Assembly: GCF_001672295.1 (NCBI RefSeq)
Contig: NZ_JXMS01000020.1
Span: 6,275 to 70,274 of the forward strand
From: Halodesulfovibrio spirochaetisodalis
GTDB taxonomy: Bacteria > Desulfobacterota > Desulfovibrionia > Desulfovibrionales > Desulfovibrionaceae
Direction of reading: 5' to 3'
DNA length: 64,000 bases
Position 1 is the stretch's first letter; each line of letters opens with the position of its first letter. Below the pieces are notes generated by a model that was given only the letters and a program-made list of their open reading frames with translations, ran no database searches and was not told the origin of the DNA. A program made the position numbers and the translations under genes. Positions 1-64,000 of the stretch are shown here, in pieces.

Positions 1-114
1 TGCAATGTAAAAAGGCTTTTTTGTTATGTATACAACAGCAACAGCCAATATTTCTTTTACTACCTTTCCATCAGGTATTAATGCCTTTCGAAACACAATC
101 GATCTATATTTCAT
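1..114 (-). CDS. 5' end of an unidentified gene, cut by the window edge
   Basis: An ATG at 114-112 on the minus strand opens 38 codons with no stop before the window edge. It is preceded by an AGGAAAAG Shine-Dalgarno-like stretch with suitable spacing. The peptide begins MKYRSIVFRK and is basic at first, then hydrophobic. I do not recognise the family. The reading rests only on an open frame plus a ribosome binding site, so it could be chance. Confidence 0.35.
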   Translation of the reverse strand, partial: MKYRSIVFRKALIPDGKVVKEILAVAVVYITKKPFYIA

Positions 115-216
115 AGCTTTTCCTATTTGTACAACATTTGCATATAGCATGTACGGCGTCAATTTAATTACTCATGCGTAGTTTAAATTTATTTTTTATA
201 CTCGGTAGGGATTGAT

Positions 217-2415
217 ATGAAAAATATTGCATACAAAATATCTGTTATAATATTCATAGGCTCATTGCTCGCAGGGTGCGGAGGCAATAGTGAAACTTCA
301 ACAAGCAGTATTTCTTCTGATGCGAAACCCACCGCAGTTTCTGGCGCTGTTGTTGCTGCTCCAATTGACAACGCCACTGTTGAAGCTCGCGTAAATAATG
401 ACTGGGTAAAGGTTGGCACCACCCGCAATGGTCAAATTATTTTCAACAACCTTGAAAAAATAACGAAGTACCCTGCGCTACTCCGAGCTAACGCCGACGG
501 GAGAGGGCGAAACAGTAAAATTGATGCCCCATTTTTTGCTGAGCTACGTGGAGTCATGGTGTCACGTACTGACACGGTATACCTGACACCTGTTACAACA
601 CTTGGCGCCTATTTATTTGACCATGCTGGGGGCACTATTGATGCTGCTCAAAAGGCTCGTGTCAAAATTACGTCTCTCATTCAAAAAACACTGGGGTTTT
701 CATCTGTTGATCCGTATGCAAATCCACTTGGTGATGGATTAATTACTCATGAGGTTGTCCAGCAAACCTTCATGGTACTGCTCAATCTTGGTGAAGAGAC
801 AAATAATGCCTCCATGCAGCAGTTCACAACGGTAATGGAAAAGCTCGCAACCGGAATGGAAAAGAACACTTTTCTAGGTGCAGTCACTGCCATTAATCCC
901 AACGTCACTGCTGGCATTGAACATTATCTTGATTCACAAAAATCACGCATTGCGCAACGCGCTGCTGCATTGCTGTACGACCATGAAAGTACGGCAGCAG
1001 AGCAAGAAGCTGAGCGTATCAACTTGCTTTCAAGCATGAATACTATACTTGAAAGCATGCAGCCTGATACCACCGTTGCTGAAAAATTCATATGTGAAAG
1101 AATTACTGAAGGAAGCACCGCCACAGTACTGCTATCATCACCTGTCTATGCTCCGAAAAAAAAGAACGTACCAGCCTTGCGCTTCAAGCTATCGCTGCTC
1201 AGTAATAATGAAACTCGAGATACAATACTTCGACCAGCCAGCTCTTCTGCATTCCACCCCACTTCAAATAAATTTACAATTACCGCCCTCCCCTCTGTAG
1301 GCATACTAAATAAAGGGGTACCTGTGTCTGTCATACCAGAGCAAAAGCTCAAAGCAGGAAGCACTACATATTCCAGCGGCAGTGAATTCAGCTTCTTTTT
1401 TGATGTTGAATCCGCACCGCTGGAGGCACAGCATTCTATAACGTTTACAGCAACTGACAACCCTGATCTCAGTTACACCATTACGTTCATCATTAAAGGT
1501 GAAGACGAAATCGTTATTGAATCCGTTTCCAGTGCTGGATCTTCAAAGTTATATCCATTTGATGAGGGGGAAGCATACAATATTCCAATTGGATCCATTA
1601 CCACACTCACTGAAGGACAATTAGCCGCAAAACTGACACCAGCTTTTGACGTACCTTCACCGGAAAAAATATTTGAAGCCGTGCAGGTACGATTTACAGC
1701 ACCAGATAATTTTATGTTCAGAGGACAAGGAGCACCGCGACAGCAAGTTGCCATTTCCATCCCCCCTATAGCTGCAAACAACTCTTTCACATTCTCGATG
1801 CCTGCCAATTTGGATATCATTGCAACTAAACCGAGCCCTGTTGGTAAAAAAGTTATTCTAATAGATGTAATAGAAAAAAATACTCAAAAAATCTTAGCCC
1901 AAGCATCAGGCACCGTATATTTTGTCCCTAAAAGCCATCTTGCTGACATAGCTTCCGCAACCATTACAAACCAATCACAATCTGAATTCACTTACCCGAA
2001 AGAATCAGCGGAATCTGATATTACTTTGGATAACCTGACGTTCTCCTGTCAGCTACAGACATGGTATGACCTTGCTGAAATTCCTAAAGAGCAACAGCCG
2101 GAAACTGTACTGGAACTTTTTCCTAATGTCTGGACATTGCGTTTTGACAACGCTCCAACCGATACAAATGGATTTAAAGCTCGAGATGAAAGCTATACTA
2201 ATGAATTAGACTTACAACCCTTCATTCTTTCCGGCTTGCAGAATCCCATCCAATTCGGCTTAGTTGATTATAGCAAAGAGGGTGGTGACGACTGTAGACC
2301 AATAGTCAAACCGTTTACGACTTCAGATTCTATCCATCTTTATTTCAAAATGAATGCAGATTCCGAGCATGAATATGCTGTGAAGGGGAATTTCATTCTA
2401 AAACAAGATAAATAA
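217..2415 (+). CDS. large predicted lipoprotein of unknown function
   Basis: This is a 732-residue protein with a lipoprotein signal peptide. A short basic start is followed by a hydrophobic stretch and the lipobox LLAGC near residue 21, so it should be anchored to a membrane facing the periplasm or surface. A Ser/Thr-rich linker follows. Residues about 40-100 (VSGAVVAAPIDNATVEARV onward) resemble the beta-rich carboxypeptidase-regulatory-like fold of surface lipoproteins. The remainder looks like mixed beta-rich modules without a motif I can name. The start has an AGGGATTG ribosome binding site. It sits upstream of gspF, so it may be a secretion substrate or accessory, but nothing in the sequence proves that. 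Confidence 0.8.
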   Translation: MKNIAYKISVIIFIGSLLAGCGGNSETSTSSISSDAKPTAVSGAVVAAPIDNATVEARVNNDWVKVGTTRNGQIIFNNLEKITKYPALLRANADGRGRNSKIDAPFFAELRGVMVSRTDTVYLTPVTTLGAYLFDHAGGTIDAAQKARVKITSLIQKTLGFSSVDPYANPLGDGLITHEVVQQTFMVLLNLGEETNNASMQQFTTVMEKLATGMEKNTFLGAVTAINPNVTAGIEHYLDSQKSRIAQRAAALLYDHESTAAEQEAERINLLSSMNTILESMQPDTTVAEKFICERITEGSTATVLLSSPVYAPKKKNVPALRFKLSLLSNNETRDTILRPASSSAFHPTSNKFTITALPSVGILNKGVPVSVIPEQKLKAGSTTYSSGSEFSFFFDVESAPLEAQHSITFTATDNPDLSYTITFIIKGEDEIVIESVSSAGSSKLYPFDEGEAYNIPIGSITTLTEGQLAAKLTPAFDVPSPEKIFEAVQVRFTAPDNFMFRGQGAPRQQVAISIPPIAANNSFTFSMPANLDIIATKPSPVGKKVILIDVIEKNTQKILAQASGTVYFVPKSHLADIASATITNQSQSEFTYPKESAESDITLDNLTFSCQLQTWYDLAEIPKEQQPETVLELFPNVWTLRFDNAPTDTNGFKARDESYTNELDLQPFILSGLQNPIQFGLVDYSKEGGDDCRPIVKPFTTSDSIHLYFKMNADSEHEYAVKGNFILKQDK

Positions 2416-2558
2416 CTACAGGTAGCATGCCCAACTGCTCTTCACCTTTTTACTTATTGCCAAAAACATACTATATACTCGCTACACCGAATAACGGTGC
2501 AGCCAGCCTTGCATAGGCGGCACTACAAAATCCGCTACTCTTCAAGGGTTCTCTATAT

Positions 2559-3803
2559 ATGTCATCATTCAGGTATAAAGCAGTCGACAAAGCAGGTAAA
2601 AATACCAAAGGCGTCATTGATGCCGATAATGCCGCCCAAGCAGCAAAACTCCTGCGCGACAGGGGAATGTATCCACTGAATGTGGACGCGCTTGGCGCCA
2701 CTTCCGGCGGCAAGGGGCAAAAAAAAGGCTTCCAGTTTTCACTGGATATCTCAGGGTATTTTCAGCGAATTCCCAAAACCACTGTTGCCAGCACAATTCG
2801 CCAGCTTTCTACACTTCTGAATGCAGGCCTTGAACTAGATGAATCACTCAGCACGATGATTGACCAAGGGGGTAAATCCCCTATTCGCAGCGTGCTTTCC
2901 CAAATACGTGACCGTATCCGTGAAGGCTCAGATCTTGCTGCTGCGTTTGCTGAGTATCCGCATGTGTTCAGTCCGACCTTCATTACCATGATCAAGGCTG
3001 CAGAATCATCCGGTACCCTTGGCATTGTTATGGAGCGCCTTGCAGAACACGCCGAACAGCAGCTTGCATTAACACGCAAGGTACAGGGAACGCTCGCATA
3101 TCCTATCCTGATGTTCATCGTAGGTATTGCGGTTGTGATCTTCCTTCTGGCGTTTGTTATTCCAAAAGTTACCCAGATTTTTGTGGACTTAGACAGAGCT
3201 CTACCGGGCCCTACGCAACTGCTGCTTAATATCAGTGCTGCCCTTCGCTATAATTGGATGTATATTCTTGGCGGCATCACTGTTCTTATGATTTCCTTTA
3301 AACAGTTCATTAAAACTCCAAGAGGAAAAGTGATGCACCACACGCATATTCTGCGTGTTCCAATTCTTGGCTCTCTATTGCAGATGCTTGTTGTTGCCCG
3401 AGTATGCCGAACGCTCGGTATGCTGCTGAAAAACGGAGTATCACTGGTCAAAGCACTTGATATTGTTAAAAACGTTGCCGGAAACGTTGTGCTGGAAAAA
3501 AATATCAAAGATATGAACCAAGGCGTGCAAGAGGGTAAAAGCCTTGCGGAATTTATGCGCCAGTCCCCCATATTTCCTACTTCAGCCGTGCAGATGGTTG
3601 CAGCGGGAGAGAAAAGTGGACAGCTTTCACGCATGTTGCTTGTAGTTGCTGATGACTGCGACAATCAGGTAAACTCCAAATTGCAGATCATTACATCTCT
3701 GATGGAGCCAGTGATGATTTTGCTGCTCGGGGGCATGGTAGGCTTCGTTGTTATGGCGATTATTCTTCCTATCTTCGAAATGAGCAGCCTCGTGGGTGGC
3801 TAA
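2559..3803 (+). CDS. gspF: type II secretion inner-membrane platform protein GspF
   Basis: This 414-residue protein has the GspF/PilC layout of two homologous cytoplasmic helical domains (about residues 70-190 and 275-395), each followed by membrane segments. The segments lie near 170-200, 220-245 and 385-410. The N-terminus (SSFRYKAVDKAGKNTKGVID) is the family signature. In type II secretion this protein forms the platform contacting GspE and the pseudopilus. The length is normal for the family (about 400). It is transcribed convergently with gspN and ends before a strong terminator, so this gsp gene has its own transcript, unlike standard C-to-M gsp operons. Confidence 0.93.
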   Translation: MSSFRYKAVDKAGKNTKGVIDADNAAQAAKLLRDRGMYPLNVDALGATSGGKGQKKGFQFSLDISGYFQRIPKTTVASTIRQLSTLLNAGLELDESLSTMIDQGGKSPIRSVLSQIRDRIREGSDLAAAFAEYPHVFSPTFITMIKAAESSGTLGIVMERLAEHAEQQLALTRKVQGTLAYPILMFIVGIAVVIFLLAFVIPKVTQIFVDLDRALPGPTQLLLNISAALRYNWMYILGGITVLMISFKQFIKTPRGKVMHHTHILRVPILGSLLQMLVVARVCRTLGMLLKNGVSLVKALDIVKNVAGNVVLEKNIKDMNQGVQEGKSLAEFMRQSPIFPTSAVQMVAAGEKSGQLSRMLLVVADDCDNQVNSKLQIITSLMEPVMILLLGGMVGFVVMAIILPIFEMSSLVGG

Positions 3804-3828
3804 TACCTACTTCAGATATAAACTGCAT

Positions 3829-3863
3829 AAAAGGGTGGCATTACTCAATGCCACCCTTTTTCT
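3829..3863 (+). terminator. rho-independent terminator after gspF
   Basis: A 13-bp stem (AAAAGGGTGGCAT with ATGCCACCCTTTT) closes a 5-nt loop and is followed by a T-rich run. It lies 26 bases after the gspF stop codon. Confidence 0.85.
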
Positions 3864-3873
3864 TTTCAATAAA

Positions 3874-3904
3874 AAAGGCAGACTGCTATAGCAGTCTGCC
3901 TTTC
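3874..3904. terminator. bidirectional hairpin between gspF and gspN
   Basis: GGCAGACTGCTA is followed directly by its exact reverse complement, flanked by A-rich sequence on one side and T-rich sequence on the other. This suits termination on both strands. It most likely ends the gspC-D-E-N transcript arriving on the minus strand. Confidence 0.7.
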
Positions 3905-4021
3905 TTTCATTCAAGTAATATTAAGTCGTATCAAGTGCTGAGTCTATCCTACTTCTTACTTCATGGAGGTCATGGCTAGCCAGCAAAACAAAAATCGCGA
4001 TCTATTTTGAAGAACAGTCCC

Positions 4022-4957
4022 TTACTTCATGATAATTGTAGGAGAAGCAAGACGTCCGTTAATGGAGACTGTTATCTCTTCTCCAGCCTTAAGACGATTC
4101 ACAGCGTTTGCGTCAAGCAGCTCTACAATCAGGTCTTTAGGCGGAATAAACAAACGACTCTTCATGGAGACTTTAGAGTCAATAATGTTTTTCAAGTTCA
4201 TCTTCATGGAACCCTTCACATTACCACGCATTGTTTTCTCACGGACTGTGAAATCTTTTACTGTAAGCGTTGAACCGTCGAGCGCAGCTGACGCAGTTAC
4301 GACCATTTCTTCAAAACGCTCTTTCTTGATAATCGGAACAGGGTTTTTAAACCGCAATCCACTACCGGCAAGCGTCAGTCGCCCTTCCCCTTTTGTAATA
4401 TCCTGAGTCGAGCCTGAGTACTGTACATGGACAGTTCCCTTCCCTTTCAAATCAGGATCCTGCATACGCAAAAACGGAATTTTCCCAAGCGGCTGATTTT
4501 TAATATCAACCACAGCAGAGACAGTAGAAACATCAAAAAGAGAGCCTGTTTCTGCGTGCGCAGTTATTTTGCCACCATAGCACAGTGCTGAAACATCAAC
4601 CCCTAATCTTCCAGTAAACAAGCTTCCATAGTCTACTGTAATAATAAGATCATTCAGTTCAACCAATGCATTGCGGGATCTTTTTTTTGCAAAATATACG
4701 GAGTCGACTTCAAGGCGCGGCGGGAAAAAGGAAAGGTCAATCTTGCCCGGCTGAATATTTACAGCAGGAATGGAAGCAAGCGCGTTGCGTAACATAGGAA
4801 CGGCATCATGTTCGGCCATGCGCATTCCCAAAAAAGCACTGAACATTACGCTGCCGAACAGTAGATATAAGCAAACTTTCAATGCAAGCCCTTTGGAAAA
4901 ACCAAAGGATATGGAAGGCAAAGAAACTTTATTCTTAAATGAAGCGAGTAAAGACAT
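4022..4957 (-). CDS. gspN: type II secretion protein GspN, deltaproteobacterial type
   Basis: This 311-residue protein has one N-terminal membrane anchor (about residues 25-45). A periplasmic beta-rich region follows, with repeated short segments (IKNQPLGKIPFL, GKGTVHVQYSGS, GNVKGSMKMNL) as in the GspN/AsmA-like fold. It is the last gene of a minus-strand gspC-D-E-N block and lies just after gspE. GspN proteins are accessory to the secretion machine and their exact role is not settled. The family call comes from fold style plus position, so it is less certain than its neighbours. Confidence 0.75.
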   Translation of the reverse strand: MSLLASFKNKVSLPSISFGFSKGLALKVCLYLLFGSVMFSAFLGMRMAEHDAVPMLRNALASIPAVNIQPGKIDLSFFPPRLEVDSVYFAKKRSRNALVELNDLIITVDYGSLFTGRLGVDVSALCYGGKITAHAETGSLFDVSTVSAVVDIKNQPLGKIPFLRMQDPDLKGKGTVHVQYSGSTQDITKGEGRLTLAGSGLRFKNPVPIIKKERFEEMVVTASAALDGSTLTVKDFTVREKTMRGNVKGSMKMNLKNIIDSKVSMKSRLFIPPKDLIVELLDANAVNRLKAGEEITVSINGRLASPTIIMK

Positions 4958-4973
4958 AATACCTTTTTTGCCG

Positions 4974-6665
4974 TTACAAGTTTGAAACGCGCATAATTTC
5001 AGTCACAGAGGTAAGTCCCTGCAGAACCTTGGCACAACCGTCAGAACGCAAGGTACGCATCCCCTCGACAACAGCCTGACGGCGAATTTCGCCAGAGTCA
5101 GCGTTTGCCATAATCTGTCTTTTAACGGGATCCGTTACCTGCATAATTTCGTAAACAGCCTGACGTCCTCTATAGCCTGTATCCATGCATTCTGGACAGC
5201 CATCAGCCTGATAAATCGGCTTTCCAACCATGTGGTCTGCCATGGTACCGCACTCTGCAACAGAATCCGGCGTAGCAATAACTTCGCGTCTGCAATTCGG
5301 GCACAGTACGCGTACAAGGCGCTGGGCAACAACAATACGCAGAACAGATGCAAGAAGAAACGGTTCAACACCCATGTCGATAAGACGAGTCACCGCACTC
5401 GGAGCATCGTTGGTATGCAATGTAGAAAACACTAAGTGACCGGTAAGCGCAGATTGAATAGCAATTTCCGCTGTTTCTTTATCGCGAATCTCACCGATGA
5501 GAATTACATCAGGGTCCTGTCGCACAATAGAGCGCAACCCTTCAGCAAATGTAAGACCGGTTTTGGAATTTACCTGAATCTGACCAATACCTTCCAGCTG
5601 ATATTCAACAGGATCTTCAATGGTCATAATGTTTTTATCTGGCGAGTTAATATCGCTCAACGCTGCATACAGGGAAGTAGTTTTACCACTACCTGTAGGG
5701 CCGGTAACCAAAATGATACCGTGTGGAATACGTGTCATTTTAGCGAGCATTTCCAAGTCATCATCCTGCAAACCAAGTTCTTTCATACTCAGAATACGGG
5801 AACTTTTCTCCAGAAGACGCATTACCACTCGCTCGCCGTATGAGGTAGGCAGCGTCGACACACGAAGGTCAACCTGACGCCCACCAAGAGTCAACGCAAT
5901 ACGTCCATCCTGCGGTAAGCGCTTCTCGGCAATGTTAAGCTTTGCCATAACCTTGATACGCGAAACAATAGCAGCATGAAATTTCTTGGTGAACGTATGC
6001 TTATTATACAGCACACCATCAAGACGAAAGCGTACCCGCAAATTATCCTTAAAAGGCTCAATATGCACATCACTCGCGCCGGCTCGAACAGCCTGCGTGA
6101 GTACCATGTTTACAAGCTTAATAAACGGGGCATCGCTGGAATCATCCAGCAGGTCGTTGATCTTGTCATCATCAAGGTCATCAAAGTTAAAGTCTTCAAC
6201 GCCCTCAAGAACATCTGTGACATCTGCGTCTTCCTGAGAATCACCGAAAGCTCTATCAATAAGCATAGTTACGGTATTCTCAGTTAATAAAACAGCCTGT
6301 GTTACCGGCTCATCGAAAAAAATCGAAAAGTCATTCATCACAGTATGTGCAGATGGGGAAGTCATACCAACGATCAATTCGCCGTCTTCTTCCTTCAAAG
6401 GTACTGCAAGATGCTTTTTTAAATATGAAATAGAGAACTGACAGATAAGTTCAGTATCAATTAACTCTTCAGGAACTTCCTCAAGAAAATCCATACCGTA
6501 AAACGCCGCCTGAACCTGCCTGAAGCTCAGTTCATCCAGCATATTTCCGGCAAGCAGGACTTCCTCAATGGTCTTTCCTTCTTCAGCAGCACTATTCTGG
6601 GCTTGCTCAATGCTCTCTACAGTAAGCAGCCCGTTGTTCACTAACGTTTGTTCAAGAGTTAACAT
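4974..6665 (-). CDS. gspE: type II secretion ATPase GspE
   Basis: This 563-residue secretion ATPase powers pseudopilus assembly from the cytoplasmic face. It has an N-terminal MshEN-type domain (residues 1-160), then the ATPase core with Walker A GPTGSGKTTS, an Asp box, Walker B LIGEIRDKETAE and a His box. Near the C-terminus is the zinc-binding tetracysteine element (CPNCRREV and CPECMDTGYRGR). Length and domain order are typical. The gene follows gspD by 6 bases, with an AGGGCG ribosome binding site, which indicates one operon. Confidence 0.96.
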   Translation of the reverse strand: MLTLEQTLVNNGLLTVESIEQAQNSAAEEGKTIEEVLLAGNMLDELSFRQVQAAFYGMDFLEEVPEELIDTELICQFSISYLKKHLAVPLKEEDGELIVGMTSPSAHTVMNDFSIFFDEPVTQAVLLTENTVTMLIDRAFGDSQEDADVTDVLEGVEDFNFDDLDDDKINDLLDDSSDAPFIKLVNMVLTQAVRAGASDVHIEPFKDNLRVRFRLDGVLYNKHTFTKKFHAAIVSRIKVMAKLNIAEKRLPQDGRIALTLGGRQVDLRVSTLPTSYGERVVMRLLEKSSRILSMKELGLQDDDLEMLAKMTRIPHGIILVTGPTGSGKTTSLYAALSDINSPDKNIMTIEDPVEYQLEGIGQIQVNSKTGLTFAEGLRSIVRQDPDVILIGEIRDKETAEIAIQSALTGHLVFSTLHTNDAPSAVTRLIDMGVEPFLLASVLRIVVAQRLVRVLCPNCRREVIATPDSVAECGTMADHMVGKPIYQADGCPECMDTGYRGRQAVYEIMQVTDPVKRQIMANADSGEIRRQAVVEGMRTLRSDGCAKVLQGLTSVTEIMRVSNL

Positions 6666-6671
6666 GTCGCC

Positions 6672-8624
6672 CTACTGAATTATCACTGGTTCCATTAAGC
6701 GTGGCTGACTCATTACCGGCATTCCTTGTCCGGACTTGCCGGTTCTCTCAGAGAAGAACTTTTTACGTTTCTCGAGTGTTAGCTGTTCGTTTTCTTCCAC
6801 GGTATTAATGATTCGAGCAGAAATAAAAATGTACAGGTTTGTTTTCTTACTTTCTTTTTTCTTCTGCTTAAACAGCCAGCCTAAAATAGGAATATCACCT
6901 AACCACGGTGTCTTGGAAAGCCCATTTGTATCATCACTACTTAACAAGCCTGCAATAACAGCTGTCTTGCCGTCTATCATACGGATGGTTGTCTCAACAG
7001 TACGCTTACGTGTCGTAGGAGCAACAAGCTGCTGCCCTGCACCAACGTTAAGCAGAGAGTTTACAACTCGACTTACTTCCTGATTAACTTTCAGCAGAAG
7101 TGTCTTATTCGGGCCGATACGCGGAGTAATGGTAAGCTTCACACCAACGTCTTTGTAGTCAACGCTTTGTGTACTGATATCATAATCGTTCTTAACTACA
7201 GACTGCTTTACGAACGGAATGTTATCAACAACATCAACCTTTGCTTCCTGGTTGTTCAACGTAAGTAACTGCGGTGTGGAAAGAAGGGTAAACTGGTTGT
7301 TGCCTTTAACAGCACTCACAATTGACTGAATGCTGTAGGATGTACCACCAATACTAAATGCGTTGGTAATAACAGCACCAATAGATGAACCAGCAGGGAA
7401 ACCAACCACACCACCGGCAGCTGGTAAGGAAAGTGCCCCACCACCGTGGTTTGTACCACCGATTAAGCGAGCATCACCGCCACCGAGAGCTCCACCCCAG
7501 TTAACCCCAAAGTTAAAGTTAGAGTCACTGGAAGCTTCCATAACTGCAGCTTCAATAAATACCTGACTACGAGGTTTATCCAGCTTTTTAATGACATTAA
7601 TGAGAGTGTCATAATCATCTGGACGTGCAGTAATAACAAGGCTGTTTGTTGCGGCATCCGCAACAATTTTCACTTCACGGGAAAGAATCTTCTGGTCTTT
7701 ACCTTTGCCCTGTCGTTCAACCAAGGTGTTTACGACCTTAGCAACATCTTCTGCCTTAGCATTTTCCAAAGCAAAAGTGTGGATATCTCCCTTACCTTTC
7801 GGTGTCTTGATATCCATAGTTCGCAACAGCTTCTCAATGATCAGCATGGTTTCAGCATCTGCGAGTGCCAGCACTGCGTTGGTGCGTTCATCTGCCTGCA
7901 CTATCGCAATTGCTTTTTTCCCAAGCTTAACTTGTTCTTTTACTTGTGCTGCCAAAATTTTATTCAAACTGGCGGTAACACTTTTTGAATCACCAAATTC
8001 CAGCGGGAAATTTTTCATTTGCGGAGCAAACTGCGCTCTATCTACAGTTCGCACGACTTTCAAGGCTTGTTGGATAGCATGGTATGGAGCAGTTACAATC
8101 AACGAGTTACTTGGTGCGTACACCATAACAACGCCGTTGGAGCCCATCATTTTAGGCAAAATTTTAGAAAGCTCAATTGCACTGGAGTGTTTAAGCGGAA
8201 TAATCTGCGTCACCAGCTCATCACCTTCCGGCTTATCAAGCAAAGACGGGGTGGTTGAAGTTATGGTTGGAAGAGCTTCTGTCTTGCCGAGTGCCAACGG
8301 CAAAATCTTATACGCACTACCACTCGGCACTATGACAAAATTATTGACCTTCAGTACCGATTCAAAAACTCTGTAGGCTTCATTCACACTCACCTTGGTA
8401 GGAGAGTAGATTGTCACCCTACCACCAACGCGGTTATCTACAATAAAGTTTTTACCCGTAAGCTCACTGATGAACTTAATCAATACATGGATATCAACCT
8501 TTTTAAAATCCATGCTGATGTATCGGCCTTCAGCAGCAACGCTGACCCCCATATTTCCAAAGGAAAGAAGGCAGGCTATCAGGACCACACTAAAACAACG
8601 TACTATTTTTTTTGCTATCATCAT
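6672..8624 (-). CDS. gspD: type II secretion outer-membrane secretin GspD
   Basis: This 650-residue secretin has a signal peptide ending near residue 30. The N0 domain follows (ISMDFKKVDIHVLIKFISELTGKNF), then N1-N3 repeats (about 130-400) and the C-terminal secretin domain with VDVVDNIPFV and the TTLRKRT-like gate region. It forms the outer-membrane channel of the system. The gene begins two bases after the gspC stop codon, so the pair is probably translationally coupled. A Gly/Ala-rich insert (about residues 385-425) in the gate region is common in secretins. Confidence 0.95.
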   Translation of the reverse strand: MMIAKKIVRCFSVVLIACLLSFGNMGVSVAAEGRYISMDFKKVDIHVLIKFISELTGKNFIVDNRVGGRVTIYSPTKVSVNEAYRVFESVLKVNNFVIVPSGSAYKILPLALGKTEALPTITSTTPSLLDKPEGDELVTQIIPLKHSSAIELSKILPKMMGSNGVVMVYAPSNSLIVTAPYHAIQQALKVVRTVDRAQFAPQMKNFPLEFGDSKSVTASLNKILAAQVKEQVKLGKKAIAIVQADERTNAVLALADAETMLIIEKLLRTMDIKTPKGKGDIHTFALENAKAEDVAKVVNTLVERQGKGKDQKILSREVKIVADAATNSLVITARPDDYDTLINVIKKLDKPRSQVFIEAAVMEASSDSNFNFGVNWGGALGGGDARLIGGTNHGGGALSLPAAGGVVGFPAGSSIGAVITNAFSIGGTSYSIQSIVSAVKGNNQFTLLSTPQLLTLNNQEAKVDVVDNIPFVKQSVVKNDYDISTQSVDYKDVGVKLTITPRIGPNKTLLLKVNQEVSRVVNSLLNVGAGQQLVAPTTRKRTVETTIRMIDGKTAVIAGLLSSDDTNGLSKTPWLGDIPILGWLFKQKKKESKKTNLYIFISARIINTVEENEQLTLEKRKKFFSERTGKSGQGMPVMSQPRLMEPVIIQ

Positions 8625-8626
8625 TC

Positions 8627-9451
8627 TTAATTCACAAGCCTATACGTCAAAGTTTGGCGTTTTCCCTTACGGATAATATCCAAGGAGATCATTTTATCAT
8701 CCAGCATCGACAACAACGAAGTTGCGTCACTTAATGAAGCAAATGTCCTTCCATTCGCTTCAATCAACAAATCATTCTTACGCAATCCCATGTTATAAAA
8801 GAAACTGTTCGCACGTAAGAATCGCACCTGCAGCCCTTTAGTGCCATCGACGCTACGTGGTGCCAGCTGGATGCTTCGGGCAATATTTTCTAAATTTCCT
8901 AACTCTTTCTTAACGGCGCTTCGTGCAAGAACGTGCTTAACAGCGTTTCCTCCGGCTGCAGCGTCGGAATCAGGATCAATAAGCAACCGTTCTTTTACAC
9001 CGTTCTGCTCAAGGAGAATCTCCCTGCGCATAACTGTAAGAATCTTCCATCCTTCGATAGCTTCACCGACTTTGTACAGCTTCTGATTACCGTTCAACAA
9101 GATAATCGCAAAGTCATGAGCTTTATCTACACCAAGAATTGTCCCCAGCAGATTAAAACCACGCTGACTGATGCTAGGCTTAGCTGAGCTAGAGCCGTCT
9201 AACGACACGAGCGGCTTTGGGGCATCATTTTTGACTTTCAGCAGATTGCGTTGTGCAATCACGTCAAAAGAAGTAAACGCCGTTTTCTGCTGTGCAGTCG
9301 AAGCATCTGCTGCTCGCATCACATTCTTGGGAGCCTGTACCTCTTTGTAAAAAAACAAGGTGTAACAAGCACTTGCAAGAAAATACGACACAGTTGTAAT
9401 AGCAAGTAACTCTATGAAAATTTTAACTTTACCGGTCAATATGCCTGTCAT
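8627..9451 (-). CDS. gspC: type II secretion protein GspC with PDZ domain
   Basis: This 274-residue inner-membrane protein has one N-terminal transmembrane helix (about 12-34). A homology-region domain follows (SISQRGFNLLGTILGVDKAHDFAIIL), then a C-terminal PDZ domain (about 190-272; FYNMGLRKNDLLIEANG). GspC links the inner-membrane platform to the secretin and takes part in substrate choice. It is the first gene of the minus-strand block C-D-E-N, and a 545-base gap separates it from the divergent hydrolase-gspIJK operon. Confidence 0.92.
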   Translation of the reverse strand: MTGILTGKVKIFIELLAITTVSYFLASACYTLFFYKEVQAPKNVMRAADASTAQQKTAFTSFDVIAQRNLLKVKNDAPKPLVSLDGSSSAKPSISQRGFNLLGTILGVDKAHDFAIILLNGNQKLYKVGEAIEGWKILTVMRREILLEQNGVKERLLIDPDSDAAAGGNAVKHVLARSAVKKELGNLENIARSIQLAPRSVDGTKGLQVRFLRANSFFYNMGLRKNDLLIEANGRTFASLSDATSLLSMLDDKMISLDIIRKGKRQTLTYRLVN

Positions 9452-9996
9452 TGAATTCTCATTACTAAAAGACTTATAGCGACAGAAATAACTGTAAAAG
9501 TACGAAAGTCATCACTGCGTAAAAACGTGAAAATATTAAATGCGAACTAGTGGGATTTACAAGATATAAACGCGAACCAATGAGTACAACCTTTTTAAAC
9601 ATAATTCAATACACTCCTGCCACTCCCCACCATAAACCCGCTGCTACCCCCACTCTACCAGGCATCTGCCAACACAACTTACCCACTCACTCCTAACCCG
9701 CTGATATCAAGGGTTGAGTAAATATATTGCAAAATAAATTGCAACCATTTACATTCGCACGCGGCAGCATATACATTGATCTAACCGCCATTATTTTTGC
9801 TTTAGTTTCATAGTATTTTTTTTCTTCATCGATGTTTTTTTACGTAATTCCTACAGTATATTATCGAAAAATACAGAACAAAAAATTTTAGTTTTAAAGT
9901 TACAATCTGCTACTGTTACATAAAAAACATCAATTAATTGTAAATAAGTTTAAAAAACAGCTCCAACTGATCCTACCTTCAAGGGAGTGCAACAGG
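9452..9996. other. intergenic region between divergent gsp operons
   Basis: These 545 bases hold no convincing gene on either strand. The stretch at about 9600-9720 is C-rich on the plus strand, and 9720-9960 is very AT-rich. It should contain the promoters of gspC (minus) and of the hydrolase-gspIJK operon (plus), but no consensus element could be assigned with confidence. Confidence 0.5.
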
Positions 9997-10911
9997 ATGC
10001 GCATGCGTCGTACCATGTTTATTTCTTTTTTTTCTGTGCTACTGCTTTCAACTCTTGCTATCTTCTATATAGGACCGGAAAATGCTCTTCAAAAAATTTT
10101 GAGAACATACTTTCAGGTTCAAGGTATCGAACGTGCATATGCCAACACACCTAATTATAGAATTGCATACTATGAAGGCGGGAAAGAACATAAAGAAACC
10201 GTCATCTTACTGCACGGACTAGGTGGAAACGCCACTACCAGCTGGTTCCGTCTTTTACCAGTGCTCACAAAGAAGTATCACGTTATTGCGCCGGATCTCA
10301 TTTTTGCCAACTTTGCAGACTATATACAAAATTCAACGTACTCCATTACAACAGACACGCGCCTCGTTGAGCAACTCATGCAGGCAAAACAAGTTGACTC
10401 ATACCATATTGCAGGTCTTTCTGTGGGTGGTCTTATTGCCATGCATGTGGCACAAAACAATCCAGATGCAGTCAAAAGCGTTGCGTTAATCACTCCCGCC
10501 GGCCACAACTTGCAAGAACTGACAGAACGCCTTACCAGCAAAGGTGATAAGGCTGGAGAATGGTTTTATAAAAACTTATTCCAACACCCGTTTCCTGTAC
10601 CGGACTTTATCCTTTCAGGACAATTTGAACGGATTAATACCATTGTGAAAGCGATTCCAACCATGCTGGGAGCAAATCAACATGAACTCACTCCCAGATA
10701 CACTGACATAGTGCAACCAACTCTCGTTTTGTGGGGTAAGGATGACAAAATTCTTCCCATAAAATATGCAACGTCATTAGTTGAAGCGCTTCCATCAGCA
10801 ACCCTTCAGGCACTTTCCGATTGCGGGCATGGTGTTGTTTGGGATCAACCCAAGCTCCTTGAAAAGGCACTGCTTTCTTTTCTCCACGATCAAACAACGG
10901 CAACCAAATGA
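9997..10911 (+). CDS. alpha/beta-hydrolase, lipase/esterase-like, membrane-anchored or exported
   Basis: This 304-residue serine hydrolase has an N-terminal hydrophobic segment (residues 7-25) that could be a signal anchor or signal peptide. The oxyanion motif LLHGLGG, the nucleophile elbow GLSVGG, a likely acid in VLWGKDDKI and a catalytic His in DCGHGVVW form a complete triad. It opens the operon with gspI-J-K: its TGA overlaps the gspI ATG in ATGA. An exported hydrolase at the head of a pseudopilin operon could be a secretion substrate. That is inference, and the substrate is unknown. Confidence 0.85.
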   Translation: MRMRRTMFISFFSVLLLSTLAIFYIGPENALQKILRTYFQVQGIERAYANTPNYRIAYYEGGKEHKETVILLHGLGGNATTSWFRLLPVLTKKYHVIAPDLIFANFADYIQNSTYSITTDTRLVEQLMQAKQVDSYHIAGLSVGGLIAMHVAQNNPDAVKSVALITPAGHNLQELTERLTSKGDKAGEWFYKNLFQHPFPVPDFILSGQFERINTIVKAIPTMLGANQHELTPRYTDIVQPTLVLWGKDDKILPIKYATSLVEALPSATLQALSDCGHGVVWDQPKLLEKALLSFLHDQTTATK

Positions 10912-11297
10912 TGAAACACACGAACTCACAGCCTGATCATAAAAAACGCAGTCGGGGCTTCACGATTATTGAAGTACTTGTCGCACTTGTGCTTCTCAGT
11001 ATTGCTGTGCTTATGACAATCGAACTGACCACCCAGAATCAGGAAGCTCTTTCCATGACCCACTTGCAGGACACTGCCACGCTACTGGCAAGAGAAAAGC
11101 TCTTTGAACTGGAACAGGACGGCCTTTCTGCCTCTACTGGTAAATCGGGCGATTTCGGGTCAGCTAATCCAGGATTTACATGGGAAGCTCAGGCGCACTC
11201 TACCAACAGACTTAACAGCTACAGGCTGGAATTAATCGTGACGTGGGGAAAAGAGAAAAAGCGCCATGTTACGTTAGAAAAGATATTTACGGAATAA
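10908..11297 (+). CDS. gspI: type II secretion minor pseudopilin GspI
   Basis: This 129-residue type IV pilin-like protein has a short basic leader. The prepilin peptidase site follows (RG before FTIIEV, with Glu at +5 of the mature chain), then a hydrophobic helix. GspI forms the pseudopilus tip with GspJ and GspK. The assignment to I rather than another minor pseudopilin rests on the I-J-K order and the small size. The start codon overlaps the stop of the hydrolase gene. Confidence 0.85.
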   Translation: MMKHTNSQPDHKKRSRGFTIIEVLVALVLLSIAVLMTIELTTQNQEALSMTHLQDTATLLAREKLFELEQDGLSASTGKSGDFGSANPGFTWEAQAHSTNRLNSYRLELIVTWGKEKKRHVTLEKIFTE

Positions 11298-11304
11298 CAG
11301 CAAG

Positions 11305-11952
11305 ATGAACTACACCGAGCAAAACTCACAGTCCGGCTTCACGCTGCTTGAAATCCTCATTGCCATGATGCTCATGGCAACTATCATCACAGCTCTTTTC
11401 GGTCTGTTCACCAATGTCATTGATGCGTCCGAACACGCCAGAAGACGCATGGATGTTGATAAGATTGGCAGAGCCGTTTTGAATATTGTTGAAGAAGACT
11501 TGCGGTACATGCGTCCTGACACCAGCACCGACAATCTTAAATTCGACACGACCATTGACGCGGATGACACATATGCACCTGACGAAGAAGCCATCTTTGG
11601 CTTTGCCACTACGTCTTCGCTACGCCTCAAAGAAGTCGACAATGAGTATACCCTGCAATATGTGACGTATACCCTGCTAAAAGATGATAATGACCACTAT
11701 ACTCTTTTCCGGATAGAAAAACCTAATCCAACGATCTCTGACGATTTTGCAGAATTGAAATATGAAATTGTCAGCAATATGCTGAACTGTAAATTTTCGT
11801 ATTATGATGGAGAGTTCAATGAATTCAAGGATGAGTGGGGCGTAGAAAAAACAACGCTTCCTACTGCAATCAAGTTTGAATTCACCCTCGGCAGTAAAGG
11901 TACTCCACACGACTACTCACTGGTTATTCCGTTACCCAAGGACGAAATATAA
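11305..11952 (+). CDS. gspJ: type II secretion minor pseudopilin GspJ
   Basis: This 215-residue protein has the prepilin signature SGFTLLEILIAMMLMA, cleaved after Gly, then a helix and an acidic globular domain. It partners GspI and GspK at the pseudopilus tip. Its TAA overlaps the gspK ATG (TAATG), showing tight coupling. The name follows from gene order and size (GspJ is usually about 200 residues). Confidence 0.88.
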   Translation: MNYTEQNSQSGFTLLEILIAMMLMATIITALFGLFTNVIDASEHARRRMDVDKIGRAVLNIVEEDLRYMRPDTSTDNLKFDTTIDADDTYAPDEEAIFGFATTSSLRLKEVDNEYTLQYVTYTLLKDDNDHYTLFRIEKPNPTISDDFAELKYEIVSNMLNCKFSYYDGEFNEFKDEWGVEKTTLPTAIKFEFTLGSKGTPHDYSLVIPLPKDEI

Positions 11953-12989
11953 TGCGCACGTCAGTACCAGACTCTCTCCACACTCCTTCCAATGAACGCG
12001 GTGCCATTATCATTATTATTCTGCTTGTTCTGGCAGTGCTGTCTTTCCTTGCCATGGAGCTTTCCAAAGAAACTCTTGTAGACCATGCAAGCTCTTCATA
12101 TTTAAAATCAACCATCGCCGGAAACGCCCTTTGTGATTCCGGCTGTGTTCTTGCGAAAAAGCTGCTTCTGGACGACAAAACCGACAATAAAGCTGACTAC
12201 AAGTTTGAGGACTGGGGAAAATTCGACGAACCGCTGGAAGACATTTCAGAAGAGCTTGCCGGAGGAATCATTAAAGGAACAATTGTTGATGAAAACGGCC
12301 TGTTCCCGATCAACAAGCTTACCTCCACAGAGTCCAAAGAGTCCAACGAAACAAGTGCCTACCGTGACATAATGCTCCGTCTCCTCACTAAATTGTGCGA
12401 TGACCTTGATATTGAGGATGCAAAGCCTGAAGATTATCTGGAAGCAATCCGTATCTGGCAGGGCGAAAACATGCCGGATACCCTCAAACATGACATCTGG
12501 TATCAAAGCAGGCAGGAGCAATATAAGAGTCCAAAGAAAAAAATGGTCTCTCCTGAAGAGTTACTCCTTCTATACTGGCCTAACGCACTCCCGGGAGATG
12601 TTGAACGCCTGTACTACGGTACAAAGGATATTAAGGGGCTGCGTGATCTGGTATCCGTATGGGCAACAGGCCCTATCAACGTAAATACTGCCCCTGAAGA
12701 AATCCTCTGGGTTCTACCCACCGAAAAAAACAAGCGCAGAGCTTTTCTCGAAGTCGTAGATGAATACCGTGATAATGAAGCAAACAGCTTTGAAGGTAAC
12801 TGGTATGTCACTGTGGCAGGCTATGTCGGCATTACTCAAAACCAGCTGCCTAGCAACGTCCTTGGTGTTACCAGCGACATTTTCCGCATCAATATTACCG
12901 CTATTATTGGTGGTGGTGAAAAGCGGGAAAGCACTGTCGTCAAAAGATCCTCTGAAAAGCTCACGGTCATTCAGCGTTTTACAAACTAA
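11952..12989 (+). CDS. gspK: type II secretion minor pseudopilin GspK
   Basis: This 345-residue protein has the large-tip-pseudopilin layout. The N-terminal segment ERGAIIIIILLVLAVLSFLA lacks the Glu+5 of other pilins, as is usual for GspK, and precedes a large alpha-helical domain. It carries the family hallmark NVNTAPEEIL. It caps the pseudopilus. It is the last gene of the operon and is followed by a terminator. gspG, gspH, gspL and gspM are not in the window. Confidence 0.92.
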   Translation: MRTSVPDSLHTPSNERGAIIIIILLVLAVLSFLAMELSKETLVDHASSSYLKSTIAGNALCDSGCVLAKKLLLDDKTDNKADYKFEDWGKFDEPLEDISEELAGGIIKGTIVDENGLFPINKLTSTESKESNETSAYRDIMLRLLTKLCDDLDIEDAKPEDYLEAIRIWQGENMPDTLKHDIWYQSRQEQYKSPKKKMVSPEELLLLYWPNALPGDVERLYYGTKDIKGLRDLVSVWATGPINVNTAPEEILWVLPTEKNKRRAFLEVVDEYRDNEANSFEGNWYVTVAGYVGITQNQLPSNVLGVTSDIFRINITAIIGGGEKRESTVVKRSSEKLTVIQRFTN

Positions 12990-13010
12990 TTCCACGCAAA
13001 CCGAATATGA

Positions 13011-13047
13011 AGGCTGCATTTCCATATCTATTGGAAGTGCAGCTTTT
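13011..13047 (+). terminator. rho-independent terminator after gspK
   Basis: A 14-bp stem (AAGGCTGCATTTCC with GGAAGTGCAGCTTT, two G-U pairs) around ATATCTATT is followed by TTTTTC. Confidence 0.8.
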
Positions 13048-13146
13048 TCTTTGTGCTAAACTGCAAAGTTGCCTCTCCCCCTTTCCCTTTTTTCAGCCTT
13101 GTCCTACAGTCACGTTGCGTTTTCCCTTCAGCATGGAGTAAGCACA

Positions 13147-15066
13147 ATGGCCGACCAACCGACAATTACCAACAAAGTCACACTATTGCTGGTTTTTATG
13201 TTTTTCTTTTCTGCAACCATCGGCATTACGTACATTTACTACATGAACAAGGTGAAGCAGGATGCGGTAACGGAATCACAAACAGCTATGCTTACCGGCT
13301 ACAAGCGAAGTCTTGCCTACTCAATCCGAACCATCTCCGATCTGCTGGGAAACCAGCTCAAAAATATTCCAGAAAATGAACAACAAGCGGCTGTCCAAAA
13401 AGCCATTCAAGACCTGCGCTACGACACTGACGGGTATTATTTTGTATATAACAACAAAGGGGTCAATATCGCCCACCCACTTCATGCTGAATTCATCAAC
13501 ACCAACAGGCTGACCCATGAAGACCAGAACGGGCACAGATACATAGCCGACCTTGCTCAGGCTGCACAAAACGGCGGAGGATATACAACATACTGGTTTT
13601 CCAAACCTGGACAACATACCCCCTTACCCAAACTCGCGTATGCGCAAATGATTCCCGGAACTGACTTCTGGATTGCAACAGGAGTCTATATCGACACCAT
13701 TGATGCAGAGCAAACAGCCCTAGCTAAAAAACTGGAAAGCCACGTACAGAAAGCTATCATCATAGTTTCGGTCGGCACAACTTTTGTCCTGTTTTTCCTC
13801 GTTGTTCCAGCAAGTTTTTACATGATCAACACAATCATCCAACCGTGGAAGCAGATGGAACGAGAACTTCGGCATGCACAGAAAATGGAAGCTATCGGTA
13901 TTTTTGCGGGAGGGATTGCCCATGATTTTAATAATATTCTCGGGGCAATAATATCGTGCAGTGAGCTAGCATTGCTGGAAATTAACAAGAGTATGTCAAC
14001 GCATGAAGACCTGCGACGAATTCTTCAGGCAGCCAATCGTGGTAAGGCACTGGTACGTAAAATCAAGGCATTCAGCACCCGAAACAGCACCCATGTGCAG
14101 CTAATGCGTCCAACCACTGTTCTTCAGGAATGCATGCGCCTGCTTGAGTCAGTTATTCCAGCTACTATTGACGTCTCCGTGCGCAATCAATGTGACTCAG
14201 CTCTCATTTATGCTGACCCTGACCAGTATCTACAAATCCTCATGAACCTATGTACCAATGCCGTACAGGCCATGGATGGGAAAAAAGGCAGCTTACGCAT
14301 TGAACTGGCTGTACGGGAAGTAGGTTTAACAGAAGCCCAGCAAATGAAAATTTCACCATACTATTATGTGGCACTTACCGTTCGCGACACAGGAACAGGA
14401 ATACCGCAGCATCTAGTTGATCAGATATTCGACCCGTTTTACACAACACGGAAAAAAGCCGGGGGAACAGGCTTAGGGTTATCCGTCATTTCCTCCATCA
14501 TAAAACAGAACAAAGGGCACATTAGTGTGGAAAGCACGCCAGATGTCGGCACGTCCTTCACTGTACTTTTGCCCTACGCCGGAAAATCTGAAGAAGAAAC
14601 ACCACAACCGCTCAGTGCAATGCCGGTTCAAGGTGGCGCAGAATCCATCCTGTTTGTGGATGATGACAAGGATCTGGCATATCCGGTTGAAAAACTGTTT
14701 ACGCACTACGGCTACAATGTCTCGATGTTTACCAACAGTCAGGAAGCTCTTGATGCCTTCAAGGCCGCCCCTGAAAAGTTCGATCTGCTATTGACTGATC
14801 AAATGATGCCGCATTTGACTGGCACAGAACTCATTAAAGAAATTCATACAGTTAAGCCAGACATGCCTACAATTTTATACAGCGGATTGGAAGGAAGTGA
14901 CTTGTGCGCTGACACCCCCTCAGAATGGGAGGAACTTGGCGTTACCAAATTCTTTTCAAAACCGTTTGAACCTGCCCTTCTCTGTGAAACAGTACGGCAG
15001 CTGCTCAACGAATCCCGCTCAATAAACAAGGAATCTCATGCAAACACCAGCAATACTCATAATTGA
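13147..15066 (+). CDS. hybrid sensor histidine kinase with periplasmic Cache domain
   Basis: This 639-residue membrane kinase has two transmembrane helices (about 12-34 and 200-225) flanking a single-Cache-type sensor domain (DTDGYYFVYNNKGVNIAHP). The kinase core has the His box in AGGIAHDFNNILGAI, the N box NLCTNAVQAM and the G boxes DTGTGIP and GTGLGLSV. A C-terminal receiver carries Asp in DLLLTDQMMP. I chose the ATG at 13147 because GGAGTAA lies just upstream; the frame is open further back without a signal. It overlaps the regulator gene by 29 bases. Given the operon downstream, it may sense a C4-dicarboxylate (inference). Confidence 0.92.
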   Translation: MADQPTITNKVTLLLVFMFFFSATIGITYIYYMNKVKQDAVTESQTAMLTGYKRSLAYSIRTISDLLGNQLKNIPENEQQAAVQKAIQDLRYDTDGYYFVYNNKGVNIAHPLHAEFINTNRLTHEDQNGHRYIADLAQAAQNGGGYTTYWFSKPGQHTPLPKLAYAQMIPGTDFWIATGVYIDTIDAEQTALAKKLESHVQKAIIIVSVGTTFVLFFLVVPASFYMINTIIQPWKQMERELRHAQKMEAIGIFAGGIAHDFNNILGAIISCSELALLEINKSMSTHEDLRRILQAANRGKALVRKIKAFSTRNSTHVQLMRPTTVLQECMRLLESVIPATIDVSVRNQCDSALIYADPDQYLQILMNLCTNAVQAMDGKKGSLRIELAVREVGLTEAQQMKISPYYYVALTVRDTGTGIPQHLVDQIFDPFYTTRKKAGGTGLGLSVISSIIKQNKGHISVESTPDVGTSFTVLLPYAGKSEEETPQPLSAMPVQGGAESILFVDDDKDLAYPVEKLFTHYGYNVSMFTNSQEALDAFKAAPEKFDLLLTDQMMPHLTGTELIKEIHTVKPDMPTILYSGLEGSDLCADTPSEWEELGVTKFFSKPFEPALLCETVRQLLNESRSINKESHANTSNTHN

Positions 15067-16462
15067 TGATGATCCGGATGTAACGTACGCGCTCAGTCGT
15101 GCGGCACGCCATCTCGGATACACAGCAGACTCGGCTGCAACAATTCATGATGCGCTGCAAAAAGCGACGCAGCAGGAATTTGATGCTGTGTTTCTTGATG
15201 TCCAATTGCCGGACGGCAGCGGCATGGACATTATTACCGACATCATGAATCGTCCGGAGCATCCTGAATTGATCATCATTACTGGAAATGGTGATCCTGA
15301 AGCAGCGGAGCTGGCAATTGCCAGCGGTGCCTGGGATTATGTAGAAAAAGGGGATTCCATCCATACCATTATGGATACCCTGTCCAATGCGTTGGAGTAT
15401 CGTTCTGACAAACTCTCTTCGCGCAAAGTTCGTCAAATTCAGGCATTGCGCAGAGAAAGTATCATCGGAGAAAGCAGTTCCATTACCAGAAGTTTAGAAC
15501 AGGTGGGTAAGCTGGCGGACAGTGACCTTAACGTTCTGCTGACTGGTGAAACCGGTACTGGCAAAGAACTTTTTGCACGTGCCCTGCACAATAACAGCGC
15601 ACGTCGCAACGGCCCGTTCATTGTCGTAGACTGTGCTGCCCTGCCTGAGAATCTGGTAGAAACCATCTTATTCGGGCATGAAAAAGGCACCTTCACAGGT
15701 GCAATGCAAGACAAAGAGGGGCTCATTCTGCAAGCTAACAATGGTACGTTATTCCTAGATGAAGTAGGTGAACTCCCCCTCTCTACACAAAAAGCATTTC
15801 TCCGTGTCCTGCAGGAACGTACTGTACGCCCTCTAGGCAGCAAAAAAGAAATCCCCTGCAACTTCAGACTTATTTCGGCAACCAATCAAAATCTTGATGC
15901 AATGCAGGAAGCTGGAACCTTTCGAACAGACCTTGCCTACCGCCTTTGTGCAGGCAAAATTACGCTCCCCCCTCTGCGAGAACGCCGGGAAGATATTTCA
16001 TTGCTCATTGATCATTACATGACACTATTTTTCAAAAAAAACTGTCTCAACTCCAAAGCCTTCAACCCCAGTGTGCTTACTACGCTGGAAGAGTATGACT
16101 GGCCGGGTAATATCAGAGAACTGGTTAATACAGTTGAATTCATGGTCTCAACATCCCGTAATGAATCACGTATTTTCATTAAACACCTGCCACCGGCGCT
16201 ACGCGCACGCCTTGCGAAAAAGCGTATAACTCCGAATGACCCCGCCGCAACAGGACTACCCTCAAACTTCTCTTATGAAGCGAGCGACGAAGAACTTCCC
16301 ACCATGCAGGAACACAGAAATGCTGTCATTGAAAAAGCAGAACACAGCTACCTGACCCAGCTTTTAAGCTCAACAAAAGGTTCCATAAAGCAAGCAGTCG
16401 AACTTTCTGGACTCTCCCAGTCCCGCCTGTATGCTCTATTAAAAAAGCATCGCATTAAATAG
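15038..16462 (+). CDS. sigma54-dependent response regulator, NtrC family
   Basis: This 474-residue regulator has a receiver (residues 1-120, phospho-acceptor Asp in DAVFLDVQLPDG). An AAA+ domain follows (about 140-370) with Walker A GETGTGKELFARAL and Walker B GTLFLDEVGE, then a Fis-type helix-turn-helix at the C-terminus (GSIKQAVELSGLSQSRLYAL). The sigma54-contact loop reads GTFTGA instead of GAFTGA, a variation that still keeps the key Thr. It is translationally coupled to the kinase. The nearest sigma54 promoter is at 16781, ahead of the fumarate/malate operon, which is its likely target. Confidence 0.93.
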   Translation: MQTPAILIIDDDPDVTYALSRAARHLGYTADSAATIHDALQKATQQEFDAVFLDVQLPDGSGMDIITDIMNRPEHPELIIITGNGDPEAAELAIASGAWDYVEKGDSIHTIMDTLSNALEYRSDKLSSRKVRQIQALRRESIIGESSSITRSLEQVGKLADSDLNVLLTGETGTGKELFARALHNNSARRNGPFIVVDCAALPENLVETILFGHEKGTFTGAMQDKEGLILQANNGTLFLDEVGELPLSTQKAFLRVLQERTVRPLGSKKEIPCNFRLISATNQNLDAMQEAGTFRTDLAYRLCAGKITLPPLRERREDISLLIDHYMTLFFKKNCLNSKAFNPSVLTTLEEYDWPGNIRELVNTVEFMVSTSRNESRIFIKHLPPALRARLAKKRITPNDPAATGLPSNFSYEASDEELPTMQEHRNAVIEKAEHSYLTQLLSSTKGSIKQAVELSGLSQSRLYALLKKHRIK

Positions 16463-16563
16463 CAAGGAGACAATCCCGCACCGTAACCTTCACTCATAAG
16501 GCACAATCTGCTGGATAAAACCTCCATCCTCTCTGAATAGACCCGCTACCCAATAAAACACAA

Positions 16564-16596
16564 AAGGACTGCCAAGTTAGGTAGTCCTTTTTTACG
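16564..16596 (+). terminator. rho-independent terminator after the two-component genes
   Basis: An 11-bp stem (AAAGGACTGCC with GGTAGTCCTTT) with loop AAGTTA is followed by TTTTT. It separates the regulator transcript from the frd operon promoter. Confidence 0.85.
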
Positions 16597-16689
16597 CCTA
16601 CCTTCCCACCACCGTTCATAGTCATCACTAACTCTTCTCAAAGAAGAATACGAAAGAACACCAGTCCTTTTTCTTACCCCACAAGAGAA

Positions 16690-16710
16690 TTTTCCTGCCG
16701 GACAAGAAAA
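16690..16710. promoter_or_regulatory. candidate activator site for the sigma54 promoter
   Basis: TTTTCCTG and CAAGAAAA form a dyad around CCGGA with one mismatched pair. It ends about 70 bases upstream of the -24 element, a usual distance for an NtrC-type enhancer site. Assignment to the regulator encoded at 15038 is inference. Confidence 0.4.
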
Positions 16711-16780
16711 ACTGCGTTTGCACTCATCAATTAAACAGCAACAACCTACTCATTTTACATACTTTAATCTTATTTTCTCT

Positions 16781-16798
16781 TTGGCATACTCTCTGCTT
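16781..16798 (+). promoter_or_regulatory. sigma54 (-24/-12) promoter of the frd-fum-mae operon
   Basis: TTGGCATACTCTCTGCTT matches the TGGCAY-N5-TTGCW consensus. GG is at 16783 and GC at 16795, with exactly ten bases between them. It lies 140 bases before the frdC start and directly downstream of a sigma54-activator gene. Confidence 0.7.
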
Positions 16799-16800
16799 TT

Positions 16801-16827
16801 AGCAAACAAACACCGACCCTGTTTGCT
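16801..16827. repeat. inverted repeat at the predicted transcription start
   Basis: AGCAAACA and TGTTTGCT are perfect inverted half-sites separated by 11 bases. They fall at the transcription start predicted from the sigma54 promoter. They could be a repressor site or a 5' mRNA hairpin; the sequence alone does not decide. Confidence 0.5.
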
Positions 16828-16937
16828 GGGGTCACAGTCCAACAGTAACGGTGCAGAACTAAGCAGAGCAGTTTGAACGTTATCATCAAACAGTTCTTTT
16901 ATCCCCCTGCACCACAAGTATCTGCTAAGGAGAGACC

Positions 16938-17591
16938 ATGGATGCTAGTACGCTTACGCTACATGTAAGAAAAAATGGAGCCGGAGTCGGGCGCTTGGAT
17001 GTAATGCAAATGTTGTCAGGGGTACTTCTTATAGTCTTCCTCTGGGCACACTTAATGCTTGTATCAAGTGTACTTATTAGCCCTAAACTGATGAATGCCA
17101 TCGCGTGGTTCTTTGAAACCACCTATATGGCACAGGTCGGCGGACCACTCATCGGGCTGCTGATTTTCGCTCACTTCCTTCTTGCAGCCCGTAAAATGCC
17201 TTGGCGTGCACAGGAAACAAACGCTTTTGTTAAGCACAGCGTAATGATGCACCATAAAGACACCTGGCTCTGGCTTGCTCAGGTGGGCACCGCTCTTCTC
17301 ATTCTTGTTATGGCTGCCACACATATGTGGGTAGTTCTTACTGATCTTCCTATTACAGCAGCAAAAAGTGCTGCCCGTATCCAGAGCGGAACTTGGCTTC
17401 CGTTCTATCTCATCCTCCTTCCGCTTGCTGAAATTCATGTCGGCATCGGATTCTACCGCATCGGCGTTAAGTACGGATACATCACCAAAGCTAACCGCAA
17501 ATGGTATCAGCGCCTTGAAAACTACATGATGGGCGGCTTCATCACCATCGGCCTGCTTACTCTTATCCGTTTCTTGTTCCTCACGGTTTAA
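16938..17591 (+). CDS. frdC: fumarate reductase/succinate dehydrogenase cytochrome b subunit
   Basis: This 217-residue integral membrane subunit has five predicted helices and membrane-embedded His residues (HLMLVSSVL, HFLLAARKMP, HHKDTWLW, HMWVVL, HVGIGFYRIG) suited to heme b ligation. That is the Wolinella-type diheme quinol:fumarate reductase layout. It anchors FrdAB and exchanges electrons with menaquinone. The start has an AAGGAGAG ribosome binding site. It is the first gene of a seven-gene operon. The enzyme's working direction (fumarate reduction or succinate oxidation) cannot be read from sequence. Confidence 0.93.
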   Translation: MDASTLTLHVRKNGAGVGRLDVMQMLSGVLLIVFLWAHLMLVSSVLISPKLMNAIAWFFETTYMAQVGGPLIGLLIFAHFLLAARKMPWRAQETNAFVKHSVMMHHKDTWLWLAQVGTALLILVMAATHMWVVLTDLPITAAKSAARIQSGTWLPFYLILLPLAEIHVGIGFYRIGVKYGYITKANRKWYQRLENYMMGGFITIGLLTLIRFLFLTV

Positions 17592-17619
17592 CTGCCAACT
17601 GAATTAACAGGATTATATC

Positions 17620-19515
17620 ATGCAAATTATTTATAGTGATTTACTCTGTATCGGCGCAGGGCTTGCCGGAGAACGCGTTGCTGTAGAAGCTGCAAAGGCC
17701 GGTTTCAACGTAACCTGTCTTTCCATTGTTCCTCCACGCCGCTCACACTCTTCCGCTGCACAGGGCGGCATGCAGGCTGCTCTCGGTAATGCCATTATGG
17801 GTGACGGTGACACTCCAGACGTTCACTTTGCTGATACCGTAAAAGGCTCTGACTGGGGCTGTGATCAAGAAGTTGCTCGTATTTTTGCGGATACCGCACC
17901 GATTGTTATGCGCGAAGTTGCACACTGGGGAGTACCATGGAACCGCGTTGAAGCAGGCGTTCACACCTACTACAAGGGCGGTAAGCCATTTGAAGCGGAA
18001 GAAAAGCTCGAAAAGCACGGTCTTATTCACGCGCGCGCCTTCGGTGGCACTGCCAAATGGCGTACCTGCTACACAGCAGATGGAACAGGTCGTTCAGTTC
18101 TTAACACACTTGACTCCATGTGCCTGCGCTACGAAGTCGGTATCCATGACCGTACACAGGCTGAAACACTGATTCATGACGGTGAAAACTGTCTCGGTGC
18201 CATTGTGCGCTGTTTAAAAACCGGTGAACTCAAGGCATACCTTGCCACTGCAACACTTATTGCCACCGGAGGATACGGACGCATCTACAAAGCCACCACC
18301 AACGCAGTTATCTGTGATGGCGGCGGTCAGATTGCAGCTCTGGATACCGGTCTTGTCCCAATGGGTAACATGGAAGCTATCCAGTTCCACCCTACCGGTA
18401 CTGTACCGACAGATATTCTTGTTACAGAAGGCTGCCGAGGTGACGGCGGAACACTTCTGGACGTAAACGAATACCGCTTTATGCCGGATTACGAACCGGA
18501 AAAAGCAGAACTCGCTTCCCGTGACGTTGTATCCCGCCGTATGCAGGAACACATCCGCAAAGGATTGGGCGTTAAATCTCCATATGGCGACCATCTCTGG
18601 CTCGACATCCGCCATCTCGGAGAAAAACACATTACTACCAAACTGCGTGAAGTATATGACATCTGCACGAACTTCCTTGGTGTGAACCCAATCCATGATC
18701 TCATCCCTGTACGCCCGACTCAGCACTACTCCATGGGGGGTATCCGCACTAATAGAGACGGCGCAGCCTACGGACTTAAAGGGTTGTTCTCCGCCGGTGA
18801 ATCCGCTTGCTGGGATATGCACGGCTTCAACCGCTTAGGCGGTAACTCCCTTGCAGAAACCGTTGTTGCCGGACGTTATGTCGGTAAAAAAATTGTTGAG
18901 TTCCTGAAGGGTCATACTGTTGATTTCAAGCAGTCTGCCATTAACGATGCCCACGCTAAAGTAGCAGCCCGCATTATGGAAATGACCAAGAGCAGCAGCA
19001 AACAGGAAAGCGCTATCCAGCTGCGCGACGAAATGCACAGCACCATGATGGATAACGTCGGCATCTTCCGTAACGGAAAAGACCTGCAAAAAGCAGTTGA
19101 TACGCTCGACGAGCTTATCGACCGCTCCAAAAACATTAAGCTGCAAGGCACTGCTATTGGCTTCAATCCGGAAATCTCATTGGCCCTCAGGATACCGGGC
19201 ATGCTCAAACTTGCTCAGTGTACTGCATACGGCGCTCTTATGCGCACAGAATCACGCGGGGCGCATACCCGTGAAGACTTCCCTGAACGTAACGACAAAG
19301 ACTGGCTCAACCGTACACTTGCATACTGGAAAGAAGGTAGCACCCGTCCAGAACTGAAGTATGAAGATGCATCCCCATACTTTGAAATTCCTCCGGGCGA
19401 GCGCGGCTACGGCGGCGGTAAGATCATTGCTGCTGATATTCCGGAAGAAAAGCTTCGTCTGCCAAAAAACAGTGCAGAGAAAAAGAAAGCAAAACAGACC
19501 AAAAAAGCCAGCTAA
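17620..19515 (+). CDS. frdA: fumarate reductase/succinate dehydrogenase flavoprotein subunit
   Basis: This 631-residue subunit carries covalent FAD and the dicarboxylate site. It has the N-terminal dinucleotide fold (CIGAGLAGERVAVEAAKAG) and the flavin-attachment region RRSHSSAAQGGMQAALGN. The active-site stretch is QFHPTG, followed by RPTQHYSMGGI and the C-terminal LGGNSLAETVVAGRYVG. Length and motifs are those of FrdA/SdhA. It follows frdC by 28 bases with an AGGA ribosome binding site and precedes frdB by 11 bases. Confidence 0.95.
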   Translation: MQIIYSDLLCIGAGLAGERVAVEAAKAGFNVTCLSIVPPRRSHSSAAQGGMQAALGNAIMGDGDTPDVHFADTVKGSDWGCDQEVARIFADTAPIVMREVAHWGVPWNRVEAGVHTYYKGGKPFEAEEKLEKHGLIHARAFGGTAKWRTCYTADGTGRSVLNTLDSMCLRYEVGIHDRTQAETLIHDGENCLGAIVRCLKTGELKAYLATATLIATGGYGRIYKATTNAVICDGGGQIAALDTGLVPMGNMEAIQFHPTGTVPTDILVTEGCRGDGGTLLDVNEYRFMPDYEPEKAELASRDVVSRRMQEHIRKGLGVKSPYGDHLWLDIRHLGEKHITTKLREVYDICTNFLGVNPIHDLIPVRPTQHYSMGGIRTNRDGAAYGLKGLFSAGESACWDMHGFNRLGGNSLAETVVAGRYVGKKIVEFLKGHTVDFKQSAINDAHAKVAARIMEMTKSSSKQESAIQLRDEMHSTMMDNVGIFRNGKDLQKAVDTLDELIDRSKNIKLQGTAIGFNPEISLALRIPGMLKLAQCTAYGALMRTESRGAHTREDFPERNDKDWLNRTLAYWKEGSTRPELKYEDASPYFEIPPGERGYGGGKIIAADIPEEKLRLPKNSAEKKKAKQTKKAS

Positions 19516-19526
19516 GGAGATAATGT

Positions 19527-20315
19527 ATGAGCCGTCGTCTACATATCGAAGTATTCAGATACAACCCGCTTGATCCGAATTCCGAACCGCACATGCAGTC
19601 ATTTTACGTTAATGAATATGACTCCATGACGCTGTTTATCGCACTGAACATCATCCGTGACGAACAGGATCCAACACTGCAGTTTGATTTCTGCTGCCGT
19701 GCAGGAATCTGTGGTTCCTGCGGCATGGTTATTAACGGCAGACCGGGACTTGCATGCCATACCCAGACCCGTGACCTGCCTGACCACATCGTGCTGCATC
19801 CGTTACCTGTCTTCAAACTTATCGGTGACCTTTCCGTGGATACCGGAACATGGTTCCGTGACGCAGGAGCCCGCATTGAAGCATGGGTACACAATGACCA
19901 TGAGCAATTCGACCCGAAAGCAGAAGAAGTGCGCATGGAAAACGACTTAGCGAACGAAATCTTCGAACTTGACCGCTGCATCGAATGTGGTTGCTGCGTG
20001 TCCGCTTGCGGTACCGCCCGCATGCGTGAAGATTTCCTTGGCGCTACCTCCATTGCCCGTGTTGCACGCTTCTACCTGGATCCGCGTGATGAGCGTAACG
20101 AAGAAAACTACTATCAGGTCATCGGTAACGATCAGGGTGTGTTCGGCTGCATGGGGTTACTCGGCTGTGAGGATGTCTGCCCGAAACACATTCCGCTTCA
20201 AGACCAGCTCGGCATCATGCGACGCATGCTCGCCATCCATTCCGTAAAAGGCATTCTCCCGAAGCGCGTTCTTGAAAAACTTCAACACAAAGGATGCTGC
20301 CATGAAAGTCATTAA
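19527..20315 (+). CDS. frdB: fumarate reductase/succinate dehydrogenase iron-sulfur subunit
   Basis: This 262-residue subunit relays electrons between FrdA and the quinone site. It shows the three cluster sites in order: a plant-type [2Fe-2S] site (CCRAGICGSCGMVINGRPGL followed by AC), then CIECGCCVSAC, then CMGLLGCEDVCP for the [4Fe-4S] and [3Fe-4S] clusters. The gene end overlaps the fumarase alpha start by 14 bases, so the respiratory enzyme and the fumarase are translationally linked. Confidence 0.95.
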   Translation: MSRRLHIEVFRYNPLDPNSEPHMQSFYVNEYDSMTLFIALNIIRDEQDPTLQFDFCCRAGICGSCGMVINGRPGLACHTQTRDLPDHIVLHPLPVFKLIGDLSVDTGTWFRDAGARIEAWVHNDHEQFDPKAEEVRMENDLANEIFELDRCIECGCCVSACGTARMREDFLGATSIARVARFYLDPRDERNEENYYQVIGNDQGVFGCMGLLGCEDVCPKHIPLQDQLGIMRRMLAIHSVKGILPKRVLEKLQHKGCCHESH

Positions 20316-21138
20316 GGCTGAACAGATTCATGATGCGGTTGTCGATCTGGTGTTAAAAGCTGCACGGTATCTTCCGGAAGATGTAAAAACAGCAATCCGT
20401 GTTGCCCGTAACAACGAAACTTCCGAATCTGCAAAAGAAGTACTTGGCCAGCTTCTGGAAAACGCTGACCTTGCAAAAGAATCCGGTCTTCCGCTCTGTC
20501 AGGATACAGGACTCGGCGTTTTCTATGTGGAAATCGGCAGCGATGTTCAGATTGAAGGCAATATTACCGAGATCATCAATAACGCAATGATCGAAGGATA
20601 CGATAAAGGCCTGCTCCGCAAATCATCCTGTCATCCCCTGACCCGCAAGAACACCATGGACAACAGCCCTGCGGTTATCCACTACTCCCATGTTGCCGGT
20701 GACAAGCTCACCATCAAGCACATGGCTAAAGGCGGCGGTTCTGAAAACATGTCCCGCTGCACCATGCTTACTCCGGCTCAAGGCTGGGAAGGCATTAAAG
20801 AGTTTGTTGTACGCCGCATGGCAGAAGCAGGCCCTAACCCGTGCCCTCCAACTATCGTAGGCATAGGTATCGGCGGCACTTTTGACCTTGCACCTGCACT
20901 GGCAAAAGAAGCACTTTTCCGTCCGCTTTCTGCAGAGAATCCTGATCCTGAGCTGGCAGCCATGGAACAGGAGCTACTTGACGAAATCAACCAGCTTGGC
21001 ATCGGCCCTATGGGTCTTGGCGGTCAGACAACATGTCTTGGTGTCAAAATCGCCATACAGCCATGCCACATTGCAAGCCTGCCGCTGGCAATCAATGTTC
21101 AGTGTCATTCTTCCAGAATTAAGGAGGTCACCCTCTAA
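20302..21138 (+). CDS. class I fumarate hydratase, alpha (TtdA-type) subunit
   Basis: This 278-residue subunit belongs to the oxygen-sensitive two-subunit fumarase that interconverts fumarate and malate. Cluster-ligand cysteines are seen in LCQDTG, SENMSRCTML and GGQTTCLGV. I placed the start at 20302, the ATG that follows AAAGGATGCTGCC; an upstream in-frame ATG lies inside frdB and lacks a good signal. It may have been named tartrate dehydratase alpha elsewhere, but the neighbours (fumarate reductase, malic enzyme) favour fumarase. Confidence 0.92.
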   Translation: MKVIKAEQIHDAVVDLVLKAARYLPEDVKTAIRVARNNETSESAKEVLGQLLENADLAKESGLPLCQDTGLGVFYVEIGSDVQIEGNITEIINNAMIEGYDKGLLRKSSCHPLTRKNTMDNSPAVIHYSHVAGDKLTIKHMAKGGGSENMSRCTMLTPAQGWEGIKEFVVRRMAEAGPNPCPPTIVGIGIGGTFDLAPALAKEALFRPLSAENPDPELAAMEQELLDEINQLGIGPMGLGGQTTCLGVKIAIQPCHIASLPLAINVQCHSSRIKEVTL

Positions 21139-21683
21139 TGGCTACATACACTATGACAGCACCGTTGAAGGATGAAGATGTGGCGAAACTGCGTGCAGGT
21201 GACGTGGTGAAACTTTCAGGCATCATCTACACCGCACGGGACGCAGCACATAAACGCCTGTGTGACATGCTCGATAATAATGAAGAGCTCCCATTCGAAC
21301 TGCAGGGAGCAGTCATCTATTACGTCGGCCCTAGTCCGGCTCCAGAAGGAAGACCTATCGGTTCAGCAGGCCCCACCACCAGCTACCGTATGGATACATA
21401 TGCTCCTCGTTTGCATAGCCTCGGGGTTAAAGCAAGCGTCGGCAAAGGAAAACGCAGCCCTGAGGTTCGCAAGGCACTTCAGAAACATACCGGTGTTTAT
21501 TTTGGCGCAACCGGCGGCGCAGGGGCTCTCCTCTCCCAGTGCATTACCGGTGCCGAAGTAATTGCGTTTGATGACTTAGGCCCCGAGGCAATCCGAAAGT
21601 TAACTGTAGATAACTTCCCGCTGCTTGTAGTGAACGACAGCCACGGTGAAGAACAGTACGCAAAACCAAACTTCGAATTTTAA
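21138..21683 (+). CDS. class I fumarate hydratase, beta (TtdB-type) subunit
   Basis: This 181-residue partner of the alpha subunit has the family motifs LRAGDVVKLSGIIYTARDAAHKR and GPTTSYRMD (the substrate-binding swivelling domain) and ends with the typical DSHGEEQY region. AAGGAGG lies just before the ATG, which overlaps the alpha-subunit stop by one base. In many bacteria the two parts are fused; the split form is usual for anaerobic deltaproteobacteria. Confidence 0.93.
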   Translation: MATYTMTAPLKDEDVAKLRAGDVVKLSGIIYTARDAAHKRLCDMLDNNEELPFELQGAVIYYVGPSPAPEGRPIGSAGPTTSYRMDTYAPRLHSLGVKASVGKGKRSPEVRKALQKHTGVYFGATGGAGALLSQCITGAEVIAFDDLGPEAIRKLTVDNFPLLVVNDSHGEEQYAKPNFEF

Positions 21684-21706
21684 CTCAACCGAAAAGGATA
21701 ACAATC

Positions 21707-23023
21707 ATGGCATTGTTCACTAAAGAAGAAGCGCTTGAGTATCATAAACTCCCTCGCAGGGGGAAAGTTGAAGTAATTCCGGTGAAGCCGTGCGGTTCAC
21801 AAAAAGACCTCTCTATGGCGTACTCACCGGGTGTTGCAGAAGCATGCAAAGCTATTCATGCAGACCCTGCAGCAGCAGCACTGTACACTGGTAAATCCAA
21901 CCTTGTAGCTGTTGTTTCCAACGGTACCGCGGTGCTCGGTCTCGGCAATATCGGCCCTCTTGCCGGTAAACCTGTAATGGAAGGTAAGGGTGTTCTCTTC
22001 AAGACCTTTGCAGACATCGATGTATTCGACATCAACCTTGATGTAACGGATGCAGATGAGCTTATCCGCATTGTTAAAGCGATGGAGCCGACCTTCGGCG
22101 GAATCAACCTCGAAGACATCAAGGCACCGGAGTGCTTCTATATTGAAGAGACTCTAAAAGGGATGATGGACATTCCTGTATTCCATGATGATCAGCACGG
22201 GACAGCTGTTATCTCCGGCGCAGGGCTCATCAATGCATGCGAAATTACAAACCGCAAGATTGAAGATTTGAAAGTTGTGGTAGTAGGCGCAGGTGCAGCC
22301 GGCATCGCGTGTACCAAGTTCTATGTACAGATGGGCATCGATCCTAAAAACATCTTCATGTTCGATTCCCGAGGGCTTATCCACAAAGGGCGTACCGACC
22401 TTAATCCGTTTAAAGCTGAATTTGCACAGGATAAAGACTACGGTTCTCTTGCGGAGGTTATTAAAGGAACCGACTGCTTCCTTGGTCTTTCCAAGAAAGG
22501 TCTGCTCACCAAAGATATGGTTCGCTCCATGGCAAAAGATCCTGTTATCTTTGCAATGGCTAATCCAGATCCAGAAATCACCTACGATGACGCAAAAGAA
22601 GCCAGCCCTAACTGCATCATGGGCACAGGACGTTCTGACTATCCTAACCAGGTTAACAATGTATCCGGCTTCCCGTTCATCTTCCGTGGCGCACTTGATG
22701 TAGGCGCAACCGTTATTAACGAAGAAATGAAAGTAGCCGCAGCTCAGGCTCTTGCTGATCTGGCAAAGGAGCCGGTTCCTAGCGAGATTTGCGATGCCTA
22801 CGGCGTTAAATCGCTTACCTTCGGTATTGATTACGTAATTCCTAAGCCACTCGACCCACGTGTCCTTGAATGGGAAGTTCCAGCTGTAGCGCAGGCCGCG
22901 ATGGATTCCGGCGTTGCAACAATGCCTATTCAAGACATGGAAGCGTACAAAAAAGACCTCAAGAATCGTATCGCCGCTTCCCATGAACGAATCGCTCCGT
23001 TCGTTGCAAGTTACTTTGACTAA
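21707..23023 (+). CDS. NAD(P)-dependent malic enzyme (malate to pyruvate)
   Basis: This 438-residue decarboxylating malate dehydrogenase shows the substrate motif [11 protein letters not shown], the metal-binding region DDQHGTAVI and the dinucleotide fold [15 protein letters not shown]. It lacks the C-terminal phosphotransacetylase-like domain of MaeB, so it is the short form. With fumarase and the transporter it gives a route from imported fumarate or malate to pyruvate. Cofactor preference (NAD or NADP) cannot be told from sequence here. Confidence 0.94.
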
Positions 23024-23037
23024 TCAATGCCACAGAA

Positions 23038-23067
23038 AACCGCCTGCAGCGGCAACTGCAGGCGGTT
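23038..23067 (+). other. strong hairpin between malic enzyme and transporter genes
   Basis: A perfect 12-bp stem (AACCGCCTGCAG with CTGCAGGCGGTT) with a 6-base loop is present but no T run follows. It is more likely an mRNA-stabilising or partial-termination element than a full terminator, and would lower expression of the transporter relative to the enzymes. Confidence 0.65.
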
Positions 23068-23133
23068 CCTGAAAGCGCGGCCAGCGTTTACACAGCCCGC
23101 GCAATATCGTTCCCCCTTAACAGAGGATACGAC

Positions 23134-24486
23134 ATGAAAAAATGTATTTTTCTTCTCTCTATTGCAGGCATATTCCTGCTTGCCGGAAGTTCACTGGCCT
23201 TTGCAGCGGCTGCACCGGGGGCTGCACCAATTGATGCCTATTTGACCCTCGCAATCCTGTTTGTTGCCGCTATCCTGTTTTTCTCCGATATCATTCCGCT
23301 CCCTGTAACAGCAATGCTTGTTCCTGTTTCATTGAGCATGCTTAACATCATCCCTGCAAAAGCTGCTTTTGCAAACTTCGGTAACAAATGGGTTGTTATC
23401 TTTATGGCGATGTTTATTGTCGGTGAATCAACCTTTATTACCGGTTTTGCAGATAAAATCGGTAAAGCGACAGTAAAATTATCCAAAGGCAGCGAAATTC
23501 GCCTGCTTGTACTGGCTATGTGCTCAGTAGGTATTCTTTCTGCATTCTTATCCAACACAGGGACAACCGTAGTTGCTATTCCTATGATCATGGGAATGTG
23601 TGCTTCTGCTAACATCCGCCCGAGTAAAATTCTCATGCCAGTTGCGTTTGCAGCCTCTCTTGGCGGTACCATGACTCTTGTTGGTACTCCACCGAACGGC
23701 CTTGTAAACTCAGTACTTGAAAAGATGGGCCCAGCCGGAATCGAACCATTCGGATTCTTTGAATTCGCAAAAATAGGTGCCATCCTCTTTGTTGTCGGCA
23801 TCTTATACTATACTTTTATTGGACACAAATTCCTGCCAGACAACACAAGTGAATGTGAACAAGCAGAAGTAATGAAACCATCGCGCCCAGAAAAAATGTG
23901 GTGGTCACTGCTCATATTCTTCTTTGTAGTTGTAGCCATGGCAACAAAGATTATGCCGCTCGTTACCGCAGCTATGCTCGGTGCCTGTCTGGTCATCATT
24001 ACAGGCTGTATCACTATGGAAGAAGCATATAAATCTGTAGACTGGACAACAATCTTCCTGTTCGCAGGTATGCTCTCCATGTCTTCTGCCATGAAATCTT
24101 CCGGCGCTGCCCAACTTATTGCAGACACGGTAGTTCACTATGTGACAAGCCCGTATGCGCTCCTCGCAGTAGTTTGTGCTGTAACTGCTCTGGTTACAAA
24201 CTTTATGTCCAACACCGCAACAGCAGCGCTTATGGCACCACTTGCCATTCCTATTGCTGTTAACAGCGGACTTTCCCCGCTCCCACTGGTTATGGGCATT
24301 GCAATGTCAGCATCTGCCTGTTTCCTTACACCGGTTGCAACACCGCCGAACACCATTGTGCTCGGACCGGGTAAATATACCTTCAGTCAGTATGTTAAAG
24401 CCGGCTGGCCGCTTCAGGTCATCAGCTTTGTCATCATTGTTGCTGTTGTCCCCCTGATCTGGCCGTTCTATCCCGCGGGACAGTAA
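23134..24486 (+). CDS. SLC13/DASS-family anion:sodium symporter, probably C4-dicarboxylate
   Basis: This 450-residue polytopic membrane protein has an N-terminal signal-like helix and about 11-12 further helices. The two SNT-like signatures of the family are visible (FLSNTGTTVVAIPM near residue 130 and FMSNTATAALMAPLAIP near 355), as are the paired loops GTPPNG and ATPPNT. The family carries dicarboxylates, citrate or sulfate. Its place at the end of a fumarate/malate operon points to C4-dicarboxylate uptake. Confidence 0.88.
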   Translation: MKKCIFLLSIAGIFLLAGSSLAFAAAAPGAAPIDAYLTLAILFVAAILFFSDIIPLPVTAMLVPVSLSMLNIIPAKAAFANFGNKWVVIFMAMFIVGESTFITGFADKIGKATVKLSKGSEIRLLVLAMCSVGILSAFLSNTGTTVVAIPMIMGMCASANIRPSKILMPVAFAASLGGTMTLVGTPPNGLVNSVLEKMGPAGIEPFGFFEFAKIGAILFVVGILYYTFIGHKFLPDNTSECEQAEVMKPSRPEKMWWSLLIFFFVVVAMATKIMPLVTAAMLGACLVIITGCITMEEAYKSVDWTTIFLFAGMLSMSSAMKSSGAAQLIADTVVHYVTSPYALLAVVCAVTALVTNFMSNTATAALMAPLAIPIAVNSGLSPLPLVMGIAMSASACFLTPVATPPNTIVLGPGKYTFSQYVKAGWPLQVISFVIIVAVVPLIWPFYPAGQ

Positions 24487-24568
24487 TGTATAGAACAGCA
24501 AGCACAACACAGCATCCATCCATAACCATTAACAGCCTGAAACCTCCATAACATCATTCAAACAAAAA

Positions 24569-24601
24569 AAGCTCACCACGCAGCAAGGGTGAGCTTTTTT
24601 A
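24569..24601. terminator. bidirectional terminator after the dicarboxylate operon
   Basis: GCTCACC and GGTGAGC are flanked by seven A on the left and six T on the right. It can stop the plus-strand operon and the minus-strand small gene at 24702. Confidence 0.85.
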
Positions 24602-24701
24602 TATCAAATTTTTGGATCAAATATACAATCAACATATACAAATAGCAGGTCATATCAACAACCTGCTCACATCACTGGCACTTCGTATAGTTGCTTTGCA
24701 A

Positions 24702-24992
24702 TTAACATCCCTGCCATACTGGAATGCTAATATACTTCATCTGCTTGTTTACGTTATAGCGCTGCAACATTGCTTTGGCACCTCTGGACACAACAACGTC
24801 TTCTTTAGCAAATGTTGCCTCGGGGGTAGTATTGCTGCGCCCGTCTGCACTGCTCAGAAAAGATGCTGACTGCCAAGCAAGGTTATGCTGACAAAGCTTT
24901 TCGTTTGTTTTTTGCTGATTTTCATCCAGCTGCTCTTTCAGCACTTCACTGAAAGATTTTCCGAACTGATTTGATGCTCCAGACAGTTGCAT
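24702..24992 (-). CDS. small protein of unknown function
   Basis: This 96-residue frame starts MQLSGASNQFGKSFSEVLKE and has a GAGGTAG ribosome binding site just before the ATG. It is polar, with no signal peptide or membrane segment and two cysteines. A sigma28-like element lies 34 bases upstream and a terminator lies downstream on the same strand, which together support a monocistronic gene. No family recognised. Confidence 0.5.
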   Translation of the reverse strand: MQLSGASNQFGKSFSEVLKEQLDENQQKTNEKLCQHNLAWQSASFLSSADGRSNTTPEATFAKEDVVVSRGAKAMLQRYNVNKQMKYISIPVWQGC

Positions 24993-25025
24993 AGCTACCT
25001 CACGTAATTAATCCCAGATACTCTC

Positions 25026-25052
25026 CTATCGTCTTAAAATTCTGTTGCTTAA
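25026..25052 (-). promoter_or_regulatory. possible sigma28-like promoter of the small gene
   Basis: On the minus strand TTAAGCAA is followed, after 11 bases, by GACGATAG. The -10 part matches the sigma28 consensus GCCGATAA at six of eight positions; the -35 part is weak. Confidence 0.3.
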
Positions 25053-25094
25053 AAAATATCCTGCTTTGATGTTCACTACAGCAGGCATCCCAAT

Positions 25095-25122
25095 AAAAAA
25101 GGCCGCGCATAAAGCGCGGCCT
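25095..25122 (-). terminator. rho-independent terminator after sstT
   Basis: GGCCGCGC/GCGCGGCC encloses a 5-base loop and is followed on the minus strand by TTTTTTATT. It lies about 80 bases past the sstT stop codon. Confidence 0.85.
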
Positions 25123-25198
25123 CTGGATAAGCAAAGTGTGCTGTACTCTGTCGTTCAAAACCCGCAGAAAATTCTACGGTAACTTTGAAGGCAACGAG

Positions 25199-26437
25199 TT
25201 ACGCAGCTGCTGTTGTGCTTTCTTTCACTGATTTTTCAGGAGAAGCAGCAATGTCTGCAGCAGCAGTAAACAGAACGTCTGTGGAACTGTTAAGAGCAGT
25301 TTCAGCGGAGTCCTGAATTACACCGATAATGAAACCGGCAGCAACAACCTGCATGGAGATATCGTTTGGTACACCAAAGAGGCTGCAAGCCAGTGGGATG
25401 AGGAGCAAAGAGCCACCTGCAACACCGGAAGCACCACATGCAGAGATAGAAGCAATAAGGCTGAGGAGAAGTGCAGTAGCAATATCAACCTGAATGCCCA
25501 GAGTGTGAACAGCAGCAAGCGTCATAACTGTAATGGTAATAGCTGCGCCGCCCATGTTTACTGTCGCGCCGAGAGGAATGGATACAGAGTATGTATCTTC
25601 GTGCAGGTCAAGACGTTTACAGAGCTCCATGTTCACCGGAATGTTCGCAGCAGAGCTACGGGTAAAGAATGCGGTGATACCGCTGCCTTTAAGACAGGTG
25701 AATACGAGCGGGTACGGATTCTGCTTAGTTTTGAACCATACGATCATAGGGTTCACACCAAGCGCGATAATGGCCATGGACACGAGCAGAACCATAATGA
25801 GATGGCTGTAGCCTCCGAGTGCTTCAAAGCCGGTTGTAGCAACAGTGTTGCCTACGAGACCGAAAATACCGAGTGGAGCAAAACGGATAACGAGCTTAAC
25901 AATACCGGACACACCGTCAGCAAGATCGCTGAGGACTGTCTTGGTTGTTTCTCCAGCATGCTGGAAGAAGAAGCCCAAAGCGATTGCCCATGCTAAGATA
26001 CCGATAAAGTTACCGGATGCAAGCGCATTGATCGGGTTATCAACAATTTTAAAGAGCAGAGTGTTGAGAACTTCGCCGATACCGCTTGGCGGGGTAGCAC
26101 TTGTGTCAGTTGCTACGAGTGTCAAAGTTGTTGGAGCAAGGAAGCTCATTACAACAGCAACAAGAGCTGCCATGAATGTACCTACGAGGTACAGACTGAT
26201 AATGGAACGCATGTTGGTATGCGCACCCTTTTTCTGGTTTGCGATAGACGAGGCGACAATGACAAAAACAAGAATTGGCGCCACAGCTTTCAGAGCTTTA
26301 ACGAACAAGCTGCCAAGAATGCTGAATGACTTTGCGGCATCCGGAGCAACCATTGCTACGATGACACCGGCACAAATGCCCATCACGATTTGCAGTACTA
26401 AACTGCCAGATGCAATTTTTTTTACAATACCCATCAT
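25199..26437 (-). CDS. sstT: sodium-coupled serine/threonine transporter SstT
   Basis: This 412-residue inner-membrane symporter of the dicarboxylate/amino acid:cation family closely follows E. coli SstT. Shared stretches include [55 protein letters not shown] and the C-terminal [20 protein letters not shown]. It imports serine and threonine with sodium. I chose the ATG at 26437 because AAGGA lies nine bases upstream; a longer reading would need a TTG. The gene is monocistronic, with its own promoter and terminator. Confidence 0.94.
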
Positions 26438-26487
26438 TAGACTCAATCCTTACAAAAATTATCGAACGCTATACACCTAAAGTATGG

Positions 26488-26517
26488 CTCATAGAAGACG
26501 CATCACAAAACTGTCAA
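26488..26517 (-). promoter_or_regulatory. sigma70-type promoter of sstT
   Basis: On the minus strand a perfect TTGACA (26517-26512) is followed after 18 bases by TATGAG, about 50 bases before the sstT start. Confidence 0.5.
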
Positions 26518-26796
26518 CATATTATTTTATACCCATAAGCCGTACTTTTATCGTTTTACGTGTAAAAAAAAGTTCTTACGATGTAATCTAACCGTTTTCA
26601 CCTATACAATAAGAACTCAAAACCACATGTCTCATAATAATACGGACAATATTTTCTCTTTCTCATCCAATCTTCGTAACTTTTTTGACGAAAAAGACAA
26701 AATTCGCAAAACTGTTTTTTTTACTTTTTTTGTCTATTTTTCCTCCTCGTTGCTTCAAAAATTCAACTTGATGCCAAGCAGCCAGGCAGCCATGTG

Positions 26797-27627
26797 CTAC
26801 CGCTGCTCGACAATGTTCATGAGCACCTCTGTCACAAATTTTCCGCTGTCCTGAATACTCCAGTAATCCACGACGTATCGCTCATACACTTCAGGAGACA
26901 GCGTATACCCGTGCTCGGCTGCCCATTTCGTAATTCGTTCATAGGTCTCGGTAATATTTTCATGCGACCCGATATGATAGGCTGAAACCATCATATTTCC
27001 ACCGAAGTGAGTTTCCTGCTCCGATCTACACTTGCGCAATGTTTTCTGGAGCACCTTTGCAGTATTGCAAGTCCCGTTCATCTTTTCCTTATAATCAGGA
27101 AAGCGAATAATCACAGGGCCGGTTATCTCATTTTCAATGGATTCCACATAGTTTGTGAACTCTATGTTTATGATGGACGCTCTGTAATCGTAGGAAAACT
27201 CCTGATCAAAAAAGCAGTACGTGCCTTCATCCACAAATTTCACAGAAATATCCTGCACCTTGTAGTGCAGCACGGACTCAGCTTCCAAAACCAAATCATA
27301 CCAATCCTTTACGGAGGTATAATTCCGGCAGACTTCCTCTTCGACCTGCCGCAGTTCTGTAAGTTTGGATTTAAATGATTCCCTAAGCGTCCGGTAGTCA
27401 CCACTTTCAATGACTTCCTTCATTTCAGAAAGCTTAAATCCCATCTGCTTGTAGTATTTGATGACCGGTACGGCCAGAAGTGAAGATCGGGAATAGTATC
27501 TGTAGTTATTTCCACACGACCTATCAGGTTTTATTATCCCGACCTTATCGTAATGCCGCAGGGCTTTTTTTGATAAGCCGCATATTTTGCTGACTTCTCC
27601 AATAGAGTAGCTACTTTTAGTCCTCAC
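26797..27627 (-). CDS. MerR-family regulator with GyrI-like effector domain (BmrR type)
   Basis: This 276-residue regulator has an N-terminal MerR helix-turn-helix (SYSIGEVSKICGLSKKALRH, then a YYSRSSL wing) and a coiled-coil dimerisation helix (about 80-110). The C-terminal GyrI/BmrR-type ligand domain ends in a typical HIGSHENITETYERITKWA stretch. I chose the GTG at 27627 because GGGAGGG lies five bases upstream and MerR proteins start right at this motif; 26 further codons are open upstream but unlike the family. BmrR-type proteins bind CCTAGG-centred dyads in 19-bp-spaced promoters. Two such promoters precede the shell genes at 37.5 and 38.4 kb, its probable targets. Confidence 0.85.
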   Translation of the reverse strand: MRTKSSYSIGEVSKICGLSKKALRHYDKVGIIKPDRSCGNNYRYYSRSSLLAVPVIKYYKQMGFKLSEMKEVIESGDYRTLRESFKSKLTELRQVEEEVCRNYTSVKDWYDLVLEAESVLHYKVQDISVKFVDEGTYCFFDQEFSYDYRASIINIEFTNYVESIENEITGPVIIRFPDYKEKMNGTCNTAKVLQKTLRKCRSEQETHFGGNMMVSAYHIGSHENITETYERITKWAAEHGYTLSPEVYERYVVDYWSIQDSGKFVTEVLMNIVEQR

Positions 27628-28089
27628 AACCACCCTCCCGCTTTGGTACAGCGCAGGTAAACGTAGTACTATGACGGCTGACAGTGAAAATCGAGTTCTC
27701 TCCATAACTCATTGCAATCACTGAAAGCCAAGACAACATGTGCAAAGCAACCAGCTACGGCAGCACAGTATATCGGGGTCTGCACTGCTTCATGCTATGC
27801 GTATAAAAGCGTCACTCTACAAAATTATAAGTAATCGCTCTTTTGTATTGTCTCTAACACCATGTATTACAAAAATTTATACTAGTTATGTAGTAATAGC
27901 GTTACCGGAATATCATATTTTTTCAAGTACCTCACGCAAAATAATCTTGTACATGCTTTTACAGTATTACTGGCATACATTTTCCCAAGATACTTTTGAA
28001 AAAAATCCCCCTGATACATTTTTTACAAGCTGCATCAGGGGGAAAAGAAACATTATCAACGTATTTTGCTAACTAACGTACATGCAAAA
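27628..28089. other. intergenic region upstream of the merR gene
   Basis: These 462 bases contain the terminator of the microcompartment operon (28000-28042) and presumably the merR promoter. Short frames here have no ribosome binding sites. No CCTAGG dyad is present, so the regulator shows no obvious sign of controlling its own gene by the same site type. Confidence 0.5.
28000..28042 (-). terminator. rho-independent terminator of the choline microcompartment operon
   Basis: CCCCCTGAT and ATCAGGGGG form the stem (extended by further pairs) around an 18-base loop. On the minus strand the stem is followed by ATTTTTTTC. It lies about 50 bases past the last gene of the locus. Confidence 0.8.
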
Positions 28090-28356
28090 TTAGTCTTTAA
28101 TGTACTGGTTAATGGTTGCGGCACCATCTTCAGGCGCGCAATAGTACACTCTTAACTCATTCGAAGAGCTCATCTCAAAACGAGTTTCTGCCAACAAACC
28201 GTTCGCTTCTGCTGTCATGATTGCTGATGTAAGAGAGTCTTTTTTGAATGCTTTAAAATGACCATAGTCACTCTTCAATGCTTCCATAACGTCATCAACA
28301 CAAGCATCTTCAACCTGAGTGAAATACTTCAACATTGCATAGTTAAGCGGCTTCAT
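28090..28356 (-). CDS. small cytoplasmic protein, last gene of the choline locus
   Basis: This 88-residue protein is predicted mostly alpha-helical with a short beta hairpin (MSSSNELRVYYCAPE) at the end, the general shape of a winged helix. AGAGGTG precedes the ATG, which lies one base beyond the permease stop codon, so it belongs to the same transcript. No function recognised. It might be a regulator or an accessory of the locus. Confidence 0.7.
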   Translation of the reverse strand: MKPLNYAMLKYFTQVEDACVDDVMEALKSDYGHFKAFKKDSLTSAIMTAEANGLLAETRFEMSSSNELRVYYCAPEDGAATINQYIKD

Positions 28357-28357
28357 C

Positions 28358-29443
28358 TTACACCTCTTTTTTCTGTTTGAATAAATCCAGCGGATTCATC
28401 GCTACAGTGAAAATACCTGCAACCATCAGAACAGCAGCAGCCCATGCGATCGGAGGCATAGACCAGCCGTCGATACCAAAAGCAATACCGAGAATGATCC
28501 AGCAGCAGAACGGTCCCCAGAAAGAGAAGGTGCCGTTGCAGGACATACCGAGTGCAGCGCCGCACATGCCGTTGCCCTGATACCAGAACATGAATGTCAG
28601 GTATGCACAAAGTCCGCTGATTACAAACCAGTGAATGGAATCACCAGAGGTAAATGCCTGTGTAACAAGAGCGAGGGAGTCAAGACTGCCGGACATAAGA
28701 GCCATTACAGGAATTAAGATAAACAGAGTAGAAAGAGCAGAAGTACTCTGACGGATTGTGATCGCAATCTCTGAGTCAATCATGGATGTGCCGTAACCGC
28801 ACACACAACCTTCAAAGCCCCAACCTACAGCCGCAAGAAATGCAATGCAGATACCGAGGAACTGCCCCTCAGGAGCTTCACCACCAAGGCTGGTGCTTGC
28901 AATCATAAAACTTGCAAGGAAGCAGATAGCAATACCGAGCAGCATACGCGCATTCAGTTCCTGCTTGAACAACACACGACCAAGAATCGCGCCAATGGCA
29001 GGGCAAAGAGCACTGATAGGTACAACAATGGAGCCAGCCAGCTGAAGGCCGACAACATATGCAGTTGTTGCAAGCGGACCACCAATAAGTGCTGCCAGAA
29101 CCATTACAAAGCCCGGTTTAGTTCTGAGACAACGGAAGAAATCACCGAGACGGCCGCGAGCAGCAGCAAGGGAAAGTGCCCATACAGCACTAAAACTGTC
29201 GTTTACAGCAGAACCGACAGCGCCAAGAAAATATGTGACAACAAACGCTGATAATCCTGCGGTGTTTGCACCGTACCAGTCAGCCCACACACCTTTTGCC
29301 ATCCCGAGAGTCAGGAACGCAGTGTACAGGCCATAGAACACACCTGAGAGCAGTGCAATGGTAATGCCTTTTGAACGAAAGCCAGCATCAAGCTTTCGTT
29401 TTGCAAGAATGGCCTCTCTGCTTGGTAAAACTACTTCACTCAT
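28358..29443 (-). CDS. DMT-superfamily permease of the choline locus
   Basis: This 361-residue membrane protein has about ten hydrophobic helices in two EamA-like halves, separated near residue 180 (QFLGICIAFLAAVGWGFEG). It sits in the same strand-run as cutC and cutD. Choline loci need an importer, and no BCCT- or ABC-type choline transporter is present here, so choline uptake is a reasonable guess. Export of trimethylamine or an alcohol is an alternative. The substrate is not evident from sequence. Confidence 0.8.
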   Translation of the reverse strand: MSEVVLPSREAILAKRKLDAGFRSKGITIALLSGVFYGLYTAFLTLGMAKGVWADWYGANTAGLSAFVVTYFLGAVGSAVNDSFSAVWALSLAAARGRLGDFFRCLRTKPGFVMVLAALIGGPLATTAYVVGLQLAGSIVVPISALCPAIGAILGRVLFKQELNARMLLGIAICFLASFMIASTSLGGEAPEGQFLGICIAFLAAVGWGFEGCVCGYGTSMIDSEIAITIRQSTSALSTLFILIPVMALMSGSLDSLALVTQAFTSGDSIHWFVISGLCAYLTFMFWYQGNGMCGAALGMSCNGTFSFWGPFCCWIILGIAFGIDGWSMPPIAWAAAVLMVAGIFTVAMNPLDLFKQKKEV

Positions 29444-29458
29444 AGATAAGAACCTTTT

Positions 29459-29593
29459 TTATTTAAGTTTCTTAATTTCGGTTGCCCATCCATAGGCAAC
29501 ACGCCCTTCATTCATCTCCACATGGCTGAGCATCCAAGCGAGTTGCATCAGTCCGGCGGACCATTGTGAAATGGTAAGGATGTACCTTTGCAT
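29459..29593 (-). CDS. possible 44-residue small protein ahead of the permease gene
   Basis: The frame begins ATG CAA AGG (MQRYILTISQWSAG) and ends KKLK-stop, 15 bases before the permease ATG. GAGGG lies three bases before the ATG and an in-frame TGA lies just upstream, fixing the start. It contains Trp- and Met-rich amphipathic sequence. The short spacing to the next gene suggests a coupled small protein or leader peptide. It is not confirmed. Confidence 0.35.
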   Translation of the reverse strand: MQRYILTISQWSAGLMQLAWMLSHVEMNEGRVAYGWATEIKKLK

Positions 29594-29904
29594 ATGCCCT
29601 CAATCAGGAAAACAGCTTGTTCATACAACTCTTGGCAGGAGAAAAGGCCAACGGCCTGCACACAAATGCCTCCGGTACACAATCGGAGCAGAACAATAAT
29701 ATTACCTGACGATAATGGTCACAGTATGTGGAACTAACAAACCGCACAAAAGATACGGGGCGATTGCACGTTTTGTTATGTATGTATCAGCATTCTTGAT
29801 CTGTTACAGAATGCATAACATCAGGATATCCGGACTACGCACATGTCCCACAACATGGCATTTCCGGCTTCAGCCGTTCTTCCCGGCAGAAGAAACGGCT
29901 GCGC
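29594..29904. other. gap inside the choline locus with hairpin and possible promoter
   Basis: Just beyond the EutQ-like gene is a strong stem (CAGCCGTT, 29871-29878, with AACGGCTG, 29894-29901) lacking a T run. This is a likely attenuator or RNA-processing site. On the minus strand TTGTGC-17-TACTGT near 29720-29750 may be a promoter for the permease genes. No further gene seen. Confidence 0.4.
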
Positions 29905-30216
29905 TTACGCTGCTGGCGAATGCAGGTAAATTCCTTTTTCCCGCAAGCCATTAATAAATGTTGTCAGCATTCCCTGCTCATGCAGCACCAGCAACGCTGA
30001 GTAAATTAACTCACTGCTTATGCCTTCATCACAGGCTGCAACAGGGACAGGCTTACTGCATTCCTGCGGTGCTGACCCCATCACCACTTCAACTCCGGCA
30101 GCAGAAGCAGCATCTTTTGCAGAAGGGGTCAAAATTGTACCGGATTCGACATAAAGTGTTGATTGGCCTTCTTTAACAAGGCATTCAACATCTCTTGCAC
30201 AAAGAACTTTTTTCAT
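29905..30216 (-). CDS. EutQ N-terminal-domain-like microcompartment protein
   Basis: This 103-residue protein matches the beginning of EutQ in pattern: KKVLCARDVECLVKEGQ, then a beta strand, then GTILTPSAKDAASAAGVEVV, where EutQ has the corresponding ITPEAREVAELLG stretch. It lacks the C-terminal cupin domain of EutQ that carries acetate kinase activity. A short helical tail takes its place. GGTGTGGAG precedes the start. A related segment opens EutT corrinoid adenosyltransferases, so it may be a shared targeting or interaction module (inference). Confidence 0.65.
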   Translation of the reverse strand: MKKVLCARDVECLVKEGQSTLYVESGTILTPSAKDAASAAGVEVVMGSAPQECSKPVPVAACDEGISSELIYSALLVLHEQGMLTTFINGLREKGIYLHSPAA

Positions 30217-30261
30217 TTCTCCACACCTCCGTCTCTATTTATTCACCCGTCATAAAAAATC

Positions 30262-30531
30262 TTAATCAACAGGAAGGTCGCAATCTTCATCAATAATGCC
30301 AACCACCACGGCATCAACCGGCACGTTGACATCATCAAGCATTCTGCTGGCGGCTGACCCTGTACAGACAATAACCCTGTCACCGATTCCTGCACCGATG
30401 GTATCAACAACCATCATGCTCTCTCCGGCACGCGTGCCTCCCACCAGTTCAACAAGCATCAGCTTTAATCCACGCATGGATTCAGCCTTACGGGTGGACC
30501 AGACACTGCTGACGAGTTTTGCAACTAACAT
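30262..30531 (-). CDS. EutN/CcmL-type pentameric vertex shell protein (BMC-P)
   Basis: This 89-residue protein has the vertex-protein fingerprint. It begins MLVAKLVSSVWSTRKAESMRG, continues LMLVELVG and GAGIGDRVIVCTGSAA, and ends DAVVVGIIDE. Five copies cap each vertex of the polyhedral shell. Its ATG overlaps the last codons of the GrpU-like gene by 7 bases. Confidence 0.93.
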   Translation of the reverse strand: MLVAKLVSSVWSTRKAESMRGLKLMLVELVGGTRAGESMMVVDTIGAGIGDRVIVCTGSAASRMLDDVNVPVDAVVVGIIDEDCDLPVD

Positions 30532-30830
30532 GCGTTACAGCCTTCCTTAAGTTTGAACTTAATCTCTGCCATTGCGGACTCAACAGAAGCTGTATCGCCC
30601 ATGATCGCGAGTAAAATCATATTTTGGGGACAACTGCCTTTCACATCTTCCACCACAACTCCGACACTTTTTTCAGCAATATCAGCAGCAACGACCATAT
30701 CGATCATCTTGCCCTGAATAAGACCTACAGCGTCAAACGGCTCTGTAATTGAAGATTTTCCGGAACCGATGCGACGCAGCAGAATATTCATTGCTCCGGC
30801 TGAAGGGGATTTAATTATCCGAAATTCCAT
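30525..30830 (-). CDS. GrpU-like BMC shell protein with a pore cysteine
   Basis: This 101-residue single BMC-domain protein starts RIIKSPSAGAMNILLRRIGS, the style of GrpU proteins of glycyl-radical microcompartments. At the position where BMC-H proteins have their pore loop it reads VKGSCPQNM, placing Cys67 at the pore. GrpU proteins are known to bind an iron-sulfur cluster at the hexamer centre, so electron transfer or cluster delivery across the shell is possible. It is tightly packed between the EutP-like and EutN-like genes. Confidence 0.75.
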   Translation of the reverse strand: MEFRIIKSPSAGAMNILLRRIGSGKSSITEPFDAVGLIQGKMIDMVVAADIAEKSVGVVVEDVKGSCPQNMILLAIMGDTASVESAMAEIKFKLKEGCNAC

Positions 30831-30832
30831 GG

Positions 30833-31327
30833 TTAGTCCTTTTTGACTGTACCTGCTTCAAGCAAATGCCCGATCAGGGCAGAAACACCAAATCCCTTTT
30901 TCACACTGACGTTGAAAAACGGTTCTGGCACGCCATATCTACGAAGCTGCTTTTGACAGAACTCTTCATTTTCCGGCTGAACATCACTATGCGTTATAAC
31001 GCCACTCACAGGACATCCAAACACATCGGCAAGCCCCGGAGCTCCGGCAAAAGAACGCTGTGACCTGCTGACCACAAACAGCACATGGGATGCATTGTTC
31101 TGAGCAAGGGAAATCAAGTGGTTGTACATCCATGGATTTTCGAAATATCCACCCGGAACATCCAGAGTATACCTGCTGTACCAAACGTCCTGACGATGCG
31201 GTACAGGCGATACTTCCGTACTTTTCTCTTTACCGGAAAGATGCTCTGCATACCGGTTCAACACCACTGCAAGAGAGCTCTTCCCGCAGCCCGTGGCACC
31301 TATCAACATTATTCTGCGGTCTGTCAT
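30833..31327 (-). CDS. EutP/PduV-like small GTPase of the microcompartment
   Basis: This 164-residue P-loop protein has G1 IGATGCGKSS and a G3-like DVPGGYFEN. The G4-like THSDVQ replaces TKxD. EutP/PduV proteins associate with the shell and are linked to compartment positioning or assembly. It overlaps nothing but follows the EutS-like gene by 8 bases. Confidence 0.85.
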   Translation of the reverse strand: MTDRRIMLIGATGCGKSSLAVVLNRYAEHLSGKEKSTEVSPVPHRQDVWYSRYTLDVPGGYFENPWMYNHLISLAQNNASHVLFVVSRSQRSFAGAPGLADVFGCPVSGVITHSDVQPENEEFCQKQLRRYGVPEPFFNVSVKKGFGVSALIGHLLEAGTVKKD

Positions 31328-31335
31328 TGCATGCC

Positions 31336-31689
31336 CTATGAACGGGTAACAGCTCCGGCTGTGAAGCCCATATTGCGGGACAACACATCCACCACTGCCT
31401 GCAATGCTGTTTCAACACTTTCCACACTGCCGGTGACAACTACAGACCCTGTAAAACGGTCGAGGAAACCTATTTCCACATCTGCAGTTTTGGTTGCAAT
31501 ATCAGCCGCAATTATCGCGGTCTCAAAAGGAGAAAGAGTTAAAATACCCAACGCACCTTTAGCTTCAACTCCAAGCCTGTCATAAATATCAGGCATGGGC
31601 GCTGCAATAACATGGGCAATGGTCACCTGCTTTCCCGGAACAGTTTCCTGAATAATCCGCTCCAGCTCGCGGGATTGATTACTTTGCAT
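31336..31689 (-). CDS. EutS/PduU-like circularly permuted BMC shell protein
   Basis: This protein has 117 residues from the ATG at 31689, which has AAGGTG six bases upstream; the frame is open three codons further from a GTG. It follows EutS closely: RIIQETVPGKQVTIAHVIA, then GALGILTLSPFETAIIAADI and IGFLDRFTGSVVVTGSVE. Such proteins form hexamers with a small beta barrel over the pore. It is placed directly after cutD. Confidence 0.9.
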   Translation of the reverse strand: MQSNQSRELERIIQETVPGKQVTIAHVIAAPMPDIYDRLGVEAKGALGILTLSPFETAIIAADIATKTADVEIGFLDRFTGSVVVTGSVESVETALQAVVDVLSRNMGFTAGAVTRS

Positions 31690-31738
31690 TCTCAACACCT
31701 TATTATCTGCTTGTGCCAGTGCGATCTCTTCTCAACGG

Positions 31739-32692
31739 TTAGTGCCGGACTATTGAAACCGGAAAATCATGTGCCTTGAATTGATTCTCAACACGCTCAA
31801 GATCGGTTTCGCTCATAGCAAATTCACCGGTCATCGGATATTCCCAACCCAACTGCGCATACTTGTTCACACCCATCTTATGGTACGGAAGCAAGTCAAC
31901 GCCTTTGAAATTTTTACGTCCGAGGAACGGTTTTAAAAAAGCAATCAGCCCTTCAATATCCTCAGGCGCATCATTCACATCTTTCATCAACGGCAATCTG
32001 ATCTTAACGTTATGGCGTTTTTCAATAAGTGCCGTAACGTTCTGCAAAATGGTCTCGTTACGCACGCCGGTAAGTTCGTAGTGCTTGTCTGAATTGATGT
32101 GCTTGATGTCATACAGGAACAAATCCACAAACTCAGCAGCCTTAAGCACTGCTTCCTGCTTTGCATATCCGCAGGTCTCAATAGCTGTATTGATTCCCCG
32201 CTGCTTACAGGTCATCAGCACGTTTGTGGCAAACTCTGGTTGCATCAGCACTTCTCCACCGCCCAGAGTCACACCACCTCCGGATACTTCGTAGAAGGCT
32301 CTATCCTCCTCGATAATATCCATCACCTCAGAGATGGCCTTTTTCTCACCGACGACGGAAAGTGCTGATGCAGCACAGACTTTTTCACATTTCCCGCATC
32401 CGATGCAGTCAATGCTCCCGTTCATCTCATGCAGCGTACCTCCTGCCCCCATGGAGTGAACTCCAACGGGGCACACAGATGCGCATTTGCCGCAATTGAT
32501 GCAGAGATCTTTTTTATAAAGAACCTGAAACTTACGTTTCTGGCCTTCGGGGTTTGAGCACCATTTACAACGCAACGGACATCCCTTGAAAAATACGAGG
32601 GTTCTAACTCCCGGGCCATCGTACATATTGTATTTCTGGACGTTGAAAATCAGTCCCTTTCGTTCAATCATGTCTGTATTCGCTGTAGTCAT
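31739..32692 (-). CDS. cutD: glycyl-radical activating enzyme CutD
   Basis: This 317-residue radical-SAM protein installs the glycyl radical on CutC using S-adenosylmethionine. The CxxxCxxC motif is at Cys38, Cys42 and Cys45 (KGCPLRCKWCSNPEG). A ferredoxin-like insert then carries two further [4Fe-4S] sites (CINCGKCASVCP and CIGCGKCEKVC). The SAM-binding GGE motif appears as TLGGGEVL. It follows cutC by 21 bases, in the usual order. Confidence 0.95.
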   Translation of the reverse strand: MTTANTDMIERKGLIFNVQKYNMYDGPGVRTLVFFKGCPLRCKWCSNPEGQKRKFQVLYKKDLCINCGKCASVCPVGVHSMGAGGTLHEMNGSIDCIGCGKCEKVCAASALSVVGEKKAISEVMDIIEEDRAFYEVSGGGVTLGGGEVLMQPEFATNVLMTCKQRGINTAIETCGYAKQEAVLKAAEFVDLFLYDIKHINSDKHYELTGVRNETILQNVTALIEKRHNVKIRLPLMKDVNDAPEDIEGLIAFLKPFLGRKNFKGVDLLPYHKMGVNKYAQLGWEYPMTGEFAMSETDLERVENQFKAHDFPVSIVRH

Positions 32693-32713
32693 GTGTGCTC
32701 AAACCCCGTCTGG

Positions 32714-35266
32714 CTATATTTCTGTCAGCATAGTTCTGCTGATAATTTCATCCTGTACGTCTTTGCAGAGCTCAACAAAGAATGCTGAGTAGCCCGCAAC
32801 ACGCACAACAAGATCACGGTAATCTTCAGGGCGCTTCTGCGCTTCAAGAAGAACATCGTTATCAAGGTAGTTAAACTGCATTTCACCGTTACCGAGCATG
32901 TTTGCGGTACGGATAAGAGTAATAATGCCTTCTTCACCCTGCGGTGTATCCAGCAGGCCGGACATAATTTTAAAGTTATGCACCATGCCTATGTTCATGC
33001 TGTCGTTCGGCATTTTGGATACAGATTTGATAATGGCTGTAGGGCCTTTGTAGTCTGCACCATGGCTCGGGCTGATACCGTCAGAAAGCGGCATCCATGC
33101 GGCACGACCGTTTGCGGATGCACCGGTAAGCTGACCGAACGGAGTGTTGTTGGAAATGGAAAGAGTACCGTGGCTCAGTACAGAATAGAGAGTCTTGTAC
33201 TTGCGGTGTTCATTTTCTGTGAAGTTAACGAGATCAGCCGCAATAAGGTCTGCATAGTCATCGTCGTTGCCGTACTTAGGTGCTGCAAGACAATCAGCCT
33301 TAATCTGATCAAAGCCCACAAAGTCTGCTTTCAAAGCTTCATTAAGCTGCTGGAGGGTGTATTTTTTCTCATCAAATACAAGTTTCTTGATTGCTGCCAT
33401 GGAGTCGGCGTAGGTAGCCAGACCACTCCAGACTACACCCGGGCCGAAGTTGTACATGGCACCGCCCGCAGAAACGTCACGGCCATTTTCCATACAACCT
33501 TCGTACATGATGGACATAAGCGGCTTAGGAGCAAGCTCTCTATGGACACGCTGAGAAATTACAGTCGCTACGCTTGTAAGCTCTGTAACGTACTTAATCT
33601 GCGCCTTAACAGCTTCTTCAAACTTCTCGTAGGTTGTAAAGCTACTGAGGTCGCCCATATCAGGGCAAACCTGTTTGCCATACCAGAGCGGCACACCGTG
33701 GTTGAGAACCAGCTCAATGCAGATCGGCCACTGGGTGTACCCTGTGGATGTCCACTGATACAGGCGACCTGATTTTTGCGGTTCTACACAACCCATCAGG
33801 CAGTAGTCGCGTGCATCTTCAATAGATACGCCCTTTGCAAGCATCATCTTGATGTGGGTGTCATCAAAGTGAATAGCAGGGAAGCCCATACCCGCACGGA
33901 TTACTTCGATAATCTTGCGCAGATATTTTTGAGGGGACTTACTATGAACACGGGTTGCAAGAGATGGCTGGTATACCTTCACATGACGCACAGCATCCAT
34001 CAGCAGGTAGGTAAGATCGTTTGTTGCATCAAGTCCTTCGCGGGTTACACCGCCGACGCACATGTTAACAAACGGCTGGTAACCTGCGAAGAACTTGGAG
34101 CCGCCCTCACTGGTAATCCACATCATTTCAGACATCTTGATCAGCATACAACCGGCAAGGTCAAACGCTTCATACTCAGTCATACGGCCGGATTCGATAT
34201 CGGCTTTAAAGTACGGGTACATGTACTGGTCGACTCGACCAATAGACATACCTGTCTGGTTTTCTTCAACCACAAGGAGGGACTCAATGGTCCACACAGA
34301 CTGAATTGCTTCCCAGAATGTGCTCGGTTTATGAGCGGGAACACGTGCGTTTACTTCAGAAATTTTCATCAGTTCCGCTTTACGCTGCGGGTTCATTTCC
34401 TGCTGCGCAAGCTGTGCTGCGTATTCAGAAAGTCTGCGTGCGTAAATCATGATACCTTCTGCGGTATCAATTATGGACTTGTAGAAGTATATCTTTTCAA
34501 TATCATCAGGATTCTTGTAGCTCAGCTCCTCAAGGTGTTCCCTTGCTTCTTGCTGAACATCAAGCATACCTTTGTTCATCAGGATAACGTCGTACCCCGG
34601 GTTGGAGTCACCACCGCCGTTCACAGCATGGTATGAGCAATCGGAAACGTAAGACTCACCGGAAAGATCCCAGACACCTGCTTCGCGGTACTGATCTTCA
34701 CAAAACTCATCTACGGATTTGCCTGCCCAGTACGGGAACAGCTCTTCGCGCATGATCTTTTTGTCTTCTTCAGAAATGTAGAACGGGTCCTGACTACGAG
34801 TGCCAATGGTATCAATTTCGTCTTCCATCCAGCGCCACGCAATATCCGGAGAAAAGGCACCGGCACGTGGAGCACCGCAAGGAGCACCTACGATAAGTTC
34901 GTCATTCTGGATTACAAGCGGTGCAGTTTCGCAGCAGTACTTAAAGCACTTTGCACGAAGCAGTACCTTAGGCATGCCCGGATTCTCTTTAGCAATCTTG
35001 GTGATCGCACGGGCACGGTGGGTAGTAATGGACGGCACCTGTTTAAGAAAATTCTCTCTTAAACGAACCTGACGGTCTGTAGGACCTTCTGGAATGCCTG
35101 CGCCATGCTGAGCCGGAGTAAACGCCACAGGGTTGCCTTGGGCAGCCTTGCGTTTCAATACTTCTTCAGTCACTTCTTCGAACATTTTTTTCAAAGAAGC
35201 ACGTTCATCAGGAGTCATATTTTTAGTCGCTTCTGCAAGCTGATTTGATAAATCCCGAATATCCAC
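32714..35266 (-). CDS. cutC: choline trimethylamine-lyase CutC
   Basis: This 850-residue glycyl radical enzyme cleaves choline to trimethylamine and acetaldehyde inside the microcompartment. All characteristic residues of the Desulfovibrio enzyme are present at an offset of four. Cys493 and Glu495 lie in GCVEP, Tyr212 and Asp220 in [10 protein letters not shown], Phe399 in YQPF, and Thr506 and Tyr510 in WTSTGY. The radical glycine is Gly825 in RVAGYSAFF. It is the short form without the long N-terminal extension of Klebsiella CutC. The start is GTG with GAGG upstream; the gene follows the dehydrogenase homologue by 12 bases. Confidence 0.97.
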
Positions 35267-35278
35267 TTACTACCTCAC

Positions 35279-36805
35279 TTATCTTTGAAATCTTTCAGAG
35301 TTAATGTCGGCATCACAGCCCTCCAGTACCTCTTTCAAAATACGGTGTACCGCCTCGAGTGAACTCTGTGAGAAATCTTCCTGCGACACGAACGACTCGC
35401 TCTTGCAAGACAGCGAATTCCTGCCGAAGATTTCTGCACCGACTGATTCTACATTGCGCACGCCGTATCCGACCTTGCGGCGATAAATCAGGTTCATCGG
35501 TGATACATTATCTGAAGTGAATCCCTTTCCAGCCGAGCCGCTACCCAGTGTCATTGAAGGGAACAGGTTGGTGGTCGCGCCCATACTGCCGAATGCAGCA
35601 GGTGTATTTACAAGCACCCTGCCCACCGGCTTTTTAAGCGCAAACTGTGTAATCACGTCTTCATCATTGGAATGGATAACCAGCGTGTGGCCGCAGCGAT
35701 CGCTAAGCAACAGCTCAATGCATTTTTCGCATGCGTGCATCCAGTCCGGTTCAATGTAGAAGCCAAGAACAGGACACAGTTTTTCACGGGAGTACGGATC
35801 AAATTCAGACACGTACTTTCGTTCTGCAATCAAAACTGTGGTGTTCTCCGGCACGGTTATTCCGGCTTTTTTTGCAATAGCTACTGCCGGAATACCGATC
35901 AGATCGTGATTCGGTTTTCCATCTGAATAAAAAAGTAACGAGCCAAGCTTCTCAGCTTCATCGGCTGTCATGAAATACGCACCATTACTTTGCAGCGCGC
36001 TTTTCACCTCTGCCGCCACGCATCCATCCACAACTATGGACTGGCCTGCGGCAGAAACAACACCATGATCAAACGTTTTGCTGGCAATAATATCTTTTGC
36101 AGCCTGCTGAATATCTGCTGTGCGTTCAATAAATGCCGGACCATTTCCGGCACCGCCGTAAATGAACGGCTTGCCGGATTTGCTTGCAGCGTCAAGCATA
36201 CCGGGAACGCCAGTATTCATAATAAGGGAGGCTGCCTTATGCTCCATAAGCTGAACTGTTCCGCTGGTGGCAACTGTATTTAAATATGACAGTGCCCCTT
36301 CAGGGAGTCCGCTTTTATGAGCCGCTTCGATCATAATATCGAGCGTTCTTTTAATTGTTTTCTGAGCCCTTGGATGCGGCGAAAATACAATGGCATTACC
36401 TGATTTAACAGCAATCAATGCTTTGTAGATTGTTGTTGAAACCGGACTGGTAGCCGGACACAACGCCACAATCACGCCTACAGGAACCCCGACATCTTTC
36501 GTCTTCTTCTCAGGGTCCTCATCAATGATACCTACGCAACGGAGTCCTCTCAGGTTCCTGCGGGCAACATTGCACACAAACTCATTTTTTATGAGCTTAT
36601 GCTGCCAGTCACCATATTCCGTTTCTTCATGAGATAAGACCGCAAGAGCCTGCGTATGCTGCTCAAGCGCCTCAGCCATGCTCTCTACGATGGCATCAAG
36701 CTGTTCCTGAGAAAACGCTGCGAGCTGCTTTTGTGCAGCGTATGCATTTTCTGCGAGGATTCTGGCTTCCTGTATAGAAAGAAGATCATTATCGATTATT
36801 GTCAT
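35279..36805 (-). CDS. CoA-acylating aldehyde dehydrogenase homologue, nucleophile Cys replaced by Ser
   Basis: This 508-residue protein has the fold of acetaldehyde dehydrogenases of microcompartments: VPVGVIVALCPATSPVSTTIYKAL, FSPHPRAQKT, and the C-terminal LGSGSAGKGFTSDNVSP. Where AdhE-type enzymes read FDNG-x-ICASEQ, this one reads FDHGVVSAAGQ. The catalytic Cys is therefore Ser251 and the following Glu is Gly. The nearest other Cys is 262. The N-terminal helix (LLSIQEARILAENAYAAQKQ) could be an encapsulation peptide. It lies directly upstream of cutC. It may be inactive or structural, with the working dehydrogenase encoded elsewhere (inference). Confidence 0.88.
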   Translation of the reverse strand: MTIIDNDLLSIQEARILAENAYAAQKQLAAFSQEQLDAIVESMAEALEQHTQALAVLSHEETEYGDWQHKLIKNEFVCNVARRNLRGLRCVGIIDEDPEKKTKDVGVPVGVIVALCPATSPVSTTIYKALIAVKSGNAIVFSPHPRAQKTIKRTLDIMIEAAHKSGLPEGALSYLNTVATSGTVQLMEHKAASLIMNTGVPGMLDAASKSGKPFIYGGAGNGPAFIERTADIQQAAKDIIASKTFDHGVVSAAGQSIVVDGCVAAEVKSALQSNGAYFMTADEAEKLGSLLFYSDGKPNHDLIGIPAVAIAKKAGITVPENTTVLIAERKYVSEFDPYSREKLCPVLGFYIEPDWMHACEKCIELLLSDRCGHTLVIHSNDEDVITQFALKKPVGRVLVNTPAAFGSMGATTNLFPSMTLGSGSAGKGFTSDNVSPMNLIYRRKVGYGVRNVESVGAEIFGRNSLSCKSESFVSQEDFSQSSLEAVHRILKEVLEGCDADINSERFQR

Positions 36806-36852
36806 TACGGCACTCCGAAAAAGCTACAATCGCGTGAACAAACGATCCTGCA

Positions 36853-37158
36853 TTACTTCGGAAGAAGCTTTTCTAATGAGTAACGGTCTGTAATTTTGAA
36901 AATGTCCTGATGCGGTGAAGGAATTACGATTGAGCTATGAACTTCCATATCCATTCGTTCAATCGCACTCACACCTGCTTCAACAGCAGAGTTACATGCA
37001 GACACATCACCCTGAACCAGTACAGAAATATATCCTGACGCGGTGTTCTCGTAGCCGACCAGCTCAACATTTGCTGCTTTAAGCATGGCATCTGCTGCTT
37101 CCAGCACATACACAAGGCCAAAAACTTCCACCAATCCCAGTGCGCTTGCTCTACTCAT
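36853..37158 (-). CDS. BMC-H hexameric shell protein (third in row)
   Basis: This 101-residue single BMC-domain protein begins ALGLVEVFGLVYVLEAADAM. The pore loop reads YENTASGYIS, bulkier than its neighbours, which suggests a differently selective pore. The C-terminal tail (ITDRYSLEKLLPK) extends beyond the domain. GGAG precedes the start; the gene follows the previous shell gene by 5 bases. Confidence 0.92.
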   Translation of the reverse strand: MSRASALGLVEVFGLVYVLEAADAMLKAANVELVGYENTASGYISVLVQGDVSACNSAVEAGVSAIERMDMEVHSSIVIPSPHQDIFKITDRYSLEKLLPK

Positions 37159-37163
37159 TCTGG

Positions 37164-37463
37164 CTACTCCACATCAATATCGTGCACGGAAACAATGTCG
37201 CCGACTCTCGGCTCAGGACGTGCCATTACGTTTTTTGCAGTCACTTTGCCGATTCTTTCAGCCGCAGCTGCACCAGCTTCTACTGCTGCCTGCACTGCCG
37301 CAACATCACCCTTGACCATGACGGTAACGAGAGTGGAACCGATGTTCTCATAAGAAACCAACTCGACATCAGCCGCCTTCAACATTGAGTCTGCTCCATA
37401 CAACGCCGGAACCATGCCCAGTGTTTCAATGAGACCCAATGCATTTTCACCGCGATAACGCAT
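37164..37463 (-). CDS. BMC-H hexameric shell protein (second in row)
   Basis: This 99-residue PduA/EutM-like shell protein begins NALGLIETLGMVPALYGADS and has pore loop YENIGSTLVT. It is the first gene after a MerR-type promoter (37514-37544) with a leader of about 45 bases and an AGGAG ribosome binding site. It is thus likely the true head of the cutC-cutD transcript. Confidence 0.94.
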   Translation of the reverse strand: MRYRGENALGLIETLGMVPALYGADSMLKAADVELVSYENIGSTLVTVMVKGDVAAVQAAVEAGAAAAERIGKVTAKNVMARPEPRVGDIVSVHDIDVE

Positions 37464-37513
37464 ACTATGTTCTCCTATATGTTAGTTACACCTGCTCCAT
37501 CAGGGTTGAGTAA

Positions 37514-37544
37514 TTAGAATCTTACCCCTAGGGGAAAGTTTGAG
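37514..37544 (-). promoter_or_regulatory. MerR-type promoter P2, ahead of the second shell gene
   Basis: On the minus strand, a poor -35 (TCAAAC) and a good -10 (TCTAAT) are separated by 19 bp holding TTTCCCCTAGGGGTAAG. Overlong spacing with a central dyad is the hallmark of promoters that need a MerR protein to realign them, and the CCCCTAGGGG core is of the BmrR kind. The predicted start is about 45 bases before the shell gene. Confidence 0.65.
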
Positions 37545-37594
37545 GCTGAAAAGTGAAACAGGTACAAAAGCCGTTAGAGACTGCAAACACAAAC

Positions 37595-37625
37595 AGGGCT
37601 ACGCACCACACATAGCAGCGCCCTA
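37595..37625 (-). terminator. weak hairpin after the first shell gene
   Basis: AGGGCTACGC and GCAGCGCCCT pair imperfectly, overlapping the stop codon. On the minus strand the stem is followed by GTTTGTGTTTG. It may partly end the P1 transcript, leaving P2 to drive the rest of the operon. Confidence 0.4.
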
Positions 37626-37922
37626 CTTCTTGTTTAATTTTTTCGTTCCTGCCGGAAGAACCGTTTCTACATCAGTATGCGGCCGAGGAATCACATGAAC
37701 AGAAACCACCTCACCCACACGCTTGGCAGCGGCTGCGCCTGCATCTGTAGCAGCTTTAACAGCTCCCACATCGCCCCGTACCATGACAGTCACCAAACCT
37801 GCCCCTATGGACTCCCTGCCCACCAGAGTAACGTTTGCTGCCTTTACCATGGCATCACTGGCTTCCACCGCTCCGATCAGTCCTTTCGTTTCAACCATGC
37901 CTAATGCGTCGCTTCTGCTCAT
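37623..37922 (-). CDS. BMC-H hexameric shell protein (first in row)
   Basis: This 99-residue PduA/EutM-like protein begins [20 protein letters not shown]. The pore loop [11 protein letters not shown] with small residues is that of a standard metabolite-conducting pore. A lysine-rich tail ends it (GTKKLNKK). AGGAG precedes the start. It is separated from the next shell gene by 159 bases containing a second promoter, so it can be expressed in a different ratio. Confidence 0.94.
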
Positions 37923-38346
37923 TTCAAAATCTCCTGTTTTATCCGGTTACAACGTTTACCGTATGTACATGTTACTGCACACAACTCTCACACCATGCAG
38001 TACCATTTTAAAAACATAAAACAGTACACAAAAAAAAGAGAATCGATTCTAGCTGTTCAATTTTCTATTTCATCTGCCATCTATTCCAACAAAATTACAA
38101 ACAAACACACTGCAATCTTTTTGAATATAGAGAGATTTCACTTTCAAATATACGACTAGAAAAAAACAAACGTCTTACTAAAATAAATTTTCAACTCAAT
38201 GTGCTTACATTTAAATCAAAAAAAGCAGTATTTGATTCAAAAGCAGTAGCAACAATCAAAAAAATTTATCTACATAAAAAGTAACCATCCAAAATGATGA
38301 ATATTTTTTACACAAGCAAATACAACCCTTTTATGAGCATGCATAA
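37923..38346 (-). other. long AT-rich leader between promoter P1 and the first shell gene
   Basis: About 420 bases separate the predicted start of P1 from the first shell gene. The stretch is very AT-rich, has no coding frame with a ribosome binding site on the minus strand, and includes a palindrome AGAATCGATTCT near 38040. It may be an untranslated leader or may hide a second promoter. Confidence 0.45.
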
Positions 38347-38377
38347 ACCTAGCCCTGCCCCCTAGGGGGAAGGTCAA
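38347..38377 (-). promoter_or_regulatory. MerR-type promoter P1, head of the choline locus
   Basis: On the minus strand TTGACC (-35) and CTAGGT (-10) flank a 19-bp spacer containing TTCCCCCTAGGGGGCAGGG, a near-perfect dyad. It shares the TTCCCCTAGGGG core and spacing with P2 and resembles operators of BmrR-type regulators. A MerR gene of that type closes the locus. Confidence 0.68.
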
Positions 38378-38516
38378 GGTCTTTCTCGGCCTTTGTAAAA
38401 AATTTACAATATTCTTATTTTATCAATTGGTTACATTTAAAACACATTTTTCTCCTCTCATGGTAGTAATTTTCATAGCAGTTCATGGGGTACTGTTTCC
38501 TTTATCGATAGATCAA

Positions 38517-38552
38517 AAAAAAACGCCTCTGCATTTCTATGCAGAAGCGTTT
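38517..38552 (-). terminator. minus-strand terminator, second of a tandem pair
   Basis: AAACGCCTCTGCAT with ATGCAGAAGCGTTT (one mismatch) around TTTC forms the stem. On the minus strand it is followed by nine T. It lies upstream of P1 and insulates the choline locus from the hemerythrin transcript. Confidence 0.75.
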
Positions 38553-38607
38553 AACAACTCATCTCAGTGTCACGGCATCCAACTCAACGAGTGCTGTACA
38601 GTACATA

Positions 38608-38656
38608 TAAAAAAGCCAAGCTCGTACACGCATTCAACATGCTAAAGCTTGGCCTT
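38608..38656 (-). terminator. minus-strand terminator downstream of hemerythrin gene
   Basis: GCCAAGCT and AGCTTGGC form the stem of a long hairpin and are followed on the minus strand by TTTTTT. It lies about 105 bases past the hemerythrin stop codon. Confidence 0.65.
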
Positions 38657-38760
38657 GGTAATACTGTGCAGCCGAATCTTACCGAATAACAATAGCTATT
38701 GCGACAACCCCTTAGAAGCACGCAGCCTCGTTACGACATACCGGCTTTCCATGAGGTATG

Positions 38761-39162
38761 TTATGCTTTCAGTGCTTCATATTTTTTATACAATGTGGTC
38801 TCTTCTTTACGCATTCTACTGCTGAGAATCCCCATAAGGCGACCGTAATCTTTGGCAAATTCCAAGCCTGAGCCGCCGTTTGCGTACTTTTCAAAAAACT
38901 GCAGCACATCTGCCGTAATTTTATCCATCTCACTCAAGTACATGTTCAGCAGCCTGTTCAATGTAGCGTCTGCCTCGCCTTCTTTCTTCAACACCGGATA
39001 CAGTTCTTTATCTTCTTTCTCCAGATGCGAAACCAATGCACCTTTGATTGAAAGCAGTTTGCGCTGTCCTTCTTCGGAGGATATGCCGAGTTTTTCTACT
39101 TCGCCAAATGCGCTAAGAATTTTTCCATGTTCAGCTACGAGTGTTCTAATTAATGCAGACAT
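38761..39162 (-). CDS. hemerythrin (HHE) domain protein
   Basis: This 133-residue four-helix protein has metal-ligand candidates His in VAEHGKIL, His/Glu in LVSHLEKEDKELYP and Glu in RMRKEETTLYKKY, as in bacterial hemerythrin-like proteins that bind a diiron centre. The ATG at 39162 has AGGAGC six bases upstream; an earlier in-frame start lacks one. Such proteins bind O2 or NO in anaerobes. It is next to the locus of an oxygen-sensitive glycyl radical enzyme, though separated by terminators. Confidence 0.82.
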   Translation of the reverse strand: MSALIRTLVAEHGKILSAFGEVEKLGISSEEGQRKLLSIKGALVSHLEKEDKELYPVLKKEGEADATLNRLLNMYLSEMDKITADVLQFFEKYANGGSGLEFAKDYGRLMGILSSRMRKEETTLYKKYEALKA

Positions 39163-39324
39163 TATATTGCTCCTGATGGTTACTTTCAAAGTGAGTTCGC
39201 CTTCTGGATACTCTCAATGCTCATCGTAAACTTTGAGGTACGTCAAAATTTTTTATTTTTACGGCATATTATGAAAAAAACATTACTGAATAACCAAAGA
39301 GAACGTACCGGCAAACACCAGAAA

Positions 39325-39358
39325 CAAAAAAAGCTCTTACACTTTCGTGTAAGAGCTT
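39325..39358 (-). terminator. terminator after tRNA-Glu
   Basis: AAGCTCTTACAC and GTGTAAGAGCTT form a 12-bp stem with a TTTC loop. The minus strand then has TTTTTTTG. It follows the tRNA 3' end by ten bases. Confidence 0.85.
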
Positions 39359-39367
39359 AATGTACAT

Positions 39368-39445
39368 TGGCGTCCCCAGGGGGATTTGAACCCCCGTCGC
39401 CTGCGTGAAAGGCAGGTGTCCTGGGCCAGGCTAGACGATGGGGAC
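39368..39445 (-). tRNA. tRNA-Glu (anticodon TTC)
   Basis: These 78 bases fold as a cloverleaf: acceptor GTCCCCA with TGGGGAC, discriminator G and encoded CCA. The anticodon stem CCTGC/GCAGG holds loop CTTTCAC with anticodon TTC, and the T arm is GGGGGTTCAAATCCCCC. It is very close to E. coli tRNA-Glu. Confidence 0.97.
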
Positions 39446-39486
39446 GCTTGGTTCGTGCTTCGTGAGTTCCCTCACGTGCGAAGAGG

Positions 39487-39515
39487 TATTTATGGAAAAG
39501 CAGACCTGCTGTCAA
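39487..39515 (-). promoter_or_regulatory. sigma70-type promoter of tRNA-Glu
   Basis: On the minus strand a perfect TTGACA is followed by 17 bases and TAAATA, about 40 bases before the tRNA. Confidence 0.8.
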
Positions 39516-39557
39516 CTTAATTTTTGATTATTTTCTACAAAAAATATTTTTTCTCTC

Positions 39558-39586
39558 TTGCCACACTGGTCAGGTCGTCTTATCTT
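39558..39586 (+). promoter_or_regulatory. sigma70-type promoter of the structured RNA
   Basis: TTGCCA, 17 bases, then TATCTT; transcription would begin near 39593 and run into the structured region. Confidence 0.6.
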
Positions 39587-39592
39587 AGAATT

Positions 39593-39855
39593 AAGTACAA
39601 GGAAGAGATTATCGATAACACTTCCAAAATATATATTCAGTAACTCTAACGGAGGGTGTGAAAGGCTAATGGGTACTAAGATTGAACAAACAGTGAGAGA
39701 GTCTACCGGATAAAAATACAGGATTCGGAGCCGGTGTACACGGTACACGACAAGGCCGAACCAAGCAGCAATACGCTAACATATTTTGTAGGTAGATTCT
39801 CTCTTCGTTTGTCTACCATTCGTCACACAGTCCACCATCAGGTGGTCTTTTTTTT
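39593..39855 (+). ncRNA. highly structured non-coding RNA, 6S RNA-like
   Basis: A promoter, a long foldable region without a coding frame and a terminator define this gene. First comes a hairpin (GGAAG/CTTCC, 39601-39625). A closing stem follows (GTGTG at 39656 with CACAC at 39824; AATGGGTA with TACCATT). A 20-base stem comes next (39688-39707 with 39791-39810, about 17 pairs). Then there is a large bubble, and an apical hairpin (TTCGG/CCGAA and GTGTAC/GTACAC, 39721-39762). Closing stem, open bubble and apical stem is the 6S RNA shape. RNase P, SRP and tmRNA signature sequences are absent. The 6S name is inference. Confidence 0.55.
39830..39855 (+). terminator. terminator of the structured RNA
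   Basis: TCCACC and GGTGGT enclose ATCA, and nine T follow within TCTTTTTTTT. Confidence 0.85.
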
Positions 39856-39876
39856 GTGCCTTTTTCCTGACCATAA

Positions 39877-39908
39877 AAAAGCTGTGCACCTGTAGGTGCA
39901 CAGCTTTA
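39877..39908 (-). terminator. terminator of the FAD oxidoreductase gene
   Basis: AAGCTGTGCACC and GGTGCACAGCTT form a 12-bp stem with loop TGTA. TTTTTT follows on the minus strand. Confidence 0.85.
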
Positions 39909-39957
39909 TCATTATATAGAGACCGTGAAGACACGGCTTCCAGCATTTCAACCCTGC

Positions 39958-41346
39958 TTATTTCTTAGCGAGAATCGCCTTCGCAGGAATAATACCAGTT
40001 GCAGCTGCTGAAACAATATTACCTGCCACACCAGGACCGTCACCGGCAACATAGAGACCTTCAATAGATGTTTCCAGTTCATTGGAAGTCTCTACCTGTG
40101 TTGCGAAGAACTTGATTTCAGGAGCGTACAGCAGGGTTCCGTCATCTGCGATACCCGGAATAACGCTGTTGAGCTGCTCAAGACCGTCAACAAGGTTGGT
40201 TACAATACGTTCCGGCAACGCCATTGCTATGTCACCCGGCACAACGTTTGTCATAGTCGGTGCGATATGACCGTTGTTGATACGGGTCCATGTGGAACGA
40301 CGACCACGACGCAAGTCACCAAGACGCTGCAAGATCGGCTTACCGTCACCAATGATGGTTGCAAGTTTACCAATAGCAGTACCGTATCCGGTATTGTCGG
40401 AAACAGGGTCTGTCAGCACTACTTTGGAAAGGAATGCAAAGTTTGTGTTTTCAGACTTTTTATCGCGGAATGCGTGTCCGTTAACACAGACGAAATCCTG
40501 ATAGTTCTCAAGCGCAATAAAACCACCAGGGTTTGTACAGAATGTACGGGTCTGGTCATCATATTTAGAGGTACGCACGAAGAAGGTCGGGTCGTATACG
40601 ATATCTGTAATGTCAGACATTACATCGTTGTGTGTTTCAACACGAACACCTACTTCAATACCACGCTGGGAAACATTCAAGTCGTACTCGTCACATACTG
40701 TGCTGATCCAGTCAGCGCCTACGCGACCAGGAGCAAGGATTACCTGCTTTGCGGTGTAGGTACCTTTGTTGGTTTCAACGCCCTGTACTTTACCGTCTTC
40801 TGCAACAACACGCTTTACTTCTTCTTTAGTTTTAAGCGTTACACCGCGCTCAGCAATGTAGTTGGACATATTGTCGATATGATCCGGAAGACAGTCAGAA
40901 CCGAGGTGCTTCTGCTTGATAAGCAGCAGGTCGATACCGTTTTTGTTTGCTTCCTTACGGATAGCTTTCGCTTTGTCCATGTTGGAAGGATACACAGGAC
41001 CGTCCATACCAAACTTGTTAAAGATCACTTCTGTTTCATCGATCAGATCTTTTGCTTCCTGCAGTCCCATAAACTGGGTCAAATCAGTCTTTCCAAGCTT
41101 GTGAATATAGTTCAGCTTACCATCAGAAAAAAGCCCGCCACCGCCAATACCTGAAAGGATATGGCAAGGTTTACATTTCACGCACTTCTGGGTTTTTCCA
41201 ATTGGGCATGTTCGATTTTTTACCGCCGGGCCGCGGTCAATCATACATACAGAAAGATTAGAATTTTCTGCAAGGTAGTAGGAAGCGAACAGTCCGGCTG
41301 GACCGCCGCCAACAACAATAACATCAAAATCTGTCTTATTAGACAT
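39958..41346 (-). CDS. FAD-dependent oxidoreductase (COG2509-like)
   Basis: This 462-residue flavoprotein has an N-terminal FAD fold (FDVIVVGGGPAGLFASYYLA). A cysteine cluster follows (CPIGKTQKCVKCKPCHILSG), then GGGGLFSDGKLN, a second dinucleotide region (GTYTAKQVILAPGRVGADW) and a C-terminal FAD-binding end (GLYVAGDGPGVAGNIVSAAA). This is the set of motifs of uncharacterised FAD-utilising dehydrogenases. Its substrate is unknown. The start at 41346 has GGAG upstream; a longer frame begins five codons earlier. It is monocistronic, between the structured RNA and the divergent ATP-grasp gene. Confidence 0.88.
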   Translation of the reverse strand: MSNKTDFDVIVVGGGPAGLFASYYLAENSNLSVCMIDRGPAVKNRTCPIGKTQKCVKCKPCHILSGIGGGGLFSDGKLNYIHKLGKTDLTQFMGLQEAKDLIDETEVIFNKFGMDGPVYPSNMDKAKAIRKEANKNGIDLLLIKQKHLGSDCLPDHIDNMSNYIAERGVTLKTKEEVKRVVAEDGKVQGVETNKGTYTAKQVILAPGRVGADWISTVCDEYDLNVSQRGIEVGVRVETHNDVMSDITDIVYDPTFFVRTSKYDDQTRTFCTNPGGFIALENYQDFVCVNGHAFRDKKSENTNFAFLSKVVLTDPVSDNTGYGTAIGKLATIIGDGKPILQRLGDLRRGRRSTWTRINNGHIAPTMTNVVPGDIAMALPERIVTNLVDGLEQLNSVIPGIADDGTLLYAPEIKFFATQVETSNELETSIEGLYVAGDGPGVAGNIVSAAATGIIPAKAILAKK

Positions 41347-41573
41347 AATAGCAATCTCCAAACATTCTATTTGGCCTAGCCTGCATTTCTCCCTTCAAAA
41401 AACAGGAAAATACAGCCTCAAGCGACGTGCGTCTTAAATCGCGCGCACAATGGCTTAGTATATCCTGTACTCGAATCCGGAACTATGTCAACTCAGATTT
41501 TTCGGATTTTCAAAAAAACACATCTCCACCTATTCTATAATACTCTCCCCCGTTCACCCTGCAATACACTCTA

Positions 41574-41614
41574 TGGACGAGGCCACACGGGCACCAACGC
41601 CCGTCCATAAACCC
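41574..41614 (+). other. hairpin in the leader of the ATP-grasp gene
   Basis: ATGGACG and CGTCCAT pair, with an inner CGGGC/GCCCG stem. The structure lies 23-63 bases upstream of the ATG at 41637 and has no T run. It may be a regulatory mRNA element; no riboswitch class is recognised. Confidence 0.4.
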
Positions 41615-41636
41615 CAACTCCGGAGCTGAGGTAGTT

Positions 41637-43013
41637 ATGCCAACAGAACGTACAACATACCGAAAGCATATCTATGGAAAGATCAAAGATCGTAAGATCG
41701 TGTGGGTCGGGAGTAGAGGGTGCGATGCGGTCCCGCTTACCGACTTCAAGAACCCCGTCGTTTCTATATGCTACGGCAGTCCTGCAAAGCACGACCACAT
41801 TACCGAGCACAGCTACGAAGAAATGATGAACCACAGGGTCAATCCCTATACATATGATGCCGCAACTGATGAGTCTGAAGGCAGTAAAGAGTTGCGCCGT
41901 ATCTTAATGAAAGAGCTTGAAGAACCTAGCTGTCTTATCCCTTACAAACCCATGCCGATTATCGACACTGCTTATTTTCTAAACCACAGGCATACAAAAC
42001 TGTTGGGACTTTTTTCAGAGTTCCATCAACCGTTTTGCAATAAAACATGGGTAGAAACAGCACTTGAAGAAACCGGAATGCACGTCATTCCATGGAAATA
42101 TCTGGAGGTTATTGAATCCTCCAAGCAGGAAATCTACCGTGCAGCCATAGAAGAGCCCATTATGATGCGCGTTAATGCGGCTTCTGCTGGATCAGGACTT
42201 GTCCGCATTGATTCGAGGGAATCTTTTGAGAGTGCATGGCAATGGCTCCAGCAGCACGATGCAACCATCATTGCGTATTCCAACTACTACTCAGGCGCAT
42301 CCTCTCTCTCCATCTCAGCCTCTGTTTTTGCAGACGGGCGAGTTGCCCTGCATCCGTTAAGCTTGCAGTGCATAGGCGTACCGGAACTTACACCGATAAA
42401 CGCAGGATACTCAGGAAATGACTTCGGTATCATCCGTGATCTGCCGGTTAACACACTCAACCAGCTTGAAGGGATGGTTCGAGATGTAGGGCAATGGTTT
42501 GCATCCAAAGGATTCATGGGTGCTTTCGGTGTGAATGCCCTGCTTCATGACGAGCACCTGTACTTTATTGAAGCAAATCCACGCTTTCTTGGCTCTTCCA
42601 AGCTATGTGCCTCTATCGACACCGAGTTGGACAGACCTGATATATACATGACGCACATGGCAGCATTTCTGGGGCTTCCTCCACCACCGCAAATTCCTTT
42701 GCGCGAACTGGTAACGCATCAACCGCAAGTGGGGCAGATGATCTTCCACAACGTCTTTCCACATCTGGTTACAGTACAGCGTGATGAGCAGGCGTATGAC
42801 CAGTTGCCGTTTGCTGTTTCACAGACTCCTGACCCGAAGGTTGCCATTGCTCCAGGCAGCCCTATCAGCACCCTTCAATGGGATGAACCGCTACTGAACC
42901 CTAACGGCTCACTGAATGAAACAGGACGCTTTATTGCTGAATCCTTCTTCCAGACAATTAAGGTACAGCCATTAGGTCTCCTTAAGGAGCGCCCAAAACG
43001 CATACTCAAATAA
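41637..43013 (+). CDS. orphan ATP-grasp domain protein of unknown substrate
   Basis: This 458-residue protein has an N-terminal region ending near 110, then an ATP-grasp-like core. That includes a glycine-rich loop AASAGSGLVRI, and the metal-binding end LYFIEANPRFLGSS with the paired Glu/Asn typical of the family. A C-terminal region of about 130 residues follows. ATP-grasp enzymes form carboxylate-amine or thiol bonds through acyl-phosphates. No partner biosynthetic gene lies next to it, so the product is not predictable. The ribosome binding site is GAGG. Confidence 0.78.
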   Translation: MPTERTTYRKHIYGKIKDRKIVWVGSRGCDAVPLTDFKNPVVSICYGSPAKHDHITEHSYEEMMNHRVNPYTYDAATDESEGSKELRRILMKELEEPSCLIPYKPMPIIDTAYFLNHRHTKLLGLFSEFHQPFCNKTWVETALEETGMHVIPWKYLEVIESSKQEIYRAAIEEPIMMRVNAASAGSGLVRIDSRESFESAWQWLQQHDATIIAYSNYYSGASSLSISASVFADGRVALHPLSLQCIGVPELTPINAGYSGNDFGIIRDLPVNTLNQLEGMVRDVGQWFASKGFMGAFGVNALLHDEHLYFIEANPRFLGSSKLCASIDTELDRPDIYMTHMAAFLGLPPPPQIPLRELVTHQPQVGQMIFHNVFPHLVTVQRDEQAYDQLPFAVSQTPDPKVAIAPGSPISTLQWDEPLLNPNGSLNETGRFIAESFFQTIKVQPLGLLKERPKRILK

Positions 43014-43019
43014 CAACAC

Positions 43020-43052
43020 ACAGCCCCGCTCTCCATCTGAGAGCGGGGCTGT
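43020..43052 (+). terminator. terminator after the ATP-grasp gene
   Basis: ACAGCCCCGCTCT and AGAGCGGGGCTGT form a perfect 13-bp stem with a 7-base loop; only a weak T run follows. Confidence 0.7.
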
Positions 43053-43077
43053 ATACAATACTCTTTTCGAACATCAT

Positions 43078-43114
43078 AAAAAAGCTGGTAAGACAAAGTC
43101 TCACCAGCTTTTAT
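43078..43114 (-). terminator. terminator after the PBP1A gene
   Basis: AAGCTGGT...GAC and GTC...ACCAGCTT pair with small bulges. On the minus strand TTTTTT follows, ten bases beyond the stop codon. Confidence 0.8.
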
Positions 43115-43123
43115 GTGTATTTG

Positions 43124-45550
43124 CTAGAACATCTGCTTCAACAGATCTTCCCCGCTCTCAACAGGATCCCGTTGTTCGCGAGTCAGACGCTGTCCCTGCA
43201 TGATGGTCGGCTGTGTGCCTTCTTTAAACGGCAGGAAGTAACTCTTACCGCTGTAGGCACTGGCGATGCGACCGGAGCCGGCATCAATGCGAACCTGAAT
43301 AACTCCGGCAGGCATCTCAAAATCCTCTTTCGGATAATCATCAAGCACTTGAAGAAGATAGTCACGCACCACAGGAGACGCCGCACGGGAACCAGTTTCC
43401 CACTTACCCATTGGGGTTAGCTGGTCAAAACCCACGTATGCGGTGGTCACAAGGTACGGTGTCACGCCCACAAACCACGCATCTTTTTCGTCGTTTGTTG
43501 TACCGGTTTTACCACCGATAGGACGCTTCAGTACTTTAAGACGCCAACCTGTACCATCCTGTACAACCTCTTTCAGCAAAGTGGACATGATGTAGGATGT
43601 TTCAGGATCCATACCCTGTGTACGCTGGGTTTCGATGGAAATAAGATCGTCACCCCATGCATCTTTTACAGAGCGGATAAGTCGTCCTTTCACCCACTGC
43701 CCGCCATTGGCAAAGGTAGTGTATGCTTCAGTCAGGTTAATCGGCGAAACCGCCACAGACCCGAGAGAAACAGAAAGGTCATACGGGAACGGCCCTTCAA
43801 GTCCCATTGCTTTTGCACGCTCAACAACCTTAGGGATACCAAGCGCTTTCGCAACGCGGATGGTACAAAGGTTTCTGGATTTTACCAGTGCAGTACGCAG
43901 CAATGTAGGTCCATAGAATACACCTGAGAAGTTTTCAGGACGCCATACTTTGGATGTGGACTGGTCAGTATATACAATCGGTGCATCCAGAACGATGGAA
44001 GCCGGAGTATATCCGTTATCCATTGCTGTGGAGTACACAATAGGTTTAAATGCAGAACCCGGCTGGCGTTTTGCCTGAGTTGCGCGGTTAAATTGGCTTT
44101 CTGTAAAGGAATAGCCACCTACCAACGCAAGCACGTCACCGGAGCGCGGATCCATAGAGACTACTGCACCCTGAACATTCGGATGTTGCTGCAACGCAAG
44201 CGGCAACACGTCTTCTGCGGTCAGTAATTCCGGTTCCCAAGTTTCTTTCAGTCGCTCCGGTACTTCAATAGACGCCCATACGACATCACCAACTTTGAGA
44301 ACCTTACGTGCATCTTTCATTGCTGGCACGTGGTCTGTGGCAACTCTCGGGTTCGGTTTACGACACCAGTGCATTGTCTTGACCGGAATGCGTCCTTTCA
44401 TCTCACCAAAGCGTACATCTGCACCAGACTTTTCTACTTTGGTGACCAGAACCTGAATCCATTTTTTATCTGTAAGGAGCGCTGGTACTACTTCCTGCTG
44501 TTGCAGGAAATCGTCAACCATCTCAGTCTCAATAGACTGAATAGGTCCCTGCCAGCCACGGCGTTTGGAAGAGGCTTCCAAACCAGCACGTAATGATTCT
44601 TCAGCTGCATCCTGATAGTCCATATCGATAGCGGTATAGACTTTCAAACCAGCTTCATACACAGCATCTTCGCCGTAGCGTGGCAACTCAATGCCAAGCT
44701 TGCGCATATTTTCTTCACTCAAGTATGAAATGAGCTTTCTACGCACTTCTTCCAAATACCATGCGCCACGTTTCCAGCTCGGGTCTTCCATACTTTTGTA
44801 CACAAGCGGAGCTGTAATTGCGGTGTCATACTGTTCCTGTGTAATCCAGCCAAGCTCAAGCATACGACCCAATACGTAGCGCTGGCGGGCTTTAGCAGAT
44901 CCCGGAGCACGAAGCGGGTTGTATTTGGAAGGAGCCTGCGGAAGACCTGCAAGAATAGCAGCCTCAGCTACAGTCAGTTCATTAACATGTTTACCAAAGT
45001 AGGTACGGGCTGCAGCTTCTACACCGTAGGCACCTGCACCAAGGTAAATTTCGTTTAAGTAAATAGTAAGAATCTCGTCTTTCGTCAGGTAGCGTTCAAG
45101 ACGGAAAGCGAGAATAGCTTCTTTGAGCTTACGCTCATAACTTTTTTCTGAGGAAAGGAGCAGGCGTTTAATAATCTGCTGTGTAATGGTAGAGCCGCCC
45201 TGTCTGATTGAACCGGCACGCATATTCTTAATGAATGCGCGGAAAATCGCTTTAGGGTCAACCCCGTCATGCTCGTAGAAGCTGTCATCTTCAGCGGCAA
45301 GAAACGCGCGCTTAATAAGATCCGGCATTTCTTCGTGAGAAACAAGGAAGCGCTTTTCACGATAAAAATGACCCAATACTTGGCCATCACGAGCATATAC
45401 AGTTGTTACCAACGGCGGCTGATAGTCGTTGATGCGGGTAAAGCTTGGTAAATCTTTGGAAGCCCACCAGTACAAACCGGAAGCAGCCAAAGTACCTACA
45501 GCCGCTACTAACGCAAAGCCGATACAGGTATACAGCAATATTTTTTTCAT
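43124..45550 (-). CDS. mrcA: bifunctional penicillin-binding protein 1A
   Basis: This 808-residue class A PBP has one N-terminal membrane helix. The glycosyltransferase domain (about 55-230) carries EDDSFYEHDGVD and GGSTITQQ with catalytic Glu. The OB-like insert includes REKRFLVS. The transpeptidase domain (about 440-730) has nucleophile Ser in PGSAFKP, SRN, and KTGTT. It polymerises and crosslinks peptidoglycan from the outer face of the inner membrane. It is the last gene of a minus-strand run with the cysteine-cluster protein and the glycosyltransferase. Confidence 0.96.
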   Translation of the reverse strand: MKKILLYTCIGFALVAAVGTLAASGLYWWASKDLPSFTRINDYQPPLVTTVYARDGQVLGHFYREKRFLVSHEEMPDLIKRAFLAAEDDSFYEHDGVDPKAIFRAFIKNMRAGSIRQGGSTITQQIIKRLLLSSEKSYERKLKEAILAFRLERYLTKDEILTIYLNEIYLGAGAYGVEAAARTYFGKHVNELTVAEAAILAGLPQAPSKYNPLRAPGSAKARQRYVLGRMLELGWITQEQYDTAITAPLVYKSMEDPSWKRGAWYLEEVRRKLISYLSEENMRKLGIELPRYGEDAVYEAGLKVYTAIDMDYQDAAEESLRAGLEASSKRRGWQGPIQSIETEMVDDFLQQQEVVPALLTDKKWIQVLVTKVEKSGADVRFGEMKGRIPVKTMHWCRKPNPRVATDHVPAMKDARKVLKVGDVVWASIEVPERLKETWEPELLTAEDVLPLALQQHPNVQGAVVSMDPRSGDVLALVGGYSFTESQFNRATQAKRQPGSAFKPIVYSTAMDNGYTPASIVLDAPIVYTDQSTSKVWRPENFSGVFYGPTLLRTALVKSRNLCTIRVAKALGIPKVVERAKAMGLEGPFPYDLSVSLGSVAVSPINLTEAYTTFANGGQWVKGRLIRSVKDAWGDDLISIETQRTQGMDPETSYIMSTLLKEVVQDGTGWRLKVLKRPIGGKTGTTNDEKDAWFVGVTPYLVTTAYVGFDQLTPMGKWETGSRAASPVVRDYLLQVLDDYPKEDFEMPAGVIQVRIDAGSGRIASAYSGKSYFLPFKEGTQPTIMQGQRLTREQRDPVESGEDLLKQMF

Positions 45551-45576
45551 AAAGTTTAATCTCGTTTGCAGGGTGG

Positions 45577-46119
45577 CTATTCGCCTTTATCGAAGCCCCA
45601 GGCAGACCGCAGAGAGCTGAATATCTCCCGAACACGGGATTCATCCATCCCCAGCAGTTCCAGCGATTCTTCTACAGTGTCAGTCTCACGACAAACAAGA
45701 CAGCCTTGTGCCGTGAACATAGTCAGTTCCTTGCCGCGTACCCAAAACGGGTACACCAGGCAGAACCACGGGCGAGCTTCCCTTGGAAGCTGGCACCCCT
45801 GCTCTGTCAGATACACACAATATCCCTTTTCGTTGGATTGCAGAACCCTGTGAGTCTCGTTTGCAGGGAATTGTGTATCGATTTTGTTTATATCATGCGG
45901 GAAAAGTCGTTTTAGTGTCTTGATAAATTCTGGTGTGTTAGGAAGCACATTTGCACCATCGACATCAGGCGCAGCTACCTTAATTTTCTCCCATTCTGAA
46001 TCAGCAAGAGGAAAACAGAATTCAACATTTTGCGGATCTGCATGACAACAGGTTTTATTTTTTTCCGCACAACGTTCACAAACAGAAGGATCAACTTTAT
46101 TGGAAGAAAATGAACACAT
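45577..46119 (-). CDS. YkgJ-like cysteine-cluster protein
   Basis: This 180-residue cytoplasmic protein has the motif CERCAEKNKTCCHA near the N-terminus and further cysteines in QNVEFC, KGYCVYL, GCQL, PWFCLVYPF and GCLVC. This is the layout of the zinc- or iron-binding YkgJ/UPF0153 family. Its ATG overlaps the stop of the glycosyltransferase gene (TAATG). Function is not established for the family. Confidence 0.78.
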   Translation of the reverse strand: MCSFSSNKVDPSVCERCAEKNKTCCHADPQNVEFCFPLADSEWEKIKVAAPDVDGANVLPNTPEFIKTLKRLFPHDINKIDTQFPANETHRVLQSNEKGYCVYLTEQGCQLPREARPWFCLVYPFWVRGKELTMFTAQGCLVCRETDTVEESLELLGMDESRVREIFSSLRSAWGFDKGE

Positions 46120-47708
46120 TAGTAACTACCATTCTCTGGCTTAGGCCAATTTCCGTTATAATTTTTTGCAATGGCTATATAATATTTCGGCCCATACCCG
46201 TTCGTATGTGTCGTCTGATACTCCATTACCTCAACAGATTCAAACAGTGTCTTGAGGCGTTCCAGATCAACCGGCTTATGACGGACAAAAATAGCGTCCC
46301 ACCCTTTTTTGGCTTCAGGGGTTTCCCATAAGTCATACTGGGTCTTACGACGTCCCCAGTCCACACAGTATGCCTGTGGCTGACCCGGGGCATAGAATGC
46401 AAGGTTGGCAGTCACACCGTAGCGGTCAGAAAAATAAAATACTTTATCAGGATTCGGCATTTCAGCGGTAAGTTCCTGAAGTTTTTCAGACATGTCACTC
46501 CACCCCATTAACCGCATTGCAGGGTTAATAGAACGAGAACGGAACGGTAACTGTCCCATTGAGTGCATGATAAGGAACAGCACAATGCCGATAATAACAC
46601 CTGTCTTACGAAGTGGAATTCGCTTACTACGGATTACCAGCGCTGTTTTACCCCACACGTGCCCTTTTTCAGCAGCAAGAGCAGCCAGCATGATACCGGC
46701 GGCATAACTCATTGCAGACCAGTTCGGGTAAATGCGGGTATGGAAGCTCCAGAAAATAAAAAAGCCCCAAAGCATCCAAAATCCGACGCTGAGCAATAAT
46801 GCCTGACGTACTTCATCATCATTGCCGAGTTCTTCAGCACCTTTTTTCGTCCATCCCTGCTTGAGGGCTGTCCATCCACCAAAGATGAGGAATGCAAACC
46901 ACCAAGGGGTCAGCAATCCAACCTGCGAACCAAAGTACTCAGGGAAACGATCAATGCGGAAAAATGGTTTAGCTGTGGCAGACTTGTTTACTCCGGCAAG
47001 CTTGGCAACATGGCGGAAACCGACCCAGTCGTTCTGCATATTCCAGATAAGAATAGGCATAAAACCGAAGAAGGTACCAACAGCCATAGCCATGCAGATA
47101 CGCTTAACAAAGACTTTGCTGAGCATCTTTCTGCGCCACAAGCCGATACAGTAGAAAAAGACAACGCCTAGCATGGCGAGCATCATATATTTTGCAAGAA
47201 TACCCAGCGCCATTGAGGCAGCCAGTACAATGTACGGCAGCTTACGTTCCGGATTAATGCTTGCTGCATATAACGCAAACAGCGCAGTTACCCAGCATAC
47301 CAGCAGTGGGCTGTCCGTAGTCATCAAAATGCCGGACGCAAGGAACAGTGGAATGGTATTAGCTAAAATAACAGCCCATAATGCTGCTACCGGACGCTTC
47401 ATCAAGTGCCCCATACCATAAAGCAAAATAGACTGGGTTAACAATGAGTTGAATACTGCGCCAATACGCACACCAAACTGTGTATTTCCAAAAATGGATG
47501 TCCAGAACTTAATAGTCCAGGCAATTAGAGGCCCTTTAGAATAGTAAGAGAACTGCATATGACGCGTCCAATCCCAATACTGGGCTTCGTCGTATACAAG
47601 ATCAAGCTGATTGGTCCATAAAAAAGCGATACGGACAAGAGTTGTACAGATAATAATCGAGGCTGCGATCAAATATGGATGACGCTGCCAGATAGCCGTG
47701 TTATTCAA
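46119..47708 (-). CDS. GT39/ArnT-like membrane glycosyltransferase
   Basis: This 529-residue polytopic protein has about ten hydrophobic helices. The early periplasmic loop motif LVYDEAQYWDW holds the conserved acidic residues of the PMT/ArnT superfamily. A soluble C-terminal part follows from about 420. It transfers a sugar from a polyprenyl-phosphate donor at the periplasmic face; the acceptor is unknown. The start codon is TTG with AGAGAGGT upstream. It heads the three-gene run ending in PBP1A, so a cell-envelope role is likely. Confidence 0.87.
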   Translation of the reverse strand: MNNTAIWQRHPYLIAASIIICTTLVRIAFLWTNQLDLVYDEAQYWDWTRHMQFSYYSKGPLIAWTIKFWTSIFGNTQFGVRIGAVFNSLLTQSILLYGMGHLMKRPVAALWAVILANTIPLFLASGILMTTDSPLLVCWVTALFALYAASINPERKLPYIVLAASMALGILAKYMMLAMLGVVFFYCIGLWRRKMLSKVFVKRICMAMAVGTFFGFMPILIWNMQNDWVGFRHVAKLAGVNKSATAKPFFRIDRFPEYFGSQVGLLTPWWFAFLIFGGWTALKQGWTKKGAEELGNDDEVRQALLLSVGFWMLWGFFIFWSFHTRIYPNWSAMSYAAGIMLAALAAEKGHVWGKTALVIRSKRIPLRKTGVIIGIVLFLIMHSMGQLPFRSRSINPAMRLMGWSDMSEKLQELTAEMPNPDKVFYFSDRYGVTANLAFYAPGQPQAYCVDWGRRKTQYDLWETPEAKKGWDAIFVRHKPVDLERLKTLFESVEVMEYQTTHTNGYGPKYYIAIAKNYNGNWPKPENGSY

Positions 47709-48065
47709 AATAGACCTCTCTAAACAATATACAATGATTACGCGTGGTCATACTTGTCATGTTTGCTGCAAGCACAAAAAAACGCGTAGTATAATCCTTA
47801 TACGGTAAAGGCTCCCTAATTCATACCAGTTATGGCTAATTGTCAACTCCGGTAATTTTTCTATAACCTATTGCCTTACTGATAAATTTGCTCGACGCGC
47901 AAAGCTGTAAATTTTTTTTAATAAGGCTCACCCGCCAATGCAGCATCTCTCTTAGCTATACAAGGAAAAACGTGGTAACATGCTACACTGTATACCATTT
48001 TTACACTGTATCTGTTTGCAACCCCATATCCTGAAGATTCCCGTGAGACACCATCTGGAGGCTGT
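47709..48065. other. intergenic region between divergent glycosyltransferase and RND operons
   Basis: These 357 bases are AT-rich and hold no supported gene. They should contain both divergent promoters. No local regulator gene adjoins the efflux genes and no clear operator dyad was seen. Confidence 0.45.
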
Positions 48066-49322
48066 ATGGCGGAGCGTTACCACCAAAAAGTACTTTTTTT
48101 TACTGCATGCATCGTATGTGCGTTCATACTCGCCGCCTGTTCAGGTAACGGCAACCAGCAACAAGGCGTTATACCGGACGTGGATGTGGTTTCAGTGCCT
48201 CAAAAGCCCGTTGCCAACACATGGACAGCTGTCGGGCGCGTGGACTCCAAGGATATTGTTCAAATTCAATCTCGCGTTGAAGGCTTTCTGATAGAAAAAG
48301 ATTTCATTGAAGGGGACATTGTTAAGAAAGATCAAGTTCTCTTTAAAATTGATCCCAAGCCGTTTCAGGCTGACTTGATGCTGGCAAAAGCCAATGTGGA
48401 AAAAGCACAGGCAGCACTTATTGAAGCCAAACAAAACCTGCAACGCGGCGCTCAATTGTATGCTGGCAAAAACATCAGTAAATCAGAACTGGATGCCTAC
48501 ACGAGCACAGAACGACAAGCAGCAGCAGAGGTTGATGCCGCCAAAGCTCAAGCGTATTCTGCCGCCATTAACCTCGGATATACAACAATTTCTGCGCCTT
48601 TTGCCGGCCGTATTGGTAAGACAATCTATTCTGTAGGCAACCTTATCTCACCAGCTAGCGGCACACTTGCTACAATCTATTCAATCGACCCTATCTATGT
48701 GTATTTTACAATAGATGAGAAAGATGTTGTCACATACCGGCAAAAATGGGGTTACAATAAAACTCCAAGTCTCAAGTACTCGCTAGTTCTTCCAAACGGG
48801 ATAGACTACCCCCTTAACGGAACACTGGATTTTGCTCAGCCGTTTATTGATAAAGATACAGGTACAATCGATCTGCGCTGCGTATTCCCGAACCCTGACA
48901 ACCTATTACTTTCAGGGATGTATACAACTGTTATTGTGCAGGATGCAGAAAAAAAAGTTATGCCGCTTGTACCACAGGCAAGTGTCCAACAAAACCAGTC
49001 CGGTTATACCGTGGTCGTGGTGGACAAAAACAATGTTGCAGTTTCCCGTAAAGTACAACTCGGAGCACGGCTTGACGCCATGTGGGTTGTTATCGACGGT
49101 CTGAAGGCCGGCGAACACGTTATTGTTGAAGGACTGCAAAAAGTTGAACTAGGAAAACAGGTTAAACCCAATATTGTTACAGTAGATCCTAAAACCGGCG
49201 TTATCATCAAACGCCCTGTAAATGGAAACAACGCCTCCGGTACCAAAAAATCAGGCGCTACACCCCCTAAAAAAACTCCAGTTAAAAAGCCTTCTTCAAC
49301 CTCTTCCGGTAGCGGGAGCTAG
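48066..49322 (+). CDS. RND efflux periplasmic adaptor lipoprotein (AcrA/MexE type)
   Basis: This 418-residue membrane-fusion protein has a lipoprotein signal (lipobox LAAC near residue 22). A barrel/lipoyl part follows (GRVDSKDIVQIQSRVEGF with INLGYTTISAPFAGRIG), then a helical hairpin (about 105-165), and a beta-barrel part with FTIDEKDV. The C-terminal tail is Lys/Pro/Ser/Thr-rich. It bridges the inner-membrane pump to an outer-membrane channel. GGAGG precedes the start; the pump gene follows two bases later. Confidence 0.94.
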   Translation: MAERYHQKVLFFTACIVCAFILAACSGNGNQQQGVIPDVDVVSVPQKPVANTWTAVGRVDSKDIVQIQSRVEGFLIEKDFIEGDIVKKDQVLFKIDPKPFQADLMLAKANVEKAQAALIEAKQNLQRGAQLYAGKNISKSELDAYTSTERQAAAEVDAAKAQAYSAAINLGYTTISAPFAGRIGKTIYSVGNLISPASGTLATIYSIDPIYVYFTIDEKDVVTYRQKWGYNKTPSLKYSLVLPNGIDYPLNGTLDFAQPFIDKDTGTIDLRCVFPNPDNLLLSGMYTTVIVQDAEKKVMPLVPQASVQQNQSGYTVVVVDKNNVAVSRKVQLGARLDAMWVVIDGLKAGEHVIVEGLQKVELGKQVKPNIVTVDPKTGVIIKRPVNGNNASGTKKSGATPPKKTPVKKPSSTSSGSGS

Positions 49323-49324
49323 GC

Positions 49325-52300
49325 ATGACGATAAGCCATTTCTTTATCGACAGGCCTAAGTTCGCCATCGTCATATCCATTGTTATCACGCTGGTGGGGT
49401 CACTGGCGTTACTTACACTTCCTGTTGCTCAGTATCCGGACATCACACCACCGATTGTTACAGTTACTGCAACATATCCGGGCGCAAGTCCTGAAATCCT
49501 CGAACGTACTGTTATCAAACCGCTTGAAGACAATATTAACGGTGTTGATGACATGATCTACATTTCGTCTTCTGCCGACACCACGGGTACGGCCAAAACC
49601 TCCATTACCTTTCTTCCAAATGCCGACCCTGATATTGCTCAGGTTAACGTACAAAACCGCGTTTCACAGGCAGAACCAAACCTCCCTGAACAGGTCAGAC
49701 GACTCGGGGTAAAGGTAAATAAAGAATCAACAACCATGTTGCTCGGAGTCAGTCTGATATCGCCGGACAACAGCTACAGTTCCTTATATTTAAACAACTA
49801 CGCCAAACAATTTGTTGTTGACCCGTTGAAGCGAATCAAAGGGGTTTCCAACGTTCAAATATTCGGTTCACCGTATTCCATGCGCATCTGGCTTGATCCT
49901 AAGCTCATGGAATCGTACAGAATGACCACGTCTGATGTTCAGGACGCCTTGCAGCAGCAGAACATTATTGTTGCCGCAGGCAGCATAGGCGGAGGCCCGA
50001 ACGTTCCTCAGCAGCAGTTCCGTTACACCGTTCAGGCTCAAGGACGCCTCATTACTGTTGAAGAATTCAACAACATCATTTTGCGCACCTCCCCCAACGG
50101 AGCCATTGTGCGCGTTAAGGATATTGGTCGGGCAGAGCTTGGTGAACAGTCATACGACTCCTCGGCAAAACTGGATAACAAGCCGCAATCATTTGTGGTT
50201 GTCTACCAGAACACAGACGGCAACGCACTGGACATTGCCCAAAATGTCTACAAACAAATGGAGATACTCTCCAAACAGTTTCCTAGGGGTGTTGAATACC
50301 TCATTCCGTATGACACAACTGTCTTCATTAAGCGCTCTATCGATGAAGTCGTTATCACTCTGCTGCAAGCAGTGGGACTTGTTATTCTTGTCGTATTCCT
50401 TTTTCTGCAAAATGTGCGTGCTACCTTTATTCCTACGGTTGCCATTCCGGTATCACTCATCGGCACCTTTGCGGTCATGCAGGCACTGGGCTATTCAATC
50501 AATACTATCTCGCTGTTCGGACTGGTTCTCGCCATCGGGGTTGTTGTCGATGATGCCATTGTCGTTATTGAAAACGTAGAACGCCACATTACCGAGACGA
50601 AACTACCGCCCCGTGAAGCAGCACGAAGAGCCATGTCCGAAGTGACCAGTCCGGTCATTGCAACCACGTTGGTGCTACTGGCAGTATTTGTACCGGTCAT
50701 GTTCATGCCGGGGATTACTGGCGGATTATACAGGCAATTTGCGGTCACCATTTCCGTTTCTGTTCTCATTTCGTCCGTTAACGCACTTACCCTCAGCCCT
50801 GCCTTATGCTCACTGCTTCTTAAAGAAGGACATATAGAACCCATACGATTTCTGCGCCCTATCGACAAAGCAATCAAATGGTCCACTAAAAAATATGGTG
50901 CGATTGTTACAACCATTTTGCGTCGAGGATTTCTGGTCGCTGCCGCAATCCTCATAATCTTTGGATCAACCGGATATCTCTATCAAAAAACTCCTACAGG
51001 ATTTATTCCTAACGAAGATCAGGGCTTCTTTTTTGTAGATGTGCAATTGCCGGAAGCCGCATCGCTGAACAGAACCATGCGAGTCCTGCAGGAAGTCACG
51101 AACATTACCAAAGAGGTTCCCGGTGTTGAACGTGTTATCACAGTCGGTGGCAACAGCTTTCTTTCCGGCAACCTGTCCAACACCGGCATGGTGATTGCCA
51201 TGCTCACAGATTGGGATAAGCGACCGGATGGAAGAAACCTGCGTCAAATTATGGCGGAAGCAAACATGCATTACCGCCTGTTCCCTGATGCAGCTCTGCG
51301 GCCTTTTGAGATGCCTGCCATTCCGGGAATTGGTACAACTAACGGGTTTGCTTACCAGTTGCAGGATACATTAAGCCGTCCGCCGGAAGCTATCGCCAAA
51401 GTTGCGTACGGCCTTGCCCGCGAAGCAACTATGGATCCTTCCATCCAGTTTGCTTTTACAACATTCCGCACTGATGTTCCGCAATATTTCCTTGAGGTAG
51501 ACAGAAACAAAGCAATGGTTCTCGGCATATCACTCGGGGATATTTACGCCACACTTCAGGCGCAATTCGGCTCACTGTATGTGAACGACTTTGTCCGGCA
51601 AGGACAAATTTATCAGGTAAATATTCAGGCAGATGCGAAATATCGAGCAAATCCGGAAGACTTCAGATTATTCTATGTACGAAACGGTAAAGGAGACATG
51701 GTTCCCATCACTTCCGTTGCCACTATCACCCCTATTCTGGGGCCAGCACAGGTGTTCCACTATAACCTGTATAGTACTGTAGCCATTAACGGTAACGCAG
51801 CGCCCGGCTACAGCTCCGGCGATGCCATTGGAACCATGGAACGCCTTTCCGAAAAACTACCGCCAGGTTATACATTCGAATGGACAGCTCTGTCTTTGCA
51901 GGAAATCGAAGCCGGTAACCTTGCACCACTAATCTTCCTGCTCTCTTTTACCTTTGTGTACCTTTTTCTGGTTGCTCAATACGAAAGCTGGATAATGCCC
52001 ATTGCCATTGTGGGGGCAGTTCCACTGGCTATTTTTGGTGCTATTGGCGGAACACATTACTGGGCACCGATATTTCAGTTAAACAATAATATTTATGCAC
52101 AGGTCGGGGTAATTTTACTCATTGGCATGGCAGCAAAAACGTCCATCCTCATTGTAGAATTCTCAATGGATCTATATAAAGAAGGAAAAAGTGCCCGTGA
52201 TGCTGCGATTACTGCAGCAAAAATACGGTTCCGTGCAGTACTCATGACAGCATTCTCTTTTGTGCTTGGCGTTTCGCCTCTTGTTGTTGCCACGGGGCCG

Positions 52301-52546
52301 GGCTCTGCAAGCCGCCATTCTCTGGGCATTGCTGTTATGTGCGGAATGCTTACGGCAACCATTTTTGCACCGTTGCTTGTTCCGGGATTCTATTTCTACC
52401 TCCAAAAATGGCTTGAATTTTTCGCCAGAAAAACTGGGGGGAACAGCAGACCGACACCACCGGACTCTGCAACAGAATCAGCAGACACTGAAACCTCGCT
52501 CGAAACGTCGAAACAACCAGACTCTGCTCCTGAAAATGGGAGCTGA
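49325..52546 (+). CDS. RND multidrug efflux pump, HAE-1/AcrB family
   Basis: This 1073-residue proton-driven inner-membrane transporter starts with the family N-terminus SHFFIDRPKFAIVISIVI. The twelve helices include the proton-relay pair in GVVVDDAIVVIENVERH (TM4) and the Lys helix region with AAKTSILIVEFS. The periplasmic loop has GFIPNEDQGFFFVDVQLPE. The C-terminal tail is Ser/Thr/Glu-rich. No TolC-like gene follows, so an outer-membrane partner must be supplied from elsewhere. Confidence 0.96.
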   Translation: MTISHFFIDRPKFAIVISIVITLVGSLALLTLPVAQYPDITPPIVTVTATYPGASPEILERTVIKPLEDNINGVDDMIYISSSADTTGTAKTSITFLPNADPDIAQVNVQNRVSQAEPNLPEQVRRLGVKVNKESTTMLLGVSLISPDNSYSSLYLNNYAKQFVVDPLKRIKGVSNVQIFGSPYSMRIWLDPKLMESYRMTTSDVQDALQQQNIIVAAGSIGGGPNVPQQQFRYTVQAQGRLITVEEFNNIILRTSPNGAIVRVKDIGRAELGEQSYDSSAKLDNKPQSFVVVYQNTDGNALDIAQNVYKQMEILSKQFPRGVEYLIPYDTTVFIKRSIDEVVITLLQAVGLVILVVFLFLQNVRATFIPTVAIPVSLIGTFAVMQALGYSINTISLFGLVLAIGVVVDDAIVVIENVERHITETKLPPREAARRAMSEVTSPVIATTLVLLAVFVPVMFMPGITGGLYRQFAVTISVSVLISSVNALTLSPALCSLLLKEGHIEPIRFLRPIDKAIKWSTKKYGAIVTTILRRGFLVAAAILIIFGSTGYLYQKTPTGFIPNEDQGFFFVDVQLPEAASLNRTMRVLQEVTNITKEVPGVERVITVGGNSFLSGNLSNTGMVIAMLTDWDKRPDGRNLRQIMAEANMHYRLFPDAALRPFEMPAIPGIGTTNGFAYQLQDTLSRPPEAIAKVAYGLAREATMDPSIQFAFTTFRTDVPQYFLEVDRNKAMVLGISLGDIYATLQAQFGSLYVNDFVRQGQIYQVNIQADAKYRANPEDFRLFYVRNGKGDMVPITSVATITPILGPAQVFHYNLYSTVAINGNAAPGYSSGDAIGTMERLSEKLPPGYTFEWTALSLQEIEAGNLAPLIFLLSFTFVYLFLVAQYESWIMPIAIVGAVPLAIFGAIGGTHYWAPIFQLNNNIYAQVGVILLIGMAAKTSILIVEFSMDLYKEGKSARDAAITAAKIRFRAVLMTAFSFVLGVSPLVVATGPGSASRHSLGIAVMCGMLTATIFAPLLVPGFYFYLQKWLEFFARKTGGNSRPTPPDSATESADTETSLETSKQPDSAPENGS

Positions 52547-52579
52547 TTATATCTTTTTGAGCAAAATTCCTTTTTTTTG

Positions 52580-52608
52580 TTGACGGCTACAGGTGTTCCA
52601 TATAAACA
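52580..52608 (+). promoter_or_regulatory. sigma70-type promoter of tRNA-Thr
   Basis: TTGACG and TAAACA are 17 bases apart (an alternative -10, TATAAA, overlaps), about 78 bases before the tRNA. Confidence 0.5.
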
Positions 52609-52685
52609 CCCTTTTCGCAGCGCGTCACTCACGCTCACGATACAGCACTATATGGCCTTGGACACAGCTAAGGTCGTTTATAGAA

Positions 52686-52761
52686 GCTCTTGTAGCTCAG
52701 TCGGCAGAGCGCATCCTTGGTAAGGATGAGGTCAGCAGTTCAATCCTGCTCAAGAGCTCCA
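52686..52761 (+). tRNA. tRNA-Thr (anticodon GGT)
   Basis: A 76-base cloverleaf: acceptor GCTCTTG with CAAGAGC, D arm TAGCTCAGTCGGCAGAGC, anticodon stem CATCC/GGATG with loop TTGGTAA (anticodon GGT), T arm with TTCAATC, discriminator T and encoded CCA. Confidence 0.96.
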
Positions 52762-52767
52762 TATTTT

Positions 52768-52806
52768 AGAGGACAGTTTACTTTGTAAGCTGTCCTCTTT
52801 TTTATT
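52768..52806. terminator. shared terminator of tRNA-Thr and the LysR gene
   Basis: AGAGGACAG and CTGTCCTCT pair, followed by TTTTTT on the plus strand. It abuts the stop codon of the minus-strand LysR gene. Confidence 0.8.
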
Positions 52807-53698
52807 CTCTTGCTTCTGCAAATACACGTTGAAGCTGTTCGGCAAACCATTTTTCAGCAGGCCGAAGAGGAAAATCTTTTTGCCACAGCAAATAGTAAGA
52901 GCTACTCTGCCCTTCGGATAACAGCGTGACAGGCAAAGGCACAATCTCCCCCCGGTCTCGCACCCGCTTTGTCTGCGACTCTGCTAGCCATGCCCAGCCG
53001 ACGCCCTGCCGTACCAGCTCTCCAAGCATTCTGCTGTCATCACAAAACCAGATTTTGTCACTCATAACACCAGCAGCAGGCTCCCGCACTCCGCCACGGC
53101 TTGCTGTCACAAGCTGTGTATACTTCCACAAATCATCCCCTGTCACCACGGAAAGCTCAGCTAAGGGATGTCTGGATCCAGCCATGGGCCAAAAAACTTC
53201 ACGCCCCAACTGCTCCCACGAACATTCTGCATCCATGAAACTTGAGGTCGAAACTGCAACCCCAAGATCAACCCGTCCTTTCTGAATAAATTCTGTGACT
53301 TCTCCAATAGCCGCCCAAAGCACCTCTGCCTGCACGTATGGAAATTCCTGAGCAAACGCTGCAAGTACTTTTGCAATCAATTCTACTGGCACAACCTCTT
53401 CCACAGCCAATCGAATTTTCATCTGTGGCTTTGCAATAATCTGCTCTGCAACATTACTAACAACTCTGCACTGGTAGAGCGCCGTTCTTGCTGCACTTAA
53501 AATGCGTTCACCCTCTTCCGTTAACGCCGGATATTTTCCTGAACGATCGAAAAGGGAAACTCCCAGATCAATTTCCAAATTTGCAACCGCAGTACTAATC
53601 CTGCTCTGTGCCTTTCCCAGGTAGCGTGCGGCTGCTGAAAATGAACCGTGTTCCACGGCAGCTACAAATGCTTCCAGCTGATCAATTGAAAACTGCAT
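52802..53698 (-). CDS. LysR-family transcriptional regulator
   Basis: This 298-residue regulator has an N-terminal winged helix (SIDQLEAFVAAVEHGSFSAA, then RYLGKAQSRISTAVANLEID) and a C-terminal effector domain (about 90-295). I chose the ATG at 53698, which has AGGGGG five bases upstream. It is divergent from the PACE-type efflux gene at 53853. A perfect 19-bp palindrome lies in the shared promoter region, so it probably controls that gene. The inducer is unknown. Confidence 0.92.
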   Translation of the reverse strand: MQFSIDQLEAFVAAVEHGSFSAAARYLGKAQSRISTAVANLEIDLGVSLFDRSGKYPALTEEGERILSAARTALYQCRVVSNVAEQIIAKPQMKIRLAVEEVVPVELIAKVLAAFAQEFPYVQAEVLWAAIGEVTEFIQKGRVDLGVAVSTSSFMDAECSWEQLGREVFWPMAGSRHPLAELSVVTGDDLWKYTQLVTASRGGVREPAAGVMSDKIWFCDDSRMLGELVRQGVGWAWLAESQTKRVRDRGEIVPLPVTLLSEGQSSSYYLLWQKDFPLRPAEKWFAEQLQRVFAEARE

Positions 53699-53726
53699 AT
53701 ATCCCCCTGTCTGAGTCAACCTCGAT

Positions 53727-53745
53727 CTATCCGATTATCGGATAG
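53727..53745. promoter_or_regulatory. palindromic operator candidate for the LysR regulator
   Basis: CTATCCGATTATCGGATAG is a perfect 19-bp palindrome centred on T53736. It contains a T-N11-A element and lies 28 bases upstream of the LysR start in the divergent promoter region. Confidence 0.6.
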
Positions 53746-53852
53746 TACCTGACTAGAAACACATCGCATCAAGATATATTAATGGATCAAAGAACACCAG
53801 CCGTCAAAAGCTACTCCGTTACGGCTAAAAATTTTATTTCAGGTAAGATTCT

Positions 53853-54293
53853 ATGAACTCAGAAATGCGCACAACCAAAGATCGGTTGCGACATACCGTT
53901 TTATTCGAGCTGTTATTATTGACAATTTGTGTCCCCCTCATGACATATGCACTTGGCAAACCAGCGAAAGATGTTGGCCTCATGAGTATCTTTCTCAGCA
54001 TGACGGGTGCCACATGGAACTTTTGCTACAATATCATATTTGACCATGTACTTATCCGGCTTGGCGTGCCGTTGTACCCGCGAAATAAGCCTCTGCGAAT
54101 TATCCATTCTGTATTATTTGAACTCACATTGCTTACAGTGACTATTCCGGCTGTTATGTTCATGCTCAACTATACATTTATAGAAGCGTTCATGGTTGAT
54201 ATCAGTTTTGTCGTACTTGTCCCTGTTTATGCCTTCGCCTTCAACCTGCTTTACGACAGAGTATTCCCTCCACCTGTAAAGGAAATCTCGTAA
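53853..54293 (+). CDS. PACE-family (AceI-like) small efflux transporter
   Basis: This 146-residue protein has four transmembrane helices in two tandem repeats, each with the signature RLRHTVLFELLLL or RIIHSVLFELTLL followed by a P-rich helix. This is the bacterial transmembrane pair layout of proteobacterial antimicrobial compound efflux proteins. The conserved membrane Glu in LFE is present in both halves. Such pumps export biocides and possibly polyamines. The divergent LysR gene is a common companion. Confidence 0.88.
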   Translation: MNSEMRTTKDRLRHTVLFELLLLTICVPLMTYALGKPAKDVGLMSIFLSMTGATWNFCYNIIFDHVLIRLGVPLYPRNKPLRIIHSVLFELTLLTVTIPAVMFMLNYTFIEAFMVDISFVVLVPVYAFAFNLLYDRVFPPPVKEIS

Positions 54294-54960
54294 TTAGTTG
54301 CCTCTAAACGACTTTCCTTTGCTTGCTACATCTGCCATAATCCCATTACTGAAAAATACTGACAGGCACTAGTCTGCGGTATAAACAATGAGGATTTTAT
54401 GGATACTGTCTACCCAAACAGCTACATTCGTAAAACCTGCTTCTTAAAGAAGGTTTAACTTTTTTCTGCTGATAAAAGAAAGACCGAACAATGTCCTTGT
54501 CCGGTCTTTTTCTGTTTCTTATCTAATTGCTAGCGCGTGCTCTTTACACGACAAAGGGAGCTGCTGAAGACACAGCAGCCCCCCGTCGATCCACTTTCCC
54601 TACATGTACGTAACGTGCCTAAATCATTAAGTAGATATCTAACGCCACAATCTACAAAATGGTCTAACAGGGGACAATACTTAAAGCATAGCATTGAGAA
54701 GCGTACAGCAGAATACAAACTGATGCTGGAGCAACAAGCCGTACGGCCATACTGACACACATACATAAATGGATCTAAAATACTAAGTTTTCTGCCAATG
54801 CAGATACCTGATTAAAAAGCAGTATACCTTAGAGATGTAGCAGAAGCACTAAAACTTCAAGATGTTATAGTGCACTTTCCTATACATCATAATATTGCTT
54901 TTAGCACCTCCCTAAAAAGGTAGGTGTGCAGCCTTTCATATCCAGCAATGGGAGACTGAG
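54294..54960. other. 667-base gap with one terminator-like hairpin
   Basis: A hairpin at 54477-54512 (AGACCG...CGGTCT followed by TTTTTC) probably ends the PACE gene transcript. The overlapping short frames at 54530-54766 on both strands lack ribosome binding sites and convincing composition. The last 200 bases, AT-rich, should hold the luxR promoter; no lux-box dyad was found. Confidence 0.5.
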
Positions 54961-55686
54961 ATGGATGATCAACTGCAAAGTATTTTAGAACATATTGTGA
55001 CATCACACTCATCCGAACAGTTATGGGATATATTTGTTGAGTATGCTCACTCCAAGGGGGTTATCCAAGTCCATACCTGGTTTGGAAACACAAATGACAA
55101 TTTAACGTTTATCTCTACAACACCTGACTGGTGGTTTGACTACTACATTGAAAAAAATTTCATAAAACATGACCATCTTGCACAACATGCATTAACAGGT
55201 CATGGCCCACTGCTTTTTGGGTATGATAAAGACAAAAGCAACCCATTACTTTGTAATGAAGCAAAGAAAATTATCAAATTAACAACGCTGAAATTTAATT
55301 ATGGAAGCGGTATCACAATGCCTTCTTTCCATAACAATAAGCGTATAGGCGGGTTTAACCTGTGCTTCCCTGAAACAGTAACAGAATTAAATAACATTCC
55401 AACCACTCATATTTTAGAGTTACTTCTAGTAACATGTACTGTGCATGAACGGATGTACTCATTAACAGTCAAAAAAACACATACAAATTCTCTTACACCA
55501 CGCCAGCAAGAGTGTCTGACAATGCTTGCGCGTGGACTGACTTCACACCAGATTGCGGAAAAACTTGGTATCAGTCATCACACAGTAAAAATGCATATTG
55601 ACTCTGCGAAAGAACGGCTAAAGGCGAACACCCGTATTCAAGCTGTTGCAAAGGCGCTCACAGACGGGCTGATCAGCATTGCCTAG
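54961..55686 (+). CDS. LuxR-type solo regulator with autoinducer-binding-like domain
   Basis: This 241-residue regulator has an N-terminal acyl-homoserine-lactone-binding-like domain (1-165) and a C-terminal LuxR helix-turn-helix (LTPRQQECLTMLARGLTSHQ, then IAEKLGISHHTVKMHIDS). Compared with TraR, Trp57, Tyr61 and the following Asp (Asp71) are kept, but the Pro after Asp is His. GGGAG lies just before the ATG. No luxI-like synthase is in the window, so it would be a solo reader of outside or other signals (inference). Confidence 0.88.
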   Translation: MDDQLQSILEHIVTSHSSEQLWDIFVEYAHSKGVIQVHTWFGNTNDNLTFISTTPDWWFDYYIEKNFIKHDHLAQHALTGHGPLLFGYDKDKSNPLLCNEAKKIIKLTTLKFNYGSGITMPSFHNNKRIGGFNLCFPETVTELNNIPTTHILELLLVTCTVHERMYSLTVKKTHTNSLTPRQQECLTMLARGLTSHQIAEKLGISHHTVKMHIDSAKERLKANTRIQAVAKALTDGLISIA

Positions 55687-55703
55687 CCACAAACTTTCGA
55701 CGC

Positions 55704-55738
55704 AAAAAAAGCCTGGATGAACCACCCAGGCTTTTTCA
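55704..55738. terminator. bidirectional terminator between luxR and lysE-family genes
   Basis: AAAAAGCCTGG and CCAGGCTTTTT pair around a 10-base loop, with A and T runs on either side, between two convergent genes. Confidence 0.85.
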
Positions 55739-55758
55739 CTCTTCTTATTGGTATGGGG

Positions 55759-56373
55759 CTACATTGTGTAAATCACGCGAACAGCCAAAGCCATAAGTAC
55801 GATACCTGTCAACCTGTCCACGAGAACAGCGCGATCTTTAATGGCATCAAGTACTGCCGGACGTGTGAGCATGAAGCTGACAGCGGTATACCACAAGCCG
55901 TCTATCAAAACGGGGGTGGCAACCACTACAGCTCTACTTTCTGAGGCGTTGCTTGCAACAACAAATTGGCTGAATAACGCCAGAAAAAACAGAGCAAGCT
56001 TCGGATTAAGCATTGAAATCATGGCTCCGTCACGCGCTGACTCAAAAAGTGTACTCTGTTTACCCGCTGATAGTTTTGCGACAACTCCTCCCTTAGACTG
56101 GACAGCATTGAATCCAATCCAGAAAAGATACCCTGCCCCAAGGTAGGCAATAATCTTAAATATAAATGGATTATGTTGCAGAACAATTGCCAGTCCCAGA
56201 ACAGAAGCTAACGCATACATTCCGACACCCAGCGCATGTGCCCATGCTGTAACAACTCCATTTTTCCAATTACCGCCAAGACAGTTTTTTGCCACAACAA
56301 CAAGACTTGGCCCCGGCGACATTGCACCGAGAATGCAAATTACAACTAACGACATCCATACACTAAACGACAT
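55759..56373 (-). CDS. LysE/RhtB-family amino acid exporter
   Basis: This 204-residue membrane protein has six predicted helices and the family start ILGAMSPGPSLVVVAKNCLGG. The central motif AYLGAGYLFWIGFNAV and the loop ISMLNPKLALFFLALFSQFV follow, all typical of RhtB-type exporters of homoserine, threonine or similar amino acids. GGAGAAAGT precedes the ATG. Substrate not determinable here. Confidence 0.92.
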   Translation of the reverse strand: MSFSVWMSLVVICILGAMSPGPSLVVVAKNCLGGNWKNGVVTAWAHALGVGMYALASVLGLAIVLQHNPFIFKIIAYLGAGYLFWIGFNAVQSKGGVVAKLSAGKQSTLFESARDGAMISMLNPKLALFFLALFSQFVVASNASESRAVVVATPVLIDGLWYTAVSFMLTRPAVLDAIKDRAVLVDRLTGIVLMALAVRVIYTM

Positions 56374-56588
56374 ACTTTCTCCGATAACTCATCAGCTTGG
56401 TAGATTCTGCACACCAAACAACGCATACAGGTAGAGTATGCTCTATGTATTGAGATAAAATATTGCAAATGACAATTTGGAATTGTCAGTAGTCTTAATG
56501 CGAAATACACTGGTTCGACCAAATGATTGATAACGAATAATCCCATATAATTACTTATCATCAAGATGACTTTTTACAGGAATAAACA

Positions 56589-57155
56589 ATGAAAATCCTC
56601 ACATTACTTGGAAGTGGCAGACCAACAGGAAACACAGCTACAGCCTTACAATGGGCAGAAGAAGAACTGCGTATCATGGGACACGAAGTTGAACAAATCA
56701 ACTTAGTCAGCAAAAATATCAAACCATGCCTCGGATGTGCTAACTGCAAGGAATCCGAGACATCCATCAACTGTATTCAACGTGATGATGCAGAAGAGAT
56801 TTTGCAAAAAATGATTGATGCTGACATCACTGTTTTTGCATCTCCTACTTACTTCTGGGGCTATGCAGCACCGGTAAAAGCACTCATGGATCGCAGCTGG
56901 AGCCTCGTTACCAATTACAAAAAACCAAACCATGCTTCCTTACTTGAAGGAAAACGCCAAGGTGTATTGCTGACTGGTGGAAGTGAATTTAATAACAATG
57001 CAGAAGGATTAACTTTTGCCTTTAATAAACTGCAAGTTTTCTACAAAACTACAAACTGTGGCGAACTCTTTATTGAAAGGTGCACTATCGATAACAAGCG
57101 CCCTGCTGACGCAAAAGAACGTGCAATGACATTTGCAAAAAATCTTGTCGCGTAA
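56589..57155 (+). CDS. NAD(P)H-dependent FMN reductase-like flavoprotein with CxxCxxC motif
   Basis: This 188-residue flavodoxin-fold protein has the phosphate-binding start LLGSGRPTGNTATALQ. The cysteine motif IKPCLGCANCKES (residues about 46-58) and the flavin-contact loop FASPTYFWGYAAPVKALMDR follow. The arrangement is that of iron-sulfur flavoproteins and related oxidoreductases common in anaerobes; whether a cluster is bound cannot be told. AGGA precedes the start. Monocistronic with its own terminator. Confidence 0.88.
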   Translation: MKILTLLGSGRPTGNTATALQWAEEELRIMGHEVEQINLVSKNIKPCLGCANCKESETSINCIQRDDAEEILQKMIDADITVFASPTYFWGYAAPVKALMDRSWSLVTNYKKPNHASLLEGKRQGVLLTGGSEFNNNAEGLTFAFNKLQVFYKTTNCGELFIERCTIDNKRPADAKERAMTFAKNLVA

Positions 57156-59934
<2,779 letters not shown>

Positions 59935-59979
59935 CGCTGTCTACCAACTCTCCCCCGCACTGCAATAGCAGTCAAATAG

Positions 59980-60012
59980 AGAAGCCCCGCACTACGCATG
60001 CGGGGCTTCCTG
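59980..60012. terminator. terminator-like hairpin after the chemoreceptor gene
   Basis: GAAGCCCCGCA and TGCGGGGCTTC form an 11-bp stem; only a short pyrimidine run follows. Confidence 0.6.
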
Positions 60013-60085
60013 TATGTTAACACCCTGCGCGACCTAAATTAGCCACTAGCCGCTAACAAATTGCAGGGTTCGGACACAGCCGGTA

Positions 60086-60409
60086 TTATCTGTGCATAAA
60101 ATGCACTGAATATATCCGTCCCGGCCTGTGGTACGCATAACCGTACGACGTTACTCTCATTCTTGGTGGTCCTGTGTAGAGAACATGGATACGTTCAGGA
60201 GGCAGGTACGCTCCCTGAGGCAACATTCCTCTGTGATACGTCCCAAAGGTGCTGCTGACAGGTGCTACATGCCCTCCCCCCGGAATGGTGATTATCGTTG
60301 CAGAGGTGCTATCAATAACCATACTCCGGTGAGCAAAACTATAGGTAACTGCTGAAAAAATGAGTGCTGCGATAACAAACACGATAGCAATAATAGTCTC
60401 TTGTCGCAT
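60086..60409 (-). CDS. small membrane-anchored protein of unknown function
   Basis: This 107-residue protein has one N-terminal helix (residues 5-25) and then a Gly/Pro/Tyr/His-rich region (PPERIHVLYTGPPRMRV, SYGYAYHRPGR) likely facing the periplasm. GAGGAGG lies just before the ATG, which supports real expression. No family recognised. Confidence 0.6.
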   Translation of the reverse strand: MRQETIIAIVFVIAALIFSAVTYSFAHRSMVIDSTSATIITIPGGGHVAPVSSTFGTYHRGMLPQGAYLPPERIHVLYTGPPRMRVTSYGYAYHRPGRIYSVHFMHR

Positions 60410-60741
60410 TTCAGCCTCCTCTGTTCAATCCCAACACAGCAACTGTACTCAATGGTATTACTTACCTAAATACAATGTACAACCTTATCGACATTCTATT
60501 TCTCTATGTATCACACTGTGATGCAATACCTGTTCGCACCACTGCTTCCACTGCAATACAGTTTCGGATTCCATTGTAACAAAGAACATCACAGGCTCAA
60601 TGTAATTTCTGTGGTTTTCTTTTTCACTCAAAAAACCGTATGAAATACCAAAATCTTTTATTGTTATTTTTTTATTCCTCTACATAAAGAAACTGTTGCA
60701 GCAATCATCACACACTTTCTCAATGATATTGAGACAATAAA
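60410..60741. other. AT-rich stretch without a supported gene
   Basis: No frame with a ribosome binding site and no tRNA-like fold was found here. It separates two minus-strand small-protein genes. Confidence 0.4.
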
Positions 60742-60775
60742 AGAAGGCGCTTTGTTGCATTACAAAGCGCCTTCT
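60742..60775 (-). terminator. terminator after the Cys/Pro-rich protein gene
   Basis: AGAAGGCGCTTTGT and ACAAAGCGCCTTCT form a perfect 14-bp stem. TTTTATTG follows on the minus strand. Confidence 0.8.
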
Positions 60776-60800
60776 ATATTCAGATACGTTTAATAACTAC

Positions 60801-61202
60801 TTAGTAAAGACGGAATGTCCTCATTTCTCCCATCATCATACCACGTGCACAAGGATACTTCATGCATGGGTTAGGAGCACAAACCGGTGCCGGAGCCGGA
60901 CAAGCAGGTTTCATGGTAGGACAAGCCGGCTTCATGGTTGGGCAAGGAGGAACTGGAACTGGCTCAGTTACAACCCTGACAAGTGGTCGTGCAGATGGAC
61001 ATGGTCTCATGCACGGAGAAGGACAAACCTTACGAATTACAATTTTCTTCATTGGCGGACAAGGTGGCGGTGTTACGCATGGATTACATGCTGACATCAT
61101 TGTCCCCATTCTCATTTGACTGGCTGCAGGCTGAGCCCAAGTAATGCAAAGCATAAAGGCTACCGCAAAAATACAACCAGCTGCTACTGTCATCTTTTTC
61201 AT
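60801..61202 (-). CDS. exported Cys/Pro-rich protein of unknown function
   Basis: This 133-residue protein has a clear signal peptide (MKKMTVAAGCIFAVAFMLC, cleavage likely near AAS-Q at 28). The mature part is dominated by Pro and 12 Cys, mostly in PC or xPC pairs, with a tandem CPTMKPA repeat. Met is also frequent (MRMGTMM, RGMMMGEM). GGAGGG precedes the ATG and a terminator follows, so it appears to be an expressed single gene. Cys- and Met-rich exported proteins often bind metals or crosslink by disulfides; neither is shown here. Confidence 0.68.
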   Translation of the reverse strand: MKKMTVAAGCIFAVAFMLCITWAQPAASQMRMGTMMSACNPCVTPPPCPPMKKIVIRKVCPSPCMRPCPSARPLVRVVTEPVPVPPCPTMKPACPTMKPACPAPAPVCAPNPCMKYPCARGMMMGEMRTFRLY

Positions 61203-61326
61203 ATACCCTCCGAAAGTCAGAAGGCAGCTCTGCTGCCTGCTTTTGGTGTCTCATTTGTCCATTTTCAGACAACTCAATAAAACAACGAGAGGCGAATACG
61301 CTCAATGATTAACCAAAAACGGAAGG

Positions 61327-61352
61327 CAAAAAAAGCCTCTCAAAAAGAGGCG
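61327..61352 (-). terminator. terminator after the M23 peptidase gene
   Basis: GCCTCT and AGAGGC pair around a 5-base loop. Seven T follow on the minus strand. Confidence 0.75.
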
Positions 61353-61375
61353 TTCAGGAAAAATCGACCAATTCG

Positions 61376-62389
61376 TCAGCGTACAAAAACAGCTGATTTA
61401 TACATAAAAATTCGGGTGTCTCCCCGCCACAATTCTACAATACCTTCAAGCGTCTCTTCTACAAATTCTACAGAATCTAATCGCCCCACATAATCGTATC
61501 GCTGAGCAGTATACGAAGTGACAGTTACGTTCCTTTCCGCCAAATTTTCACCGCTCAAAGTTCTCAACGCTATAACAAGCCTGTCTCCCTTTTTCAGCAT
61601 GGCAGTCACCACCGAAAAAATAACAGGCTCCTCGTCGTTCGCTGTCACTTCAGTTACCCCAGAAGCACAGAGCACATCGTTTATGGACTCAGGCAACATG
61701 TTGGAAAAACTGGTTACCAACAACCGTGGACTTGTATATTGCAGAACAGCACTGGATTCATCCTCCCACAGTGAAGCCCTGTCCTGCAAAACAAACTCCC
61801 CTTCTCCAGCTGATTCATCCTCAATATGCTGGTATGTTGTCCCCAAAAAAGGACATACTATCTGGCCATCCTTGCTCACCTGAAAATGTACATGCGCAAA
61901 CTGGGTCTTTCCCGAAAGACCAACCTCCCCTAGCACACTGCCTGCAGCAACGATGTCTCCTTCATGCACACGAACTGACCCTTCCTTCATATGGCAGTAC
62001 TGAGTATGCCATCCGTCTCCGTGGTCGATCAGAACACCGTTTCCACACTCCACACCCTTCAGATCACCGGATGAGGCTTGCCAGTACCTATCCGCCATGC
62101 CGTCCCGAGTACGCAAGACCTTGCCATCTGCGGCTGCAAGAACCTCTACTCCTTCAAGCATAGCTGCATAGGAGATACGAAAATCTGTCCCCTTATGCTT
62201 TTGAAAGCTTCTGGAGCCAGTCGCATAATCCTGCCCGCCTTGCTCAGGGCTTATGTCCACATAGTTCTGAATAAAACAGTAACCGCTCTGTGGAACTGCA
62301 AGAGGCGGCACAAAGGTAATTCCGCAGACTTCAGTACAAAACGCACATAGACCAAAAACAATACCCACGAATATACAAACTATTTTCAT
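61376..62389 (-). CDS. M23-family (LytM) zinc metallopeptidase, exported
   Basis: This 337-residue protein has a signal peptide (about residues 1-22) and an M23 domain. The zinc ligands are His and Asp in KHKGTDFRI, with the HxH motif in FAHVHFQ and a further active-site His in HTQYCHM. A C-terminal region of about 130 residues without a named motif follows. It should cut peptidoglycan peptides or act in the periplasm as a LytM factor. I chose the ATG at 62389 with GAGG upstream; the frame is open 27 codons further back. Confidence 0.9.
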   Translation of the reverse strand: MKIVCIFVGIVFGLCAFCTEVCGITFVPPLAVPQSGYCFIQNYVDISPEQGGQDYATGSRSFQKHKGTDFRISYAAMLEGVEVLAAADGKVLRTRDGMADRYWQASSGDLKGVECGNGVLIDHGDGWHTQYCHMKEGSVRVHEGDIVAAGSVLGEVGLSGKTQFAHVHFQVSKDGQIVCPFLGTTYQHIEDESAGEGEFVLQDRASLWEDESSAVLQYTSPRLLVTSFSNMLPESINDVLCASGVTEVTANDEEPVIFSVVTAMLKKGDRLVIALRTLSGENLAERNVTVTSYTAQRYDYVGRLDSVEFVEETLEGIVELWRGDTRIFMYKSAVFVR

Positions 62390-62498
62390 GAACACCTCAA
62401 CAATTACAGGAACATGAAAACAGTACGTATTTTGTGTATATTCTGAGATGATATTTGCCTCAGTCAGCACACCTCACTAAAAATTATACAAAAAATAA

Positions 62499-62526
62499 AG
62501 GGCGCTCTGTTGCAACAGAGCGCCCT
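62499..62526 (-). terminator. terminator after the NhaC-type antiporter gene
   Basis: GGGCGCTCTGTT and AACAGAGCGCCC form a perfect 12-bp stem with a T-rich tail on the minus strand. Confidence 0.75.
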
Positions 62527-62552
62527 GAGAATTGTATACCTAGCTATGTAGT

Positions 62553-63896
62553 CTATTTTTCTGACGGCTTACCAAAGTAAATTGCCGCTGCACCGGTAAC
62601 AGCCAAAATCAGGCAGTACCAGTTGCTTACAGCTACATCTACCGGAGAGACCTTTGCAAGTGACCCAGCCAGAAGCACCTGCGCTGCGTATGGAACAAGT
62701 CCTTGCACCACGCAGGAAAAAATATCCAGCAAGCTTGCGCTGCGCTTAGCGGAAATGCCGCTACGCTCAGCAATTTCTTTTGCCATACCGCCGGAAAGGA
62801 TAATCGCAACAGTGTTGTTCGCAATACATCCGTCAGCAAGTGCAGCCAGTGCAGCAATACTGAACTCTCCAGCTTTTTTGCTTTCTTCGGTCTTACTGAA
62901 ACGTTTCGCAATTTCACCAATCTTACGGACAAGCCATGTAAGGCCGCCATTATGGCGAATAAGTTCACCAAGACCACCAACAAGAATGGACAGGACGAGA
63001 ATCTCGTGCATGCCCACAAAGCCGTTGTAAATATCTTTGCTGAATGTGAGCAGGGAGTAGTCAGCAATGGTTCCCAAGCCGACAGCACCGGCAAGGATAA
63101 TACCTGTTGTCAGTACGATAAATACGTTTACTCCGGCTACAGCCAGACCAAGGATAGCAAGGTATGGAAGCACCTTAATGAACTGCCATGAACCAGCATC
63201 AGCTACTGCACCTGAAGAACCGGAAATAGCATACAGAATGATTGTAACCAGCGCGGCAGGCAACGCAATAAGCAGGTTCATACGGAACTTGTCGCGCATA
63301 TCACAGCCCTGAGTACGGGTTGCTGCAATGGTTGTATCTGAAATCATGGAAAGGTTGTCACCGAACATCGCGCCACCGACAACTGCGCCCATGAGCAACG
63401 CAATGGACATATCAGAATGAGCAGAAACACCGGCAGCAATTGGGCCGATGGCTGCAATGGTTCCCATGGATGTACCCATTGCGGTTGCTACAAAAGCAGC
63501 AATCACAAACAGCCCCGGCAGCACGAGAGACGCAGGAACTAAGGAGAGCCCCATATTTACAGTAGCATCAACACCACCCACTGCCTTTGCAACAGCAGCA
63601 AATCCACCGGCAAGCAAGTAGATAACACACATGGTCATGATGTTAACGTCACCGGCACCTTTAAGGAAAATAGTGATTTTTTCTTCAAATGATTCTCTAC
63701 CCATCCACAACGCAACCATGATTCCCGGAATCACAGCTACTGTTGCTGAAAGCTGGTAGAACGCCATGGAAACACCAGACATCATCAGAACAGAGCCTGT
63801 GCCGATAAAAAGCACCAGAAAAATTACAAGGGGGAGCAAAGCAATACCATTGCCCTGCTGAGCCTCTGCGGTGTGCGTCTTGTCTAACAAACTCAT
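62553..63896 (-). CDS. NhaC-family Na+/H+ (or substrate) antiporter
   Basis: This 447-residue membrane protein has about 11-12 helices and NhaC-like motifs: FVATAMGTSMGTIAAIGPIA, GAVVGGAMFGDNLSMISDTT with paired polar residues in the membrane, and GCIANNTVAIILSGG. The family exchanges sodium for protons, or in MleN-type members malate and lactate; either is possible. I chose the ATG at 63896 with AGGAAAAAAGAG upstream; another start lies five codons before. Sodium export would suit a marine cell that also uses sodium-driven uptake by SstT and SLC13. Confidence 0.87.
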   Translation of the reverse strand: MSLLDKTHTAEAQQGNGIALLPLVIFLVLFIGTGSVLMMSGVSMAFYQLSATVAVIPGIMVALWMGRESFEEKITIFLKGAGDVNIMTMCVIYLLAGGFAAVAKAVGGVDATVNMGLSLVPASLVLPGLFVIAAFVATAMGTSMGTIAAIGPIAAGVSAHSDMSIALLMGAVVGGAMFGDNLSMISDTTIAATRTQGCDMRDKFRMNLLIALPAALVTIILYAISGSSGAVADAGSWQFIKVLPYLAILGLAVAGVNVFIVLTTGIILAGAVGLGTIADYSLLTFSKDIYNGFVGMHEILVLSILVGGLGELIRHNGGLTWLVRKIGEIAKRFSKTEESKKAGEFSIAALAALADGCIANNTVAIILSGGMAKEIAERSGISAKRSASLLDIFSCVVQGLVPYAAQVLLAGSLAKVSPVDVAVSNWYCLILAVTGAAAIYFGKPSEK

Positions 63897-64000
63897 CTCT
63901 TTTTTCCTCATAACTACAGCAAGTTATCAATCTAACATCGTGTAATTTCTACAATAAATAATGGTAAATTGTGTTACCACTCAATTTTTGTGGCAACACT

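Follow-up and report, generated by a model that had tools for sequence, protein, structure and literature searches.

A Cys-less aldehyde dehydrogenase of GRM1 choline microcompartments is retained in Halodesulfovibrio spirochaetisodalis after loss of the Cys-bearing copy

Choline microcompartments produce trimethylamine, which is of interest for the health of the gut and heart. GRM1 loci for such compartments have been described as carrying two aldehyde dehydrogenases (AldDHs), one of them defunct: Axen, Erbilgin and Kerfeld (2014) reported a change of the catalytic Cys to Ser or Pro and suggested a scaffold or a regulator (PMC4207490), and Sutter et al. (2021) noted a 'putatively inactive second copy' in GRM1A and GRM1B (PMC8217296). 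The core of what we describe, a Cys-less GRM1 AldDH, is thus already known; a functional test of such a protein was not found in the open-licence literature, and one may exist beyond that scope. New here are the retention of the dead copy where the live one has been lost and its absence from CutC genomes found without shell genes. A related cargo protein is CutF of GRM2 microcompartments (BMCs), an AldDH with an encapsulation-peptide-like C terminus that cross-links CutC into larger complexes via the CutC N terminus (PMC6971018). The nearest solved folds are those of the acetylating AldDHs of Listeria monocytogenes (3k9d) and Geobacillus (5j78), which are 41 to 47% identical to the protein studied here. 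Choline induced the AldDH gene next to the GRM1 choline lyase of C. ljungdahlii with a log2 value of 7.2, compared with 5.6 for the other AldDH of the locus, from which pduS and eutT were deleted in the same study (PMC12016505). Judging from the gene order and from the Pro found at the catalytic position in locus L008, the gene with the value of 7.2 is probably the Cys-less copy. We call the Cys-less protein CutB for convenience; a CutB also appears in the AldDH list of Ravcheev et al. (2019), and that protein may be another copy.

The window, a 64,000-nucleotide stretch of H. spirochaetisodalis DNA, contains a cut locus with all of its genes on the minus strand. The choline trimethylamine-lyase gene cutC (32714..35266) scored 1,665.7 bits with TIGR04394 (cut-off, 1,050), and cutD (31739..32692), encoding the CutC-activating radical SAM enzyme, scored 533.9 bits with TIGR04395 (cut-off, 360). 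Three genes for BMC-H shell proteins (36853..37158, 37164..37463 and 37623..37922, the last EutM-like) were recognized by NCBIfam BMC models and PF00936. They are accompanied by genes for a EutS-like shell protein (31336..31698; PRK15468, 121.5 bits against a cut-off of 123), a EutP/PduV-like protein (30833..31327; TIGR02528, 57.8 bits, under the cut-off of 138.35), a divergent BMC-domain protein (30525..30830; PF00936, 23.7 bits against a cut-off of 24.5) and a EutN/CcmL-type vertex protein (30262..30531; NCBIfam matches under their cut-offs). The divergent BMC protein contains a GSCPQN stretch and may resemble the Fe-S shell protein GrpU. The locus is of the GRM1 type, with a short CutC, CutD and BMC shell genes; the assignment is based on a CutC of 850 amino acids that lacks the long N-terminal extension of GRM2 CutC (PMC6971018). 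The gene for CutB (35279..36805, 508 amino acids) was recognized as that of a Cys-less acylating-type AldDH from its ORF and from profile and structure alignments. It resembles the defunct GRM1 AldDH in its setting of cutC and shell genes and in the replacement of Cys by Ser (PMC4207490), and it groups with the Cys-less copies, apart from the Cys-bearing ones. It differs in that the described protein is one of two AldDHs, whereas CutB is the sole AldDH of its locus. A scan of genome contigs gave 115 related stretches, of which the best 80 were kept as loci; in 76 of these, cutC started no more than 500 nucleotides downstream of cutB, and about 1.2 kb lay between the two in the other four.

The minus-strand ORF 36805-35279 contains the stretch ...SKTFDHGVVSAAGQSIV..., in which TCT at codon 251 (36055-36053) encodes Ser and GGC at codon 254 (36046-36044) encodes Gly. 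Aligned with FDNGTICASEQ of 3k9d, CutB reads FDHGVVSAAGQ, which aligns Ser251 with the catalytic Cys and Gly254 with the Glu, and the same placement was obtained with 5j78 and with 44 Cys-bearing paralogues. The initial annotation was therefore right in its coordinates, codons and residue number; the case that would have spoken against it, another Cys in the catalytic position, was looked for in the alignment and was absent, with residues 249 to 253 reading VVSAA. In the C. phytofermentans enzyme, C269 is catalytic, H387 is the base, N138 forms the oxyanion site and E357 is a further active-site residue, and the C269A mutation abolishes activity (PMC4762007). We mapped these residues to positions 251, 373, 120 and 341 of CutB by hand from motifs, and C269A and H387A mutant chains in the alignments fixed the equivalence of those two residues. 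The oxyanion Asn is also absent from CutB (Ser120), whereas 3k9d and 5j78 have both the catalytic Cys and the Asn. With TIGR02518, the family of acylating acetaldehyde dehydrogenases, CutB scored 541.2 bits, under the curated cut-off of 620.1. The proposal that normal thiohemiacetal chemistry is lost is thus well supported, since the Cys is gone, the Asn is replaced by Ser and C269A inactivates the C. phytofermentans enzyme, and by its sequence CutB is almost certainly dead as an acylating aldehyde dehydrogenase.

Alignment with relatives beside cutC, the check suggested at the outset, gave the same result throughout. We compared 89 distinct CutB rows of at least 53% identity (the window copy once, the 80 loci and eight rows from class and genus searches) with the 44 paralogues, which were 38 to 53% identical and were picked by identity and length, not by motif; the 80-locus, 89-row and class-survey sets overlap. 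Cys occurred at residue 251 in none of the 80 loci (the best 80 of 115 stretches) and in none of the 89 rows, which had Ser (57 rows), Pro (25), Ala (4) or Thr (3), and all 44 paralogues had C at the catalytic position. Nor was it Cys in any of the 54 genomes read, H. spirochaetisodalis included, out of 56 CutB-bearing Desulfovibrionia genomes (G213 and G237 were left out). Chance or sequencing error is excluded by these counts. A recent pseudogene, toward which the loss of other genes from the cut locus of the window might point, is likewise ruled out by the same Cys loss in relatives and a low dN/dS, and the reading frame is intact; the probability of error or pseudogene is practically nil. 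In a tree of 140 rows, built by a quick method that gave warnings on some long branches, all 89 Cys-less rows lay beyond one branch with a support of 100, and at least 10 changes at residue 251 were needed on a tree built without active-site columns. The simplest reading of these sequences would be one ancestral loss of Cys followed by drift among small residues. Gly254 was found in five of the 89 rows, including that of the window, which form one clade, and Glu was retained in the other 84. Neither the Glu254Gly change nor the Ala and Thr variants are among the features of the defunct GRM1 AldDH in the accessible part of its description. In class-survey CutB sequences (L189-L232), Pro occupied the Cys position in 45 of 53 rows, and in a subset the catalytic His was also replaced by Gln.

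The former active site has changed beyond the Cys. Asn120 was replaced by Ser in 85 of the 89 rows and by Gly in one, with Asn in three, and in the class survey Asn was retained in four of 43 rows (L210, L211, L213 and L216). Out of 136 positions that were at least 95% conserved in the active paralogues, 34 kept the residue in fewer than half of the CutB rows, and CutB has near-fixed residues of its own in the former active site (S120, V122, V200, G217 and G428). Such residues could speak for an altered enzyme activity, based on Ser251 or on some other chemistry. However, residue 251 varies between Ser, Pro, Ala and Thr, and no nucleophile is kept there; we therefore rejected Ser251 as a new nucleophile, and the changed enzyme considered in the initial annotation is very unlikely. 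The NAD/CoA pocket raises a different alternative, that CutB binds a cofactor and buffers or senses it inside the shell. Of the 89 rows, 86 have kept Glu341 and 88 have kept His373, Gly218, Gly220 and Asn221 were retained in 89 to 90 of 90, and the C269A mutant from C. phytofermentans remains able to fold and has a solved structure with CoA (PMC4762007). However, positions 120, 122, 200, 216, 217, 253 and 428, all fixed in the active paralogues, are altered in CutB, and Gln stood at His373 in 11 of 20 rows from further class genomes, which leaves a cofactor-binding role rather improbable. Conservation of helix 352-366 (DWMHACEKC) at first suggested a binding surface. However, residues 356 and 357 vary in the pattern-free class survey, the invariance of DWMHACEK in the first set was partly an artefact of its use as a search pattern for that set, and Cys359 and Cys362 are also present in 39 and 34 of the 44 active paralogues; the binding surface was dropped as evidence, and so was a metal site.

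An AlphaFold2 model of CutB (41 sequences) had a mean pLDDT of 80.4 and a pTM of 0.73, and its top Foldseek match was 3k9d, with TM scores of 0.82 to 0.83 by query and 0.91 to 0.92 by target. A C-terminal helix resembling an encapsulation peptide was predicted at residues 480 to 507 (35285..35368, minus strand) from the hydrophobic moment relative to shuffled tails and from the model, in which its confidence was moderate to low (ten-residue means dropping from 73 to 45). In 72 of 90 rows, the window copy being counted twice, a segment of the tail after residue 455 exceeded shuffled tails in amphipathicity (P < 0.05), as would be expected of an encapsulation peptide. Active AldDHs also bear encapsulation peptides, so the helix argues for targeting and not for scaffolding. 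Pairwise dN/dS among six genomes was 0.055 to 0.113 in 10 of 15 pairs, and the other five pairs were not computable. The ratio of changes at codon positions 1 and 2 to those at position 3 on the CutB branch was 0.147 in H. spirochaetisodalis and 0.145 in G057, the two lineages without a Cys-bearing partner, both values falling inside the span of 0.074 to 0.176 seen in four partner-bearing lineages. For CutC, the same ratio was 0.049 in H. spirochaetisodalis and 0.055 in G057, so that the CutB/CutC ratio was approximately 3.0 and 2.6 in these lineages versus 1.3 to 2.0 in the four others. CutB change is thus high relative to that of CutC, a hint that selection on CutB is somewhat relaxed where the partner is missing.

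Comparison with another Halodesulfovibrio sp., N3 (L124/L125), identified what has been lost from the locus. N3 had the same gene order as the window plus genes for a 231-amino-acid protein, EutJ, a 214-amino-acid EutQ-like protein, a 277-amino-acid BMC protein, a Cys-bearing AldDH, PduL and another BMC-H protein. In the window, a truncated EutQ-like ORF (29905..30216, minus strand), which matches only residues 1 to 97 of the 214 in the N3 protein, adjoins a 461-bp gap (29444..29904) at the deletion junction. Where this gap lies, N3 has the remainder of the EutQ-like gene together with the genes for the BMC protein, the Cys AldDH, PduL and BMC-H; tblastn found no copies of the N3 extra genes at that place in the window, and the gap held no convincing remnant. 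Next to it lies an ORF for a predicted transporter-like protein (28358..29443, minus strand), syntenic in N3, G057, G049 and G056 and at the cluster end in relatives; it has no Pfam match, so its function is a guess. The Cys AldDH and PduL were also gone from G057 (L154/L155), another genome of the genus, in which the EutQ-like and 277-amino-acid BMC genes are still there and the next BMC-H gene is reduced to its end. A short remnant in G057 (L154 18642-18821 and L155 1046-1158) matches both ends of EutJ, which is mostly gone. In a tree of cutC, cutD and eutS, G057 grouped with N3, apart from H. spirochaetisodalis, and a single clade of H. spirochaetisodalis and G057 was rejected (p-AU, 0.0003). 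Because that clade was rejected and the deletion ends differ, the two genomes lost the Cys AldDH and PduL in separate events, if the locus was vertically inherited.

The initial annotation raised the possibility of a working dehydrogenase elsewhere. This held for most of the relatives examined, whose own clusters include the paralogue; in that form it did not hold for H. spirochaetisodalis itself. In its genome (G000, 99.17% complete), no AldDH of the same subfamily was found elsewhere by protein search or with PF00171 (five matches, including C33 and C1), and PduL (PF06130) was not found. What it has instead is a Cys AldDH on contig C7, 27% identical to CutB and part of a second BMC locus, and an MMSDH-like CoA-acylating AldDH on contig C12 that scored 438.7 bits, just under the family cut-off of 448.5. 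If the cut locus is active, these two enzymes and the products of two AOR-family genes are candidates for taking up its acetaldehyde. The second BMC locus (L093, C7:24000-43900) carries, at 8448-19380, the Cys AldDH together with Pta, Fe-ADH, EutQ- and EutJ-like genes and an RnfC-like protein; its Amidohydro_2 protein (16645-17592) has a helix-like tail by eye. Within the genus, CutB was present in all 10 genomes and the Cys partner in eight, and a second Cys-bearing AldDH of the locus, not found in either the window or the genome of H. spirochaetisodalis, is taken as a variable companion and not as a trait of CutB itself.

Across 348 genomes of Desulfovibrionia, CutC scored over the cut-off in 66, of which 56 had CutB, one (G118) had a partner without CutB and nine had neither. 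A partner of the CutF kind, defined by an E value of at most 1e-80 and 41 to 47% identical, was present in 51 of the 56 CutB genomes, in G294 and G307 on another contig. For 10 of these 51 genomes the Cys of the partner was read, and Cys was present in all 30 of the best paralogue loci, taken one per genome. Such a frequent partner, together with a fold the same as that of the active AldDH, could speak for CutB as a regulatory or stabilizing subunit of the active enzyme (CutF), for example in mixed tetramers. However, five genomes had CutB only (G000, 99% complete; G057, 99%; G152, 98%; G172, 63%; G298, 69%). The lack of a partner in G172 and G298 may be just incompleteness, whereas G000, G057 and G152 are 98 to 99% complete and have a Cys-less CutB with no CutF-kind partner at an E value of at most 1e-80; G152, from the same family, retains the dead copy as a near-complete genome without such a paralogue. 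Since three near-complete genomes have retained CutB while lacking a partner, which two of them lost separately, the regulatory subunit is unlikely.

The distribution of shell genes followed that of CutB where it was searched, namely, in the nine genomes with neither paralogue, the five with CutB only and G118; from the other 51, the loci of the genus were read. PF00936 matches were absent from all nine genomes with CutC and neither paralogue and present in the five CutB-only genomes and G118. Completeness of the nine was 100% (G192), 99% (G374), 93% (G200), 92% (G201), 89% (G060), 84% (G230), 82% (G246), 71% (G191) and 69% (G199). The CutC scores were lower in G060 (1,313 bits) and G374 (1,164 bits, CutC starting at a contig end), and with five of the shell-less genomes only 69 to 89% complete, some of these comparisons are possibly unfair. 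An AdhE-type match of 39 to 40%, by identity alone, was found in G192, G200, G201, G230 and G246, and none at that threshold was found in G060, G191, G199 and G374. In G200, a stretch (L212, C1:33000-50000) carries cutC and cutD without any of the searched cut-cluster proteins nearby. Overall, the counts favor CutB as a protein that tracks the compartment rather than the live dehydrogenase.

Because CutB follows the compartment and not the live dehydrogenase, a structural core role is favored over a regulatory subunit. Retention of the dead copy after loss of the live one, together with its absence from shell-less CutC genomes, argues against CutB being an obligate regulatory subunit of the live AldDH and, short of proof, for a structural role tied to the compartment. 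Of the two roles named in the initial annotation, which are also those suggested by Axen et al. (PMC4207490), the scaffold is thus the favored one, and the regulator fares less well now that CutB is seen without a partner. The basis for a structural role consists of a single clade, the loss of further catalytic residues, an intact modelled fold, low dN/dS, linkage to cutC, co-occurrence with shell genes where tested and retention after partner loss. The CutB of the window belongs to the known lineage of Cys-less AldDHs in GRM1 choline microcompartments, where it most likely works as structural cargo. Its subunits, with the ALDH fold, would assemble into an oligomer, probably a tetramer like those of solved acylating AldDHs (PMC5311937). 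Bearing C-terminal encapsulation helices, this oligomer would help to bring CutC and the enzymatic core together and to anchor them to the shell; we consider this structural role, on balance, somewhat better than an even prospect. There is a likeness to CutF of GRM2, an AldDH cargo with an encapsulation-peptide-like C terminus that enlarges CutC complexes, and a difference in that CutF is described as the aldehyde dehydrogenase of the core (PMC6971018). For the putative scaffold role, the features examined were the encapsulation-peptide-like helix and the gene linkage, and the losses may instead reflect recent decay of the locus, in which the EutQ-like gene is truncated in H. spirochaetisodalis and EutJ is mostly gone from G057.

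We suggest tentatively, and with less than even confidence, that the dead AldDH is a dedicated GRM1 assembly scaffold, needed whenever CutC is packed in a shell and only then, and retainable after the catalytic AldDH and PduL are lost, with acetaldehyde leaving the shell or being handled by other enzymes of the cell. Genomes with the dead AldDH and without a live partner are natural test cases for separating scaffold from regulator, and those with only the dead copy indicate the species in which either role can be sought.
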